Part shown: piece by piece, positions 1 through 64,000 of the stretch
How positions within the stretch are numbered: the stretch's first letter is position 1
Layout of the letters: each line of letters starts with the position of its first letter
Assembly: GCA_025055115.1 (NCBI GenBank)
Contig: JANWYJ010000064.1
Coordinates: 1 to 64,000 of the forward strand
From: Gemmata sp.
Lineage (GTDB): Bacteria > Planctomycetota > Planctomycetia > Gemmatales > Gemmataceae
Direction of reading: 5' to 3'
Length of the DNA stretch: 64,000 nt
Program-made: the position numbers and the translations under genes
The notes under the pieces: model-generated
Seen by the model: only the letters and a program-made list of their open reading frames with translations
Database searches by the model: none
What the model was told of the DNA's origin: nothing

Positions 1-33
1 AGCCAATAGAATTTTCCGAAAAAATGGAATTTG

Positions 34-1281
34 TCAGAATTGCAGGTTCATACCCTGGAGACGGGCGACGGTTTCGGCCATCAGTGCGTCTTCTTCCGCT
101 TCGTTTTGGGCCATGTAGGTGACCGAGAAGCGGAGATACGGCCCCGCGTCGTCCCACGGCACGCAACAGACGCTCTGTTCGTGGATCAGGTACTGCGAGG
201 CTTCTTCCGCGGTGGCGAAGGTGCGGTTACCAGCGGCTTTGGGGGCTTTTGTGTAGAGGAAATACGTTCCTCCCGGCATCTCGCACTGGAAACCGACCTG
301 TTTCAGCGCCGCTACCAGCTTCGCCAGTCGCCGCTGGTACTTGGCGCGAATGCGCTGCGGAATCTCGGGGGTTCGCAATGCCAGCGCCGCGGCGTGCTGA
401 ATGGCCATGAACTGACCGGAATCGCTATTGTCTTTCACGTCGGCGTAGGCTTGCACGATCTTCGGATGGCCGCAGACAAAACCGAGTCGCCAACCGATCA
501 TGTCGAAACCTTTGGACATTGAATGCACTTCGACGCCCACGTCTTTGGCTCCATCCACTTGCAAGAAACTGAGCGGTTCGCCGTTGTAGGTCAGCAGAAT
601 GTGAGCTGCATCTTGGACGATGATGATGCGGTTGGTATGAGCGAATTCGACAACGCGCTTGTAGAAATCTTTGGTAGCAACCGCGCCGGTGGGGGAGTTG
701 GGGTAATTGAGGACCATCATTTTGGCCCGTTGCCGCACTTCCGCCGGAATGGCATCAAGATCGGGGAAAAAGCCGTTCTTCTCCAGAAGGGGCAGCTTGA
801 CGACTTCGCCGCCCAGATAGCGGGTCCAGGTGCCGGCTACCGGATAGCCGGGTACCGTCATCAGTGTGATGTCGCCGGGGTTAATGAACACCGCCGGCAG
901 CATCGCGTAGGCTGGTTTGCTGCCGATGCAGTGGCAGATTTCCGTCACTGGGTCGAGCCGGACACCGAACTGCCGTTGCATGAACTCGGCGGCGGCATCT
1001 TTGTAGTTCTGAATTCCGTTGTCGGCATAGCCGCGGTTTTCGATTTTGTTGGCTTCGCGAGCCAGCGCTTGGCGGATGCGCTCGTCGGCCATGTCGTCGT
1101 TTTCCCCGATGCCGAAGTCGAGGAGTTTGCGTTCGGGGTGTTCAGCCAGTGCTTTCCGCTTGGCGCGTTTGATCTTTTCGAACTTGTAAATCTCCGTTCC
1201 TTTGCCGTAGTTGGCGCCGCCGATGCGATCCGCAAACAGCGATTGGAACCAAGGATCAGCGGGGGGGGCAGAGTCGGCCAT
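34..1281 (-). CDS. dapL: LL-diaminopimelate aminotransferase-like (class I/II aminotransferase)
   Basis: PLP aminotransferase motifs (NYPNSPTGA, HSMSKGFDMIGWRLGF); start set at MADSAPP (cat at 1279-1281) rather than the longer ORF start. Confidence 0.85.
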   Translation of the reverse strand: MADSAPPADPWFQSLFADRIGGANYGKGTEIYKFEKIKRAKRKALAEHPERKLLDFGIGENDDMADERIRQALAREANKIENRGYADNGIQNYKDAAAEFMQRQFGVRLDPVTEICHCIGSKPAYAMLPAVFINPGDITLMTVPGYPVAGTWTRYLGGEVVKLPLLEKNGFFPDLDAIPAEVRQRAKMMVLNYPNSPTGAVATKDFYKRVVEFAHTNRIIIVQDAAHILLTYNGEPLSFLQVDGAKDVGVEVHSMSKGFDMIGWRLGFVCGHPKIVQAYADVKDNSDSGQFMAIQHAAALALRTPEIPQRIRAKYQRRLAKLVAALKQVGFQCEMPGGTYFLYTKAPKAAGNRTFATAEEASQYLIHEQSVCCVPWDDAGPYLRFSVTYMAQNEAEEDALMAETVARLQGMNLQF

Positions 1282-2371
1282 GATGCGGAACTCCCAACAG
1301 TAGGAATGCCGATGTTTTAGCGAACCGGCCGGCAAAGCCCACCGGGGCGATGGACTCTCGGATGGTAGCCGTTTCACCGTGGTTGCCCGTGGCCGGAGCC
1401 GAGAGAAGGTCGTTGGTCGGCGAGCTGTTGACCTCATGGCCTGATCGTGAATGACTCGCTGCTGCGGAACCAAAGTGGGCATCCCAGGTGCCCAGGAGTT
1501 GACAGAGTTGGGCGGTGGTGAGCGCCTGGCCGTAGTACACGTCGAAGGAGGGGGCTTTTTGCCCGATGGCGTAGTTGGCGAGGTAACGGGTCAATGCCGT
1601 TGGTGACACACCGGTCAGCGCGCGGATGTCTGCAACGGTCCGGCCTTGGCGATGGAGCGCCAGGACGAGCTGCACCTTCCCCTTCGGAATGGTCGCCGGT
1701 TCGGTCAGATACCGATAGGGCCGCCCGATGAACTCCGGTGCCCAGGTCGTCATCCGTTGGAGCGATAATCCGACCCGCGCGGTGGTGTAGAGAGGGGCAG
1801 TGCGTGGAGATACCGCGGCCACGAGGTGGAGGGGGGAATGGCGGTCGGTGATGGTGTGTACACTGAGGTTGTGATCGAGTTTGGCGACACTTCCGGCCTG
1901 TGTTTGGGCCAACAGATGATCGACGACGAGGGATGGACCGGCAATCACAGTGCCCGCGGGGGTGACGAGGCTGCGGATTAGAAGGCCCAAGTACGCGGTA
2001 CCATCGCCCAAGGTCAGGTCCAGACCTTGGAAGGAGCCGCCGCGGTAACCGCCACGGCTACGGTGGAAATACCAGCGGCCGAATTCGCGCTGGCGCGGGT
2101 CGCAGTGCGTGAAAGGATCGGGATGGTGGGGGGCTGTATAGTACACCTCCACTTCGGCCAGACGATGGCGTTGACCGGCGACCATAAAATCGGTGCGGTT
2201 CAGCAGATGCTCGGCGAGAGCGGCCAACGCCGCGGCGAAATCCGTCTCAGCGCTCCAATGAACCGCCTGTTGAGCGATCGTCAGGAAGGACAAGTCTTGG
2301 CACGGCCAGCCTGCCGACTCATGGCATGTTGGCTCGTGCCGGTCGGTTTTCTGACAGCCTGAGGTAGTCAT
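1256..2371 (-). CDS. Conserved protein of unknown function; weak resemblance to 3-methyladenine-DNA-glycosylase-type fold, with C-terminal HTH-like segment
   Basis: Motifs HPDPFTHCDPRQREFGRWYFHR, RGGSFQGLDLTLGDG, GPSLVVDHLL; HTH-like RTVADIRALTGVSPTALTRYLANY; start MTTSG overlaps the upstream Hsp70 stop (TCAT on + strand). Confidence 0.55.
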   Translation of the reverse strand: MTTSGCQKTDRHEPTCHESAGWPCQDLSFLTIAQQAVHWSAETDFAAALAALAEHLLNRTDFMVAGQRHRLAEVEVYYTAPHHPDPFTHCDPRQREFGRWYFHRSRGGYRGGSFQGLDLTLGDGTAYLGLLIRSLVTPAGTVIAGPSLVVDHLLAQTQAGSVAKLDHNLSVHTITDRHSPLHLVAAVSPRTAPLYTTARVGLSLQRMTTWAPEFIGRPYRYLTEPATIPKGKVQLVLALHRQGRTVADIRALTGVSPTALTRYLANYAIGQKAPSFDVYYGQALTTAQLCQLLGTWDAHFGSAAASHSRSGHEVNSSPTNDLLSAPATGNHGETATIRESIAPVGFAGRFAKTSAFLLLGVPHHGRLCPPR

Positions 2372-3900
2372 TGCACGGAGAGCAAGCGCACCCATTGTGT
2401 GGCGTGGGCCAACTCCTCGTCGGACAAGCCACCGGGGCGGTGGATGGTGACGCTGGCCGCGCGGCCACTGGTTTGGTCGGTCGCCGTCACTTCGATGCGG
2501 CCATTCGCCGCGACACCGCAATGCACGCGCACCGGGGAACCTTTGGGCAACTGCGGTGGTAAGCCTTCAATCCAACATTCGCCGACCGCGATACAGGCTT
2601 CTGCGGGCAAGGCCTCACCTTGGAGAATCTGCACGCGCACGCGGGATTGGTTGTCGGTCACGGTGTAGTAGACCCGTTCGGCCACCGCGGGCAGGGGCGT
2701 GTTTTTGGGAATGAGTTTGTCGTTGATGCGTTCGTGACCGCGACGAACCGCCACACCGAGGCTGTGGGCGTTGACGTTGATCTCGATCACCTCGGCCAAC
2801 TGTGGTCCAATCGCCCGGCGCAGCTTCTCCGTGGGTGTGGTTTCAATGCGAATGCCGGCATGCAGGGCCGCCCCGCGGGCGACCACTTCGCTGACGGCCA
2901 GGCTATGGTCGGCGCGTCGCCCGGTCAGCTCGTAGAGCATGCGGGCGCAGGCGGGCATGTGTGTACTGCCGCCCACGAGTAACACTTTGCTGACGTCGTC
3001 CCATGTCAGTTGGGTTTGCTTGAGAAGTTGCTGCGTGGTGAGGCGGGTGCGGGTCATCAGGTCGCGGGTGATCGCTTCAAATTCGGGGCGGGGAATGGGG
3101 TAGGTGGATTTGCGCCCGGCATGGGCGACAGTCAGCGTGGCGTGTTCGAGTTTGCTGAGGGCGCGTTTTGTGCGTTCGGCGGCGGCGTACAGTCCGGCCA
3201 GGGATTGGGGGTCGAGGCGTGGATCCTCGCCGTATTCACGAAGGAATTTGTCCGCGCCCCAGTTCACCAGGCGTTCATCCCAATCGCGGCCCCCCAGGCG
3301 GACATCCCCTTCAATCGCCAACACCTGAAATCGCTGTGGACTGAGCTTCACCAGCGTGACGTCGAAAGTCCCGCCCCCCAGGTCGTACACCAGCACGGTT
3401 TCCGTCTGCGCGATGCGGTCGCCGCTTTGCAGGGCATACGCCAGTGCCGCCGCCGAGGGTTCATCGAGAATGTCGATGACGTTCAAACCGGCGATCCGGC
3501 CTGCGTCCATGGTGGCCTTCCGCCGCGTGTCGTCGAAGTAGGCCGGAACAGTGATCACACAACCATCAATGGGGCCGAGTTGGGCTTCCGCATCCTGCGC
3601 GAGTTTTTTGAGGATGATCGCCGAGAGGACCTCGGGCCGGAACGATCGACCCGCGATCGGGCGGCCATAGTCCGGCTGCCCCATCCGTCGCTTCACCAGC
3701 GTGGCGACTCGGTCGGGCTGTTCAAGTTCCAAATCGAGTGCGGCTTGCCCGACTACGGCCGAACCATCGGGAGCCAGATACACCGCGGAGGGAGTGAGGA
3801 TTTCACCATCGCGATTGGGGACGGTGAAGGGGCGGCCCCGGTCGTCCAACGCCGCCACAGCGCTGTAGGTTGTGCCCAAATCGATACCAATGATCGCCAT
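2368..3900 (-). CDS. Hsp70/DnaK family protein, short (510 aa)
   Basis: MAIIGIDLGTTYSAVA, VTVPAYFDDTRRKAT, ILDEPSAAALAYA, YDLGGGTFDVTLV. Confidence 0.9.
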   Translation of the reverse strand: MAIIGIDLGTTYSAVAALDDRGRPFTVPNRDGEILTPSAVYLAPDGSAVVGQAALDLELEQPDRVATLVKRRMGQPDYGRPIAGRSFRPEVLSAIILKKLAQDAEAQLGPIDGCVITVPAYFDDTRRKATMDAGRIAGLNVIDILDEPSAAALAYALQSGDRIAQTETVLVYDLGGGTFDVTLVKLSPQRFQVLAIEGDVRLGGRDWDERLVNWGADKFLREYGEDPRLDPQSLAGLYAAAERTKRALSKLEHATLTVAHAGRKSTYPIPRPEFEAITRDLMTRTRLTTQQLLKQTQLTWDDVSKVLLVGGSTHMPACARMLYELTGRRADHSLAVSEVVARGAALHAGIRIETTPTEKLRRAIGPQLAEVIEINVNAHSLGVAVRRGHERINDKLIPKNTPLPAVAERVYYTVTDNQSRVRVQILQGEALPAEACIAVGECWIEGLPPQLPKGSPVRVHCGVAANGRIEVTATDQTSGRAASVTIHRPGGLSDEELAHATQWVRLLSVQ

Positions 3901-3955
3901 AAGCCATTCGTGCTATGGGGAGAAGACCCGACCAAACCGCACCGCTTCTCTTAGT

Positions 3956-4055
3956 GATTGTACCGCGTCTACTGATTGTACCGCGTCCTGGTTGTACCGC
4001 GTCAGCCGATAGGCCAGCGTCCTGATTGTACCGCGTCAGCCGGTAGGCCAGCGCC
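3956..4055. repeat. 14-bp (g)attgtaccgcgtc repeats x4 in the divergent hsp70/arginase-like spacer
   Basis: 3956-3969, 3974-3987, 3990-4003 (ggttgtaccgcgtc), 4024-4037. Confidence 0.9.
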
Positions 4056-4124
4056 ACAATACGATAAGCTCGGTTCCTTCCCCGAGCAGAGTGGGTTCCA
4101 CGCGTCATTCCCGGAGGCGGCTGT

Positions 4125-4934
4125 ATGCGTGTCGTGGTCTTCCCTTTTGATCTCTTCGGCAGCGCCGGGACGGGGGCCGGGGCGAAACTTTTGGCCGACA
4201 CGATTCACGAAATCCTCGACGACACCGAGCAGGAAAGCCGCCCCTGCCGCGCTGAGGTCCTCCGGGGCCAAGTGCAGCTGAAGGAACTGGCCTTCGATAC
4301 GCCCGCGGCGGTCGCGCAGTGGCGGTTGCGGGGTCGTGCGGCTGCGCGGCAGGCTTTGCGCTGGGGCGAATTCGTGTTGTGGCTGGGGGGTAATCACCTG
4401 GCTGTACTCCCGCTTTTGGAAGAACTGGCCCCCGACACACTCGTCTTTCAATTCGACGCCCATCTCGACGTTTATCGCTTCCACGACACCATCGCGGAAC
4501 TCTCCCACGGCAACTACCTCCAACATTTCGATGGACCCCGGCCACGCCTGATCAACGTCGGCCATCGCGACTTGTTCCTCACCGCCGCGGAGATTCAGCA
4601 GACCTTTGAAGCGGTTTACCCCGCCTGGCAGGTGGCCTGCGATCCGCAGCGCGTCGCTGGCGAACTGCAAGCGAAAGCGCATGCGGCGACGCGTGTCTGG
4701 ATCGACCTCGACTGCGACGCTTTCGATCCCAGCGTGATGCCCGCGGTGGCCGAACCGCTGCCTTTCGGATTACTCGCACCGGTGTTTCTGACACTTTTTG
4801 AGGCCATCTGGAATGGCCCCGTGATCGGCCTTTCCATCAGCGAATTCGACCCCGGGCGAGATTGGCGCGACACTAGCCTCCAGCTGCTCGGCTGGCTGGT
4901 CGAATACACTCTCCTCAAAGCAGCCGAACGCTGA
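4125..4934 (+). CDS. Arginase/agmatinase-family (ureohydrolase-like) protein
   Basis: Ureohydrolase metal motif series: GGNH, FDAHLDVY, WIDLDCDAFDP. Confidence 0.7.
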   Translation: MRVVVFPFDLFGSAGTGAGAKLLADTIHEILDDTEQESRPCRAEVLRGQVQLKELAFDTPAAVAQWRLRGRAAARQALRWGEFVLWLGGNHLAVLPLLEELAPDTLVFQFDAHLDVYRFHDTIAELSHGNYLQHFDGPRPRLINVGHRDLFLTAAEIQQTFEAVYPAWQVACDPQRVAGELQAKAHAATRVWIDLDCDAFDPSVMPAVAEPLPFGLLAPVFLTLFEAIWNGPVIGLSISEFDPGRDWRDTSLQLLGWLVEYTLLKAAER

Positions 4935-5077
4935 TCGGCGGCAGCACCACGACGGCCCAGCGTGGGTTTCCACATTCCCATTAGCCGCTGCAGTGCAACT
5001 TTTGCCCCGGTTCGTTCGTCGGATAAGTGGAGACGCTAGACTCCGGTGACGAAAGGGAGCCGAGGGGAGGTGGAACC

Positions 5078-5635
5078 ATGCGCATCGCCGTTGCCCTGGC
5101 CGTGTTGTGGTTAGCCCCGGTCGGGGCGGCCGACAGCAACCGGCAATTGAAGGTCCTGAGCCATCGCGGCCTGCCGACCATTGAGAAAGTCGTTGTGTAT
5201 CAAACGAAAAACAACCAACGCGAAACGGTCGGTGAATTCACCCAATTCGCGCAACCATTACTGTTGATGGGGGAAGGACCATTCGAGGTGTGGGTGAAAC
5301 CGTCCGGTGGCATGGCGGTCCGAATCGCCGAGAAGCTGACGGTGGCTGCGGGGACCACGCACGAACTGAAACTGGGCGACCTGCTGGGAACGATTGAAGT
5401 CGTTGGCGACGACTTTCCGCGTGCCGAGCGGATCGTCATTACGGCCCTGCGCGATCCTGGCCCTGGCGAAAAAGGCCATGTGCCGCTTCAGAGTGCAACG
5501 GAATATCGCGTGCCGATGTGTGTTCCCCCCGGGATGTACGAAGTGTGGGTGGTGCCAGCCAATGGGGCCAAAGCGCAGCGGGTGGAAGACAACGTTCGCG
5601 TGCAGGCGGGGCGGAATGTCCGAGTCGGTGGCTGA
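5078..5635 (+). CDS. Secreted protein of unknown function
   Basis: Signal peptide MRIAVALAVLWLAPVGAADS; SD-like ggggaggtgg just upstream of ATG at 5078. Confidence 0.6.
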   Translation: MRIAVALAVLWLAPVGAADSNRQLKVLSHRGLPTIEKVVVYQTKNNQRETVGEFTQFAQPLLLMGEGPFEVWVKPSGGMAVRIAEKLTVAAGTTHELKLGDLLGTIEVVGDDFPRAERIVITALRDPGPGEKGHVPLQSATEYRVPMCVPPGMYEVWVVPANGAKAQRVEDNVRVQAGRNVRVGG

Positions 5636-5733
5636 GCTTGGCGCTGCTGGTCACACCGCACGAGGCCCTGCGGGTTCGCCGTCACGGGTTGGGTTGTGGT
5701 GTTCCGGTGGTTGGGCCACAACCTCCTGGGCGT

Positions 5734-8601
5734 TCAGCTGGCGGACAGGCGCAGCCCAATGGGCAGGCTTTCGCCGAACAGTTGGGATTGTTCGTCGCTG
5801 GCGGGGGCCACCACTTCTTCGACCATGCGTTTCCAGGCGCCGGGGCATGCGTGGCTACGCAAAACGCCCAACACGCGATAGCGTGTCGTATCGCTGACAT
5901 CGACCGCACGCCAGCCGCTGAGTCGCGCCAATTGTGACAGGCAAAACAACCAACCATTCTTTTCGCTCTCGTTGCCCGGTACAAACGGAAGCAGTTCCGC
6001 AATCCATTGTTCGACAATCTCGGGATGAACGACCGTGTTCAACGGCCCATACAGTTGCACGCGTGCGCCCAAGCGGGTGAGCGACCAGAACGCATAGGTC
6101 GGCACAGGAGATTGCTTGCAATCGCGCAGTACCGCGCTGCCCAGTGATTCTTTGGTTTTGGCATCGAGCCGTTCCAAACTGGCGGCGGCCCGCCACATCT
6201 CGGCGAATTCATTTGCGGCAGGCCGGGCGTATTGTTTCCCTTTCACGGGGAGAAGTGCGGGCTTGAGTCGTGTGAAGAGTTGTTGCTGCAATGCGGTGTT
6301 CAACCCGCCGCAGACCCGCCGCCACATGATCCAATAATCCGCTCCGCCTTCGGGTACAATCGGTCCTTTCTTAGTGGTGGTGGTGCTACTGGCGGCGGCG
6401 GTGATCAGCTTCCACAACGATTCGACGCGGTAACGATCGAGCGGATCACCAAAGCCCGGACGCAGGACAAACCCGGTGAGGTTGTACCATCGGGCCAGAT
6501 GCTGCGGGGATTGGCTGCGACCGCTGGCATTCTCTTCGAGAAACTCCCACAAGCGACGGCACAAACCGGTGGGCCAATCAGTTCGTGCTGCTTCCAGGAC
6601 GGCTTCGAGCCGTTTGGGCAGCTCGGCGGGGGTTGGTGGTGTTGCACCGGCAGGCCGTGGGGCGCTCGCGAAGACTTGCCGGATCAATTCCCCCGCTGCC
6701 TGCACTTTCTCTTCGGGGAAAACGTCGATCACGGTGGCTTTGTTCGGATCACTCTCCAGGTTTTCCTGGGTGGGTTCGCGCAGCACATCGCGAACGTTGA
6801 ATTCCAGCCGCCAACGGTTGCCTTCCTTCGCTTCGCAATACAGTTCGAGCGTTCCGATTTCCGTACACTTGGCGGCCAGTGTGACGGGAACATGCTTGAC
6901 CCCGGTACGTTTCCCACCGCGCAAGATCGTGTGCAAAGGCGGCAGGCGCAACAGCGATTGCTCCGGCAGCCGCAGCAGTTGCCCGGGTTTATCGTCGCCG
7001 CGGACCGTGGAGCTGTACAGCGGGAAAAGAACCGGCTGACCCAGGGCGAGTTGCAACACGGGTTCGGGCATGCGCACTTCATCACCCTCTTGCATGCGCC
7101 GCGGCACAACACACAACACCGGAAGGCTGTGGGCATGGCTGCCGCGTCCGGGGGTGTCGGTTTCGATCGCGATGTAGTAGGAGCGGGGAATTCCGCCCCC
7201 GATGCGTCGGCCGCCCGAGTGCTTCAACCACGCGAAGTAAGCGGCCCCCCACGATACGGCCAGATCGAGCGATGGACTGGTCAGAATCAATGGCTCCCAA
7301 CGCTTTGGGGGGGTGGTGAACCACGGACGCATCACGTCGATCACTCGTTGGCGTAGCACTTCGGGCTGAAAGACACCGCCGTTGAAGAGGATGGCATCGA
7401 TGGTATCGGAGCGTGGCGCAGCTGCCGATGGCGAATCGTTCTGAAAATCGTGCAGGTGCTGGCGCACGAATGCGGCCAGATGCTTCGTGATGGCCGGATC
7501 GGCCACATACGGCAAGCCCATCTCTTGCAGCCCCACGCGGGCAGTGCGGCTGGGTTCGGCATCACGGGGAACCAGTGGGAAAAAGCCTTCAAAAATCGTT
7601 TGCCGCACCTCGTCGGGTTTGAGGTTGACGGAGACCGTACCGCCGACCACCGCGCGGCCTTTGCCCATGACCGTGACCGGGTAACTCGGTGGCGGCGGGT
7701 TGGCCAAGAGGGCTTCCTTCGCGGCCCGACACGCTTGGACCAAAGCCCCGAACTGAGCAGCATCGAGCCGGCCACCGGGCAGTTTGGTTTCCACGGCCTT
7801 GGCCAAGGCGAGGTCCATATTGTCGCCACCCAGCAGCAGGTGATCGCCGACCGCATCGCGTAGGAACGTCAGTTCCCCTTGCTCTTCCCCAGCCCGAATG
7901 AGGCTGAAGTCGCTGGTTCCCCCACCGACATCAACAACCAAGCAGCGCATGCCGGGCCGGAGCTGCGCAGCCTCTTGCGGGGAGTGCGTGCCCAGCCACG
8001 CATAGAATGCGGCTTGCGGTTCTTCGAGCAGCGTGACGTTCTTCAAGCCGGCGAGTCGGGCGGCCTCCGCGGTCAGATTGCGAGCCACATCGTCGAACGA
8101 CGCCGGGACGGTGACGACCACTTCTTGCGTTTCGAGAAAATCGGTGGGTTGGCGTCCGGGGGCGTGATTCCACGCCTGGACAATGTGCTTGAGAAACTTG
8201 GCACTCACTTCCAACGGCGAAAGTCGTGGCACATCGGGCGGTGCCGACCACGGCAGAAGCGGCGCTGTACGGTCGACCCCGGGGTGGCACAGCCACGATT
8301 TGGCGCTGGATACTTGCCGGCCCGGTACTTTCGCCCCGTGGTTCCGGGCAAACAAGCCGACGGTGTCGGGCGGATTCTTCTCCCACGGCAAATCGATCGC
8401 CCCCGGCGGCAGATCATGCGGCCCCGGGATATACAGAAACGAAGGCAGTAAGTCGAGTTCTTGCACTTGCCCGGCGGCGACAACTTGCGGAATCTTGAAG
8501 GTATGCAGTTTCGGCCCACCGGCGCTGCGACTGGCGGTATCGACGTAAGCCACGGCGATGTTGGTGGTTCCGAGGTCAATTCCAACGAGGTAACGTGACA
8601 T
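5734..8601 (-). CDS. Large Hsp70-family protein (~955 aa) with long C-terminal extension
   Basis: MSRYLVGIDLGTTNIAVAYVD, VTVPASFDDVARNLTAEAARLAG, LLEEPQAAFYAWL, VVDVGGGTSDFSLI; extension of several hundred residues after the Hsp70 core. Confidence 0.85.
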   Translation of the reverse strand: MSRYLVGIDLGTTNIAVAYVDTASRSAGGPKLHTFKIPQVVAAGQVQELDLLPSFLYIPGPHDLPPGAIDLPWEKNPPDTVGLFARNHGAKVPGRQVSSAKSWLCHPGVDRTAPLLPWSAPPDVPRLSPLEVSAKFLKHIVQAWNHAPGRQPTDFLETQEVVVTVPASFDDVARNLTAEAARLAGLKNVTLLEEPQAAFYAWLGTHSPQEAAQLRPGMRCLVVDVGGGTSDFSLIRAGEEQGELTFLRDAVGDHLLLGGDNMDLALAKAVETKLPGGRLDAAQFGALVQACRAAKEALLANPPPPSYPVTVMGKGRAVVGGTVSVNLKPDEVRQTIFEGFFPLVPRDAEPSRTARVGLQEMGLPYVADPAITKHLAAFVRQHLHDFQNDSPSAAAPRSDTIDAILFNGGVFQPEVLRQRVIDVMRPWFTTPPKRWEPLILTSPSLDLAVSWGAAYFAWLKHSGGRRIGGGIPRSYYIAIETDTPGRGSHAHSLPVLCVVPRRMQEGDEVRMPEPVLQLALGQPVLFPLYSSTVRGDDKPGQLLRLPEQSLLRLPPLHTILRGGKRTGVKHVPVTLAAKCTEIGTLELYCEAKEGNRWRLEFNVRDVLREPTQENLESDPNKATVIDVFPEEKVQAAGELIRQVFASAPRPAGATPPTPAELPKRLEAVLEAARTDWPTGLCRRLWEFLEENASGRSQSPQHLARWYNLTGFVLRPGFGDPLDRYRVESLWKLITAAASSTTTTKKGPIVPEGGADYWIMWRRVCGGLNTALQQQLFTRLKPALLPVKGKQYARPAANEFAEMWRAAASLERLDAKTKESLGSAVLRDCKQSPVPTYAFWSLTRLGARVQLYGPLNTVVHPEIVEQWIAELLPFVPGNESEKNGWLFCLSQLARLSGWRAVDVSDTTRYRVLGVLRSHACPGAWKRMVEEVVAPASDEQSQLFGESLPIGLRLSAS

Positions 8602-8629
8602 TGGACTCACCGGTAGCGAGCGTGCGGGA

Positions 8630-9661
8630 ATGATCCCATCCACCATCTTAGGACTGGACATTGGCGGGGCGAACTTGAAGGCCGCCACGGTCAGCCGGCA
8701 GGCCCGTTCCGTGCCATTTCCCCTGTGGAAGCAACCCGAACAACTGCCCGCCGCATTGGCCCAACTGATCGCCTCGTTTCCCAGAGCCGAAACATTCGCC
8801 ATCACCATGACCGGTGAATTGTGCGACTGCTTCCTCACCAAACGGGACGGCGTGGCGACGATTCTCGCTGCGGTCGAAGCCGTGGCCGCAGGGCGGCCTG
8901 TGGGCGTCTGGAGTACGGATGGCCTGTTCCTTACTCCTGGCGCGGCCAAGCAGCAGCCCTGGAAGGTGGCAGCCGCCAACTGGCATGCCCTGGCGCGCTT
9001 CGTGGGGCGCTTCGCCCCGCACGCTGGCGGCTTGTTGCTTGACATCGGCAGTACCACCAGCGACATCATTCCCCTGCATCACGGCCTTCCTGCATCCTCG
9101 GGAACTACGGATTGGGAGCGGCTGCAGAGACGAGAATTGGTCTATGTGGGGGTCCGCCGCACGCCGATCTGTGCCATCTGGACCGACCACATCTGCGCCG
9201 AATTGTTTGCCACAACCCAGGATATTTACACGATCCTGGGGCTATTGCCGGAAGAACCCGACAATCGCGACACCGCCGATGGCCGCCCGCTGACCACCGC
9301 GTATGCCCTGGCGCGGCTGGCCCGCATGCTCGGTGCCGACCGGGAGCAACTGACCGACGAACACCTGCGGGATTTCGCTGTCCGTGTCCATACGCGCCTG
9401 CTTCATCAGCTGGTTGAAGCGGCCCGGCATGTCTACTACGATCCGCCAGGTAGGCCCGAGTTGAAGACGGTGATCATTGCTGGAGCTGGCGAATTCCTGG
9501 CACGCCGGGTGGTCGAGGAAGCTTTCCCAGCTGTGCCACCCGCGGCGATTGTTTCGCTCCAGCAGGAATGGGGGGCAACTGTGTCGGCCTGTGCCCCGGC
9601 GTATGCGGTCGCGGTCTTGGCTGCCGAACAGCACCGCGTCGCTGAGGCGACGGTCCGTTGA
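8630..9661 (+). CDS. Hydantoinase/oxoprolinase-like H4MPT-linked C1 pathway protein (MfnF-like)
   Basis: ILGLDIGGANLKAATV, GGLLLDIGSTTSDIIPL, YVGVRRTPICAI; matches the family containing archaeal MfnF as I recall it. Confidence 0.75.
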   Translation: MIPSTILGLDIGGANLKAATVSRQARSVPFPLWKQPEQLPAALAQLIASFPRAETFAITMTGELCDCFLTKRDGVATILAAVEAVAAGRPVGVWSTDGLFLTPGAAKQQPWKVAAANWHALARFVGRFAPHAGGLLLDIGSTTSDIIPLHHGLPASSGTTDWERLQRRELVYVGVRRTPICAIWTDHICAELFATTQDIYTILGLLPEEPDNRDTADGRPLTTAYALARLARMLGADREQLTDEHLRDFAVRVHTRLLHQLVEAARHVYYDPPGRPELKTVIIAGAGEFLARRVVEEAFPAVPPAAIVSLQQEWGATVSACAPAYAVAVLAAEQHRVAEATVR

Positions 9662-9780
9662 GTGATTCCCCGGGCTGATAGCGACAGTCGGCACGGGCGA
9701 CGACTCCATATGTTCCTGGTCCATATGTTCCTGGATTATTGTTCCGTTGAGTGATTCCCCGGGCTGATGGCGAAAGTCGG
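9655..9780 (+). repeat. 37-bp repeat covering the stop of the MfnF-like gene (offset 89) plus internal 15-bp tandem
   Basis: ccgttgagtgattccccgggctgat(a/g)gcga(c/a)agtcgg at 9655-9691 and 9744-9780; tccatatgttcctgg at 9705-9719/9720-9734. Confidence 0.95.
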
Positions 9781-9789
9781 TGACTGCTG

Positions 9790-10428
9790 ATGATCGTGGT
9801 GAAAGTGGGTGGCAGTTTGTTCGACCATCCGGGATTGGGCCGGGGGCTACGGGCGTTCCTGCACTCCCGGATATCGCCCAAGGGGGGTCCGTGTGTCGTT
9901 ACTCCGCCCCAGGCGGGGGTGCCAGGGGCGGCGGCGGGGGGCATGCACCTTTCTCCCGAGGTACTGTTGGTGCCTGGAGGGGGGGCAGTGGCCGACGTGG
10001 TGCGGCTATTCGATCGCATCCACCAGCTCGGAGAAGAAACCGCTCATTGGCTGGCCTTGCGATCATTGAGCGTCACGGCGGAATTCCTCCGGCAACTTCT
10101 GGCCCGAGAACACACCCAGACTGAGGAAGAATCCCGGCTGATTCACGTCGTAGATGTCTTGGCGTTTGCCAGCGCGGATGAGACCCGGCCAGGTCGCTTG
10201 CCCCATTGCTGGCAAGTGACCACCGATTCGCTTGCCGCGCGGATAGCGTGGGTTTATGGGGCGCAGAAGTTGTTGTTGCTCAAATCCATCGACATCCCAC
10301 CGGCGACCCCGTGGCTGCAAGCCGCCCGCCAGGGTTGGGTCGACGCATACTTCCCCCAGATCGCGGCCCAACTGCCGTGCCCCATCGAGACCATCAATTT
10401 CCGATCGTGGTTAGAGCATTCGGCCTGA
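9790..10428 (+). CDS. Amino acid kinase family protein (MfnE-like)
   Basis: MIVVKVGGSLFDHPGLGRGL, LLVPGGGAVADVVR, WQVTTDSLAARIAWVYGAQKLLLLKS; adjacent to the MfnF-like gene. Confidence 0.7.
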   Translation: MIVVKVGGSLFDHPGLGRGLRAFLHSRISPKGGPCVVTPPQAGVPGAAAGGMHLSPEVLLVPGGGAVADVVRLFDRIHQLGEETAHWLALRSLSVTAEFLRQLLAREHTQTEEESRLIHVVDVLAFASADETRPGRLPHCWQVTTDSLAARIAWVYGAQKLLLLKSIDIPPATPWLQAARQGWVDAYFPQIAAQLPCPIETINFRSWLEHSA

Positions 10429-10505
10429 TGACCCGGCATGTTCTATGCTTGGCATGAACCTTGCGGTTGGCCCAAGAAACTCCATCGAGGGGAGACGACG
10501 CACGC

Positions 10506-12164
10506 ATGCGTTTCATCATCGCGAACGAATTCTACCAGCAGATGCAGCAGATGACCGATCACACCCCGGATTGCTACGTCCGCCCCGGGGAGTATCTGCA
10601 TCATATGTACATCGACGGTGTGAAGTATGTCGTCGCCCCGGCAGTCTTGGACTGTTTGGCCGAAGCGGAAGCCAAAGGCGACATCGAAGCCATCAACCAT
10701 CTGCAACTGCACAAACTGCACTACGAGATGCTATTGGCCGATGCCCAGCGCGCCGGCACGCTCACCGACGAAGTGACTCTTCTGGGCGATGCTCCCCCCA
10801 CCGATGAAGAGGCCCTGCCAACAACCGGCAATTCCTATGTGCCACGCATGCCGACGTGCTGGGAGGATTTGGGGCTGGATTTGCCCTTGCTTTTTGATCT
10901 GGCATTGCGCACAATATATACACGTGGACACATCACGGGAGCCGAACTGGCCGAGTCGATGGCGGTTCCGTTTGCCGTGATCAATCCCGTCTTTCAGGCG
11001 ATGCGCAAGCAATCGCTGGTGGATATTGTGGCCCAGAAGGGCAATAGTGGTGATGCAAGCTTTGTCTATGCGATCAAACCCCCCAAAGGTGAGGATGCAC
11101 TCCGCGATGCGTTAGAAAAAACAAGCTACATCGGTCCGGTGCCGGTGCCGTTTGCCGATTATGTGGAAGCGGTGATGGCCCAAACTGTGCGCCGGTTGGT
11201 CGTGACGCGACGCAGTATTCGCCGCGCTTTTGAAGACCTCATTATCACCGATGAAGTCTTCAACGAAATTGGCCCGGCGATCAACTCGGCCCAATCGATC
11301 TTCTTCTTCGGCTACCCTGGCAATGGCAAAACCAGCATCGCCGAACGTATCACCCGCTTGATGGGCGATGCCATCTACGTGCCCCATGCGATCGAGGCCA
11401 ACGGCCAGATCATCAAGGTTTACGATCCGATTCAGCATACGCCGCTGCCCAACGACGATTTCGCGGTGCAGCCATCGATCACCGACACGTTGCTCAAACG
11501 TGGTCCGCAATATGATACCCGCTTTGTCCGGGTCAAACGGCCGACGATTGTCGTCGGTGGAGAATTGACGCTGCCGATGCTGGACCTCAAGTATAACGCG
11601 GTCGGCAAGTATTACGAAGCGCCTCTGCAGATGAAAGCCAACGGTGGCATCTTCATGATCGACGACTTTGGCCGTCAGCAAGTGCGGCCGATGGACTTGC
11701 TCAACCGCTGGATTGTACCCTTGGAGAAGAAGTATGACTATTTGAACACGATCACTGGAACGAAAATTGAAGTGCCCTTCGATCAGTTGCTGATTTTCAG
11801 CACCAACCTTGACCCCAGCCAACTGGCCGACGAAGCCTTCCTCCGTCGCATCAAGTTTAAAATTGAGATTCGCGACCCCGACGAAGCTCAATACCGGCGG
11901 ATTTGGGAGTTGGTGTGCCACAGCCGGCGTGTGGAGTACGACGCCCGCGGCATCGACTATCTGATTCAGAAGTGGTACAAGCCCTACCATCGGCCGTTCC
12001 GCATGTGCCAGCCACGCGATATTCTCGACCAGATGATGAGCATTGCCAAGTACAATATGGAACGAGTGAACTTTAGCCCCGATTTGATCGACGCCGCCTG
12101 TTCGACCTACTTCATCAACACCAGTAGCAACAAGGATTTTGGCGCGAAGGTGCAATTGCACTAA
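10506..12164 (+). CDS. AAA-family ATPase
   Basis: Walker A GYPGNGKTS, Walker B-like GGIFMIDDFGRQ, FSTNLDPSQLADEAFLRRI; start MRFIIANEFY. Confidence 0.8.
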   Translation: MRFIIANEFYQQMQQMTDHTPDCYVRPGEYLHHMYIDGVKYVVAPAVLDCLAEAEAKGDIEAINHLQLHKLHYEMLLADAQRAGTLTDEVTLLGDAPPTDEEALPTTGNSYVPRMPTCWEDLGLDLPLLFDLALRTIYTRGHITGAELAESMAVPFAVINPVFQAMRKQSLVDIVAQKGNSGDASFVYAIKPPKGEDALRDALEKTSYIGPVPVPFADYVEAVMAQTVRRLVVTRRSIRRAFEDLIITDEVFNEIGPAINSAQSIFFFGYPGNGKTSIAERITRLMGDAIYVPHAIEANGQIIKVYDPIQHTPLPNDDFAVQPSITDTLLKRGPQYDTRFVRVKRPTIVVGGELTLPMLDLKYNAVGKYYEAPLQMKANGGIFMIDDFGRQQVRPMDLLNRWIVPLEKKYDYLNTITGTKIEVPFDQLLIFSTNLDPSQLADEAFLRRIKFKIEIRDPDEAQYRRIWELVCHSRRVEYDARGIDYLIQKWYKPYHRPFRMCQPRDILDQMMSIAKYNMERVNFSPDLIDAACSTYFINTSSNKDFGAKVQLH

Positions 12165-12213
12165 CGGTGTGTATTTCGGATGGCTGGCGTTCCGGCGCTA
12201 ATGGCGTTCGCTG

Positions 12214-13545
12214 ATGGCGTTGAACCGTTGTGGGTTGCCGATGGCTGGTTCGCAACATCGTCGTAGTTCGCTACCGGCAACAGCCGATGGTCGGCCGCGC
12301 CTCGCGATGGGGTGTGGGGAGCCTGAGGAGGAAGGAGGCGGCGCGTTGCCAACATCTACTTCATCGCAACCCACCTTTTCATCGCAGCCCACCTTGGCAG
12401 CCCGCGTGAAAGCACAAGCGCTGGAATTGGGTTTTGCCCTTGTCGGGATTGCTCCGGCGACGGAAGCGGATGGATTCGCTCATTTTCGCGCCTGGCTGGA
12501 ACGCGGTTATGCCGGCGAGATGGCTTACTTGCACAAGCGCGCCGAAGCACGTCGCCATCCGGAGAGCATTTTGGCGGGTGTGCGCAGTGTTATCATGGTA
12601 GCGATGGAATATGGTGGTTCGGTTCAGACGCACAAGCCGGCCACGGCGGCTTCGGGTTCCGTAACCACATCCGCCAGAAATGCTGCGGCCCCCTTCCACG
12701 CCCGGGTGGCGAAGTATGCTCAAGGGCCGGACTACCACCCCGTGATGTGGGGCCGTCTCAATCGGCTGGCTGCTTGGCTGGAAGCTGAAGTGCCCGGCTG
12801 CCGGACCGCTGCTGTCACCGATACCGCGCCGCTACTCGAACGCGACTTCGCCCGTCGCGCCGGGCTAGGCTGGATTGGCAAAAATACCATGCTCATCCAT
12901 CCCCGCCGCGGCAGTTTCTTCTTCTTGGGCGCATTGCTGACCGATTGTCTGTTACCGCCTGACGAACCCTTTCCCGCCGTCCACTGCGGAACGTGCACGG
13001 CTTGCTTGAAGGCCTGCCCGACTCAGGCGTTCCCCGAACCGTTTGTCCTCGATGCCACCCGATGCATCAGCTATCTGACCATCGAATTGCGTTCGGCAAT
13101 TCCTCCCGAACAACGCGACGCAATCGGGGATTGGCTCTTCGGTTGCGATATTTGCCAAGACGTTTGCCCGTGGAACCGTCGCCGCGTGTCACGCGCACAA
13201 CGGCCCGGACAGACTCACCCCCAACCCGACCAGCACGAGGTTGCTTTCCCCCCGGATCCTCAGCTGGAATGGCTCGATCCTATCGAGCTGCTCCAAAGTG
13301 ATGCCGACAACTTTCGCCAACGTTTCAAGAAAACTTCATTGTGGCGCAGCCGTCGTCGTGGACTTCTGCGCAACGCCGCTATTGTGTTGGGAAATATTGG
13401 CGACGCGCGGGCACTGCCGGCATTGGAAAAGGCTTGCTGCGATGCGGATGAAGTCATCCGCGACGCGGCCGCGTGGGCTATCGAACGCATCCGTCAGCGG
13501 ATGGCCAAGGGAGAGTCGAGGGCACCAGCGCCGCCAGGGGCATAG
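12214..13545 (+). CDS. queG: Epoxyqueuosine reductase (start uncertain, possibly ~12.39 kb)
   Basis: GLGWIGKNTMLIHPRRGSFFFLG, CGTCTACLKACPTQAF, CDICQDVCPWNRR (two 4Fe-4S motifs), C-terminal HEAT-like segment. Confidence 0.9.
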   Translation: MALNRCGLPMAGSQHRRSSLPATADGRPRLAMGCGEPEEEGGGALPTSTSSQPTFSSQPTLAARVKAQALELGFALVGIAPATEADGFAHFRAWLERGYAGEMAYLHKRAEARRHPESILAGVRSVIMVAMEYGGSVQTHKPATAASGSVTTSARNAAAPFHARVAKYAQGPDYHPVMWGRLNRLAAWLEAEVPGCRTAAVTDTAPLLERDFARRAGLGWIGKNTMLIHPRRGSFFFLGALLTDCLLPPDEPFPAVHCGTCTACLKACPTQAFPEPFVLDATRCISYLTIELRSAIPPEQRDAIGDWLFGCDICQDVCPWNRRRVSRAQRPGQTHPQPDQHEVAFPPDPQLEWLDPIELLQSDADNFRQRFKKTSLWRSRRRGLLRNAAIVLGNIGDARALPALEKACCDADEVIRDAAAWAIERIRQRMAKGESRAPAPPGA

Positions 13546-13626
13546 AGTGCAGGGAAACGATCGCCGCCATCGGCCTGAGCTTGGGCACTGCGGCACGAAC
13601 TCTTGCTGGCCCTGTGGGGCCAGGGG

Positions 13627-13660
13627 AACTGAGACGCAACACCAACTGAGACGCAACACC
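13627..13660. repeat. 17-bp perfect tandem repeat aactgagacgcaacacc
   Basis: 13627-13643/13644-13660. Confidence 0.95.
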
Positions 13661-14094
13661 GGTGGTGGGCCTCGCGATGGCCGGATCGGTTGATGTTGGC
13701 AGCGCCAAAAGTGGTCAACGTCCCGGCGCAGGGGACCATCATTCGCTGACGATAGCAACGATCCTCATGGTTGAGCTGATTGGTACGATTGTGCGGTTCA
13801 CGGTGGTGGGCCACGGCTTGGGGTGTGGGTCAACGTGGGCAGGGGAACTTCTCGGCACTACGACCGTCGCTAGCCTGAGGGGTGGGCCGTTTGGGATACT
13901 AGGAAATGATTGTCACTGGTCGTAACCGAATCGCTAGCTGTGGGTTGCGCCGGTTGTAAATGCTGATGGCCACTTGGGTTTCAGTAGATTCTCATAATTT
14001 CATCCCTACAATCAGGTACGTCTGAAACACATCCGGCCTCCCAACGGTAACGCCTGGAGAAACTCGCCGACCACCCGGAGGCAGTGGGGTAGCC

Positions 14095-15867
14095 ATGCAA
14101 TTATTGCAAACACTGACCGAACGAGGCTTACTGTCTGAAAGCGACCGGACACGTGCCGCCGAGGCGATCAAGGCGGCCCCGGAGTATCCACCCCATCAGG
14201 TGTTGGTCGATAAAGGGTTTGTGAAGGAAGAAGTCCTTCTGCCGGTTTTGGCACAAGAATTCGGTCTGGAGCAGATCGACCTGACCAAGACCACGATTGA
14301 GAAGGACGTCCAGGCGATCATCCCGCAGAAGCTGGTTCACCGGAAAAATCTTCTGCCTATTGCGCGGCACAATGGGACTTTGGTGGTGGCCATTGGCAAC
14401 CCGTTCGATGCCTACGCGATTGATGAGGTCCAGACGATTACGGGGTTGCACGTCATCCCGGTTTTGGCGCCGCCGCGTGAGATCACCCGGCTCATCAAGC
14501 AGTACTACGGCGTTGGCGGCGACACCGTCGCGGCGCTGGCGCAGGAGCGGAAAGTCGAAGAGGAGGATATTGAGTTTCTCGAAGCGCTGGAGGCCGACGA
14601 CAGCGAAATGGCCAAAGCGGCGCAGGAAGCGTCGGTCGTGCGCTTGGTGAATCAGATTCTCGTGGAAGCCGCCAATGAACGGGCCTCCGACATTCATATT
14701 GAGTGCGAGGAAACGGGCCTGCGGATTCGCTACCGCATCGACGGCCTGCTGCAAGAACAAAAACTGCCGCCGGAAATCAACCGGTTTCAGGCGGCGATCA
14801 TCAGCCGTCTGAAAATTATGGCCCGGCTGAATATTGCCGAGAAACGCCTGCCCCAAGATGGCCGCATCAAAATGAAGGTGCAGGGGCGGGAAATCGATGT
14901 CCGTGTTTCGATCATTCCGATGATCCACGGGGAAGGGGTGGTGATGCGGTTGCTCGACAAAGGCCGCATGACCTTTGACCTGAAGATGTGCGGCATGCTT
15001 CCGGACATCTACAGCACCTTCAAGCAGTTGATCGACCGCCCCCACGGGATTGTCTTGGTCACTGGGCCGACCGGTTCGGGAAAATCCACCACGCTGTATT
15101 CGGCCCTCAATGAGATCAAAGACGAAACCACAAAGATTATTACGGTCGAAGACCCGGTGGAGTACAACCAACCGGGCATCTGCCAGATTCAAACCCATGC
15201 CAAAATTGGTCTGACCTTCGCCAACGCCTTGCGGTCGATTCTCCGGCACGACCCCGATGTGATTCTCGTTGGCGAAATCCGCGACCTGGAAACGGCGGAG
15301 ATGGCCATTCATGCCTCCCTGACCGGACACATGGTCTTCAGCACGCTGCACACCAACGATGCCCCCAGTGCCTTCACGCGCATGATTGATATGGGCGTCG
15401 AACCATTTCTGGTCTCCAGTACGGTCGAAGGGGTGATGGCCCAGCGGTTGGTCCGCACCATCTGTCCGGATTGTAAGACGACCTACGTGCCGTCCCTGGA
15501 CGAGATGCCCTTGGACTTCCCCCTGCGCAAAGGCCACCCCAAAGCGGCACCCGATGTGGCCATCCAGCGCAGTATTCTGGAAATGATGAACAGCGGACCA
15601 GTCGCTGAAGGGAAGCTGTGGAAAGGGACGGGCTGTCGGTCGTGCCGACAAACTGGCTTCCGCGGCCGCACTGGGATACATGAATTGCTCGTCACCAATG
15701 ATGTGATCAAGGATTTGGTCGTTCAACGGGTCAACGCGGGAGTCATCCGGCTCGAAGCCCTCAAAGCGGGGATGATCACCTTACGCCAAGACGGCTGGCG
15801 GAAGGTCCTCAATGGCACGACCACGATTGAAGAAGTCGCCCGAACTACCGCTGGCGACATCAGTTAG
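14095..15867 (+). CDS. gspE: Type II secretion/type IV pilus assembly ATPase
   Basis: GPTGSGKSTTLYSALNEI, EDPVEYNQPGICQIQ, LVGEIRDLETAEMAIHASLTGH, zinc-binding cysteines. Confidence 0.95.
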   Translation: MQLLQTLTERGLLSESDRTRAAEAIKAAPEYPPHQVLVDKGFVKEEVLLPVLAQEFGLEQIDLTKTTIEKDVQAIIPQKLVHRKNLLPIARHNGTLVVAIGNPFDAYAIDEVQTITGLHVIPVLAPPREITRLIKQYYGVGGDTVAALAQERKVEEEDIEFLEALEADDSEMAKAAQEASVVRLVNQILVEAANERASDIHIECEETGLRIRYRIDGLLQEQKLPPEINRFQAAIISRLKIMARLNIAEKRLPQDGRIKMKVQGREIDVRVSIIPMIHGEGVVMRLLDKGRMTFDLKMCGMLPDIYSTFKQLIDRPHGIVLVTGPTGSGKSTTLYSALNEIKDETTKIITVEDPVEYNQPGICQIQTHAKIGLTFANALRSILRHDPDVILVGEIRDLETAEMAIHASLTGHMVFSTLHTNDAPSAFTRMIDMGVEPFLVSSTVEGVMAQRLVRTICPDCKTTYVPSLDEMPLDFPLRKGHPKAAPDVAIQRSILEMMNSGPVAEGKLWKGTGCRSCRQTGFRGRTGIHELLVTNDVIKDLVVQRVNAGVIRLEALKAGMITLRQDGWRKVLNGTTTIEEVARTTAGDIS

Positions 15868-16040
15868 GTAAAATCCCCTACTGTGGCCGACCGAGCGTCG
15901 CCACACCCCAGTGCCTGACGTTCCGCCGATTCGCACCCCCAGCCACCACGGCGATGGGGCATGGGCCAAGAAAAAAAACATGCTGGGATCAACTTGGAGT
16001 CGATTGTCCCCGGTACTGTCCGTTTTAAGCACCAGAAGCC

Positions 16041-17258
16041 ATGCCGGACTTTACTTATGAAGCCTTGGGACGTACCGGGACGAAATCCACCGGTACGGTG
16101 ACCGCCAACAGCGAACGGGAAGCCGCCCAGATTCTCGATGGTCGGGGGCTGTTCCCCATCAAAATTGCCCTGGCGAAAACGCAAGCCTCAAGCGCCGGCA
16201 GCTTTTTCGGAGGTCGCGTCAGTGGGCGGCAGATCGCCGTGTTCTACACCCAATTGGCCGATTTGCTCCAATCGGGTGTGCCACTGCTGCGTTCCTTGGA
16301 AATTCTGGAACGGCAAAGTACCAACCGCACACTGCAAGCGGTGGTTCGCGATGTCCGTGCACGCGTGGCCGATGGGACTGGCCTGGCGCAAGCGATGGCC
16401 CAGCATCCCAAGGTGTTCAGCGAATTGGCCGTGGGGATGGTCCGGGCCGGCCAAGAAGGCGGCTTTCTCGAAGATGTGCTAAAACGGATCGCTGCTTTCG
16501 TCGAGCATCAAGAAGACTTGAAATCCAAAGTGGTAGGGTCGTTGGCCTACCCGGTGTTCCTGGCGTTTGCCGGCTTCGCGGTTGTGACCGTGCTGATGGT
16601 CTTCTTCGTTCCGAAGTTCAAATCGATCTTCGAGAAACTCGAAGAAAAGAACCAGATGCCAACGATCACTGCCGGGTTACTGTGGGTGAGCAACTTTTTA
16701 TCCTCGTGGACCGGCATAGCCACCGCCGCGGGCCTGGTTGTGGCGGTGATCCTGTTCATCCTGTGGACCCGCGGCTCCGGGCGCCTGTGGGCCGACCGGA
16801 TGCGCCTGCGCTTGCCCCTGTTTGGCCCGATTTTCCTCGGCTTGGCCCTGTCACGCTTCTGCCGCATTCTGGGAACCATGCTTCACAACGGCATTCCCAT
16901 TCTGAAAGCCCTCACTATCGCCAAAGACTCCACCGGCAACAAAGTACTGGGGGCGGCGATCGAACAAAGTGCCGAAAACGTGACCGCAGGACAAAAGCTG
17001 GCCGACCCACTCCGCAAAAGCGGCTACTTTCCCCCCGATATTGTCGAGATGATCACGATTGCCGAAGAAGCCAACACCCTGGAAAAAGTGCTCGTCGATA
17101 TCGCCGATAGCCTCGATAAACGCACCGCCCGCAATCTGGAATTGATGGTGAAACTGCTGGAACCGATTATGCTACTGGTGATGGCCGTCGTGGTTGGGAC
17201 GATTGCCGTCGGTCTGCTGATGCCGGTCTTCAAGATGAGTAGCACCCTGAGCACCTAG
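16041..17258 (+). CDS. gspF: Type II secretion inner-membrane platform protein
   Basis: MPDFTYEALGRTGTKSTGTV, QLADLLQSGVPLLRSLEILE, repeated GspF domains. Confidence 0.95.
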   Translation: MPDFTYEALGRTGTKSTGTVTANSEREAAQILDGRGLFPIKIALAKTQASSAGSFFGGRVSGRQIAVFYTQLADLLQSGVPLLRSLEILERQSTNRTLQAVVRDVRARVADGTGLAQAMAQHPKVFSELAVGMVRAGQEGGFLEDVLKRIAAFVEHQEDLKSKVVGSLAYPVFLAFAGFAVVTVLMVFFVPKFKSIFEKLEEKNQMPTITAGLLWVSNFLSSWTGIATAAGLVVAVILFILWTRGSGRLWADRMRLRLPLFGPIFLGLALSRFCRILGTMLHNGIPILKALTIAKDSTGNKVLGAAIEQSAENVTAGQKLADPLRKSGYFPPDIVEMITIAEEANTLEKVLVDIADSLDKRTARNLELMVKLLEPIMLLVMAVVVGTIAVGLLMPVFKMSSTLST

Positions 17259-17327
17259 CGAGGGCCTAAGTAGCACTCTCAGCACCCAGCGAGGGCCTAA
17301 GTAGCACCCTGAGCACCCAGCGAGGGC
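17239..17327 (+). repeat. 31-bp repeat, ~3 copies, copying the 3' end of gspF
   Basis: gtagcaccctgagcac(c/t)agcgagggcctaa-type units starting 17239, 17270, 17301. Confidence 0.95.
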
Positions 17328-17437
17328 TTCAGAACCACCACAACCGGGGGGGGCAACGCCGTGATCGCGGGGGGCCTCCGCAATAGGCCAGACACTCACG
17401 CAGCGCTGTCTGGGAACGTAGCGCAGTCGAAACTCTC

Positions 17438-17464
17438 ATAACCAGTTAAGCCGCTACTGGTTAT
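17438..17464. promoter_or_regulatory. 9-bp inverted repeat ATAACCAGT-n9-ACTGGTTAT upstream of gspG
   Basis: Perfect arms in the gspF-gspG spacer; terminator, attenuator or operator unresolved. Confidence 0.4.
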
Positions 17465-17531
17465 ACTAGAGAATAACGACTATCGGCACCCTGTTGGAAC
17501 CCGCGCTAGATCGTGGGAGGAGACTGACCCT

Positions 17532-17981
17532 ATGTTACTGACCACCTCTCGTCGTTCTTCCACACGACGCTCAGCCTTCACCCTGCTGGAAGTGCTGGTT
17601 GTCGTGGCCATTTTGGTGATTCTCGCCACGGTCGCCACGGTCGCGACCACCCGCTACATTGAAGACGCCAAGAAAACCAAAGCGCAGCTGGGCTGCAAAG
17701 CCATTGCCGAAGCGATTCAAAACTACACCAACAACCCGGCCAACACACTCAATCAACCGCCGGAAACGCTGCAAGACCTGCTCACCCCAGCCTTTGGCGG
17801 CACCGCCTTCCTTCGCAACGGTCAAGAAGACCTCATCGACCCCTGGGGCAAACAATACCGCATGGAACCGATGATCCAAGGCGATGGCAGCACAATTATT
17901 GTTGTGTACACGTACTCCAACGATAACCCGCCAGTGCCGATCAGCCAATTCGGTATTGGCCCCAACTCGAAGGTGAACTGA
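17532..17981 (+). CDS. gspG: Major pseudopilin
   Basis: Prepilin motif RSAFTLLEVLVVVAILVILATVATVA, then DPWGKQYRM. Confidence 0.9.
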   Translation: MLLTTSRRSSTRRSAFTLLEVLVVVAILVILATVATVATTRYIEDAKKTKAQLGCKAIAEAIQNYTNNPANTLNQPPETLQDLLTPAFGGTAFLRNGQEDLIDPWGKQYRMEPMIQGDGSTIIVVYTYSNDNPPVPISQFGIGPNSKVN

Positions 17982-18004
17982 TCCTGTGGCGTGGTGGGCT
18001 TCCC

Positions 18005-18029
18005 ACGGGCACCGCGTGGCCGTGCCCGT
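18005..18029. other. Hairpin ACGGGCAC-n9-GTGCCCGT between gspG and gspH
   Basis: 8-bp perfect inverted repeat 23 bp before the gspH ATG. Confidence 0.35.
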
Positions 18030-18051
18030 TCCTCGCGGTCGAGAATCGACT

Positions 18052-18615
18052 ATGCATACTCCCTGGTCTCGACGCGGCTACACGCTCTTTGAGCTGATTG
18101 TTATTATCGCGCTACTCATTATTCTTGCCGTTGTCCTCATCCCCAGTCTGGCCACGTTTCGTGGGGATAGCCGGCCCCGTGGAGCGCTGGATAGCATCCG
18201 TGCCGAATTGGCCATCGCTCGTGCCCGGGCCAAAGACGAAGGTCGCCCCTATCGCGTCGCCATCAGCGAAGACGGCCGCCGTATTCGCCGTGCCCCTGAT
18301 ACGGCCGATTTTGCCCAGGTGGCCGCCCTCGATCAAGCTTCGGGATTGGCCCCGGCCGTTGAGTATCCGTTTGAAGCGGTCATCGTCAGCGTGGTGGCCG
18401 AACAAGATGGCGAACCGGCGCTGGTCGATGCGGGCTGGGTCACCATCGCCACCGTCTTGCCCGATGGCGGTTGTCGCGAACTGACGACCCTGCTGGCTCT
18501 CCGGGACATCGACAGCGACCTGACCCTCTACGCCCGCATCCGCGGAATCACCGCCTCGGTGCGCGTCGTTCCCAACCCGACGACCAATACCACTCTCGGC
18601 GGAGGTGTCCGATGA
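18052..18615 (+). CDS. gspH: Minor pseudopilin H
   Basis: RRGYTLFELIVIIALLIILAVVLIP prepilin motif; start at MHTPWSRRG. Confidence 0.75.
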   Translation: MHTPWSRRGYTLFELIVIIALLIILAVVLIPSLATFRGDSRPRGALDSIRAELAIARARAKDEGRPYRVAISEDGRRIRRAPDTADFAQVAALDQASGLAPAVEYPFEAVIVSVVAEQDGEPALVDAGWVTIATVLPDGGCRELTTLLALRDIDSDLTLYARIRGITASVRVVPNPTTNTTLGGGVR

Positions 18616-19055
18616 GGCGCCGCCGCACTCACTCATCCCGCCGGGGTTTGTCGCTTCTGGAAATTCTCTTGTCGATGGCCATTCTCGTGCTGGCCATGGC
18701 CGCGATTTGGCGGCTGGTCGACATGGGCACCGACAGTGCCACCGAGGCTCGGGCGTACATTCGCGGCACCCGCTTGGCCGAATCGAAGATGGCGGAGGTT
18801 GAAGCGGGTGTCATCGGCATTGAAGGGGCCGAAGGGCAATTTTCCGATGACGACGCCGCATGGTCCTTCACGGTCACATCGCAACCGGCCGGCCCCCCCA
18901 ACCTTTACCAGGTCACGGTACGCGTCTCCCGCGACTTGCAGGGGCGGAGCATCGAAGTATCGCTGTCGCAGATGATTTTCGATCCGGCCTTAATCGGCTC
19001 AACGGCCCAAGCGGAACGTCCCGCCACGGATACGGGTGGAGGAACATCCCCATGA
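18612..19055 (+). CDS. gspI: Minor pseudopilin I
   Basis: SRRGLSLLEILLSMAILVLAMAAIWRLV; ATGA overlap with gspH. Confidence 0.75.
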   Translation: MRRRRTHSSRRGLSLLEILLSMAILVLAMAAIWRLVDMGTDSATEARAYIRGTRLAESKMAEVEAGVIGIEGAEGQFSDDDAAWSFTVTSQPAGPPNLYQVTVRVSRDLQGRSIEVSLSQMIFDPALIGSTAQAERPATDTGGGTSP

Positions 19056-20191
19056 TGCTGCGTACTGCGTTGGTTCACCGGTTCCGCCACCGCGGCTTCA
19101 CCTTGCTGGAAATTCTTCTGGCCTCGGTATTAGCGGTCATGGTCCTGGCGGCGGTGTACATGCTGTTGCAAGTGACGGTGCAGCAAACCCAAATCAGCCG
19201 CGATGCCATCGAGGTCGAAGACCTGACGCGGGGTGTGGTGAACCGCCTGGCCATCGACCTGAGCGGTACACTGACCCCCCTGCCCCCCAAATCCGGCGGT
19301 AACTCGGCGGGCAGCAGCGGAACGTCGTCGGCATCGTCCGGTTCCACCGGTAGCACCACCACCGCGACTTCAGGTTCTGGCAGCAGCACTTCAGGAACAA
19401 CGTCGGGGAGTAGCACGGGGAGTGCGTCCAGTTCCGGCACCAGCACCGGGAGTAGTTCGGAAACCACCTCCTCCGACCCGAGCGCCACCGACAATTCCAC
19501 CGCTTTGGCGGCGGACTATTTGTTCCAAGGTGGGGTGGTCGGCGGACCGACGAAACTGGCGATTTTCACGGGCAAAGTTCCCGAAGCTCTCGGTCGCTAT
19601 GGGGAACCCAGTCCCCAAGTGCGGCCGGATCAACGCCAGATCATCTACTGGCTGGGCAGCGATGGTCGTGGATTGTATCGCCGCGAACGGCCGTGGGTCA
19701 CCGCCGATGGGGTCCGCAACGCCATCGAAGACGATGAGACGGCCAGCGATGCTGCTCTGTTGGCCGAGGAAGTCGTCGGTTTGATGTTGGAATACTTCGA
19801 CGGCACCAGTTGGATGAGCGAATGGGACGGCACTCAACCAGGCCCGGATGGGGCCACACCGATCGGCCCTCCACGGGCCATTCGGATCACCCTGATGCTA
19901 GAAATTCCCCTCAGCCGCGGTGGCGAACCGCTGCTGAAAACGGTCTCCCATGTCATCGCTGTGCGCTCAGCGCCCGGTCCGTATACACCCGAGTTTTTGG
20001 TGCCCACCACCGACGGTGGCGACAACCCGACCACAGACCCTTCGGCCGGCAGCGGTGGTTCGTCGTCACCGTCCACACCTTCGGCCGGCAGCGGTGGGGG
20101 TAGCCCTGGGGGAGGAAGTATGGGCAGCGGTACCAGCGGCGGCACCCGCGGCAATACGGGGGGGACAGCCCCGAAAGGAGGTGGACGATGA
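19052..20191 (+). CDS. gspJ: Minor pseudopilin J with Ser/Gly/Thr-rich insertion
   Basis: HRGFTLLEILLASVLAVMVLAAVYML; ATGA overlaps with gspI and gspK; low-complexity segment encoded ~19297-19497. Confidence 0.75.
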   Translation: MMLRTALVHRFRHRGFTLLEILLASVLAVMVLAAVYMLLQVTVQQTQISRDAIEVEDLTRGVVNRLAIDLSGTLTPLPPKSGGNSAGSSGTSSASSGSTGSTTTATSGSGSSTSGTTSGSSTGSASSSGTSTGSSSETTSSDPSATDNSTALAADYLFQGGVVGGPTKLAIFTGKVPEALGRYGEPSPQVRPDQRQIIYWLGSDGRGLYRRERPWVTADGVRNAIEDDETASDAALLAEEVVGLMLEYFDGTSWMSEWDGTQPGPDGATPIGPPRAIRITLMLEIPLSRGGEPLLKTVSHVIAVRSAPGPYTPEFLVPTTDGGDNPTTDPSAGSGGSSSPSTPSAGSGGGSPGGGSMGSGTSGGTRGNTGGTAPKGGGR

Positions 20192-21744
20192 AACGCCCTC
20201 GGACCACCGCCTCGGCCCGCGACGGCTACGTCATCTTTGCGGTGCTGATTGTGATTGTTGTGTTGTCGTTGGTGGCCTATCGCTACACCGATGCGATGTC
20301 GAGCGAATATCAGGCGGCGGTGCGGGCCAATGATGCTACCCAGGCCCGTTTAGCGGCCATTTCGGGCCTTTACTACGCGGCCGCGGTGCTGTCTGATCGT
20401 CTGACGTTCTACAACGAACTGGGCGGTAACCCCTACGACAATCCCGACATTTTCGAACTCTTCGAAATTCCCGTCCCCGGTCCCAACGGCACTACCCGCA
20501 TGGCGTATTTCTCCATCCAATGCGCCACGGTCAATGACGAAGGCAGTTCGGTGCAACGCTACGGCGTAATTGATGAAGGCGGCAAAATCAACATCAACAG
20601 CATGATCGCTCTTGATCCGAAGGGGGAACGCCTCCGCGAAGCCCTCATGAAGCTGCCCAACATGACCGCCGCGATCGCCGATGCCATTGTGGATTGGGTC
20701 GATGCTGACGACGAACCGCGGGCCGAAGGGGCCGAGTCTTCGTATTACTTGTCGTTGCCCAACCCATACAAGGCGAAAAATGGCCCGCTCAATTCGCTCG
20801 ATGAATTGCTCTTAGTCCAAGGTGTGACCCCCGAGCTGCTCTATGGTGGCGATCGCAACCGCAATGGGCTGATGGATGAGGGTGAAGAAAATGCCAGCCG
20901 GGGTTGGTCCGACTATCTGACCGTCTACGGCCGCGAAATCAATGTGGATATCAACGGGAATCCGCGCATTTATCTCAACGGCGATAATCTGCAAACGCTC
21001 TATAGCGACTTGGAAGCGGCGGTGGGGGCGGAGTTGGCCACGTATGTGGTCGCCCACAAACTGTTCGGTTCGCAACCAGTCTCGACCAATACTTCCGGCA
21101 AGGTCACAACTGTCGCGGTCGGTCCGGAGCAGCTGTACCAGGTGGTGCAAGAACGGATCGCGGCCACCGGCAGTAGTGGCCGGCGGATTCGCTCGGTCGC
21201 GGAACTGATCGGTACGCAGATTCGCCTGCCGCGGCCGCCGGGCTACCCCAAAGATGCCCCCGACCCGGTCGTTTATTCGCCCCTCAATACCCCGGAAGGG
21301 CTTGCGGAACTCTTTCCGCGGTTACTCGATGCCACCACGGTCCGGCAAGCTATCGAAATGACGCCGCGGATCAACATCAATAGCGCACCGATGGAAGTGT
21401 TGATGGCTATTCCGGGCATCAGTGACCTCGAAGTGGCCGGGATTCTGGCGGGGCGGCCCAACCAAGACCCCACCAGCCCTGCCACCACCACCGGGGCTTG
21501 GCTGGTGACCAGTGGGCTGATGGACCCTTCCCGCTTCCGTCGCCTGGAACGCTACATCACGGGGACCTCGATGGTCTATCGTGTGCAAGCGATCGGTTTT
21601 CTCGAGAAAGGCGGCCCGGTGGCCCGCTTTGAAGCCATCCTGGATACCAATCAGGGCGCGCCGCGGTTCTTACAGATCCGCGACCTGTCCGATTTGGACC
21701 ATCCCCGCGGCTTCCAGCCGCCGATTGTGCCGAATAGGCGTTAG
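20188..21744 (+). CDS. gspK: Minor pseudopilin K-like protein
   Basis: DGYVIFAVLIVIVVLSLVAYRY; INSMIALDPKG, ADAIVDWVDADDEPR, ININSAPMEVLMAIPGIS (GspK/HhH-like segments). Confidence 0.85.
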   Translation: MKRPRTTASARDGYVIFAVLIVIVVLSLVAYRYTDAMSSEYQAAVRANDATQARLAAISGLYYAAAVLSDRLTFYNELGGNPYDNPDIFELFEIPVPGPNGTTRMAYFSIQCATVNDEGSSVQRYGVIDEGGKININSMIALDPKGERLREALMKLPNMTAAIADAIVDWVDADDEPRAEGAESSYYLSLPNPYKAKNGPLNSLDELLLVQGVTPELLYGGDRNRNGLMDEGEENASRGWSDYLTVYGREINVDINGNPRIYLNGDNLQTLYSDLEAAVGAELATYVVAHKLFGSQPVSTNTSGKVTTVAVGPEQLYQVVQERIAATGSSGRRIRSVAELIGTQIRLPRPPGYPKDAPDPVVYSPLNTPEGLAELFPRLLDATTVRQAIEMTPRININSAPMEVLMAIPGISDLEVAGILAGRPNQDPTSPATTTGAWLVTSGLMDPSRFRRLERYITGTSMVYRVQAIGFLEKGGPVARFEAILDTNQGAPRFLQIRDLSDLDHPRGFQPPIVPNRR

Positions 21745-21853
21745 TTCGCAGCGATGGCGCCGAAACGGGCGCGCTCGACCGGCCCGCCCCGATCGCCAAC
21801 GGCTGCTCCAGAGGAAATAATAACACGACAGCAACGAGTGAGGATGATCAGCA

Positions 21854-23491
21854 GTGGCCAACTTCATCGCGATTGATCTGGATTCTCAAGGCCTTTATGT
21901 GGTGGCCGGCGATGCTCGCCGCAGTGGTTTGACAATCACCCACGCCTTCCCATGGTCGGCCGATACCTCCGCCGATGGCGAGGCCCCGCCGACACTGACG
22001 GTGGAAACCGCCAACGCCATCGGCGAGAAACTCCGCGACAAACTCCGCGCAGCGAACATCCCGCCGGCGCCGGTGTTTGTCTCCGTCGGCCGGGATCGCG
22101 TCATTCTCAAGGAAGTGAAATACCCGCCGGTGGACCCCGTCGAGGAGCCGGCCGTCGTTCGCTTCCAAGCGATGAAAGAGATGACCGAAGCCCCCGACGA
22201 CATCGTTCTCGACTATGCCCCGCTGGGCGAAAGCGATGGCGAGCGGCTGGCGATGGTTGTGGTGATGCGCAAAGACCTCTTCACAGCCATCCAAGCCCTC
22301 GCCCAGAAATTGGGGCAGAAGCTCGCCGGGGTCACCCCGCGGCCGTATGCCGTGGCGGCTGTGCTGAATCGGGCCTTGGCCGCGGGTCTGGTCCCCCCAC
22401 CAACGGAAGCGACAGAAGCCGTCGCCGCGCTGACCCTCACCCCCGCGGGGGGGGAATTCACCATCGTTCGCGGCGGCGAAGTCATCTTCACCCTGGCAAT
22501 TCCCGCGCCGGTGGTGGCCAGTGAAACTATGCTCATTTCGCAACTGCGGCGGAATTTAGCGGTGTATGCCGGCCAGCATCCCGGCCATCCGATTCAGGCG
22601 GTGTATTTGGCCGATGGCGGTGAGGTGTGGGCTGAGCGGCTGCGCGCAGCCCTGAGTGTGCCGGTCCACGCCTTCGATCCGCTTATGGCAGCGCTGCCGC
22701 AGATCCCCGCGGCGCTGCGGGGCCGTTTCGCCGGCGCAGCGGGCTTACTGGCGGCCCGTGCCGCCGACCGGCTGCCGATCAACTTCGCTTCGCCCCGGAA
22801 ACCAGAACCCCCCCGCGACCCAGCAAAAAAACGGCTCGTCCTGGCCGCGGGGCTAGCTCTGCTGCTGTGCGGAGCCATTCTCGCCGCCGGACGCTACTAC
22901 GTCCACGGGGTACAATCCCAGCTCACCGGCTTGTATGCCCAACGCGACGAACTCAAAAGCCAGATTACGCAAACCGGCCCCGATGCCATCCGCCTCAAAG
23001 CCATTGAAGCGTGGACCAAACGCGAGGTCAATTGGCTCGACGAACTCTATGAGCTGGCCGACCGCATGCCCCCCGATGATTCCGTACGCCTCAACATGCT
23101 GACGGCCACCGCGATCCAGGCCGACAAAACCGGCAAACAAGAGGCCCAAGCCAATGTCGAAATCCGCTTGGCGGCCACCAATAACACCGCGGCGACGCGG
23201 CTCTCCGATGCCTTCGTTCGCGCCAATCCCACAGCCAACAAATATTACGCCGGAACTAACATCAACTTCACCGGACCGTTGCCCGCCACCGGTGGGACCA
23301 AACATACCTACGGGGCAACAATCCGCCTCAAGCTCAATCGCCGCGAACCGGATGAATACACCCGCGTCAACCGCTTCACCCCCGCCAAAACCACCAGCGG
23401 CGCAACAGGCCTTGGTACTACTGCCGAGCCAGAAACTACCGTCGCTGTGGCACCGGCCCCCGCAGTGGCACCGCCCCCCCAGGAGAAGTAA
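21854..23491 (+). CDS. GspL/PilM-PilN-like protein
   Basis: GTG start; PilM-like ATPase N-terminal half, TM helix LVLAAGLALLLCGAILAAG, PilN-like C-terminal region; position in operon. Confidence 0.7.
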   Translation: MANFIAIDLDSQGLYVVAGDARRSGLTITHAFPWSADTSADGEAPPTLTVETANAIGEKLRDKLRAANIPPAPVFVSVGRDRVILKEVKYPPVDPVEEPAVVRFQAMKEMTEAPDDIVLDYAPLGESDGERLAMVVVMRKDLFTAIQALAQKLGQKLAGVTPRPYAVAAVLNRALAAGLVPPPTEATEAVAALTLTPAGGEFTIVRGGEVIFTLAIPAPVVASETMLISQLRRNLAVYAGQHPGHPIQAVYLADGGEVWAERLRAALSVPVHAFDPLMAALPQIPAALRGRFAGAAGLLAARAADRLPINFASPRKPEPPRDPAKKRLVLAAGLALLLCGAILAAGRYYVHGVQSQLTGLYAQRDELKSQITQTGPDAIRLKAIEAWTKREVNWLDELYELADRMPPDDSVRLNMLTATAIQADKTGKQEAQANVEIRLAATNNTAATRLSDAFVRANPTANKYYAGTNINFTGPLPATGGTKHTYGATIRLKLNRREPDEYTRVNRFTPAKTTSGATGLGTTAEPETTVAVAPAPAVAPPPQEK

Positions 23492-23556
23492 AACCCGCGT
23501 TGGCGGCAACGCAACCCTCGGTTCCCCGACCCAGACACCCTGACCACTTGCAAGCG

Positions 23557-25257
23557 ATGACAACGATGAGTTCCCGCGAACAACTGATGGCCTATCTGCT
23601 GCTGGGCGTGATTGTGTTAACGGTGCTGGGCGCCGGAGGGTACTTCTTCATTCTTCGACCCTTGGCCAATGTCGAAGCAGCGGAAGCCGCCCTGCGCGAG
23701 GACATTGAGAAACTCGAAAAAGACCTCGTCGCCCAGCGCACCATCCGCAAACAGATGGAGATTGCCCGCACCCGCAGTTTGCCGGCGGACCTGACATTAG
23801 CCGAACACGAATATACCATCGCGCTGAAACGCCTGGCCGATAACGCGGGTATCACCGACTACAGCACGACCAAAAAATCGGTGGATAATTCCTCCCGGGC
23901 CGTGCCCCAGATTGCCAAAGGCCGCCCCGCCTACACCAAAATTGCCATCGATCTGAACTTCAAGAAAACCAACATGAAAGCCCTTGCGGAGTTTCTCCGC
24001 GGCTACTACAACCTGGGCCTCTACCACCAGATCACAGCTCTTTCCATCAAGAAAGACGAAGACCCCAGCGGCAAAAATACAGCGCGGCGCAACAATCTGA
24101 ACGTGGCGCTGACCACCGAAGCCATCTGCATCGACGGCGCTGAGAACCGCCGCACGCTCGTCCAAATCCCGGCTGCCTTTGCGGCCCTGGGTGGGGGCGG
24201 GCTGTATCGCAGCCTGCTTCTGACACCCAGTGCCGGCCGCTTAATCGTGCCCCCGGTGCCCACCCCCACACTCTCCCCCGTCGGCCGCGATTATGCCTTC
24301 ATTGTGCAGAAAGACCCCTTCAACGGACCGTATCAAGAAACACCCCCACCCCCGAAAAAACCCCTGGAAATTGTTCGCATCGACGACAAGAAAGTCCGCA
24401 CCGACGACAAACCCACAACCGTGCGCGTCGTTTTACGCGGCGACTCCGCCAACGGTGCCACCTTCACGGCCATCGCCAACGACGGCAACCTCTTCCCCGA
24501 AGGGGCACTGAAAGTGGATACCAAAGAATACACCCTCGAACTGCCCACCACATCCGCCTCCAGTGGCAGTACCACGATCACGGTCATTGCCACCTCCGCC
24601 GATGGGAAGGAAACCGCCAAAACGACTTTCAAAGTGACCGTCGAAGAGCCACCGCCCCCACCGGAGCCGAAATTGGGACCGGATATTTCCGAGGTCATCA
24701 TTCTCATCGGTTCGACTCCACGCTCCGACGGCACGGCCTGGGCCCGCATCCGCGACAACTACAACCGCCTGCGCTACGAAATCGAAGCCACCAGCAAAGG
24801 GGTAACGGTCATCCGCGAAGAGAAACTCGCCGGCACGCTGCCGTGGAAAAAAGACCTCGACTACGACCACCCCGCGGGGATGCTCGTCATTGCCGATAAA
24901 GAAACAGCGACCAAACGCACCTTCAAAGTGCTGGCGATCACCGCCGAGGGACTGATTTTGGCCGATTTGCGACCCAGTGGCACCACGGAAACCAATCCAA
25001 CCCGGCCACCGGGCGGTCGCGGCGGGCCAGGCTTCGGCGGCAAAGGCGGCTGGCCGCCCAAACAAGGCAAGGCTGATCCGCTGGCCGCCCTCGGCGGCAA
25101 CCGCCTCACCGCGGTACCCAAACCCAAATATTACCGATGGGACGTTGGCACTTCCTTGGCCAAATTGGTCGAACTCCCAGAAGCCGAAGCCCAGAAAATT
25201 CTCCAAGCTGTGAAACAAAATGGCCCCGTGTATGAACTGACGGCCAATAACGACTGA
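23557..25257 (+). CDS. GspM/PilO-like protein with extended C-terminal domains
   Basis: N-terminal TM LMAYLLLGVIVLTVLGAGGYFFIL followed by coiled coil; operon position; start chosen at MTTMSSREQ. Confidence 0.6.
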   Translation: MTTMSSREQLMAYLLLGVIVLTVLGAGGYFFILRPLANVEAAEAALREDIEKLEKDLVAQRTIRKQMEIARTRSLPADLTLAEHEYTIALKRLADNAGITDYSTTKKSVDNSSRAVPQIAKGRPAYTKIAIDLNFKKTNMKALAEFLRGYYNLGLYHQITALSIKKDEDPSGKNTARRNNLNVALTTEAICIDGAENRRTLVQIPAAFAALGGGGLYRSLLLTPSAGRLIVPPVPTPTLSPVGRDYAFIVQKDPFNGPYQETPPPPKKPLEIVRIDDKKVRTDDKPTTVRVVLRGDSANGATFTAIANDGNLFPEGALKVDTKEYTLELPTTSASSGSTTITVIATSADGKETAKTTFKVTVEEPPPPPEPKLGPDISEVIILIGSTPRSDGTAWARIRDNYNRLRYEIEATSKGVTVIREEKLAGTLPWKKDLDYDHPAGMLVIADKETATKRTFKVLAITAEGLILADLRPSGTTETNPTRPPGGRGGPGFGGKGGWPPKQGKADPLAALGGNRLTAVPKPKYYRWDVGTSLAKLVELPEAEAQKILQAVKQNGPVYELTANND

Positions 25258-25282
25258 ACACCGCAAACGACTGAACACCGCA
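25249..25282 (+). repeat. 17-bp perfect tandem repeat spanning the stop of the GspM-like gene
   Basis: aacgactgaacaccgca x2. Confidence 0.95.
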
Positions 25283-25655
25283 GGCTCCCGCCTGATGCCA
25301 CCGAGTCCAATAGCCAAAGACACGGGCTTGGTCAAAAGCTGCGATCCCCGCTGCTGGCAGCGCCGACGCGACCAAAGCCACAGTTCGACCGTGCCGGTGA
25401 ACTAACCGTTCGACCGTGCGGTTAAACTACAAGGCCCCGAGGGGGGGGACACAGCGGCGACAAACATCCGCATGGGCCACGCTCAACATGGGCGACGTTC
25501 AACCTGATCTCGGGGAAACCTGAAAACGTTCTCGGGGAAAATCCGATTGGGGCGCGGCGGCGACAAACAGCGCGGATGCGCGGCGGTTTGGGGAAATTGC
25601 GCGTTGGGGAAATTGCGCGGCCGGGGTTGCCATGGCGGCCCGCAGCAGACCTCCT

Positions 25656-25729
25656 AGGTCCTAGTCGGTGGTAGTAGTAGGTGGAAGACCTGCCAGGTCC
25701 TAGTCGGTGGTAGTAGTAGGTGGAAGACC
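25656..25729. repeat. 35-bp perfect direct repeat, offset 39 bp
   Basis: aggtcctagtcggtggtagtagtaggtggaagacc x2. Confidence 0.95.
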
Positions 25730-25730
25730 C

Positions 25731-25929
25731 GTGTCGAGAACATACGCTCCACAAGGGAGTGGCCACCTCTCACCATCGTGATGAGCCTTCCATGCTTCGT
25801 GGCGTCGGGAAAATACGTTCCACAAGCGCGTGGCCACGGCGTGCCACGGGAGATCTTCAGCCAGGCCGATTGGAGGTCAAGGGTGGATTTTCGGATTTTC
25901 TCCCGGAGGGTGGATTTTCGGATTTTCTC
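25731..25929. repeat. Two further repeat pairs upstream of gspD
   Basis: ~36-bp imperfect pair 25731-25766/25802-25837 (offset 71); agggtggattttcggattttctc at 25880-25902/25907-25929. Confidence 0.9.
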
Positions 25930-26169
25930 ATCGTGATTTCACCATGTAATGGCCGGGCAAGGATGGTAAACTGGGAATAGATTAAAAGTTGTTGGGAGTG
26001 TAGCAGTTTTTCTGGTTTTGCCCGAAAAAGTGCCGATATTAGGTTTGTTACGGGAGAACGCGTTCTGCAGATGGGTCGGCGCGCGGGCAAGGAGCACCGT
26101 GAGCGCGACCTCTACGGCCGCTGCCGCGAACTGACCGTCCAGGTGCGTTGTCGCAGTTAGGGGGATGTC

Positions 26170-29100
26170 ATGGGTCAACGTCGCGATACCCGCTCAGCGT
26201 CGGGGACATTCTGGAAACTCTGGCGTCTGCGCCAATGGCTGCCGGGGGCTTTGGCTGTGGCGGCCGGGCTGAGTGGCCCGGTCGACTTCGCCGCCGCCCA
26301 AACCAGCTCGGATACTCCACCGACCATGCCGACCCCGACCAAACCGGGGACCGTGGTACCGGTCAAACCCGCCAACCCCAGCACCCCCACGTCCCCCGCG
26401 ACCACCGAAAAGACCGTCGTCGTCCATTTCGACAAAGCCCCCTGGGACGACGTTCTGGAATGGTATGCCAAAGAAACCGGCCTGACGCTCATCACCACCG
26501 TCAAGCCCACCGGCAGCCTCACCCTCAAACCGGGCAAAGACAAGCAATACACCATGGGGCAAGTCACCGACTTGCTCAACGAAGCCCTGACGCAACAAAA
26601 GTTCATCCTCATCCGCCGGCACATGACCTTCTTCATCCATCCGGCGGATGAAAAGATCGACCCCACTCTGCTGCCACGCATCGAACTGGCGGAGTTGGCG
26701 TCGCGAGGCAAAACGGAAATCGTGCAAGTCATCATCCCCCTCGAAGGGATGGTCGTGGCCGATGTCCAGGAAGAGCTGAAGAAACTGCTGACACCCTTTG
26801 GTACGCTGGTGCCACTGGAAACGCCCAACTTCCTGCTCATTCAGGATACGGTGGGCAACATCAACCGCATTCGCGACACCCTCGAACGTGCCAAAGGCAT
26901 TGGTGGCCGCTCCGATACGCTCGACCATGTCTGCAAATGGCGGCGGGCGCAGGAAATCGCCAATATCCTCAAAGACGTTCTCACCGATAAAGACACCCAA
27001 GCCAACATTACCGGCACAAACATGATGATGACGCCGTCGTTTGGCGGCGATCCGCGCTTCGGCTTTGGGGGCTGGGGCGACCGCGGCGGCTTTGCGGGCT
27101 GGGGCGATCGGGGCAGCTGGGGCGATCGCGGCAGCTCCGATCGCGGCTCAAGCAACCGTCCGCCGACGCCCGCCACCAACTCCCGGATGAAAACGGTGCA
27201 AATCGCGGTCGATTCCCGCCGCAATGCGGTGATCGTGACCGCCCCGCAAGATAAGATTGTGGTGGCTCGGCAAATCATCGAAACGCAAGACAAACAAATC
27301 AATCCCACGGATAAACCGGTCGTTCCGCAAGAACCGGTGGCGCAAACCTACAACGTCCCGGCCGGCTCAGCCCTCGAAATGGCCAAGGCCATCACGCAGA
27401 AGTATCCGTGGATCAGTTGCGTCGGCCTGCCACAGCAGAACCAAATCCTCGTCTTCGCCGGCAAAGACGACCAGGACATCGTCCGCTCCATGCTCGGCTC
27501 GGATACCGGGGGCGTGACTTCCGAGACGGTCTTCATCCCGCTCAATCTCCTCGACCCCACCGAAACCGCGGCCACCATCGTGAAACTCATGCCCAGCTCC
27601 ACCGCGGGCGGACCGAGCGTCGAAGCCGTCAAAAGCGGTAATTACGGCCTCATGGTCAAAGGCACCTCGGCCCACATCGACGACATCAAGAAAATCCTTA
27701 AGGGTCTGGGCGAACCGGTCGATGCGGGTGGCAGTACCCCCTCCAACCTGCCCAATACGCGGATTCTGACACTGGGTGAGAATACCAATGCCCAACTGGT
27801 GGCCGAACTGTTGGGCCGAGCTATGGAAGGCATGGGCAAGCGCGTCATCATCAACGATCCGCTGGCCCCGCCGCGGCGGCAACCCAACCTACCCCCGGTG
27901 ACACCCCCACCCCAACCGCAACCACAGCCCAACCCGGCACCGAACTTTCCACAGCTTCAGCCGCCCAAACTGCCGGCCCCGGCCAAACCAAAATATCCCG
28001 ATGTCCAGCACCTGCGGCCCGCACTGCCCGGACGCGATCCAGTGCAACCGGTCCATGCCCAGATTGTCGATCCCGAGAAAACCGACGGCAAACCGATCAC
28101 CATCACCATTTCCGGAGGCAAACTGATCATCCAAAGCGATGACACCAAAGCCCTGGATATGCTGGCGCAGCTGTACCGCATCATCACCACCGACGGTACC
28201 AAGATCGACAAAAGTGTGATGCGGGTCATTCCGCTGAAGTACATCGCCGCGGAAGATGCCGCCCGGGAAATCACCGAAATCTTCAACGGGCCCCAGCAGC
28301 AACAAGGGGGCGGTCGTGGTGGCCCCGGGGGGGGACGAGTGCCCGGCGGTCTTTTTGGCGGCAATCCCCTGGGGGCCTTACTCGGAGGCATCACCGGCGG
28401 CAACGAAGGCGCCGCGACACCCCAACCCAAGCGCGTCCGGGTCGTGGCCGAAAAAAGCAGCAACTCGCTGATCATCGTCGAAGCCAGCCCCCTCGATGTC
28501 ATGCTCATTGAGAAACTGTTGGCGGGCGTCATCGATGGTGGCCAGAACGATTCCGCCGCGGTCATGAAAACCTTCGTCATTCCACTGAAAAATGCCGATG
28601 CCAGCGAAATGGCGTCGATTGTTCGCAATGTCTACAGTAGCGCGATGACCAGTAGCGGCGGCAACAATCAGATCGGCCAGTTGCCGTTCCTCTTCGGCGG
28701 TCTGACCGGCGGTGGCGGCGGTGGTCAGCCCTCCCGGCCGCCGGCCCTATCCCTGGCCGTTGATGACCGTAGCAATAGCCTCATCCTCTTCTGTGCCGAA
28801 ACCCTCTACAACGACATCCACACGCTCGTGACGCAACTCGACAACGCCACCGTCAGCACCACCGAAGTGGTCGAGTTGGTGAAACTCAAGGGTGTGGACC
28901 CGAACCTGATGCAGCAAGCGATCAATGCTCTGCAAGGCCGCGACACCCGGGGTATCGCCGGTGGCGGTTTTGGCCGTACCGGTGGCTTTGGGGGGCTGGG
29001 TGGTACGGGTGGATTTGGAGGATTTGGTGGTCCGGGTGGCTTGGGCGGGTTTGGTGGCACCGGTGGCTTGGGCGGCTTGGGCGGTGGTGGCTTCGGCGGC

Positions 29101-32100
29101 TTGGGCGGTGGTGGCTTCGGTGGCACCCGCGGCGGCTTCGGCATCACCACCGGTGGCTTGGGCGGCATGGGTGGGGCCCGCGGCGGAGGAACAACCGGAG
29201 GTCGAGGCGGTGGAGGAACGCGCGGCGGGGGCCGAGTCAGTCTCGGCCCGACGGAGGGCCCCTTAAATTTTGACTACCGGGGCAAGGATGCCCCTTCGGT
29301 GGCCCGCGAATTCCAACTCTACGATCCCGAAACCGATGAACCGGACCTCGGCTACAATCGCCCGGCCCACGCTCGGCCCCGCAACGAGGTCCTCCAGATC
29401 GGCGGCTTCCAAGCGCAACCGCCTGGGACACCCATTCCGGGCGAACCCGTCTGGCCCAATATGAAGCCGCCCACGGCACCACGCGGTTATACAGCCCGCG
29501 AAGGCTCGGGGGTCACCACCTTCACCAGCCCCGCGCCCCGCGGCGTCATTTCGGCGATTCCCGTGCAGGGGTTGGATGTTCTCGTCGTTCGCACGCAAGA
29601 TGCGAAAGACCTCGAAATCGTCCTTCAACTCATTGACCTTTTGGCCGAAGCCTCGAAGGGCACCCAACCGCGGGTCGAAGTCGTCCACCTCAACCACGGC
29701 GACTGCAACTATGTGGCCGATACGCTCAACTCGATCTTCGCTCGCTTACCCCTCGATCAGCAAGGCAACTATCTGCCGACTGGCAGCCGTCCGGCGGTGG
29801 GTGGTATTGGGGGTTTGGGGGGGGGCGCGGCCGCCGCGGGCTTGAACCCCACCCAGAATGTGTATGCTTTGGCGTTACCGCGCTTCAACGCCATTCTCAT
29901 CGCCGCTCCCGAGGCGATCTTCAACGATGTTATCCGCGAAATGCGGCGGATTCTCGATCAGCCGAATTCCGCTCCGTTCAAAGCGTTCTATCTGAAAAAA
30001 GCGTCGGCCCAGATTGTGGCATCCCAGCTGCAAAACTTCTGGAACACCCGCTATCCGGGCGATTCTCTGGCGCAGAACCAGTTCCGCGTTACGTTTGATG
30101 TCGCCAACAACATCGTCTTTGTGCAAGGTAGCCCCAGCGATTTGGCCGATGTCGAAGAGTTGATCAAGTATATGGATTCGCCGGGGAATAAGGCCGTCAA
30201 CGAAGTGCGCATCTTCTATCTGCGCAACGCGATTGCGGATGAACTGGGGCAGATTCTCAGTAATGCGATTTCGTCCAACGTCGTCAACCCGATTGCCCAA
30301 TCGCAGCTGACCGGTCCGGTGGCCCAGCAGGCGGGCGGGGCTGCGTTCTTCACGCAAGGAACGGGTGTGCAACTGGGTGGTGCGGGTGGTCAGTTGGGTG
30401 GGGGGCAGCTCGGGCAGCTCGGTGGTCAGTTGGGCGGGCAGCTCGGTGGCCAATTGGGGGGTGGGCAGCTCGGCGGGCAGCTCGGGCAGCAAGCGGGCTT
30501 AGGGCAAATCGCCGTTCGCCAGATCAACGCCATCATCCCGACCATTGGCACCGGCACCGGGGGGGGCTTGGTGACGAAAACCAAAGCCATCAGTTTCTTA
30601 TCCCCCAAAGACGGTAAAACCTACGAAACCGGCTATTTGGAAGATGTGAACATTGTTCCCAGTGCGCGGGTCAATGCCCTCATCGTCTCTGCGCCCAAGG
30701 AAACGATGACACTCATTCAAATGCTCATCGAGAGCCTCGATACGGTGGCCGCAGCGCGATCGTATGTCAACGTCTTCCGCCTGCCGCGGGGGATGGATGC
30801 GACTCTCACCGGCAACCTGATTGCTCAGTTGTTCACGGGGCAAGGCCGGCAGCAAACGGGCCTGGCCCAGCAACCGGGTGGTTTGCAGGCGCAACAGCAA
30901 TTCATCACCCGGCCTCTGATCACCCTCACCGGCAACCCCGCCGACGGTGCGTCGCTGATCGACTTGCGCATCTCGGTGGATGACCGCACCAATAGCCTCA
31001 TTGTCGCCGGTTCGCTCAACGATCTGGAAGCGATCCGGGCCATCATTGAGCGGCTCGAGGCTGGGGCGGCCGATGCCCAAAGCGGGCGTCTCAGCGCGGT
31101 GGTCAAACTCCGCAACGCGGCGGCCGCGGATGTGCAAAACGCCATCAACACCTTCTTCCAGAACCAGTTGACGGCCTACCAGAACGCGGGCTTCAACACC
31201 GCCTACCAGCAACTGTTGCGGCAAGTGGTGGTGGTGGCCGAACCCATCAGCAACACCGTATTGATCCAGGCCACACCGCAATATTTCGATGAGATTCGCC
31301 AGATCATCGAGCGGCTCGACAGCCAACCGCCTCAGGTGCTGATTCAGGTCACGATTGCCGAAGTCCAACTGAACAACGCCCGCGAACTGGGGGTGGAAGC
31401 GGGTCTGCAGTCCCCGGTGTTCTTCAACCGGGCACCGACGGGTACCGGTTTGGGCTTCAACTTCAACACGCCGGCCACCAGCCTCACTCTGCCTCCCAAC
31501 GTTGTCAGCGAAAGCGTGGTGGGCTTCCAAGGTTTGGGGAATTTGGGAGTCGGTCGTACCTCGGCCACGCAGGGCTTCAACGGCTTCGTCTTTTCGGCCT
31601 CGAGCAACACCTTCAGCCTGTTGTTGCGGGCTTTGGAATCGCAAGGCCGGGTCGATGTCTTGAGCCGTCCGCAAATTCAAGTGGCCGATGGGCAGATCGG
31701 CTTCATGAACGTCGGTCAGAACTTCCCGATAGCGACCGGCTCAACGATCGCTGCCGGTGGTTTGGCCCAACAGGGTGTCGATTATGTCCCGGTCGGTGTG
31801 ACTCTCCAGGTGGTTCCGCGAGTGAACCCGGATGGCAAAGTGCTGTTGCGGGTGGCACCGCGGGTCTCCAGCGTGCAGCCAGGCCAGATCAACCTGGGTG
31901 GCGGAGTGTTGGCCCCAGTGTTCAATGAACAGGTGGTGGAAACCACGGTCCTTGCTTCCGATGGTGAAACGATCATTCTGGGCGGCTTGATCACCCGACA
32001 AGAAGCCCGGCAAGAGAACGGTATCCCCTACTTCAAGGACATTCCTTATGTCGGGGCCTTGTTCCGCTTCCGCACGCACACCATCCAACGGCGGGAATTG

Positions 32101-33156
32101 CTCATCATCCTGACGCCACACATCATCCGCAGTGAGTACGACCAAGCCCGGCTGTTGGCCGAAGAAGCCGGTCCGACGTCTCACTGCTGGCCGGAAGTCC
32201 TCAACGCCCACAAACATGGTGGGGAAATCATCCTGCCGGCAACGCAAGGGGCGCGCCCCGTGCGCGTCGATCCGCAGAGTGTGCCGCCAACGACCTTCGG
32301 CGATCCCATCCCGCTCAATGGGGCCGCGCCGTTACCTGCGCCGGGGTCCATGCCACCAGCCACTTCAACGGGGCCGATCTCCGCAGCGCCGCCCGTGGCC
32401 GCACCGCCAGTAGCCACGGCATTGCCCGTCGCACAGCCTCTGGCTCAACCTGGGGTGCAACCGGCTAATCCACCCGCAACGGTCGGCGCGCCGGGGGTGC
32501 AACCGCCAGCGGTGCCCGGCGCAGGCATGCCCGGAGCGATGATGCCCAGCCCGACCCCGCCGACTGCTCCCGGCTCGCTTTCCCACAGCCCGATTCCCAT
32601 GAATAGTGGGCATCCCACGTTCACACCGCCCTCATTCGCGCCATCCACGCCGGTCGCGGCCACGCCCAGCGGGCAGGTTCAACCCATAGCGGCAGGACCG
32701 ACACCCGCCGGGCACTCCGTTCCGCCCGCTGCCGTTCCGGCGGTGAACACCACGTCGCCGATGGTGCAACCCGCTGCCGTACCCGGGGCCTTGCCGCCGG
32801 CCATGACCGCCCCCGTTGTTCCCTCCGCGGCTACAATGCCGCCCAGTGGGGGCGCGCCGGCTCCGGTGCCCACACCCACGCCCCCGTCAACGCCATTGTC
32901 GGGCCTGCCGACGTCGGGTATGCCAACGCCGGGTATGCCAACGCTGGGCCTGCCGACGTCGGGTATGCCAACGCCGGGTATGCCGACCACCGGGGGCGCA
33001 GCCGGTAGTCCCCATACCTTACGGCACGGCTATGTCATGACACGGGCAACAGCGTCTACCCCAACACCACCCGGCAACGGGCAGGAAGCCCGACCGGCAG
33101 ACCACAAACCATTCCTCAAAGCCAAGGAGGGCGATTCATGGACGTTCGGCCGCTGA
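26170..33156 (+). CDS. gspD: Giant type II secretion secretin (2328 aa) with many N-domain repeats
   Basis: C-terminal secretin core (VLSRPQIQVADGQIGFMNVGQNFPI, VGVTLQVVPRVNPDGKVLLRVAPRVSS, GGLITRQEARQENGIPYFKDIPYVGALFRF, RRELLIILTPHIIRS) preceded by many secretin_N-like modules. Confidence 0.92.
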   Translation: MGQRRDTRSASGTFWKLWRLRQWLPGALAVAAGLSGPVDFAAAQTSSDTPPTMPTPTKPGTVVPVKPANPSTPTSPATTEKTVVVHFDKAPWDDVLEWYAKETGLTLITTVKPTGSLTLKPGKDKQYTMGQVTDLLNEALTQQKFILIRRHMTFFIHPADEKIDPTLLPRIELAELASRGKTEIVQVIIPLEGMVVADVQEELKKLLTPFGTLVPLETPNFLLIQDTVGNINRIRDTLERAKGIGGRSDTLDHVCKWRRAQEIANILKDVLTDKDTQANITGTNMMMTPSFGGDPRFGFGGWGDRGGFAGWGDRGSWGDRGSSDRGSSNRPPTPATNSRMKTVQIAVDSRRNAVIVTAPQDKIVVARQIIETQDKQINPTDKPVVPQEPVAQTYNVPAGSALEMAKAITQKYPWISCVGLPQQNQILVFAGKDDQDIVRSMLGSDTGGVTSETVFIPLNLLDPTETAATIVKLMPSSTAGGPSVEAVKSGNYGLMVKGTSAHIDDIKKILKGLGEPVDAGGSTPSNLPNTRILTLGENTNAQLVAELLGRAMEGMGKRVIINDPLAPPRRQPNLPPVTPPPQPQPQPNPAPNFPQLQPPKLPAPAKPKYPDVQHLRPALPGRDPVQPVHAQIVDPEKTDGKPITITISGGKLIIQSDDTKALDMLAQLYRIITTDGTKIDKSVMRVIPLKYIAAEDAAREITEIFNGPQQQQGGGRGGPGGGRVPGGLFGGNPLGALLGGITGGNEGAATPQPKRVRVVAEKSSNSLIIVEASPLDVMLIEKLLAGVIDGGQNDSAAVMKTFVIPLKNADASEMASIVRNVYSSAMTSSGGNNQIGQLPFLFGGLTGGGGGGQPSRPPALSLAVDDRSNSLILFCAETLYNDIHTLVTQLDNATVSTTEVVELVKLKGVDPNLMQQAINALQGRDTRGIAGGGFGRTGGFGGLGGTGGFGGFGGPGGLGGFGGTGGLGGLGGGGFGGLGGGGFGGTRGGFGITTGGLGGMGGARGGGTTGGRGGGGTRGGGRVSLGPTEGPLNFDYRGKDAPSVAREFQLYDPETDEPDLGYNRPAHARPRNEVLQIGGFQAQPPGTPIPGEPVWPNMKPPTAPRGYTAREGSGVTTFTSPAPRGVISAIPVQGLDVLVVRTQDAKDLEIVLQLIDLLAEASKGTQPRVEVVHLNHGDCNYVADTLNSIFARLPLDQQGNYLPTGSRPAVGGIGGLGGGAAAAGLNPTQNVYALALPRFNAILIAAPEAIFNDVIREMRRILDQPNSAPFKAFYLKKASAQIVASQLQNFWNTRYPGDSLAQNQFRVTFDVANNIVFVQGSPSDLADVEELIKYMDSPGNKAVNEVRIFYLRNAIADELGQILSNAISSNVVNPIAQSQLTGPVAQQAGGAAFFTQGTGVQLGGAGGQLGGGQLGQLGGQLGGQLGGQLGGGQLGGQLGQQAGLGQIAVRQINAIIPTIGTGTGGGLVTKTKAISFLSPKDGKTYETGYLEDVNIVPSARVNALIVSAPKETMTLIQMLIESLDTVAAARSYVNVFRLPRGMDATLTGNLIAQLFTGQGRQQTGLAQQPGGLQAQQQFITRPLITLTGNPADGASLIDLRISVDDRTNSLIVAGSLNDLEAIRAIIERLEAGAADAQSGRLSAVVKLRNAAAADVQNAINTFFQNQLTAYQNAGFNTAYQQLLRQVVVVAEPISNTVLIQATPQYFDEIRQIIERLDSQPPQVLIQVTIAEVQLNNARELGVEAGLQSPVFFNRAPTGTGLGFNFNTPATSLTLPPNVVSESVVGFQGLGNLGVGRTSATQGFNGFVFSASSNTFSLLLRALESQGRVDVLSRPQIQVADGQIGFMNVGQNFPIATGSTIAAGGLAQQGVDYVPVGVTLQVVPRVNPDGKVLLRVAPRVSSVQPGQINLGGGVLAPVFNEQVVETTVLASDGETIILGGLITRQEARQENGIPYFKDIPYVGALFRFRTHTIQRRELLIILTPHIIRSEYDQARLLAEEAGPTSHCWPEVLNAHKHGGEIILPATQGARPVRVDPQSVPPTTFGDPIPLNGAAPLPAPGSMPPATSTGPISAAPPVAAPPVATALPVAQPLAQPGVQPANPPATVGAPGVQPPAVPGAGMPGAMMPSPTPPTAPGSLSHSPIPMNSGHPTFTPPSFAPSTPVAATPSGQVQPIAAGPTPAGHSVPPAAVPAVNTTSPMVQPAAVPGALPPAMTAPVVPSAATMPPSGGAPAPVPTPTPPSTPLSGLPTSGMPTPGMPTLGLPTSGMPTPGMPTTGGAAGSPHTLRHGYVMTRATASTPTPPGNGQEARPADHKPFLKAKEGDSWTFGR
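28960..29240 (+). repeat. Gly/Phe/Leu-rich low-complexity coding tract in gspD
   Basis: Encodes GGFGGLGGTGGFGGFGGPGGLGGFGGTGG... Confidence 0.9.
30362..30500 (+). repeat. GGQLGGQL-type coding tract in gspD
   Basis: Encodes GGAGGQLGGGQLGQLGGQLGGQLGGQLGGGQLGGQLGQ. Confidence 0.9.
32901..32984 (+). repeat. 45-bp offset in-frame direct repeat in secretin C-terminal tail
   Basis: gggcctgccgacgtcgggtatgccaacgccgggtatgcc at 32901-32939 and 32946-32984 (GLPTSGMPTPGMP). Confidence 0.9.
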
Positions 33157-34283
33157 GTGCTTGGCTCGCTGCCGGGGTGTTGATCCTTGGCAGCGGCTGT
33201 ACGACACTCTCAACCACTGCCCAGCAAAAGCCTGACATCACACAGCCGGGAGTCTTGCCACCGCCGCAAGAATTGGCCCAACAGAATGCCGCCGCGGCCA
33301 GCGGCGTGGTGCCCGCGGGGGGGAGCACCGCCGCCACCCCAGTACCCGCGGTAGCCTCGGGTTTGCCCAAGATGCCGAACCTGGCGAACATCGCCACACA
33401 ATTGGGCTTCAAGACACAACCCAGCGAACTGGCTCTCGGCTGGCGGAACCGTGTCGCCTATTTGCCCGATCCAGCACGCCAAGGTGTGATGAGTCCGGGC
33501 CTGGTGGGGCAGATGTTTCTCTTCGGCTACAACGGTTCCAAGCTCGAATTTGTCGAAGCGGATGGCATTCTGACGGTCGATGTTATCGACAAAACGCCCC
33601 GGCCGCCGGGGGCTACCCCCCTCCGGCCTGAACGGTGGCAATTCAACACCGAGATGCTCAAACGCCTGCAAACGGTGGATGAAACCTTCGGCCGCAGCTA
33701 TGTCTTGTTCTTGCCCTGGCCCGCGTATCGGCCCGACGTGACCCGGGTAGAAATCAGCGCCCGTTTCGACCCCAGCAGTGGCCATACACTCTACTCGCCG
33801 CCATCGATTCTGACCTTGGAAAATACGCCCCACAACACACCGGTGTGGGGTGACATGCAGAAGTCGAGCCGGCCATTGAACATGGCGAACAAACCACCCC
33901 TGATTCAGCCCATCAGCAGTCACCCCCTGCCCAATACCTTCCAACCCACAGGAACTCCGGGGGCTGCACCAGGAACTCCGGGGGCTGCACCAGGATCACC
34001 GGGGATGCACATTATTTCACCACCGGCAGGGGCGATGCCATCGGCATCTCCTCCTTGGCCCGGAGCCTTGTCGAGTCCGCCGGTGGTGTCGCCGGCCCCA
34101 GTGTCCACGTCCCCCGCGGCTCCGGCCACGGGGACAGCGCCGGCGGCACTCCCACCCCCCCCGTTATCTTCATCGACGGCCACGCCGATGTCGATGTCGG
34201 TAGTTCCACCCATGCCCAGCGCTTCGCTGGCTCCTGCGCCACCCCCGGGACTACCGCCGATTGCCATCAGTGTGAACCGCTGA
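33138..34283 (+). CDS. Probable lipoprotein of unknown function, overlapping gspD end
   Basis: Signal with lipobox-like LILGSGC; Pro/Ala-rich C-terminal tail; overlaps gspD by 19 nt. Confidence 0.7.
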   Translation: MDVRPLSAWLAAGVLILGSGCTTLSTTAQQKPDITQPGVLPPPQELAQQNAAAASGVVPAGGSTAATPVPAVASGLPKMPNLANIATQLGFKTQPSELALGWRNRVAYLPDPARQGVMSPGLVGQMFLFGYNGSKLEFVEADGILTVDVIDKTPRPPGATPLRPERWQFNTEMLKRLQTVDETFGRSYVLFLPWPAYRPDVTRVEISARFDPSSGHTLYSPPSILTLENTPHNTPVWGDMQKSSRPLNMANKPPLIQPISSHPLPNTFQPTGTPGAAPGTPGAAPGSPGMHIISPPAGAMPSASPPWPGALSSPPVVSPAPVSTSPAAPATGTAPAALPPPPLSSSTATPMSMSVVPPMPSASLAPAPPPGLPPIAISVNR

Positions 34284-34314
34284 CAGGTTGCCATCAGTGT
34301 GAACCGCTGACAGG
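34261..34314 (+). repeat. 27-bp perfect tandem repeat covering the stop of the lipoprotein gene
   Basis: ttgccatcagtgtgaaccgctgacagg x2. Confidence 0.95.
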
Positions 34315-34389
34315 CCAGTTTCCGACGCGACGGCCGCTCAACGATCGAGCGGCCGTGAGCATTTCCGATGTAAGTTGGGGTGCGGGGCG

Positions 34390-35622
34390 CTACTGCCAGC
34401 CGCGGCGGCGGAAGATGTATCCCGCTGCGATCAACCACAAACTGGCCAACCCCATCGCGGCCATCAAGTGCAACCAGTGGGTGTGATCGACCGTTTGACT
34501 CATGGCCGCATGGAGAATGCGCGGGCCGTGATATTCCACCGCCAGATTCGACAAGAGCGGGATATTGTTGGTGGCACAGATCAACAGCACCATCGATACC
34601 GACAGCAAGTAACACATCCCCCCCAGAAACGCTGCCCGCTGGGTCTTCGCCAGAGCGGCAATCGTCATTCCAATGCCCAAGAATCCGCCGCCGACCGCCA
34701 GCAAGGCCAACCAGAAAAACAGGCTCGACAAGATATCGGGCTTGTAGATGCCGGCCAATGTCGCGGCCAGGCCCAGGCCGAGGGTGGGATAGAAGAGGAA
34801 CTTGGCGAACAATAACTCGGTGGGCGACGCGGGGCTGAGAGCCTGGGCGAGCAAAACGCCCCGTTCGCGTTCTTCACAACTGAGGGTAGGCAACAAGTAG
34901 ACGCAGGCGAAATACAAGGCAAAAACGACCATCCCGGTGGCGATGGCGGCCCGGACGTCGAGGACTTTTCCGCCCAAGCCTTTGCGGTCCAAGGCCAAAT
35001 CGGGTATGAGGGGCGGCCCTGGGCTTTCACCGCGGGCCGCTTCGACTTGCTCTTGGAAGCGCTGGTGGGTTTCGCGAATCAGCCAGTTTTGATGGTCATC
35101 GAACGTCGGCAAGGGGGGGAGGACGGCCGCCGGCAGTTTTTGGCAGGCCCAGGCGGTATAGGCGCGGCGCATTTCCTTCCAGAGCCACTGTTCATAGGGC
35201 GCTAGCGCCGTGGGGGCACCATCCGGGTGCCAAATGGACACATGCACCATCGCGCGGCCGGTGGGGGAATCGGCGGCCTGCACTTGGCGAATCTGAATAG
35301 CCCCGGTACCGGTGGGGTAGACGATCACGCCGTCGATGGTGTCGGCGTGGGCTAATTCGCGGAACACCATCTGCGATTTCAACTCGGGCGGAACGTGCGT
35401 GCGCAGGTGCTGGATCAGCGGGGTCAGACGATCGTACTCGAGATAGCAATGGTGAACACCGCCGACGATGGTGGTTCCCGTGGCGGTGGCCTCGGGGGGA
35501 GCAAAGACCGACAACAACACCGCCGCCGCGACAAGCAGAATCGCCAAGGCGATGCCGCCGCGGTTGGCCAGATGCCGGGCCGCTTCTTTGTGGAGAAGTG
35601 CTTGGAGAATGTACCAACGCAT
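34390..35622 (-). CDS. ABC transporter permease (ABC-2 type)
   Basis: Multiple TM helices, CEERERGVLLAQALSPASPTELLFAKF; downstream of the ATPase gene. Confidence 0.8.
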   Translation of the reverse strand: MRWYILQALLHKEAARHLANRGGIALAILLVAAAVLLSVFAPPEATATGTTIVGGVHHCYLEYDRLTPLIQHLRTHVPPELKSQMVFRELAHADTIDGVIVYPTGTGAIQIRQVQAADSPTGRAMVHVSIWHPDGAPTALAPYEQWLWKEMRRAYTAWACQKLPAAVLPPLPTFDDHQNWLIRETHQRFQEQVEAARGESPGPPLIPDLALDRKGLGGKVLDVRAAIATGMVVFALYFACVYLLPTLSCEERERGVLLAQALSPASPTELLFAKFLFYPTLGLGLAATLAGIYKPDILSSLFFWLALLAVGGGFLGIGMTIAALAKTQRAAFLGGMCYLLSVSMVLLICATNNIPLLSNLAVEYHGPRILHAAMSQTVDHTHWLHLMAAMGLASLWLIAAGYIFRRRGWQ

Positions 35623-35662
35623 AGTGTGCGCTCGTGGCTACCCCCAGGATGTGCGACCCCTG

Positions 35663-36517
35663 TTAGTGAAACGCCTGACCGGTGAGTTTTAAGAACGCGG
35701 CGTGGAAGTCGAATTCGCGCGTCCGCAGGCTGGCTGCTTGCCCGGTGGCGACCAAAGCCCCCAGTTGGGCGCGGTCGGTCGGGTTATCGAGATCATACAC
35801 CCAGCGTTGGCCGCGGGTGTCGATCACATCGACTTTGCGTTCGGTGTGCTGTTGTTTGAGGGCCAGTGGCGAATCGAGGGCCACCAGCCGGCCACGGCAC
35901 ATGATGCCGACGCGATCGCAGATTTTTTCCACTTCGTCCATATCGTGGGTTGTGAGAATGATCGTGGCCCCCAGTTGCACGCGCTGGCGCAGGATGCGGT
36001 GAACGACTTCTGCCGAGTGGATGTCCAAATTGGCCGTGGGTTCATCGAGGTACAGAATCGGCGGCTCGTGTAAAAGGGCCCGCGCCAAGAGGAGTTTTTT
36101 CCGCATCCCCAGCGAGTAACCACGCACGGGCAGATCGGCGGCTTCCTCGAGTTCTACCATTTTCAGCACGTCGGCGACGCGCAGCCGGGGCACGCCGTAG
36201 AGTTGACCGAAGAACTCGAGGTTGCGTCGCCCCGTGAATTCTTCAAAGTGATTCTCACGATCGGGGACATAGCCAAAAAGGGGTTTAATCGCGGACCATT
36301 CGCGAACGATGTCGCGTTCGGCAATGGTGACGGTGCCGCTTGTGGGGCGGCGCTGGCCAATCAGAACACGGATCGTCGTCGATTTGCCCGCGCCGTTAGG
36401 GCCAAGCAAGCCGAACAGCTCGCCGCGGCGAATATCGAGATTCAGCCCATCGACGGCGGCGAACGAACCGTACAGAACACGCAACCCGGCAATACGGATC
36501 ATCACGTCGGCAGACAT
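35663..36517 (-). CDS. ABC transporter ATP-binding protein
   Basis: LLGPNGAGKSTTIRVLIG, YSLGMRKKLLLARALLHEPPILYLDEPTANLD; start MSADVMIRI. Confidence 0.92.
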   Translation of the reverse strand: MSADVMIRIAGLRVLYGSFAAVDGLNLDIRRGELFGLLGPNGAGKSTTIRVLIGQRRPTSGTVTIAERDIVREWSAIKPLFGYVPDRENHFEEFTGRRNLEFFGQLYGVPRLRVADVLKMVELEEAADLPVRGYSLGMRKKLLLARALLHEPPILYLDEPTANLDIHSAEVVHRILRQRVQLGATIILTTHDMDEVEKICDRVGIMCRGRLVALDSPLALKQQHTERKVDVIDTRGQRWVYDLDNPTDRAQLGALVATGQAASLRTREFDFHAAFLKLTGQAFH

Positions 36518-36619
36518 GCGGCCATCCGAAGCAGACAACACACAGCGGCGACAGCAATAAGGTAGAACATAACGGCCACACATGCTGGGTATCGAGCGAT
36601 CACCGCAGCGTGGTTCGCT

Positions 36620-39600
36620 TCATTCCGAGCTGACACAAGCACTGCCGCGGCGAACATTGAAATACTTCGCCTCGGGATGGTGCATCACTATCGCGGTGGT
36701 GCTTTGCTCGGGTTCGAGTTGATACTGTTCACTTAAGGTCATACCGATCCGCGTTGGATCGATCAAATCGAAGAGCAGTTGTTGGTCTTCCAGACGCGGG
36801 CATGCCGGATAACCAAACGAATAGCGGCAGCCGCGATAGTGTCCCTTGAACAGTTTGCGGACCTCGGAGGCATCCGCGGCCGCAATTCCCCATTCGCGGC
36901 GAATCTGCTGATGGAAGTATTCCGCCAAGGCTTCCGCAGCCTCCACACCCAAGCCATGCAGATACAGGTAATCCTGATAGCGGCCCGCTGTGTACCATGC
37001 GTGAGCCACCCGCGACACCTCCCGGCCCATAGTCACAGCCATGAAGGCGACATAGTCGACCGCTTGGCCGTCGCGGGCTGGCTCAACATAATCACTCAAG
37101 CACAGATACTCGCCCCAATCTTGCCGCGGGAAGTCAAAAACCGCCCGTGGTGTGCGATGATCGTCGGCGTAGATGGTCAACCGGGTGCCATCACTGGCCG
37201 CGGGGAAAAAGCCATACGTTACGGCCGGCTGCAGAATGTTCTCCCGCAGGCAAAGTTCTTTCAACCGAGCCAAAGCCGGTTTGGCGACCTCCTCAATCTG
37301 CTTGGCGTACTCTGCCGGTCGGATGCCGCCTTTTTTGAATTGCCATTGCGTGCTAAAGAGCGTTAATTCATTGAGATAGTTGAAAATTTCGCGCAGATCA
37401 AAATCGGTGCGTACCCGCGAACCGAGAAACGGCGGTCGTGGGATGTCGGTCGCCCGGCTCAGTCGCGGCGCCCGCGCGGGCAGTGGACGACCGTTGGGAC
37501 CGGACGGTTGAGCCGAAAATGTGCGCGGCGCAGAAGCAGCCGCCGAACTGCCTCCAATTTCCCGACCCGCGCTGCGAGCGCTTTGGGCCACGGCTTTGAG
37601 GGCCACGCTGCCCACCTTCTCGACTTTCTTGCGGGCGGTCAGTTCGTCCATCACCCGCAAGCCTTCAAAGGCATCTTCGCCGTAGTACAGCTCCCCCTTG
37701 TAAATTTGCCGCAAATCGACTTCCACGTAGCGGCGGTTGAGGGCGGCTCCGCCGAGAATCACTGGAGGCGAAAGCCCGCGCTCGTTGAGCGTGATCAAAT
37801 CCTCCTTCATAATCACTGTGGATTTCACCAATAAGCCGCTCATACCGATGGCATCGGCATTGTGCTCCTTGTAGGCGGCGATCATCGCGTCGACGGGCTG
37901 TTTGATGCCGAGGTTATAAACTTTATAACCGTTGTTGGTGAGGATGATGTCGACCAGATTCTTGCCGATGTCGTGAACATCGCCTTTGACGGTGGCCAGA
38001 ACAATTTTGCCCTTTTCGGCGCCTTCGACCTTTTCCATGAACGGTTGCAAGTACGCCACAGCGGCCTTCATCACTTCGGCACTTTGCAGAACAAAGGGCA
38101 GCTGCATTTGCCCGCTACCGAATAAATCGCCGACGACTTTCATGCCGTCGAGCAAGATTTTGTTGATGATATCGAGGGGGGAATAGCGTTGTCGGGCCTC
38201 GTCGAGGTCGGCGATGAGGGAATCCCGGCGTCCTTGGATGATGGCTTGGCGTAAGCGTTCTTCGACGGTGTCGCCGAGCGATGGCGCGGCTTTCTTTTCT
38301 CCCTTTTTGTCGGCATAGTGTTCGATGAGCAGTTGCAGGGGGTCTTCCACGCAATTGCCCGCGGCATCGAAGACGCGTTCATCGAACAGCAAGCGGCGGC
38401 ACAGTTCGCGGCCTTTCTCGTCGATGCTGGCCAGGGGCATGATTTTGGCCGCATGGAGAATGGCGGAATCGAGGCCGTATTCGAGTGCGTAGTGCAAGTA
38501 CATGGAATTGAGCACTTGCCGGGTGTACGGTGCCAGACCAAAGGAGCAGTTGGAAAGGCCGATGTGGGTGAGGGCCCCGGGGAGGTTCTCCTTGATCAGT
38601 TTGATGGCTTTGAAGGTTTCCAGAGCACTTTTGCGGGTTTGTTCTTGCCCGGTGGAAATGGGGAAGACCAACGGATCAAAGAGCAAATCGGAGGGGGGAA
38701 TGCCGTACTCGCCCACAACAATATTGTAGATGCGTTGGGCGACCTCGAATTTCCATTCGGCGGTATCGGCCTGACCACGTTCGTCGATGGTCAGGGCCAC
38801 GAGGGCCGCGCCGTACTTTTTGGCCAGTCGGGTTTTGGGGTCGAGCGTTTTGCGGCCATCTTCGAGGTTGATACTATTGATGATGGCTTTGCCGGAGCAG
38901 AGTTTCAGCCCGGCTTCGATCACCGCGACCTCGGTGCTATCGAGCATGAGGGGTTTGGTCAGAACTTCGTTGTAACGGCGGATGACTTCGGTCATGTCGC
39001 GGACGCCATCGCGGCCCACATAGTCCACGCAGACATCGAGAACATGAACCCCTTCGCGCTCTTGTTCTTGGGCCATCGCGACGAGGCCGGCCCAATCTTC
39101 TTTCTCCAATAATTGCTTGAACTTCTTGGAGCCGTTGGTGTTGGTCCGCTCGCCGACCAAAAGCGGTCGTTGATCGACCATCAATTCTTGCATCGACTGC
39201 AAGCTCGACACCGCGGGGATGTACACCGGTGTGCGTGGGGTGGGGACTTTCCCGCCGACACGCTGCACAACGGCGCGCAGATGCTCCTTCGTAGTGCCGC
39301 AGCAGCCGCCGATGATATTGACACCGTACTCCACCACGAAACGATCGAGCCACTCGGCCAGCGGTTCTGGTTCCAAGGGGAAGTAGGTTTCGTCGCCGCG
39401 TGTTTCGGGCAGTCCGGCGTTGGGCAGAACACTGATGAGCTTGCGGCAATGGCGGCTGAGGTGGCGAATGCCTTCGTGCATCAGGTCGGGGCCGACGCCA
39501 CAGTTCATCCCTAGAACGTCGATTTCGTCGATGGGGTCCAACGTGGTGAGCGCGGCAGGAATATCGGTGCCGGGAAGCATTTTCTGCCGGGCGTCGATGA

Positions 39601-40216
39601 TCGTCAGTTGCACCATCAGGGGCAGCCGCACACCAGCCCGTTGCATCTCTTCAATGGCCGTGATCGCTACGCACTTCGCTTGCAGCGGATCGAAGCAGGT
39701 TTCGATCAAGATGGCATCAACGGCTTCTTCGATCATCACTCGCAACTGGGGCCGGTAGGCGTTGGCGAGGGTGTCGAAGTCAGCGTAGATGGCCGGATCG
39801 GTCAGCGACGGCATCTTGGTGCCCGGGCCGACGCTGCCGATGACGAAGCGCGGCCGTTGCGGTGTGCTGAACTCGGCAGCGATTTCTTTGGCGATGCGGA
39901 TATTGCGCCGGTTGATGTCTTCGAGCTGGGCACCCATGCCGAAATCGTCGAGAACGATTTGCGAGGCGTTGAAAGTGTTGGTTTCGATGCCATCGCAGCC
40001 GACTTCGAGAAAACCACGGTGAATCGCCGCGATCCACTCCGGCCGGGTATACACCAGGGCATCGGAGAGATTCATGAGGGATTTGCCGCTGGGGGAACGG
40101 CCCCAGTCCTCCTCGGTCGGCCGGTAACGGTGCAGGCTGGTACCCATTCCGCCATCGAGGATCACCACGCGCTCGCGAGCGGCGTTCAAAAACGGATGCT
40201 CAAACTGGGCAGACAT
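36620..40216 (-). CDS. metH: Cobalamin-dependent methionine synthase
   Basis: ILDGGMGTSLHRYRPTEED, VGERTNTNGSKKFKQLL, VKGDVHDIGKNLVDIILTNNGY, C-terminal activation domain (YRGCRYSFGYPACP). Confidence 0.95.
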   Translation of the reverse strand: MSAQFEHPFLNAARERVVILDGGMGTSLHRYRPTEEDWGRSPSGKSLMNLSDALVYTRPEWIAAIHRGFLEVGCDGIETNTFNASQIVLDDFGMGAQLEDINRRNIRIAKEIAAEFSTPQRPRFVIGSVGPGTKMPSLTDPAIYADFDTLANAYRPQLRVMIEEAVDAILIETCFDPLQAKCVAITAIEEMQRAGVRLPLMVQLTIIDARQKMLPGTDIPAALTTLDPIDEIDVLGMNCGVGPDLMHEGIRHLSRHCRKLISVLPNAGLPETRGDETYFPLEPEPLAEWLDRFVVEYGVNIIGGCCGTTKEHLRAVVQRVGGKVPTPRTPVYIPAVSSLQSMQELMVDQRPLLVGERTNTNGSKKFKQLLEKEDWAGLVAMAQEQEREGVHVLDVCVDYVGRDGVRDMTEVIRRYNEVLTKPLMLDSTEVAVIEAGLKLCSGKAIINSINLEDGRKTLDPKTRLAKKYGAALVALTIDERGQADTAEWKFEVAQRIYNIVVGEYGIPPSDLLFDPLVFPISTGQEQTRKSALETFKAIKLIKENLPGALTHIGLSNCSFGLAPYTRQVLNSMYLHYALEYGLDSAILHAAKIMPLASIDEKGRELCRRLLFDERVFDAAGNCVEDPLQLLIEHYADKKGEKKAAPSLGDTVEERLRQAIIQGRRDSLIADLDEARQRYSPLDIINKILLDGMKVVGDLFGSGQMQLPFVLQSAEVMKAAVAYLQPFMEKVEGAEKGKIVLATVKGDVHDIGKNLVDIILTNNGYKVYNLGIKQPVDAMIAAYKEHNADAIGMSGLLVKSTVIMKEDLITLNERGLSPPVILGGAALNRRYVEVDLRQIYKGELYYGEDAFEGLRVMDELTARKKVEKVGSVALKAVAQSARSAGREIGGSSAAASAPRTFSAQPSGPNGRPLPARAPRLSRATDIPRPPFLGSRVRTDFDLREIFNYLNELTLFSTQWQFKKGGIRPAEYAKQIEEVAKPALARLKELCLRENILQPAVTYGFFPAASDGTRLTIYADDHRTPRAVFDFPRQDWGEYLCLSDYVEPARDGQAVDYVAFMAVTMGREVSRVAHAWYTAGRYQDYLYLHGLGVEAAEALAEYFHQQIRREWGIAAADASEVRKLFKGHYRGCRYSFGYPACPRLEDQQLLFDLIDPTRIGMTLSEQYQLEPEQSTTAIVMHHPEAKYFNVRRGSACVSSE

Positions 40217-40364
40217 AGTCAGTCCGTGCAATACTCCACTCATGCTGCAGTTGTTGTACCGAATTCAACCGTGAATCCCAAGGGACGCCAACCGTACCCA
40301 CACCAATACTCAGCCCCCGATGAGAGCTTGCCCCGTGAATAGCCTTGGGGTCTGCGGTTGGCCC

Positions 40365-40475
40365 GTTTCATCCCCCTCGCTTCTGGCATGCGGAACAACG
40401 GCAACTATCAACCCCTCAAAGGGGGGCATTAGTCGTTGTTGTTTCATCCCCCTCACTATTGTCATGGGGAACAAC
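40365..40475. repeat. 35-bp imperfect direct repeat pair, offset 76 bp
   Basis: gtttcatccccctc...ggaacaac at 40365-40399 and 40441-40475. Confidence 0.85.
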
Positions 40476-40566
40476 AGGCCTTGTAATCTGGATAGTGGCC
40501 CGTGGCGACAGCCGCGGCCAAGCTAGCGCCGCCAGTCTGTGGTACAATGGCAGACCGAGGGTGAAA

Positions 40567-41175
40567 ATGGTGTGGCTTTCAACGACCCAACGGAGAACAT
40601 CGATGGGGTCTCGGGTGGTGGGAGTGATGCTGGCATGCTGGGCGATGTCGATAACTCAGCCACTGGCAGCGCAAAAGCCCCAGCGGCTGGGTTCTACCCC
40701 CGTTCCCACAGCGGAAGAATTGGCCGAACAACGCCGCTTTATAGCGGGGGTGGTCGATCCGCGGAATACACTCGATCTGATCGTCGGCCGTCCGCGAGTG
40801 ATTCTCTTGCACGTCACGCCCACGCGCACTCTTCTGGCCGATCCCCAAGTCGCGGAGTTATCGTTTTTGGAACCCAACGGCACACAGATGCTGATCCTGG
40901 GGCGTCGTGTCGGCACGACAGTGCTGTACTTGTGGTTCCCGGACCCGGAGAAGAAAGGCCAAGAAAAGATTATCGGCTACCTGGTGCGGGTACTTCCTGA
41001 TCCAGAAGCCAAGGCTCGCCGTGAGGCTGCGGCCGCCGCCCTGGCCGCAGAGGTGAACCGCGCTTTCCCCAACAGTCGTGTGCGTCTGACCCCGGTGGGG
41101 ATGACGACGCTTCTGAATGGGCAGGCTCACGATGTGGTGGATGCTATGAAAATCCTGCGCGTACTGCGGCGTTGA
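40567..41175 (+). CDS. Secreted protein resembling the N-terminal (pilus assembly) domain of CpaC/RcpA secretins, stand-alone
   Basis: LIVGRPRVILLHVTPTRTLLADPQVAELSFLEPNGTQMLILGRRVGTTVLYLWFPDPE; N-terminal signal. Confidence 0.65.
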   Translation: MVWLSTTQRRTSMGSRVVGVMLACWAMSITQPLAAQKPQRLGSTPVPTAEELAEQRRFIAGVVDPRNTLDLIVGRPRVILLHVTPTRTLLADPQVAELSFLEPNGTQMLILGRRVGTTVLYLWFPDPEKKGQEKIIGYLVRVLPDPEAKARREAAAAALAAEVNRAFPNSRVRLTPVGMTTLLNGQAHDVVDAMKILRVLRR

Positions 41176-41207
41176 TCGGGCCAGCCGGCTGGACGATGAA
41201 ACACTCG

Positions 41208-41386
41208 GCACCAGGTGTTGCGACAATGGTTCCTGCAGCCTGAAAACCCCGCCGACTTCTGCGCCCCGCCGCTCTGTGCGCGTCAGATCGTCCTAGCACC
41301 AGGTGTTGCGACGCACCAAGTGGCTAATAGGATTCGTGGTACGCGGTAAGTGCGCGTCAGATCGTCTCAGCACCAGGTGTTGCGAC
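41208..41386. repeat. Direct repeats gcaccaggtgttgcgac x3; 37-bp pair offset 74 bp
   Basis: 17-mer at 41208-41224, 41296-41312, 41370-41386; 37-bp pair 41276-41312 / 41350-41386 (35/37). Confidence 0.9.
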
Positions 41387-41573
41387 AATGGTTCCCGCGC
41401 AGCGTTCGTGGTTGGCTCGGCAGGGGGCCTTCACCGACTAATGATCCTGACGCGGGAACTCTCCTACCAATGGCCTTCGCCGTACAGGAACTGGCCAAAC
41501 GCCGGCCCGCAGCTGACGGAATTGACGCTTGACGGAATTGACGCTGGAAGTCTTTTGCCAATGGCATTAGCAG

Positions 41574-41646
41574 TGGAGCGAAGGAGAGTCGAACTCCCGA
41601 CCTCTTCGTTGCGAACGAAGCGCTCTACCAACTGAGCTATCGCCCC
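41574..41646 (-). tRNA. tRNA-Ala (anticodon CGC)
   Basis: Reverse complement GGGGCGATAGCTCAGTTGGTAGAGCGCTTCGTTCGCAACGAAGAGGTCGGGAGTTCGACTCTCCTTCGCTCCA folds as cloverleaf; G3:U70 in acceptor stem. Confidence 0.95.
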
Positions 41647-41777
41647 GTCGAAATCAGGACAATGTGTGGACCACAGCGGTTCACAACCTTGTCATTCCCA
41701 TGATAAAGCGCCCGGCTGAACCGGCAAGAGCAACTTCGCCGCGGATAAAGCGGATAAAAGAGGGGAAATTCGGCCTA

Positions 41778-41879
41778 CCGGACATTTCAGGGGGCCGGTG
41801 CCACGGCTAGTCGCGGTGTTCTTTTCGGTATGTTGACTCCTGTCGACTTGCCGGACATTTCAGGGGGTCGGTGCCACGG
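41778..41879. repeat. 29-bp direct repeat pair covering the stop of the HEAT-repeat gene, offset 73 bp
   Basis: ccggacatttcaggggg(c/t)cggtgccacgg at 41778-41806 and 41851-41879. Confidence 0.95.
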
Positions 41880-43521
41880 GGGAAGGAACCGCCAAGCGCG
41901 TTTCGATGGCTTTCACCGTCGCCAGCGCGTGATTGCGCACTGCGGCATCCTCCGAGGCCAGCGCATAGCGCCGCAGTGGTTCGATCGCGGTGACACCACC
42001 GACTTTTTCCAGAATCGAAATGGCCATCAGGCGGGTAGCCTGATTATCAGCACGGCGTAAAAGATCCAAGGCCGCGCGTTCCGCCGGCAGGCCGCCGATT
42101 TCCTCCAAGGCTATTTTCGCCTTATTCGTCTCGATCGATTCAGGCCGGCCGATCAGCGATTGCACGGCGCGGGCAGATTCGTCGTCCTTCCATTGCGGCA
42201 GTAATCGCAAGGCCATTTCGCGGATCGTATCGCTGGGTGAGCGGATTGCTGCCAGGCAGACGGCGCGGGCCTTGTCGGGGTCCCAGCGGGCGTAAGCGGC
42301 CATCGCCTGCACCCGGACTTTGACATCTTGATGGTCGCAGAGTTTTTGGATTTCCGCGGCTAGTTCGCAGCGATCTTTAGCGTCTTCGGAAGCGAGCGGA
42401 TCGGTTTTCGCCAGAACCTCTAACAGCTTGATGAGGGAATCGTAAGATTGCCGTTTCTGGTAGAGTCGGAGTTGTTCGAGTTTGGAGAAGGTAGTTGGAT
42501 CGGGTGGTACGACGGGCCATTGTGGCGTTGGCTTCCACCAGGTGTGCGTGTGGGGGGCGAGGGTGGGGATCGCAGTGGCCAGGGCCGCGAGGATGGCCCC
42601 GGTGACCACAAAACGCAGCGGTCGCCACTTCGCGTACTTGTACTGGGCCAGATAGTACAGCGTCAGGGGAGGCAGGGCACACAACCAACCGCGAACAGCG
42701 CTACGGGCAGAGGTGAGGCGCACGATCCACGCGTATCCCAATCCGATTTGCACTCCACCGACAAGCCACCCCAGCCAATGATAATCCGGATTGCTGAAGA
42801 GTGAAACCAGTAGCAAAGTTACCCCCAGAACGGTCAACAAGATCCAAAGGGCTGTTGAGGGGCGAAGGTCACGACGGGGAGCGGGGGGCGGTTTCATGTG
42901 CGTGGCGAGAACCGCCGTCAAGGCGGCGGTGATGTCGGCTTGCGTCCGCAGCGGTATCGGTGGAGAATGTTGCGTAAGTTTTTGTGGAATCGGTGTTTGT
43001 GGAGATTGACGCGATGTGGCCGACGACCGGAGATCGCTGTCGGCGTCGTTGGGGCGCACGAACGTCCATTGACGAGGTAACACCGGAGGGGGCGTGATGG
43101 CAGCCGCGGGTTCTTCCCAGGAGGGGGGGGGAGAAGCTGTCGCGGCCCCTTCTGACGAATGGCCTGCTGGCACAGTCGGTGGCACTTCTTCAGATGCCGG
43201 CGTGGTTGGCCGCTGTTCCGGGGCCGGCTCAGGGACAGCCGCGTTCGCTTCCGGAGAGGCCCGCTTCGTGGTTGGGGGGACGGCCACCACCGGGCTTGAC
43301 GCTGGCTTGAATTGGTCACCCTCTCCTAGCTGTATGCTCGTGGTTGAGGGCACGGCCACCACCGGGCTTGGCCGCGGTTCCCCGCCTTCGGTCAACCATT
43401 CCGCTTGATCCGCGGGTATGGTGTGCAGCTTCAGGCATGCCTTGCAGACACTCGCTTGCCCGGCACGCCGTTCGTGAGCGGTGGCCACAGCAGCACAGTG
43501 CGGACAGCGATACCGGATCAT
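41860..43521 (-). CDS. Zinc-ribbon, membrane-spanning, HEAT-repeat protein of unknown function
   Basis: N-terminal YRCPHCAA...CKAC, several TM helices, C-terminal HEAT repeats. Confidence 0.65.
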   Translation of the reverse strand: MIRYRCPHCAAVATAHERRAGQASVCKACLKLHTIPADQAEWLTEGGEPRPSPVVAVPSTTSIQLGEGDQFKPASSPVVAVPPTTKRASPEANAAVPEPAPEQRPTTPASEEVPPTVPAGHSSEGAATASPPPSWEEPAAAITPPPVLPRQWTFVRPNDADSDLRSSATSRQSPQTPIPQKLTQHSPPIPLRTQADITAALTAVLATHMKPPPAPRRDLRPSTALWILLTVLGVTLLLVSLFSNPDYHWLGWLVGGVQIGLGYAWIVRLTSARSAVRGWLCALPPLTLYYLAQYKYAKWRPLRFVVTGAILAALATAIPTLAPHTHTWWKPTPQWPVVPPDPTTFSKLEQLRLYQKRQSYDSLIKLLEVLAKTDPLASEDAKDRCELAAEIQKLCDHQDVKVRVQAMAAYARWDPDKARAVCLAAIRSPSDTIREMALRLLPQWKDDESARAVQSLIGRPESIETNKAKIALEEIGGLPAERAALDLLRRADNQATRLMAISILEKVGGVTAIEPLRRYALASEDAAVRNHALATVKAIETRLAVPSPVAPTP

Positions 43522-43706
43522 CGGCAGCTCCGGACCAGATACCAACGCAGCGACAAATTCATCGGTCAACGCACGACTTCATCGCTAGTTTAACTCGTTT
43601 TCAAACCAAGAGAAAACGATAGGGTGAACCAATCTCTCAGAGCCAACCAACCCCAACACACCCTGTGGGGGCTGGGCACGGCCCATCAGCGGAAACTGCT
43701 CGGCGG

Positions 43707-44267
43707 TCAATCCCCGTGGAGTCGGCGTAATCGTGGCGATAACCGCAATATCCACTGCACCCGTTCAAATTCGTTGAGCCAATCTTGCACCACCGCCTGC
43801 TGAACGGGGTCGTCACCGGCGACCCATCCCGTGGCACAGCTTTCGCCAGTCAATGTGGCAACCAGTTGCCGGTAACGAGCCAGTGGTCGATCGCCAAAAC
43901 GGGAAACTTCAAAACCATCTTCGGAGAAGAAAACCACCACCGGCACGCGATTGCCGCCATTGATTTGGAGGGCCGCTTGGGCGTCGGCGTGGTCGTCACG
44001 GTCGATGTAGCGGAGACGAATAACCGGGGCTGCTTCCGCAAATCGTTCAAAAATCGGGCATTGCGACGAACAATCGCCACACCACGCCCCCGCCAGCACC
44101 AACACATGCATGGGCCGTGTGAAACGACCTAGAAGCCGGCGTTGCTCGTCGGTGAGGGTGGTCTGTTCCCAGGTCGCGTTCCACCGCGCCCGGTGTGCAT
44201 CGGTGCCGTAACGGGTCAGGAATTCGGTGAGCGGAAGCCCAAGTTGAAATTTAGCATAGAGTTGCAT
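43707..44267 (-). CDS. Thioredoxin-family protein
   Basis: HVLVLAGAWCGDCSSQCPIFERFA, GGNRVPVVVFFSEDG (cis-Pro); start MQLYAKF with GGAGG upstream. Confidence 0.8.
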   Translation of the reverse strand: MQLYAKFQLGLPLTEFLTRYGTDAHRARWNATWEQTTLTDEQRRLLGRFTRPMHVLVLAGAWCGDCSSQCPIFERFAEAAPVIRLRYIDRDDHADAQAALQINGGNRVPVVVFFSEDGFEVSRFGDRPLARYRQLVATLTGESCATGWVAGDDPVQQAVVQDWLNEFERVQWILRLSPRLRRLHGD

Positions 44268-44274
44268 CGTGTTG

Positions 44275-44394
44275 CGTCCTCCTGAAAAGTAACGTCCTGA
44301 GTTCTCCTGAAAAGTAAAGTCCTCAAGAGTAGTCCTCCTGAAAAGTCCTGAAGAGTGAGAGTGAAGAACAACCTCCTGAAGAGTGAAGAACAAC
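44275..44394 (-). repeat. Tandem SD-bearing repeats upstream of the thioredoxin-like gene
   Basis: TTCAGGAGG (minus strand) at 44278-44286, 44334-44342, 44372-44380, near-copy at 44303-44311. Confidence 0.8.
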
Positions 44395-44693
44395 ATCGGG
44401 GCAAGTGGGGGCGATGGGTTTGTACCACAGTGTTACAAAGTGCTGTGGGGGGCGACGCGATGCAATCGTTTCTGGGCAAGTATTCGTATTATTTATGAGA
44501 ATTTTCTCATTTTTGGCAGCGAGTAGAATGGGTCAAGCGAGGATGAAGTTTCTGTCTGATGGATTCGCCGCGATGGATTGTCCTTCGGATGCGTTGAACT
44601 GCCAACCTCCTCAACGCGCATCCCCATCCCGCCACCGGATTGTTCATTCCCAGCGTTGCGCGGTGCAATCCGAACAACTGCTAGAATACGAGG

Positions 44694-46124
44694 ATGACGA
44701 CGATCGCCACGCCACAAAATCTCCGTTGGGAACCGACGCTCACCTTCTGGGGGGCCGCCGGGGGCGTTACCGGCTCGATGCACCTGTTGGAAGCCGGTAA
44801 CCATCAAATTCTGCTCGACTGCGGCCTTCATCAAGGCCGGCGGGAGGAAGCCCGGCAACGCAACGGCCACTTCCCCTTCCATGCCCACCAAATCGACGCG
44901 GTCATCATCAGTCATGCCCATATCGACCATTGTGGCAACTTGCCCACCCTCATCCGTCACGGTTTTGATGGTCCGATTTACTGCACGCCGCCAACCCGCG
45001 ACCTGTTGCGGATTATGCTCGCCGATAGTGCGAAAATCCAAGAAGAAGACGCAGCCCATCTCAACATCCTGCGGAACTACGCCGAGCCGTGGGTTCAACC
45101 TCTTTATACCCTTCATGATGTCGAAAAAGTGTTCCCCCATGTGGTCGCCGTACCCTACGGTCGCGATGTGGACGTGACCAAAAGCGTCCGTTTCCGCTTC
45201 CTCGAAGCCGGGCACGTTCTCGGCTCTGCGATGGTGCACCTGACGATTGCCGCCCCCGATCGCGTGCGGACGCTGACCTTCAGTGGCGATATGGGCCGCC
45301 GGGGTTTGCCCATTCTCAAACCCACCGGCCGTATTCCAGCCGCCGATGTGCTGGTCTGTGAAAGTACCTACGGGAATCGCACGCATCCATCGTTCGCCGA
45401 GACGGTCGAACACCTCTACGCCGCGATTTGCGCCACCGTGGAACGGGGCGGCAAGGTCCTTATTCCCGCCTTCAGCCTGGGCCGTACCCAGCTGATCATT
45501 CACGTCTTGCAACAAGGGCTTCGGGAAGGACGCATCCCACGCATCCCCGTGTATGTCGATAGCCCGTTGGCGTCGGAAGTGGCCGAAGTTTATCGTTCAC
45601 ATGCCAACAACTTAGCCAGTGAAATTGCCCAGGCTCTCCGGGAGGGGCATGGATTACTCGGCGGCGATGGGGTTCGCTACGTCCGCGATTTTGAAGAAAG
45701 TATCCAACTGGCCACACAACCCGGTTCAAGCGTCATCATCGCGTCGAGCGGGATGTGTGATGCGGGACGTGTTCAGCAACACCTCAAACAGCTCGTTGAT
45801 GATCCACGCTGCACGATTATCCTGGTCAGCTATCAAGCCCAAGGGACCGTGGGCCGCAAACTGCTCGAACCCAAGCCCACCATCCGCTTCCAAGGGCGTG
45901 ACTGGAATAAGTGGATCGAAGTGGTGCATCTCGATGGCTTCAGCGGCCATGCGGATAAGAACGACTTCCTGGCCTATTTGACTCCTCTGGCCAACGACGT
46001 CGGGAAGGTCCGGCTCATTCACGGGGAACGCGAACAGGCCGAGGCCCTCGCCCAAACCCTGCGCGACATTGGTTTTGCGGATGTCGCGGTGCCCGAGCCA
46101 GGCGATCGGGTCGTCATCGGCTAG
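44694..46124 (+). CDS. MBL-fold/beta-CASP RNA metallo-hydrolase
   Basis: HAHIDHCGNLP, EAGHVLGSAMVHL, FSGDMGRRGLPIL, SSGMCDAGRVQQHL, FSGHADKNDF. Confidence 0.92.
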   Translation: MTTIATPQNLRWEPTLTFWGAAGGVTGSMHLLEAGNHQILLDCGLHQGRREEARQRNGHFPFHAHQIDAVIISHAHIDHCGNLPTLIRHGFDGPIYCTPPTRDLLRIMLADSAKIQEEDAAHLNILRNYAEPWVQPLYTLHDVEKVFPHVVAVPYGRDVDVTKSVRFRFLEAGHVLGSAMVHLTIAAPDRVRTLTFSGDMGRRGLPILKPTGRIPAADVLVCESTYGNRTHPSFAETVEHLYAAICATVERGGKVLIPAFSLGRTQLIIHVLQQGLREGRIPRIPVYVDSPLASEVAEVYRSHANNLASEIAQALREGHGLLGGDGVRYVRDFEESIQLATQPGSSVIIASSGMCDAGRVQQHLKQLVDDPRCTIILVSYQAQGTVGRKLLEPKPTIRFQGRDWNKWIEVVHLDGFSGHADKNDFLAYLTPLANDVGKVRLIHGEREQAEALAQTLRDIGFADVAVPEPGDRVVIG

Positions 46125-46410
46125 CCCGTGCTGGCACACTTCTGCTGAGAAACCCCTCAGCTTGCCCGAAACATCCCGCGCCAGGGGGGAGGCGACGGAA
46201 GGGGGAAGCGACGGAACGGGCCGGCACCATCAGGTTTATGCCGACGCGAAATCTCCGCCTCGTTACCCCCACAGGACCGGGTCGGTAACCGAGCTGGTAG
46301 ACCGCCATCTGACCGCATTTTCTCACCAAACAACGGCCCTTCATTGTCTCGCAAGACCCGGATCGGCAACTGAGGTGGCAGGCCCACTTTGCACGGCGCT
46401 ACAATGAGCG

Positions 46411-46456
46411 AAGACCACAGGGGTCCGGAGGAGAAGACCGCAGGCGTCCGGAGGAG
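46411..46456 (+). repeat. 23-bp tandem duplication of the SD-containing leader of the Uma2 gene
   Basis: aagaccacaggggtccggaggag / aagaccgcaggcgtccggaggag. Confidence 0.9.
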
Positions 46457-46462
46457 AAGAGA

Positions 46463-47269
46463 ATGAAAGCCGTTCAAACAGTCCCCGCCACGGAATTGGT
46501 GTTTCCCGATTCGGATGGACAACCGATGGCCGAGAACACCCGACAATATGAAGCGATTGTCACGCTCAAAGGGAACATTGAGGCGTTCGCTCCGGCCACC
46601 GCCTTCGTCGCCGGCGACCATCTCATCTACGTTGATCCCACCGACCCCAGCCAACGGCAAGCCCCGGATGTGTACGTGGCGTTTGGTCGCCCGCGCGGCC
46701 ATCGCGGCAGTTATAAAGTGTGGGAGGAAGACAATATCTTCCCCCAAGTGATTTTTGAAGTCCTCGGACCGAGTAACACCCCCGCAGAGATGCGGGCCAA
46801 ACGCCACTTTTACTTCCAACATGGAGCGGAAGAGTATTATGAATTCGACCCTGAAGCGGGAACGTGGCTGGGCTTTATCCGCAACCCTGACACCGGTCAG
46901 CCCGAACCGGTCGAAACGATGGATGGTTTTGTCAGCCCCCGCTTGGGGATGAAATTTGACTTCGCCCCGCTGGAGTTGCGCGTGTACCGGCCTGACGGCC
47001 GCCGTTTCCTCTCGTTCCAAGAACTCCACGACTTAGCAGAACGCAACGCCCACCAAGCGGCCGAAGCCCAGCGGTTGGCGGAACGCAACGCCCAACAAGC
47101 CGCGGAAGCCCAACAGCGGGCTGCAGAAGCTCTTCAGCAGGCCGAAGAAGCCCGGCGCCGTCTGGAACAGGCCGCACAACAGGCCGAATACCAGCGGCAA
47201 GAAAGTGAGCGGTTGCGGGCCTTGCTCCGTGCCGCGGGCATCGACCCCGATACGCTTCCGCCATCCTAA
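46463..47269 (+). CDS. Uma2-family (DUF820) endonuclease-like protein with C-terminal coiled coil
   Basis: PDVYVAFGRPRGHRGSYKVWEEDNIFPQVIFEVLGPSNT, YEFDPEAGTWLGF; tail AERNAHQAAEAQRLAERNAQQAAEAQQ... Confidence 0.85.
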   Translation: MKAVQTVPATELVFPDSDGQPMAENTRQYEAIVTLKGNIEAFAPATAFVAGDHLIYVDPTDPSQRQAPDVYVAFGRPRGHRGSYKVWEEDNIFPQVIFEVLGPSNTPAEMRAKRHFYFQHGAEEYYEFDPEAGTWLGFIRNPDTGQPEPVETMDGFVSPRLGMKFDFAPLELRVYRPDGRRFLSFQELHDLAERNAHQAAEAQRLAERNAQQAAEAQQRAAEALQQAEEARRRLEQAAQQAEYQRQESERLRALLRAAGIDPDTLPPS

Positions 47270-47393
47270 CGGGTCACCCCAGTGGCTTGCCTTCGCACTG
47301 GCAAGGGCCGGAAGGAACGTAGAAATGACCGGAGAACCGGACTGGACCTTGGCCCCTCTGTAAAACAGCCGTATTCGGAAGGAGGCTCAGGCC

Positions 47394-48971
47394 GTGACCA
47401 GCAAACCCCGTTGGTTCCAAACCACCGCGATCGACTACCCCAACAGCCGGCCGCACATCGGCACCGCGTTCGAAAAACTCGGGGCCGACGTCCAAGCCCG
47501 CTACCGACGGATGGAAGGGTTCGACGTTTTTTTTCTGATGGGCAACGATGAGAACACGGTGAAAGTGAGCCAACGGGCCGCGGCATTGGGCCTCGATACG
47601 CAAGCGTACTGCGACGACATGGCCCGGCAATTCCGCGCCGTCTGGGATGCTCTCGACATCAGCTACGATTGTTTCATCCAAACGTCCAGCCAACGGCATA
47701 AGCACTGTTGCCGCAAGTTCATCCAAAAAGTTTACGATAACGGCTACATCTACAAAGGCAGCTACGAGGGCTGGTTCTGCGCCGGCTGTGAAGAGTTCAA
47801 AACCGAAAAGCAGTATCAAGACAACAACGGTTTGTGCCCCAATCACCGCACGGCGCTGGTGCGTCGTTCCGAACCGTGTTACTTCTTCGCCCTCTCGAAG
47901 TTCCAGGACCGACTCTTAGCGCACTACCAAGCGAACCCCGACTTCATCCAGCCGGAGTCGCGGCGGAACGAAATCGTCAGCCTGATCGAAAATGAAGGGC
48001 TGCGCGACATCAATATTTCCCGCTATGGCGAAGAATGGGGCATTCCGATCCCTTTTGACCCGCAATTCACTATCTACGTCTGGTTCGACGCCCTGCTGAC
48101 CTACATCACCGGCATCGGCTACGGTGACGACGAAGCGACCTTCCGCCACTATTGGCCCTGCGATATGCACTTCATCGGCAAAGACATCACGCGCTTTCAC
48201 TGTGCGCTGTGGCCAGCGATGCTCTGGGCTGCGGGGGAAGAGGCACCGAAGAAAGTTTACGCCCATGGGTTTGTCTATCTCAAAAACGAAGAAGCCGGCA
48301 CGGTGGAAAAGATCAGCAAATCCCTTGGCAACGTCATCGAACCGATGGAGGTGATCTCAAAGTTCAGCGCGGATGCCTTCCGCTATTACTTCCTCCGCGA
48401 ATGCCCTTTCCCCAGTGATGGCGAATTCAGTTGGTCGCGCTTCACCGACGTGTACAACGCTGAGTTAGCCAACAATCTGGGCAACTTGCTGAGCCGCTGC
48501 CTGACACTGATTACCAAAAACTACGGCGGTATCTTGCCGCAAACGGCGAATGTCCAGCCGCAAGTGGCGGTACCGGGTTTGGATTTGGCCCTTTTTGTCG
48601 GTGAATTGCGCGAACACATCGAAGCCTGCCGTTACCATCTGGCCCTGCAGAAAATCGTTCTCGACTTCCTGACACCAACGAACCAATACCTCGAAGAGCA
48701 CGCGCCGTGGAAGTTGGTCAAAACGGACAAAGCCGCCGCGCAGCGGGTGCTGTTCCATGCGGTGCAGTCGCTGCGGATCGCCAGCATCTTGCTCAAACCG
48801 TTCATTCCGCGGAGTGCTGAGAAAATTTACACGAGCTTTAACTTTGCGATCCCATGGAACGCGGTCCGATGGGCCGATGCTGTGGTCCTGCAACCGCAAC
48901 CGGAGGATTTACGCATCACGGCAGAATTGATCGACGGCAAAATTCCGCCCCTATTCCCCCGTATTGGCTAG
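47394..48971 (+). CDS. metG: Methionyl-tRNA synthetase
   Basis: IDYPNSRPHIGTAFEKLGADVQARYRRMEGFDV, VYAHGFVYL, EKISKSLGNVI; GTG start. Confidence 0.95.
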   Translation: MTSKPRWFQTTAIDYPNSRPHIGTAFEKLGADVQARYRRMEGFDVFFLMGNDENTVKVSQRAAALGLDTQAYCDDMARQFRAVWDALDISYDCFIQTSSQRHKHCCRKFIQKVYDNGYIYKGSYEGWFCAGCEEFKTEKQYQDNNGLCPNHRTALVRRSEPCYFFALSKFQDRLLAHYQANPDFIQPESRRNEIVSLIENEGLRDINISRYGEEWGIPIPFDPQFTIYVWFDALLTYITGIGYGDDEATFRHYWPCDMHFIGKDITRFHCALWPAMLWAAGEEAPKKVYAHGFVYLKNEEAGTVEKISKSLGNVIEPMEVISKFSADAFRYYFLRECPFPSDGEFSWSRFTDVYNAELANNLGNLLSRCLTLITKNYGGILPQTANVQPQVAVPGLDLALFVGELREHIEACRYHLALQKIVLDFLTPTNQYLEEHAPWKLVKTDKAAAQRVLFHAVQSLRIASILLKPFIPRSAEKIYTSFNFAIPWNAVRWADAVVLQPQPEDLRITAELIDGKIPPLFPRIG

Positions 48972-49033
48972 GGGCATTCTCCGCGGGAGTTCTTTTCCGA
49001 CTGTCGCGCGGTTTTCACTCTCACGAGGCAGCG

Positions 49034-50254
49034 ATGATGCATCAACTCGGTGTGATTCTGGCTGGCGCTGGGTTGGCCCTGACTGCAAGCGCGGCACCCC
49101 AGCAACCGGCCGATACCGGAACTACGGTGTATCGGAAGGTGGTCCCATCGACGGTGTGGATTCATTCTGATCGCGGCCGGGGCAAGACGGCCACTGGCAG
49201 TGGATCGTTGGTGGATAAAGGCCGGCGCTTAGTTCTCACCAATTACCATGTGGTCGGTGATGTCAAGACCGCGACGGTGTACTTCCCCGCCTTCGAGGGC
49301 CACAAGATCATTCCCGAACGCCAGTATTATCTCGACCGCGCGGCCCAGCTCGGCATTGCTGGCCAGGTGGTGGAAATCGACAAGGAAGCCGATTTGGCCC
49401 TGATTCGCCTGGAGCGTCTGCCCGCGGGAGTCGCAGCGCTGCCGCTGGCGCGCGAAAGCCCCCAACCCGGCCAGACGGTGCATTCCATTGGCAATCCGGG
49501 CAAAAGTGGGGCGCTGTGGGTCTACACCCCGGGCAAAGTCCGCCAGGTGTACAGCAAAAAATGGAAAGCCAGGCTCGACGAACGCACGACGATCAGCTTT
49601 CAGGCCCAAGTGATCGAGACCGATTCCCCCACCAATCCTGGCGATAGCGGCGGGCCGCTGGTCAACGATCGCGGGGAACTCGTCGGCGTTACCCAAGGCG
49701 GCGCTTTGGATGCGCAAGCCATCAGTATCTTTGTGGACCTCTCCGAGGTCCAGCGCTTCCTCAATCGCCGCTCGGTGCAGTTGCTCCGCTCCGAGACACC
49801 CGAACAACCGACCCGAGCCAAACCTCTCGAAAGCCAAGACGCTGGCAAGTTCTTCAGTGCTGCGGCGTGGAAGCAGCTAGCCCCGGCGGCGGAGAAATTG
49901 CTCCGCGAAAAAGGCATCGACTTGTGGATCGAAACCTTGCCCACACCACCCAACGGGGACGCCAAGAAAATCGCGGCCCTCGAACCGGCGGAACGCGAAA
50001 AACGCTACCGCCAGATCGTCGAGGAGCGCTTGAAAGACAAAAACTTCAATGGTGTCTACTTGTTTGTCACAAAGTCGCCTAGCCTGTTGTATGTGGTGGT
50101 CGTAGGGCCGTGCACCAAAGACTTCAACCCCGATTTTGGAGCGATGCTGCGTTCCATGCTCATCGAACATTTTCAAAAACGGCAGTTTGATGATGGTTTG
50201 AAACAATTGATCGAGATGACGTTGGCCGAGGTGAAACTGGTTGAGAAAAAGTGA
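49034..50254 (+). CDS. Secreted trypsin-like serine protease with C-terminal TPM-like domain
   Basis: Signal peptide; TNYHVVGD, DLALIRLE, NPGDSGGPLVNDRGELVGVTQGG; C-terminal segment FNGVYLFVTKSPSLLYVVVVG. Confidence 0.8.
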   Translation: MMHQLGVILAGAGLALTASAAPQQPADTGTTVYRKVVPSTVWIHSDRGRGKTATGSGSLVDKGRRLVLTNYHVVGDVKTATVYFPAFEGHKIIPERQYYLDRAAQLGIAGQVVEIDKEADLALIRLERLPAGVAALPLARESPQPGQTVHSIGNPGKSGALWVYTPGKVRQVYSKKWKARLDERTTISFQAQVIETDSPTNPGDSGGPLVNDRGELVGVTQGGALDAQAISIFVDLSEVQRFLNRRSVQLLRSETPEQPTRAKPLESQDAGKFFSAAAWKQLAPAAEKLLREKGIDLWIETLPTPPNGDAKKIAALEPAEREKRYRQIVEERLKDKNFNGVYLFVTKSPSLLYVVVVGPCTKDFNPDFGAMLRSMLIEHFQKRQFDDGLKQLIEMTLAEVKLVEKK

Positions 50255-50652
50255 CCCACCTTGGGGAAGAGCAGGAGCACACCGTGAGCCACGGGTTGAT
50301 GTTGTGCGATGATCTGATGTTCTTCAGCCGCGTATCGGGAGCGGCGCGCGCGGCGGGCGCGAGCGTGCGGCAGGTGCGGACAGCGGCGGAGTTGCTGGCG
50401 GCCGCACGCACCCGCCCCCCAGCGGGGGTGATCATCGACCTGCATTGCTCCGGTCTGGACCTGCCCGCCCTTTTGGCTGAACTGGATGCTGCCGTTTCCC
50501 CCCGCCCACGGGTGATCGCTTACGGTTCGCATGTGGAAGCGGAGGTCCTGCGCGCAGCCCGCCAGGCGGGGTGCGACCGCGTCTTGCCGCGCAGCCAGTT
50601 CGTCACCGAATTGGAGAGCCACATTGGGCAGTGGCTGGCGGAAACCCAGTGA
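50251..50652 (+). CDS. Response-regulator receiver-like protein (degenerate)
   Basis: 133 aa; LMLCDDLMFFSRV, PPAGVIIDLHCSGLDLPALL, RPRVIAYGSHVEAEVLRAARQAGCDRVLPRSQF. Confidence 0.55.
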   Translation: MTHLGEEQEHTVSHGLMLCDDLMFFSRVSGAARAAGASVRQVRTAAELLAAARTRPPAGVIIDLHCSGLDLPALLAELDAAVSPRPRVIAYGSHVEAEVLRAARQAGCDRVLPRSQFVTELESHIGQWLAETQ

Positions 50653-50727
50653 GGGATGGCGATAAGGTTCGGTTGGGATGGAACGCCGGGCCAGATTGGG
50701 CAGTGGCTGGCGGAAACCCAGTGAGGG
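50623..50727. repeat. 33-bp perfect direct repeat covering the stop of the receiver-like gene, offset 72 bp
   Basis: attgggcagtggctggcggaaacccagtgaggg at 50623-50655 and 50695-50727. Confidence 0.95.
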
Positions 50728-50729
50728 GC

Positions 50730-51365
50730 TTATCCCGGAGGAGCGGGCGGGGATGTGTCGGTGGTCGGCAATGTCCGCGAGCTGCTAGGTAGGCTGGGGA
50801 GGGCATTGGGTGGCAGGATGATCGAGCCGGTGCCTTCATCGAGGGTGGCCGTGGGGGCGTGCGGTGTGGTCGCTGGTTTCACAGGAATAATAATTGGCTT
50901 GATCTCACCGGTTGTCACATCCAACACGATGCACGTTTTCGGGTTCGCTCGGAACAACGCCCCGGGGTTGGCCACGAGCGTGCGCCCCGTGCGGTGTTGC
51001 TCACGAACGTGCGTGTGGCCATAGAAAACGTAGTCAAAATAGTCCGCGTTCTCCAGCTGCCGCAGTTGGTGCCGTTCGTGACTGTGAACCCAGGCGATGC
51101 GCTTCTCCTGCAGCGTCAGAAAACCGAAGGAATCGTAGTAGGTACCGCCGATTTCCTTGATGACAGCCATCAGCTTGCCGCGGTCTTTATCCCAATTGCC
51201 AAAGACAAAGTGGGTGGGAATTCCTTTGAAGACCCGGACCGTATCTGGGGATTCGATGTCGCCGCAATGGAGGATCAATTCGACCTGCTGCTCCACGAGA
51301 AGGCGGACGGCTTCCGCCACCGCCTCGTGGCGGTCGTGGGTGTCGCTGACAACCCCGATCCGCAT
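50730..51365 (-). CDS. Metallophosphoesterase (YfcE/MJ0936-like)
   Basis: MRIGVVSDTHDRHEAV, ILHCGDIESPD, FVFGNWD, VFYGHTHV. Confidence 0.9.
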   Translation of the reverse strand: MRIGVVSDTHDRHEAVAEAVRLLVEQQVELILHCGDIESPDTVRVFKGIPTHFVFGNWDKDRGKLMAVIKEIGGTYYDSFGFLTLQEKRIAWVHSHERHQLRQLENADYFDYVFYGHTHVREQHRTGRTLVANPGALFRANPKTCIVLDVTTGEIKPIIIPVKPATTPHAPTATLDEGTGSIILPPNALPSLPSSSRTLPTTDTSPPAPPG

Positions 51366-51771
51366 AGTTCCCCCGTGGTGCCTGCGTGCAACTACCGACA
51401 CTGTCCTATTTTACCTTAATAAATCCCCGCGAGTTCGGGTATCTCGGTTGCTCGGTCGGCCGGATGGTATGCGATAATCCAACGCTGCAAAGAATACCTC
51501 CGCGAAGACCCTTACCTCCGCGAAGACTCTGGCGGCGTTGGTCAACGTGTGACCACGCCGCGGGTTCAGGCCCATCTTCCTGCACGCCCGAATAAAACCT
51601 TGGCGGTGTTGGCCCACGCGTGAAAACCGCGCCTTTCGGCGGAACGTGCCAGCACCCCGATCGTACGCCTCCCCACGGATGGGGCGGGGATGGATCGGGA
51701 TGCGCGCCGTGGTTGGAAGGTCATCACCTTCCGGGGGCCAATCGCCGATCAGCAGCATCGGACGCGCCTGC

Positions 51772-52647
51772 TTATTTCCCCTCCCCCGGAATGGGGCTGG
51801 GCTTGTCCGCGGTGGGGAAGTTCTGGGGCAGTGGTAGGGTCACGGAACCCGTCGCTGCCCATTCCGTACCCCGCGCCAGGGTGGCAGCGAAGCCCCAGCA
51901 ACGCATGGCGTTGGCATCGTGGCCCATCGGCGTGTGAAAAACCCGGCCCTTCCCATAGCGGACGGTCCAGATCATCGGTTCATGAACCTTGGTGCCGTTC
52001 GAATAGGCAGTCGCCAAGACTGTGACGTTCTCGATCGGCCCGCGCATGTTGTCATACAATTCGTCGCGGACGTGTAACCATTCCCGGGGCATCCCGCGGG
52101 TGATCGGATGCTCAGGATCGCGAATCGTGACGGTGAACGGACCCACATAGCGGTGCCCCGAACCGTCGCCTTGGCCTGAGGCCACCTTCACCGGTTGGCC
52201 TTGATCGTCCAGATACAGCCGGTCGCCACCGCGGTTGTTCCGCCAGCCCATCCCGATCATCTGGTTATACGCCTTCCAATCACTGAATGCGTTGTTGGCC
52301 GCATGAACGATGACCAAGCCGATCTTGCCGTCCTTCACAAGCGTCTCCAGATCGCTCTGGAGTTCCTGGCTCCACGGCTCACCGTTGTAGTTACTCAACA
52401 CCACAGCGTATTTCGCCACTTCCGGGCGAAACCGCGCCATTTCCGCGGCTTTTCCCTTCGATGGGCTGGTAGCCACATCCACCGTGAAGCGCTGGGTATC
52501 CTCTAAAAGCTTTTTCATCAGTGGTGTGGTTTCCTGCCATTTGTGGTTGTTCTGGCCGTCGATAATCAGCACCTTGATTTTGGGATCGGCAGCATAACTC
52601 CCAATTGCCAAAAGACTTAGGATGGAGAAAGCACACAGACAACGCAT
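51772..52647 (-). CDS. ThuA-domain secreted protein
   Basis: Signal peptide; KVLIIDGQNNHKWQETTPLMKKLLE, GLVIVHAANNAFSDWKAYNQMIGMGWRN, RVFHTPMGHD. Confidence 0.85.
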   Translation of the reverse strand: MRCLCAFSILSLLAIGSYAADPKIKVLIIDGQNNHKWQETTPLMKKLLEDTQRFTVDVATSPSKGKAAEMARFRPEVAKYAVVLSNYNGEPWSQELQSDLETLVKDGKIGLVIVHAANNAFSDWKAYNQMIGMGWRNNRGGDRLYLDDQGQPVKVASGQGDGSGHRYVGPFTVTIRDPEHPITRGMPREWLHVRDELYDNMRGPIENVTVLATAYSNGTKVHEPMIWTVRYGKGRVFHTPMGHDANAMRCWGFAATLARGTEWAATGSVTLPLPQNFPTADKPSPIPGEGK

Positions 52648-52815
52648 CCGACAACCTCCCAACCGACCTCGGGGCTAGTGCCCACCACCCCTTGGCCGTC
52701 CTTCCCGACACCACGACCGACGCACCGACCACCGGCTCGCCGCTATTGTGCCGTGGTGTTAATGTACCTAGATTGCCAGAAATGAAATCGTAGAAATCGT
52801 TCGCGGAGAACCGTT

Positions 52816-53265
52816 ATGCGGGTGGAATTCTTTGGGTTGGCGATGGAAGCGCCCAGCGTCACGGTGCATTTGTGGTCGCCGTGGCGCTGCTCCGCGTTGG
52901 AACACAAACTCTTCGAAGCGCTCAAAACAGTTCCGCATGCCTCTCTGGAAATTTCCCCCGACGAACTGCGGCTGCATATTCGCGAGGCCAAAGGTTGGCG
53001 CGTGGCCATCCAAACGATTTCGCGGGTGATGAAAGGCTGGCAAGAAGAAGCGACAGACGTAGGCAAAGACGAACGCCGCCAGTGGCGGTGGCTCATCGAA
53101 GCCGATGTGGATGCCAACGGCTACGATATGCACGGAGAAAAAGCCAGTTTTTGGGCGTATCTCCGCCTCTCCATCGATCGCGGGGGGCCAGGCGAAGCCG
53201 AAAAGGGCGAAGACATCGACCTCAACGGGTTCGGCATCCAAGTGTGGGGGGAAAACGCCGATTGA
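52816..53265 (+). CDS. Small protein of unknown function (149 aa)
   Basis: Intact ORF, coherent codon usage, ATG after aaccgtt. Confidence 0.55.
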   Translation: MRVEFFGLAMEAPSVTVHLWSPWRCSALEHKLFEALKTVPHASLEISPDELRLHIREAKGWRVAIQTISRVMKGWQEEATDVGKDERRQWRWLIEADVDANGYDMHGEKASFWAYLRLSIDRGGPGEAEKGEDIDLNGFGIQVWGENAD

Positions 53266-53347
53266 AGCCTTCAGAAGGCTCAGACCTCAACAGGTTCGGC
53301 ATCCAAGTGTGGGGGGAAAACGCCGATTGAAGCCTTCAAAAGGCTCA
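53218..53347 (+). repeat. 65-bp near-perfect tandem duplication covering the 3' end and stop of the 52816 ORF
   Basis: 53218-53282 and 53283-53347 (63/65); degenerate further copies at ~53414 and ~53487. Confidence 0.95.
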
Positions 53348-53544
53348 CTCCCTGATGGCATCGTAGTGACCTGACAGAGGCTCATAAGTGACTTGACAGA
53401 GGTTCATTGGAGCAAAACGCTGACTCAAGCCTTCAGAAGACTCACTCCCTGTTCGTGGTCATCTTTCGCCACGAATGTCTCGGGGGAAAACGCTGACTGA
53501 AGCCTTCAAACGCCGATTCAAGTCTTCAAACGCTGACTCCAGGG

Positions 53545-53693
53545 CCAGCCCACGTCGCCCCAGCCGTTCTCCAGCCCACGTCGCCCCAGCCGTTCTCCAG
53601 CCCACGTCGCCCCAGCCGTTCTCCCAGAAGCGATTTCATCCTCCTTTCCCGCTGATGGCGGCGTCGGCCCCAGCCCACGTCGCCCCAGCCGTT
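53545..53693 (+). repeat. 26-bp repeat ccagcccacgtcgccccagccgttct, 3 tandem copies plus 1 partial
   Basis: 53545-53570, 53571-53596, 53597-53622, 53670-53693. Confidence 0.95.
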
Positions 53694-53773
53694 GCCCCCT
53701 CTCCCGACGCCCCGGCCCGAGGCGTACCGACGGCCGGGGGGCCGAGCTGGGCCATCAAGCTATCTTCCCCAGC

Positions 53774-53817
53774 CGCCAAGCTTTACAGCCGCTCACGCCA
53801 AGCTTTACAGCCGCTCA
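53774..53817. repeat. 22-bp perfect tandem repeat covering the stop of the 53805 ORF
   Basis: cgccaagctttacagccgctca x2. Confidence 0.95.
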
Positions 53818-54110
53818 ACTTTGGTATTCTCGTCAATCGCGATACTGCTCAGTTCACCGTTGGGTTTGAGGAACCGCACCACGGGTACCACCAAGTCATC
53901 CTCTTTGACCCGCTCGGTGGTGATACCCGTTTCCAAATAGGCGATCTCGCGGAATTCCCCGGTGGCCTGCGCCGTCCACGTTCTGGCCCCCACACGGACT
54001 TTTTGTGTGACCTGAATTTTTTCGCCGGGCCGTAGTGAGCGGAGTAACTCCACCTGGGCTGGGTCAAGCCGTCGTGTGGGGAGAACGATCTTTTCGGGTA
54101 CGGCTGTCAT
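53805..54110 (-). CDS. Small protein of unknown function coupled to ilvN (101 aa)
   Basis: MTAVPEKIVLPTRRLDPAQVELLRSLRPGEKIQVTQKVRVG; ATGA overlap with ilvN. Confidence 0.65.
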   Translation of the reverse strand: MTAVPEKIVLPTRRLDPAQVELLRSLRPGEKIQVTQKVRVGARTWTAQATGEFREIAYLETGITTERVKEDDLVVPVVRFLKPNGELSSIAIDENTKVERL

Positions 54111-54613
54111 GTTCCCTCCGCTGCGACTTGCGGCTTGGGTTCGCCGCGGACTAAAGCAATTCGTCCGGTGCGTGCTAATTCGAGAATTCCATAGGGCCGC
54201 ATCAGGTCGATGAAGGCTTCCACCTTCCCTTCGGTGCCGCTGATTTCGATCATGACGTTGGCGTGCTGAATGTCCACCACCCGGCCACGAAAACTCTCGG
54301 TCAGTTGGAACACCTCCGGCCGCTGCGCCGCGGTGCATTTCACCTTAATGAGCATCAGGTCGCGTTCGACGAAGTTTTCAGAACTGATGTCGTCGACACG
54401 AACCACAGTGACGATCTTATCAAGCTGTTTGCGGACCTGGTCCAGAACCTGATCGTCGCCATGAACGACAAAGGTCATTCGGGAGAGGTTGTGGGTTTCG
54501 GTTTCGCCCACCGCAAGGCTGTCGATATTGAAGCCACGCGAATGGAGCATTCCGGCGATCGTGGCGAGAACACCTGGTTGATTCTGAACCAAAGCGGATA
54601 GCACATGCCGCAT
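54107..54613 (-). CDS. ilvN: Acetolactate synthase small (regulatory) subunit
   Basis: HVLSALVQNQPGVLATIAGMLHSRGFNIDSLAVGETE, SRMTFVVHGDD (ACT domain). Confidence 0.92.
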   Translation of the reverse strand: MRHVLSALVQNQPGVLATIAGMLHSRGFNIDSLAVGETETHNLSRMTFVVHGDDQVLDQVRKQLDKIVTVVRVDDISSENFVERDLMLIKVKCTAAQRPEVFQLTESFRGRVVDIQHANVMIEISGTEGKVEAFIDLMRPYGILELARTGRIALVRGEPKPQVAAEGT

Positions 54614-54727
54614 GAGTCAATTCACCCCTCCACATGAGAACGACGCATCGTTGTGATGATAGAGACCGTCCGCAAGGCTTCAACGGGGGTTGATGGAGCA
54701 ACAGACTGTGCATCCTCAACCCGTCAA

Positions 54728-54783
54728 CAGCACACCGTTTGGTGGCTCGCAGTCACAGCGCACCGTTTGGTGGCTCGGAGTCA
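54728..54783. repeat. 28-bp tandem repeat covering the 3' end of the GT87 gene
   Basis: cagc(a/g)caccgtttggtggctcg(c/g)agtca x2. Confidence 0.95.
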
Positions 54784-56111
54784 GCAGGGTTGGTGGTGGC
54801 TCGAGGTGGCGAGTCTGTAGCGTGCGGGCTGTCGTGGGCCGGGCAGATAACCGTCAGCACGAATAACGCTACCAAAGCATAGGTCAGCACGGCGAAAAAG
54901 GTAATATTCACCACAGGTTTGATGGGATCGTGCTGCATATTCACCATCGCCTGGGCTTGTGATGGCCCCACGGCTAAAGCCACAAAGAAGTAATCGGGCA
55001 TCCAAAGCGGTATGAGAACGAGCCACAGGAGGATTCGGAGGCTTCCGCTGGGCCAGCGCAGCCACAGCAGGGCCGCAGGAAGTAACAACAAGATAAAGTA
55101 GTGTGACCATGTGATCGGACTGACCAAGAGCATCCCAACGATGGCAGTTGCGAAAGCCCGATCGCGTGTCGCCACCGAATAGGAACGCCACGCAACCCAC
55201 ACCACGACCGCCGTAATAACCAGACGGGATAACCAGATCAACAGTCGCGCAGCCTCGGGCTGAGTGGACCACGTAATAATCTTTTGCGCTGGGTGGGGAT
55301 CGAATATGCGTAACCAAAAAGCTGTGATGGAGATATTCCACCCAGAGGTTTGGTATTTCTGGAGGGAGGGAACCACCACGTCGATGTAAGTTCGGAAAGT
55401 CGCGATACCGAATACAGCTAGCGCCAATCCGTTGACAGCAAGAAATGTTGCAACCCCCGTGGCCAGCCCACGCCAACGACGCGTGCAAAAAAAGTAGGCC
55501 AAAAGAAAAGCCGGATAGAGTTTCAAGCCCGCGGCGATCCCCACGGCGACCCCAGCCCAGCCGATGCGATCGTGTCGATCGGCCCACCACGCGAGGGTGA
55601 TGAAAAACACAAGCAGAATATTCAACTGTCCCAGAAACAACTGCAAATACAGTGGATGAAACAGAAGCAGTAAACTGAGCGCGGGCAAAAGCGACCACGG
55701 CGACAGGGGGAATTTCAGCTCCCATAAAATTATCACAATACTAATGAGAAATAGTGGGAATGTCACCACATTCCACAGGAAATGAGCATCACGATAGGGC
55801 AAATGACCAAACGGCAGCGCGATCATCACCGAGGCCGGCGGGTGGGCATTCCAGGAGAGGATCATTCCCATTCCCTCTTTGAGCAAAACCCCGGTGTGGC
55901 GGAGCATGGCTTGGGTTTGCTCGGCGTAAACCGGAGTACCCGCTAGGTAGTTGCGTGCGGAGAGCCACTCCTGAAGAAAGTCAAAGTAATAATTCTCGGC
56001 GGGACGGAACGCGAGGATGAAACGCGGACCGAACCACACGCCGACCACGACCGCGACAACGCCCCAAACGATGATCCGAGCAGGTGGCCAGGTAGTTGTT
56101 GCCGGTGGCAT
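54753..56111 (-). CDS. Glycosyltransferase family 87 (DUF2029-type) membrane protein
   Basis: Polytopic; QLNILLVFFITLAWWADRHDRIGWAGVAVGIAAGLKLYPAFLLAYF. Confidence 0.8.
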   Translation of the reverse strand: MPPATTTWPPARIIVWGVVAVVVGVWFGPRFILAFRPAENYYFDFLQEWLSARNYLAGTPVYAEQTQAMLRHTGVLLKEGMGMILSWNAHPPASVMIALPFGHLPYRDAHFLWNVVTFPLFLISIVIILWELKFPLSPWSLLPALSLLLLFHPLYLQLFLGQLNILLVFFITLAWWADRHDRIGWAGVAVGIAAGLKLYPAFLLAYFFCTRRWRGLATGVATFLAVNGLALAVFGIATFRTYIDVVVPSLQKYQTSGWNISITAFWLRIFDPHPAQKIITWSTQPEAARLLIWLSRLVITAVVVWVAWRSYSVATRDRAFATAIVGMLLVSPITWSHYFILLLLPAALLWLRWPSGSLRILLWLVLIPLWMPDYFFVALAVGPSQAQAMVNMQHDPIKPVVNITFFAVLTYALVALFVLTVICPAHDSPHATDSPPRATTNPADSEPPNGAL

Positions 56112-56225
56112 GATGAACTCCCAAAAGTCGGACTCACATTAACATTAGGCTACATCATGAGGGAAATCATCAAAACTTTGGTGTGCTCAGAGGCACGCTC
56201 TGGCTGGAGATGATAAACGCACGAT

Positions 56226-56335
56226 CAAAAATTCTCACGTCAGGAGAAATCCACCCAAAAATTTTCACGTCAGGAGAAATCTGCCGAATCGGTCGCTCGG
56301 CCCGTGGCGAATCGATTCATGGCGAATCGATTCAT
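56226..56335. repeat. Two repeat pairs: 26-bp at 30-bp offset; 15-bp tandem ggcgaatcgattcat
   Basis: 56226-56251/56256-56281 (25/26); 56306-56320/56321-56335. Confidence 0.9.
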
Positions 56336-56472
56336 CGCGTCCGTATCGGCATCTTCATCGGCATCTTCTTTCAGATGAGGCCATAATCTGTGTTGCACAG
56401 AAAACCCCGTTCGATCGACTTCCCGACGGCCAATCGCCCTTGCGCATGATAGATTTGACCTAATCGCGTTGC

Positions 56473-58092
56473 GTGGAACAATTGGGTTTTGCCGCGACGC
56501 GGGAGTGGAGGATGAGGCTCGTGAAACGTCCCCTGCGGCTGCGCGGCATCAGCGGCGACATCAAGGGGCGGGTTTGGGAATCGGATACACTCCTGCGGGC
56601 CGGCCGGCTCGGCTCGCTCGAAATCGTCTTAGACGACAGCTCCGTCAGTCGCCGGCACGCGGAGATTCGCCATCATGACGACGGCTGGTACGTTCGTGAC
56701 CTGGAAAGCACCAATGGCACCTATGTCAATGGGGTTCGGATTGGTCCTGGTGAGCAGCCGCTGAAGGCACGCGACATCGTCCAGTTCGGCAAGGTTGCCT
56801 TCATTGTGGAAATGACCGAGGCCATGCCCGACGGGCCGCCGTCGAATCAGCACGTCATTGCCGCGACCCACTCCACGTTTGAAGAAGGTATCCGCCGCTT
56901 AGCCTACGACCGCAACCACATGCCGCGGCCTGGTGAGCAACTCGAAGCGTTGCTGCGGGCGGGCCAACACTTCGTCAACCTGCATAGTGAAGATCAACTC
57001 CTCAATGCGGTTCTCAACGATGCCGTCAGCGTCTTGGAAGCCCAACGCGGGGCTATTGTGCTGGCTGAAGGCAGCGGCACCGAACCAAAACTCCGCCTCA
57101 GAGCCTTAGCCACAGGTCAGGGCGAACCACCCGGACGTTTTCATTATTCCAAAAAGCTGGCCACCCGCTGCTTCACCAGCGGTGTATCCCTTCTGTACAG
57201 CACCCTCACCGGCGACGAAGGCACCCAAGCTTCCCAAAGCATCACCGATGGCGCCATGGCCAGTGTCATGTGTGTGCTGCTCCGCACCCCGCGCAAGCGG
57301 TTGGGCGTGTTGCACCTGGATCGGTCGTTTTGGCAAAAACCCTTCACAGAAGACGACTTATATCTCGCCGACGCTCTCGCCGCCCACGTTTCGGCGGCCA
57401 TCGAAAGTGCCCAATTACTGCGACGGCAGAAAGAACAGTTCCTCAAAACCGTCACGGTTCTCGCCCAAGCCGTCGAACTCCGCGACGACTACACCGGCAA
57501 CCACACGCAGCGGGTCACACGCTACGCCACACTGCTGGCCCAACGGCTGGAATTGCCCGAAGATCAGCTGGAGTTGATCAAACTCGGCGGTCCGCTCCAC
57601 GACATTGGCAAAATCGGTATCGACGACGCCATCCTCCGCAAACCCGGCCGCCTGACACCAGAAGAATACGAAATCATGAAAACCCACACCCTCAAAGGTG
57701 CGGAAATTCTTTCGTCCATTCCCGAAATGGAACCGATTATCCCCATCGTTCGCAGCCACCATGAACGCTGGGATGGGGGGGGGTATCCCGATGGTCTGGT
57801 CGGTCCGGCGATTCCCCTGTTGGCCCGGATTGTCGCTGTCGCGGATGCCTTTGACGCTATGACCTCGCACCGGCCGTATCACGAGAATCAACGCGGCAAA
57901 TCGCCCGCCTGGGCGTTCGCGGAAGTGGAGCGGCAACTGGGCAAACAATTCGATCCGGTCGTCGGCGGCGCTTTCCTCGCCATCCGCAACGAAGTCCTTC
58001 AGGCCATGCTGGAACTGCTGCCCGACGTTCAACTCGATATGGCCGAACCGGTTACAGCGGCTGGCCACTACGTCGCCGACCCCCGGGGCTGA
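56473..58092 (+). CDS. FHA-GAF-HD-GYP domain protein
   Basis: FHA (LGSLEIVLDDSSVSRRHAEI, STNGTYVNG), GAF-like region, HD-GYP (DDYTGNHTQRVTRYA, LGGPLHDIGKIGI, HHERWDGGGYPDGL). Confidence 0.92.
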   Translation: MEQLGFAATREWRMRLVKRPLRLRGISGDIKGRVWESDTLLRAGRLGSLEIVLDDSSVSRRHAEIRHHDDGWYVRDLESTNGTYVNGVRIGPGEQPLKARDIVQFGKVAFIVEMTEAMPDGPPSNQHVIAATHSTFEEGIRRLAYDRNHMPRPGEQLEALLRAGQHFVNLHSEDQLLNAVLNDAVSVLEAQRGAIVLAEGSGTEPKLRLRALATGQGEPPGRFHYSKKLATRCFTSGVSLLYSTLTGDEGTQASQSITDGAMASVMCVLLRTPRKRLGVLHLDRSFWQKPFTEDDLYLADALAAHVSAAIESAQLLRRQKEQFLKTVTVLAQAVELRDDYTGNHTQRVTRYATLLAQRLELPEDQLELIKLGGPLHDIGKIGIDDAILRKPGRLTPEEYEIMKTHTLKGAEILSSIPEMEPIIPIVRSHHERWDGGGYPDGLVGPAIPLLARIVAVADAFDAMTSHRPYHENQRGKSPAWAFAEVERQLGKQFDPVVGGAFLAIRNEVLQAMLELLPDVQLDMAEPVTAAGHYVADPRG

Positions 58093-58221
58093 GTCGCTGC
58101 GGACCATGGGGCGCAGTCGCTCCGAGGCATTCCCACAAACCACTTTGTCGCATGATTCACACAGTCGGTATCGCCGTACCGACTGTGGGCCAGCAGGGAC
58201 TCCGAGGAGAGAAAAAAGGGA

Positions 58222-58412
58222 GTCGGTGCGGAAAGTCCGGGGGATTGGGTGGAGAGGGGTTGTTCGCGGTGCTCAACAGTGTAGGCAAGCTGCGTCGGTG
58301 CGGAAAGTCCGGGGGATTGGGTGTTGCGAGGAGGAAGCGTAAGCGTTGCTGAATCAATCAGCGTTGCTGAATAACCTTGGTTTGGTCGGTGCGGAAAGTC
58401 CGGGGGATTGGG
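58222..58412. repeat. 28-bp repeat gtcggtgcggaaagtccgggggattggg x3
   Basis: 58222-58249, 58294-58321, 58385-58412 (offsets 72 and 91). Confidence 0.95.
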
Positions 58413-58429
58413 CGGGGAGGGAGCGGCGA

Positions 58430-58456
58430 GCGACCTGGGAAGACTTCCCAGGTCGC
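58430..58456. terminator. Probable bidirectional terminator between convergent HD-GYP and fusA genes
   Basis: gcgacctgggaag-a-cttcccaggtcgc, 13-bp perfect arms; no clear T tract. Confidence 0.5.
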
Positions 58457-58484
58457 CCCATGGCGGGTCAAGGAATAGGGGGGG

Positions 58485-60647
58485 CTACTTCTTTTTGGCG
58501 TCGGGTTTGGGGATATCGGCCAATTCGAGCGGCACCGGGGCGTAGTGGCTGAACTCCATGGAGAAGCTGGCTTGACCTTTGGTGGCACTGCGCAGGTCGC
58601 TGGTGTAACCAAAGAGGTTGGCCAGTGGGACTTTCGCCACCACCGTGGCCACCCCCTTATCCTCACTGGTTTCTTCGATGATCCCCCGTTTGCTACTGAT
58701 ATTGCCGGTGATCTGCCCTTGGTATTCCTTGGGCGAAACCACCACAACTTTCATAATCGGTTCGAGCAATTGAATGCCGGCCTTCTCCTGGGCTTCGCGG
58801 AAGGCTTCGAGAGCGCACAGGAAGAAGGCATCTTGCGAAGAGTCCACTTCGTGATATTTCCCGAAGTGCAGGTCGAACTCCAGATCGACAAACGGGAACG
58901 GATACTTGTACCCTTTTTTGGCTCCTTCGCGTAACCCCTCTTCCACGCTGGGGATATATTCTTTGGGGATCGCACCTTGGGTGATGTTGTTGACAAAGTA
59001 GATATTGTTGGGGTCCGGCTTGATCTTCGGGTCGTTGAGTTCCTCGATTTGCCGGATTTTCTCCTCGATCTGTTCGGGGGTCAGGGGTGTGTATTTGACG
59101 TTGATGACGGCGAATTTGCCGCGACCACCGGTTTGCTTGATGAACTTGTATTCCAAATCGACCTGGCGGGCGAGCGTTTGCCGGTAGGCGACGCGCGGTT
59201 TGCCCAGTTGGATCAATTCCGTGTTTTCTTGAGGAATTCCCAAAGCACGTTTGAGTTTTTCGATGGAGATTTCCAGGTGCAACTCGCCCATCCCTGAAAG
59301 GATGGTTTCCTTGGTTTCTTCATCGGTGTGGGCTTTGAGTGTGGGGTCGTCGCGCACCAGGCGGCTGAGCGCTTCGCCGACTTTGCCGGCATCGAGCGTT
59401 TTGGCGAAGCTGAGCGATTGTGAAATGACCGGTTTGGGGAACTGGATGGCCTCCAGCGCCACGGGGTTTTCTGGGTCGCAGAGGGTATTGCCAGTGAAGG
59501 TCTCTTTCAGGCCAATGCCCGCGATAATATCACCCGGGCCGGCTTTTTCCAACTCGATGCGTTTGTCGCCCATCATCCGGTAGAAGCGGGCGATGCGCTC
59601 TTTCTTGCCGTTGCTGGTGTTGAGATAGGTTTCGCCCGGCTTCATCTCCCCGGAGTAGATGCGGATGTAGACGAGGTCGCCGGTGGGTTCAGCGACCGTC
59701 TTAAACGCTAACGCCGCCAGGGGTTCCTTCGGGTCGGGCTTGCGGGTGACCACGTCTTTAGTCTTCGGATGAATCCCTTCAACCGGGGGACGATCGAGGG
59801 GGCTGGGCAAACAATCCACGATCAGGTCCAACAGGTGTTGAACCCCGTGGAAGTTCTTGCTGCTGCCGCAGTGGACGGGCGTGAAAACGCCTTCGAGTGT
59901 CCCTTTGCGAAGCGCTTTGCGGATAAGGTCTTCGGGAACGTCTTTGCCTTCGAGAATCAGCTCGGTGATCTCATCGCTGACTGCGGAGATGGCATCGAGC
60001 ATCTGTTCGCGGCGTTTCGTCGCTTCCTCCAAGTATTTGTCGGGAATATCGTTCACGAAGAATTTCCGGTTGGTCTTATCGTTGAGGTCGCGGGTGATGA
60101 GCTTCATCTGGATGAGGTCGATAATCCCTTCCAGCGAAGTATCTTGCCCCGCGGGGATGGTGACCGCCACCGGATTGGCCCCGAGTTTGGTTTTCATCTG
60201 CTCGACACAGCCCCAGAAGTCGGCCCCCATGCGGTCGAGCTTGTTTACGTAGGCCAAGCGGGGCACTTTGTACTTATTCGCTTGTCGCCAAACGGTTTCC
60301 GACTGCACTTCCACCCCACCTTTGGCGCAGAAGACGCCCACGGCCCCATCCAACACCCGCAAGCTCCGCTCCACTTCCGCGGTGAAGTCCACGTGGCCCG
60401 GGGTATCGATGATGTTGATGGTCACCGGTTGGCCGGTCCGGTCGGCCCAGTCGACCGAAACGGCGGCGGAGTTGATGGTGATGCCTTTTTGCCGTTCGAG
60501 AGGGTCGAAGTCGGTGGTCGTATCCCCCGTGTCGACATCGCCCACTTTGTGTTTGGTGCCGCTATAGTACAGAATCCGCTCGGTGGTGGTGGTTTTGCCC
60601 GCGTCCACGTGAGCCATGATTCCGATATTGCGTACTCGGTCGAGCAT
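58485..60647 (-). CDS. fusA: Elongation factor G
   Basis: RNIGIMAHVDAGKTTTTERILYYSG, DTPGHVDFTAEVERSLRVLDGAVGVF, YVNKLDRMGADF. Confidence 0.95.
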   Translation of the reverse strand: MLDRVRNIGIMAHVDAGKTTTTERILYYSGTKHKVGDVDTGDTTTDFDPLERQKGITINSAAVSVDWADRTGQPVTINIIDTPGHVDFTAEVERSLRVLDGAVGVFCAKGGVEVQSETVWRQANKYKVPRLAYVNKLDRMGADFWGCVEQMKTKLGANPVAVTIPAGQDTSLEGIIDLIQMKLITRDLNDKTNRKFFVNDIPDKYLEEATKRREQMLDAISAVSDEITELILEGKDVPEDLIRKALRKGTLEGVFTPVHCGSSKNFHGVQHLLDLIVDCLPSPLDRPPVEGIHPKTKDVVTRKPDPKEPLAALAFKTVAEPTGDLVYIRIYSGEMKPGETYLNTSNGKKERIARFYRMMGDKRIELEKAGPGDIIAGIGLKETFTGNTLCDPENPVALEAIQFPKPVISQSLSFAKTLDAGKVGEALSRLVRDDPTLKAHTDEETKETILSGMGELHLEISIEKLKRALGIPQENTELIQLGKPRVAYRQTLARQVDLEYKFIKQTGGRGKFAVINVKYTPLTPEQIEEKIRQIEELNDPKIKPDPNNIYFVNNITQGAIPKEYIPSVEEGLREGAKKGYKYPFPFVDLEFDLHFGKYHEVDSSQDAFFLCALEAFREAQEKAGIQLLEPIMKVVVVSPKEYQGQITGNISSKRGIIEETSEDKGVATVVAKVPLANLFGYTSDLRSATKGQASFSMEFSHYAPVPLELADIPKPDAKKK

Positions 60648-60872
60648 CGTCGTTGTCACCGGGGAAAAACCGGCTCCTTCACCTACAAGAGAAATAAACT
60701 GAGCCGCCTCCGCGGGCGGCTTGACATTCCGACACAAGTGGGAGGGATTGGGTGTGTCACTACTGAACCCCTTCCCGTCATCTTACTCCCTGGGAAGGGA
60801 TACAGACCGCAGTGATACTATATCGTATCGCAGAATGAAGAAACGTCCATACCGATTGAATGAAGCCTCTGT

Positions 60873-61234
60873 GAAGGCGGAGCGAATTCTGTGCCGTCGT
60901 GATCACGCCCAGCTTGACGGTAGCGGAAGCTGAGCCGCCAAAGGAAGGTGGCGTGAACTCTATGCTGTCGTGATCGCTGGTCCATCATCCGTGACCGGCA
61001 TGCCAGGGGCGTGTTGGGAAGGCGGTGCGAATCCGACGTCGCGATGATCAGACTGATAGGCTGATCAGACTGATAAGCTGATGAAACCTGTTGGAACTAC
61101 CTAAGATCGCATGATGCGAATGCTGCGTCGTCATGATCGGTGCGAATGCTGCGTCGTCATGATCGGACTGATAGGGGTATCGAAGTCAGTGCCTTCAGCG
61201 TGGGGAGGGCTGTGTATTCGGCGTCGTCATGATC
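60873..61234. repeat. Degenerate repeat array upstream of the alpha/beta hydrolase, period ~70-74 bp
   Basis: ~32-bp module at 60873, 60944, 61018; 26-bp perfect tandem 61115-61140/61141-61166; further copy ~61211-61234 containing the ATG. Confidence 0.8.
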
Positions 61235-62446
61235 GGGTCGCGAATCCAAACTCTGACTGTTGCGTTACTTATGCTGATGGTCGCACTGGGCAGCACTCCC
61301 CTGATAGCGGTCGCCGGCCGCACGCGCCAGACCCGACGGGTGGCCCTGCGCCGCAGTGCCGCGGCGGTGTTGTTCCTCTCGGGTGGCCTGGGAATCACCA
61401 GCACGCTGAGCGGCGCAGTCGATGGGATCAGCGGTGGGGCATTCGTGATGCTGGCCACAGTTGCCGGCTTGGTGTTCGTCTGGAGCTGTAAGGCATGCTC
61501 GGGGTTGCCCTCCGCGGATGGGGCCGCGGCAGCAGTTGGGGCCGTGACAGCCGTTTCTTCACATCTCGTTTCTTCGCATATCATTGTGCAGCAAGAACTT
61601 GCGTGCACCAATACGAGCACGCCGTCCGATACGCTCGAAGATGAGTATGTTCGGTTACTGATTCAGTTGGTCACTCGCTGCGATCTCCGCATTCCGCGGC
61701 CGGAAGCCCGAGCCACGCGGGCACAAGTTCAACAATGGCTCGAATTGATTGCCGAATCTGCCGATTACCGCCACGTCGGGCGTGGTAGTGGTCGGCAATG
61801 GCGACACCTCCTGATCGGCCGGCTGAATCCGAATCACCTGTACAGTTATCATCCACCGGCCAAGGAAGCGGGGCCATGTCGGGGCTTGTTGGTCTTTCTC
61901 CACGGACACGGCCTGAATTATCTTTTTGTGTTGCATGCACTTCGGCCGATTTGTGACGCACTGCGCCTGATTCTGCTGATGCCGTCGTTCGGCTATGGGA
62001 ACTGGGAAGCTCCCGGGGGGGTGGAAGCGATCCTCCAGGCGGTGGAATGGGGCCTCCGCCGTTGGAATGGGAACTCCCCCCGGGTGCTGCTCGCAGGATT
62101 GTCGCAAGGGGGGGCTGGGGTGAGCCGGGCGGCGCGGCAGCAGCCGACGCGATTTACCGGATTGGTCTTCATTTCGGCAACGATGGAACTGAGCGTGATC
62201 GGTTCCCCCGAGTTCGCCTCAGGCTGGCACGGACGACCGGTACTGGTGATTCAAGGGGAACAAGATGCCAACGTTCGCCCAGCCGCGGTGACCGCGGCGA
62301 CACAACGGATGACCGCCGACGGGGTGTTGGTCACCGAATACCGGGTGCCCCACGCCGGGCACTTCCTGTTTTTTGCTCAATCGGCGGAACTGGCTGAACG
62401 GATTATCGACTGGGCGCAACCTCTTTTGGAGCCGTCATCGTCATAA
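61229..62446 (+). CDS. Alpha/beta hydrolase (start uncertain)
   Basis: GLLVFLHGHGLNYLF, RVLLAGLSQGGAGVSRAA nucleophile elbow, HAGHFLFF; hydrophobic N-terminus. Confidence 0.7.
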   Translation: MIGSRIQTLTVALLMLMVALGSTPLIAVAGRTRQTRRVALRRSAAAVLFLSGGLGITSTLSGAVDGISGGAFVMLATVAGLVFVWSCKACSGLPSADGAAAAVGAVTAVSSHLVSSHIIVQQELACTNTSTPSDTLEDEYVRLLIQLVTRCDLRIPRPEARATRAQVQQWLELIAESADYRHVGRGSGRQWRHLLIGRLNPNHLYSYHPPAKEAGPCRGLLVFLHGHGLNYLFVLHALRPICDALRLILLMPSFGYGNWEAPGGVEAILQAVEWGLRRWNGNSPRVLLAGLSQGGAGVSRAARQQPTRFTGLVFISATMELSVIGSPEFASGWHGRPVLVIQGEQDANVRPAAVTAATQRMTADGVLVTEYRVPHAGHFLFFAQSAELAERIIDWAQPLLEPSSS

Positions 62447-62496
62447 GTTGAACTTGATATGAGACTTGCGGCGATGACGGCCCGGCTGCACAAACC

Positions 62497-62587
62497 GTGA
62501 TCATCCGCCACGGGCGCCTGCGGGTGGTATTGTCGTCCGCGGAACGTCACTGCATGCTGAAATCGGCAAGTGATCATCCGCCACGGG
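62497..62587. repeat. 18-bp direct repeat gtgatcatccgccacggg, offset 73 bp
   Basis: 62497-62514 and 62570-62587. Confidence 0.9.
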
Positions 62588-62652
62588 GCCAGGATGACCA
62601 CAGCTACGACCACCACGGATCCCGGCGTCTGCCGTGAGGGCCTTCGCCGGGG

Positions 62653-63999
62653 TCACATGGCCATGATGACCGTCTTCACTTCGGTGTACAATTGCAGAGC
62701 GTATTGCCCCAGTTCGCGGCCGATCCCGCTCATTTTGAAGCCACCAAAGGGTGCCCCGGCATCGAAGACATCGTAGCAGTTCACCCAAACCGTACCGGCA
62801 CGCAGGCCGTTGGAGAGTCGCAGGGCCTTTTGAATGTCCTTCGTCCATACGGCCGCCGCCAAGCCATAGGTCGTGCGATTGCCGCGGGCGAGTACTTCTT
62901 CGGGGTCTTTAAACTTCAGAATACTCATGACCGGGCCGAAGATTTCTTCCTGAGCGATCTTCATGTCGTCCTGAACGTCGGTAAAGACCGTGGGTTGGAT
63001 GAAGTAGCCCTGATCGCCCACGCGGCGGCCACCGACGAGCAGTTTCGCTCCTTCTTTTTGGCCCGCTTCGATGTAGCTCATGACCCGGTCGAATTGTTCT
63101 TGGCTGACTTGCGGTCCTTGTTCGGTGTCCGGCAGGAACGGGTCGCCAACTTTGCGGCTTTTCGCCTTGGCGACTATCTTCTCCACGAATTCGTCGTATG
63201 CGCTTTCTTGCACAAACAGCCGCGAACCGGCGACGCAGCATTGCCCCTGATTGAAGAACAGGCCGAAGTATGCCCCTTCCACGGCCGCGTCGAGATCGGC
63301 ATCGGCGAAGACGATATTGGGGGATTTGCCGCCCAGTTCGAGCGAAACCCGCTTGAGGTTGGATTGGGCCGCCGCGGTCATCACGATCTGGCCGGTGGTG
63401 GTTTCCCCGGTGAAGGCGATTTTATCCACATCCCGATGCGACGCGAGAGCGGCCCCCGCGGTGGGTCCAAAGCCGGGCACCACGTTGATCACCCCATCGG
63501 GGAAGCCAACGTCCTGGGCTAATTGGGCGACTCGCAAGGCGGTCAGCGGGGTTTGCTCGGCGGGTTTCAAGACAATGGTATTGCCGCAGGCGAGGGCCGG
63601 TGCCCACTTCCACGCTTGCATCAAAAGGGGGAAGTTCCACGGGATGATCTGCCCCACCACGCCAACCGGTTCATGCCGGGTATAGCAAAAGTACGGTCCG
63701 TTGATCGGAATGGTTTGGCCGAAGTTTTTGTCGGCCCAGCCGGCATAGTAGCGATAGCAGGCAATCGTCAGCGGTAAATCGGCGGTGAGCGAATCGGTGA
63801 TGGGCTTGCCGTTGTCGAGGGATTCGAGGGCGGCCAGTTCCTCTTTGTGTTTCTCGATGGCGTCGGCGAGTTTATGGAGCAAAAGGCCGCGTTCGGACGC
63901 ATTCATTTTCGGCCACGGACCGCTCTCAAACGCTTGCCGGGCCGCCTTCACAGCCCGATCGATATCGGCACAATCCCCCTCGGCGACGCGGCAAATCAC
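62653..63999 (-). CDS. Aldehyde dehydrogenase (truncated by window edge)
   Basis: [66 protein letters not shown]. Confidence 0.95.
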
Positions 64000-64000
64000 T

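Follow-up and report, generated by a model that had tools for sequence, protein, structure and literature searches.

A giant GspD-type secretin with thirteen N-type domains in Gemmata, and its longer relatives

The window, by which we mean the whole 64,000-nucleotide stretch of Gemmata sp. DNA analysed here, carries a gspD-type gene (P0001; 26170..33156, + strand) that reads as one open frame of 2328 amino acids with no internal stops. From its N-terminus the protein is laid out as an N0-like domain, thirteen N-type domains, a secretin core and a proline-rich tail. Two of the families named by the sequence-only reading, an earlier model-made interpretation of the same letters, are found by a profile scan: Pfam places Secretin_N in ten stretches (271 bits) and Secretin (PF00263) at residues 1821–1987 (149.8 bits against a cut-off of 27.5). 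The top NCBIfam family is TIGR02517 (gspD), with 437.2 bits against a cut-off of 351.35, a whole-protein score that is summed over repeated domains and is thus inflated and weaker than it looks; the models for the type IV pilus PilQ (TIGR02515, 232.5 vs 284.35) and the type III SctC (TIGR02516, 141.2 vs 238.45) stay under their cut-offs. A phmmer comparison with PulD (6hcg) gives an E value of 3e-43, and together with the orthologues described below these matches confirm the gene as a real and intact secretin. Antisense frames of up to 360 aa within the gene were rejected as shadow frames of high-G+C DNA.

The gene lies in a T2SS-like operon, all on the + strand, with the order gspE-F-G-H-I-J-K, a pilM/L-like gene, an M-like gene, gspD and a lipoprotein gene. 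The GspE-type ATPase (14095..15867; Pfam T2SSE, 449 bits) scores 617 bits with TIGR02533, just under the cut-off of 630, and the GspF-type inner-membrane platform protein (16041..17258; Pfam T2SSF, 189 bits) scores 361 bits with TIGR02120, under the cut-off of 424. The next four genes encode divergent pseudopilins, namely a GspG-like protein (17532..17981) with an N_methyl and a weak T2SSG match, a GspH-like one (17986..18615) identified in Pfam and NCBIfam searches, and GspI-like (18471..19055) and GspJ-like (18860..20191) ones whose true starts are probably near 18612 and 19052 respectively. They are followed by a GspK-like minor pseudopilin (20188..21744; Pfam T2SSK_1st, 70 bits; NF037980), a PilM/GspL-like platform protein (21854..23491; 39 bits with NF045709, the Amuc_1101 family of PilM-like proteins, far under cut-off) and a membrane protein without a family match that was assigned to the GspM position by its place and its N-terminal membrane segment (23500..25257); a gene at this position precedes gspD in most relatives. 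The lipoprotein gene (33138..34283; lipobox LGSGC, without a Pfam match) starts within the end of gspD, and a scan of lipobox positions alone places such a frame directly 3' of gspD in many, not all, family members, so that by its sequence it is a possible candidate for the pilotin. A PF11356 search of the window's genome, which a very divergent GspC would escape, found no GspC, with E. coli and Caulobacter controls positive; the same genome encodes three further secretins. In the 0.9-kb gap 5' of gspD (25258..26169) several short direct repeats lie in tandem, as 39-bp, 27-bp-spaced, 25-bp and 16-bp pairs; the stretch may be regulatory or in decay. A few kb downstream, 40345..41175 encodes a protein of 276 aa that has no secretin core but carries T2SS-T3SS_pil_N, the domain found N-terminally in Tad/Cpa-type secretins.

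Residue-level parsing gives fourteen potential rings where four are usual, namely an N0-like domain (residues ~82–175; 26413..26694) and thirteen N-type domains between residues 181 and 1718, all encoded on the + strand. Parsing, our own profile and AlphaFold2 each support N1 (residues 181–243; 26710..26898), N2 (248–375, with a 67-aa insert; 26911..27294), N3 (389–446; 27334..27507), N4 (450–516; 27517..27717), N6 (681–789, with a Gly-rich insert; 28210..28536), N7 (797–892; 28558..28845), N8 (897–1160; 28858..29649), N9 (1166–1265; 29665..29964), N10 (1268–1338; 29971..30183), N11 (1344–1525, with a 122-aa Gly/Gln-rich insert; 30199..30744) and N12 (1531–1631; 30760..31062), the last of which also aligns to the N2 region of solved GspDs. 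The same three lines of evidence, with Pfam and the alignment to solved GspDs added, support N13 (1639–1718; 31084..31323), which adjoins the core at the position of N3 in GspD. The weakest assignment is N5 (529–675, with an 84-aa Pro-rich insert; 27754..28194), which is known from two half-matches to our profile and from predicted strands and helices. The core (residues ~1726–1990; 31345..32139), comprising the outer-membrane barrel and gate, is identified by Pfam Secretin, phmmer and Foldseek, and it is followed by a Pro/Ala-rich tail of about 338 aa (32140..33153).

N8 is split by a low-complexity, Gly/Phe-rich insert of 201 aa with GGFGG and GLGG motifs (28945-29547; residues 926-1126). 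In L075, an uncultured Gemmata sp. that is the closest named relative, the two halves of the domain are 100% identical to those of the window protein and the insert is 89% identical. All Gemmatales orthologues examined have a Gly-rich stretch at this place (94–172 aa, 36–55% Gly, often with FG pairs), the sequence of which is not conserved.

The profile used for counting was built from the thirteen parsed domains and searched back on the same protein, where it recovers the full domain or its two halves at all thirteen positions; as this step is circular, independent support was sought in per-domain Pfam searches, AlphaFold2, Foldseek and control proteins. When most, not all, domains were submitted alone to Pfam, N2 (36 bits), N6 (42 bits), N7 (42 bits) and N11 (39 bits) scored above the curated cut-off, N1 (E 6e-5) and N3 (E 0.002) fell below it, N4 was marginal (E 0.11 only), and N0, N5 and N8 had no match. 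The assignment of these last three is based on motif, profile, predicted secondary structure and conservation; N0 has in addition a predicted alpha-beta-alpha-beta-beta order and a Foldseek match to XcpQ N0N1N2. The AlphaFold2 models are of low confidence, with a mean pLDDT of 54.6 from four aligned sequences for residues 75–895 and of 61.1 from 46 aligned sequences for residues 893–1995, and they show the beta-alpha-(beta)beta-alpha order at 13/13 N positions, with strands split or missing at N2 and N5. In Foldseek the first model matches the XcpQ N0-N1-N2 crystal structures (E 9e-8), and the matches of the second are PulD and further GspDs (E 2e-29).

Counted in the same way, ordinary GspDs from a gammaproteobacterial MAG (L149), from Aeromonas (L151) and from a caulobacterial MAG (L152) have three N-domains each, as expected for N1–N3. 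The window secretin has far more N-domains than is typical, as the sequence-only reading had claimed, and instead of the usual number alone, which that reading had named as a finding that would overturn it, thirteen N-type domains follow the N0-like one. Its figure of about eleven repeats was right in being far above the usual number and slightly low, there being thirteen N-type domains plus the N0-like one. A chance or low-complexity origin of the repeats was also considered and is ruled out by the agreement of Pfam, the predicted structure and the GspD controls.

A search covered 59 relatives, among them 43 genomes of the same order; at least 25 of these 43 have a frame of 1,890–2,350 aa at the corresponding gene, which in several of the others is cut at contig ends. 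Relative to L075, dN/dS is 0.076 overall, 0–0.06 in the N-domains (0.009 in the N0-like one), 0.03 in the core and 0.30 in the fast-evolving tail, which is 60% identical. The N-domains are under strong purifying selection and the tail is relaxed, and the array is a maintained coding feature. That the giant frame is an artefact of assembly, frameshift or fusion, the last two of which the earlier reading had raised against itself, might be suspected from the 100-contig state of the window's assembly, but it has next to no probability and we regard it as refuted by the equal-sized frames that the order shows in 25 or more relatives, by purifying selection along the whole gene and by a longer relative of 4,623 aa that sits in a one-contig genome. 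One orthologue (L038 in G016; 11324-17614) has a 2096-aa frame whose start corresponds to N6, N0–N5 being apparently missing, with a frame break or a misread start possible.

The C-terminal part of fifteen relatives (query A1) was used to scan public genomes, which yielded 80 named loci, and genome surveys added more; N-domains were counted with the profile used for the window protein. The counts are 5–9 in Pirellulales and Planctomycetales (only about 5–7 in the Planctopirus group), 10–13 in Gemmatales, 27–30 in L049 and L050 (3,240–3,269 aa), which come from a further family of the class, and 37–53 in Phycisphaerae and several Verrucomicrobia-labelled MAGs (3,575–4,987 aa, with one frame of 5,073 aa whose start is probably misplaced), some Verrucomicrobia having 42. 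Pfam itself finds 25 Secretin_N stretches in L050 and, in the 4,623-aa secretin of the one-contig genome, which belongs to the same phylum, 41 stretches (1,246 bits). An N0-like motif precedes the array in those relatives of 3,500–5,000 aa whose N-terminus is available, and the order H-I-J-K-(L)-M-D-lipoprotein is recognisable around a 50-domain relative. The M-like protein is about 330 aa long in species with 30–50 domains vs 585 aa here. Giants look rare in the phylum of the 42-domain Verrucomicrobia genome, where among the 145 listed in the A1 survey a frame of more than 1,150 aa occurs in the query genome only. Four giant loci (L110, L121, L123 and L128) come from MAGs labelled Akkermansia muciniphila or Proteobacteria and fall in the tree with Verrucomicrobia-labelled MAGs; their taxon labels are probably wrong.

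In a tree of the cores, made by a quick method and with some deep branches unsupported, the family of about 30 domains nests within low-count secretins and the forms with about 50 domains fall in separate groups, which indicates that array expansion happened more than once. Between two Phycisphaerae-type proteins 47/47 aligned domains pair in order, with 50% identity against a random-domain background of 23%, and the Gemmataceae domains likewise pair in order between the window protein and L047. L172 (1430-16393, - strand) has 53 N-domains, among which domains 26, 28, 30 and 32, and likewise 27, 29 and 31, are near copies of one another (87–91% identity), the product of a recent duplication of a two-domain unit. 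A two-domain period was sought in the giants and is clear in L172 only, being weak in L050 (at offset 2) and absent from the Phycisphaerae arrays, and a recent duplication burst in the window protein is ruled out, no pair of domains within it reaching E 1e-3. The ordered pairing and the copies in L172 indicate that the arrays are lengthened by tandem duplication of blocks and that their register is kept thereafter.

From this analysis we propose, with a probability of roughly 0.62, that the protein is a T2SS-type secretin whose additional N-domains would form further rings of a stack and so make the channel through the periplasm longer. By homology, the channel would be built of some 12 to 15 copies, whose C-terminal cores form a gated pore in the outer membrane. 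The thirteen N-type and the N0-like domains would then be stacked as successive rings, N0 being at the inner-membrane end, in a tube that should be several times longer than that of an ordinary GspD. As GspC was not detected, N0 probably docks on a different partner, which could be the PilM/L-like or the M-like platform protein. In the T2SS a pseudopilus is established to push folded substrates, and here it would presumably push them up the tube. The number of rings would evolve as one or more N-domains are duplicated in tandem, would then be kept by selection, and would amount to a lineage-specific setting of channel length. At 2.5–4 nm per ring, our own estimate for fourteen rings is a periplasmic tube of about 35–56 nm, against the ~20 nm by which PulD with bound PulC HR domains protrudes into the periplasm (PMC6882859). 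With thirteen N-type domains where GspD has three, and with no GspC found in the genome, the protein is not an ordinary GspD, yet very probably it works like one.

An elongated channel appears the natural reading because the extra N-domains of Thermus PilQ form extra rings and because the N0-like domain stays far N-terminal whatever the length of the array. A register kept position by position between distant species is, moreover, what one would expect of rings that each have particular neighbours. Against stacking we count several observations: the AlphaFold2 confidence is low, inserts of up to 201 aa need room in or around the rings, GspC as the usual partner of N0 was not found in the genome, and the inner-membrane platform proteins are not longer where the rings are more numerous. 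Fifty rings of 2.5–4 nm would by the same estimate measure 125–200 nm, which is beyond any ordinary periplasm, so that linear stacking of the whole array is doubtful in the extreme cases. What the extra length serves is a further step, and that it spans a wide planctomycete periplasm, as the sequence-only reading had suggested, would fit the variably and sometimes greatly enlarged periplasm of planctomycetes (PMC5394234). Caution on this point comes from the nearly tenfold range of about 5 to 53 domains among planctomycetes and the 42 of some Verrucomicrobia, and from cryo-tomograms of Planctopirus, in which crateriform outer-membrane complexes occur at sites where little space separates the inner membrane from the wall.

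We consider it rather unlikely that rings are formed only near the core, by N12, N13 and perhaps some further domains, and that the others are flexible beads, or are folded back, serving as tethers to peptidoglycan, to substrates or to the inner-membrane platform. Even ordinary secretins have flexible N0–N2 domains that resolve poorly (PMC10550240, PMC5745081), several domains of the window protein are broken up by long disordered inserts, and an array of 40–53 domains looks too long to run straight across the periplasm; yet the domain order and identity kept position by position and the strong purifying selection on every N-domain are less expected of a loose tether, and successive domains are often fewer than ten residues apart. 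We also give little credence to the proposal of a neutral ratchet, by which tandem duplications of N-domains were tolerated because an added pair of rings does little harm, the length not being tuned to the width of the periplasm. The large jumps between lineages (about 6, 13, 30 and 50) and the recent run of two-domain duplications in L172 would suit it, but neutral arrays should drift, and number and register have long been stable within Gemmatales and within Phycisphaerae, although their domains are only about 50% identical.

A further reading, compatible with stacked rings, is that the machine is the planctomycete crateriform structure, and that the giant secretin serves to extrude fibres, to take up macromolecules or to anchor membranes and not for classical protein secretion. 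Crateriform structures are described as unique to planctomycetes, join the outer and cytoplasmic membranes, are of a composition called "enigmatic", and in Planctopirus and Gemmata carry pili-like fibres of 12 nm (PMC5394234, in which the words secretin and GspD are absent), and the operon is of the type IV filament superfamily, with pseudopilins and a PilM-like protein. This identification is nevertheless improbable in our judgement, given the three further secretins in the genome, the report of such structures in Planctopirus, whose group has only about 5–7 N-domains, and the 12-nm fibre, which is wide for the lumen of a secretin. In its most extended form, which we find possible and somewhat doubtful, the stacked-ring interpretation would make these proteins a secretin family of the PVC bacteria whose arrays expanded independently to about 13, 30 and 50 domains and form tubes that, at about 35 to 150 nm or more, exceed all known ones; the inherited number of rings would act as a ruler for the envelope gap, and the family might then be the core of the crateriform structures.

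Few outer-membrane channels are as large as secretins, whose textbook structures have two to six periplasmic rings. In the searchable literature the six rings of Thermus PilQ are called exceptional, and relatives of the window protein with about 30 to 53 domains may build the longest channels of the secretin kind described. We found no description of giant or elongated secretins, or of planctomycete secretin architecture, in the searchable open literature (most subscription papers lay outside the search), and as far as that literature shows it is the number of modules that is new, and not the kind of secretin, of GspD or of N-domain. With 13 to 53 modules in a long-kept register it becomes testable whether the reach of a trans-envelope machine is set by its number of rings, and the giant family allows a test of the identity of the protein that forms the crateriform structures and spans the enlarged planctomycete periplasm. 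The natural series of 6, 13, 30 and 50 domains also lends itself to the study of how repeat proteins grow by tandem duplication.

Among known systems the window secretin is close to GspD (PulD, XcpQ and ETEC GspD), with which it shares the order of N0-like domain, N-domains and core, a best match to TIGR02517 and to GspD chains in the PDB, and an operon with GspE, F and G–K. It differs in having thirteen N-domains after N0 where GspD has three, in its long Gly-rich inserts and Pro-rich tail of about 340 aa, and in a genome in which no GspC was detected. With the PilQ of Thermus thermophilus it shares lengthening by extra N-domains; the six N-domains of that protein form six stacked rings, N0–N5, in a 350 Å complex, described as among the largest such systems, whose length was taken as a means to bridge a wide periplasm (PMC5745081). 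PilQ is a type IV pilus protein of 757 aa with six rings, in contrast to the 14 domains of the window secretin and the up to about 54 of its relatives. The long TPR-type secretins (C59; L067 and L063–L066) have a secretin core and 1,370–1,780 aa but belong to a different family, with a long N-terminal part that looks helical (TPR-like by eye) and no Secretin_N match. One of them, L067 (6774-10898, - strand; 1,374 aa), occurs in the same genome as the window, is without an N-domain array and is conserved in other planctomycete families. Close counterparts are also the planctomycete and PVC giants (L167–L183, L049 and L050), which differ in their 27–53 N-domains vs 13 and in the compact domains of their long arrays, mostly without long Gly-rich inserts, and which have the same architecture, the same type of operon where examined, and cores that group with that of the window protein with support.
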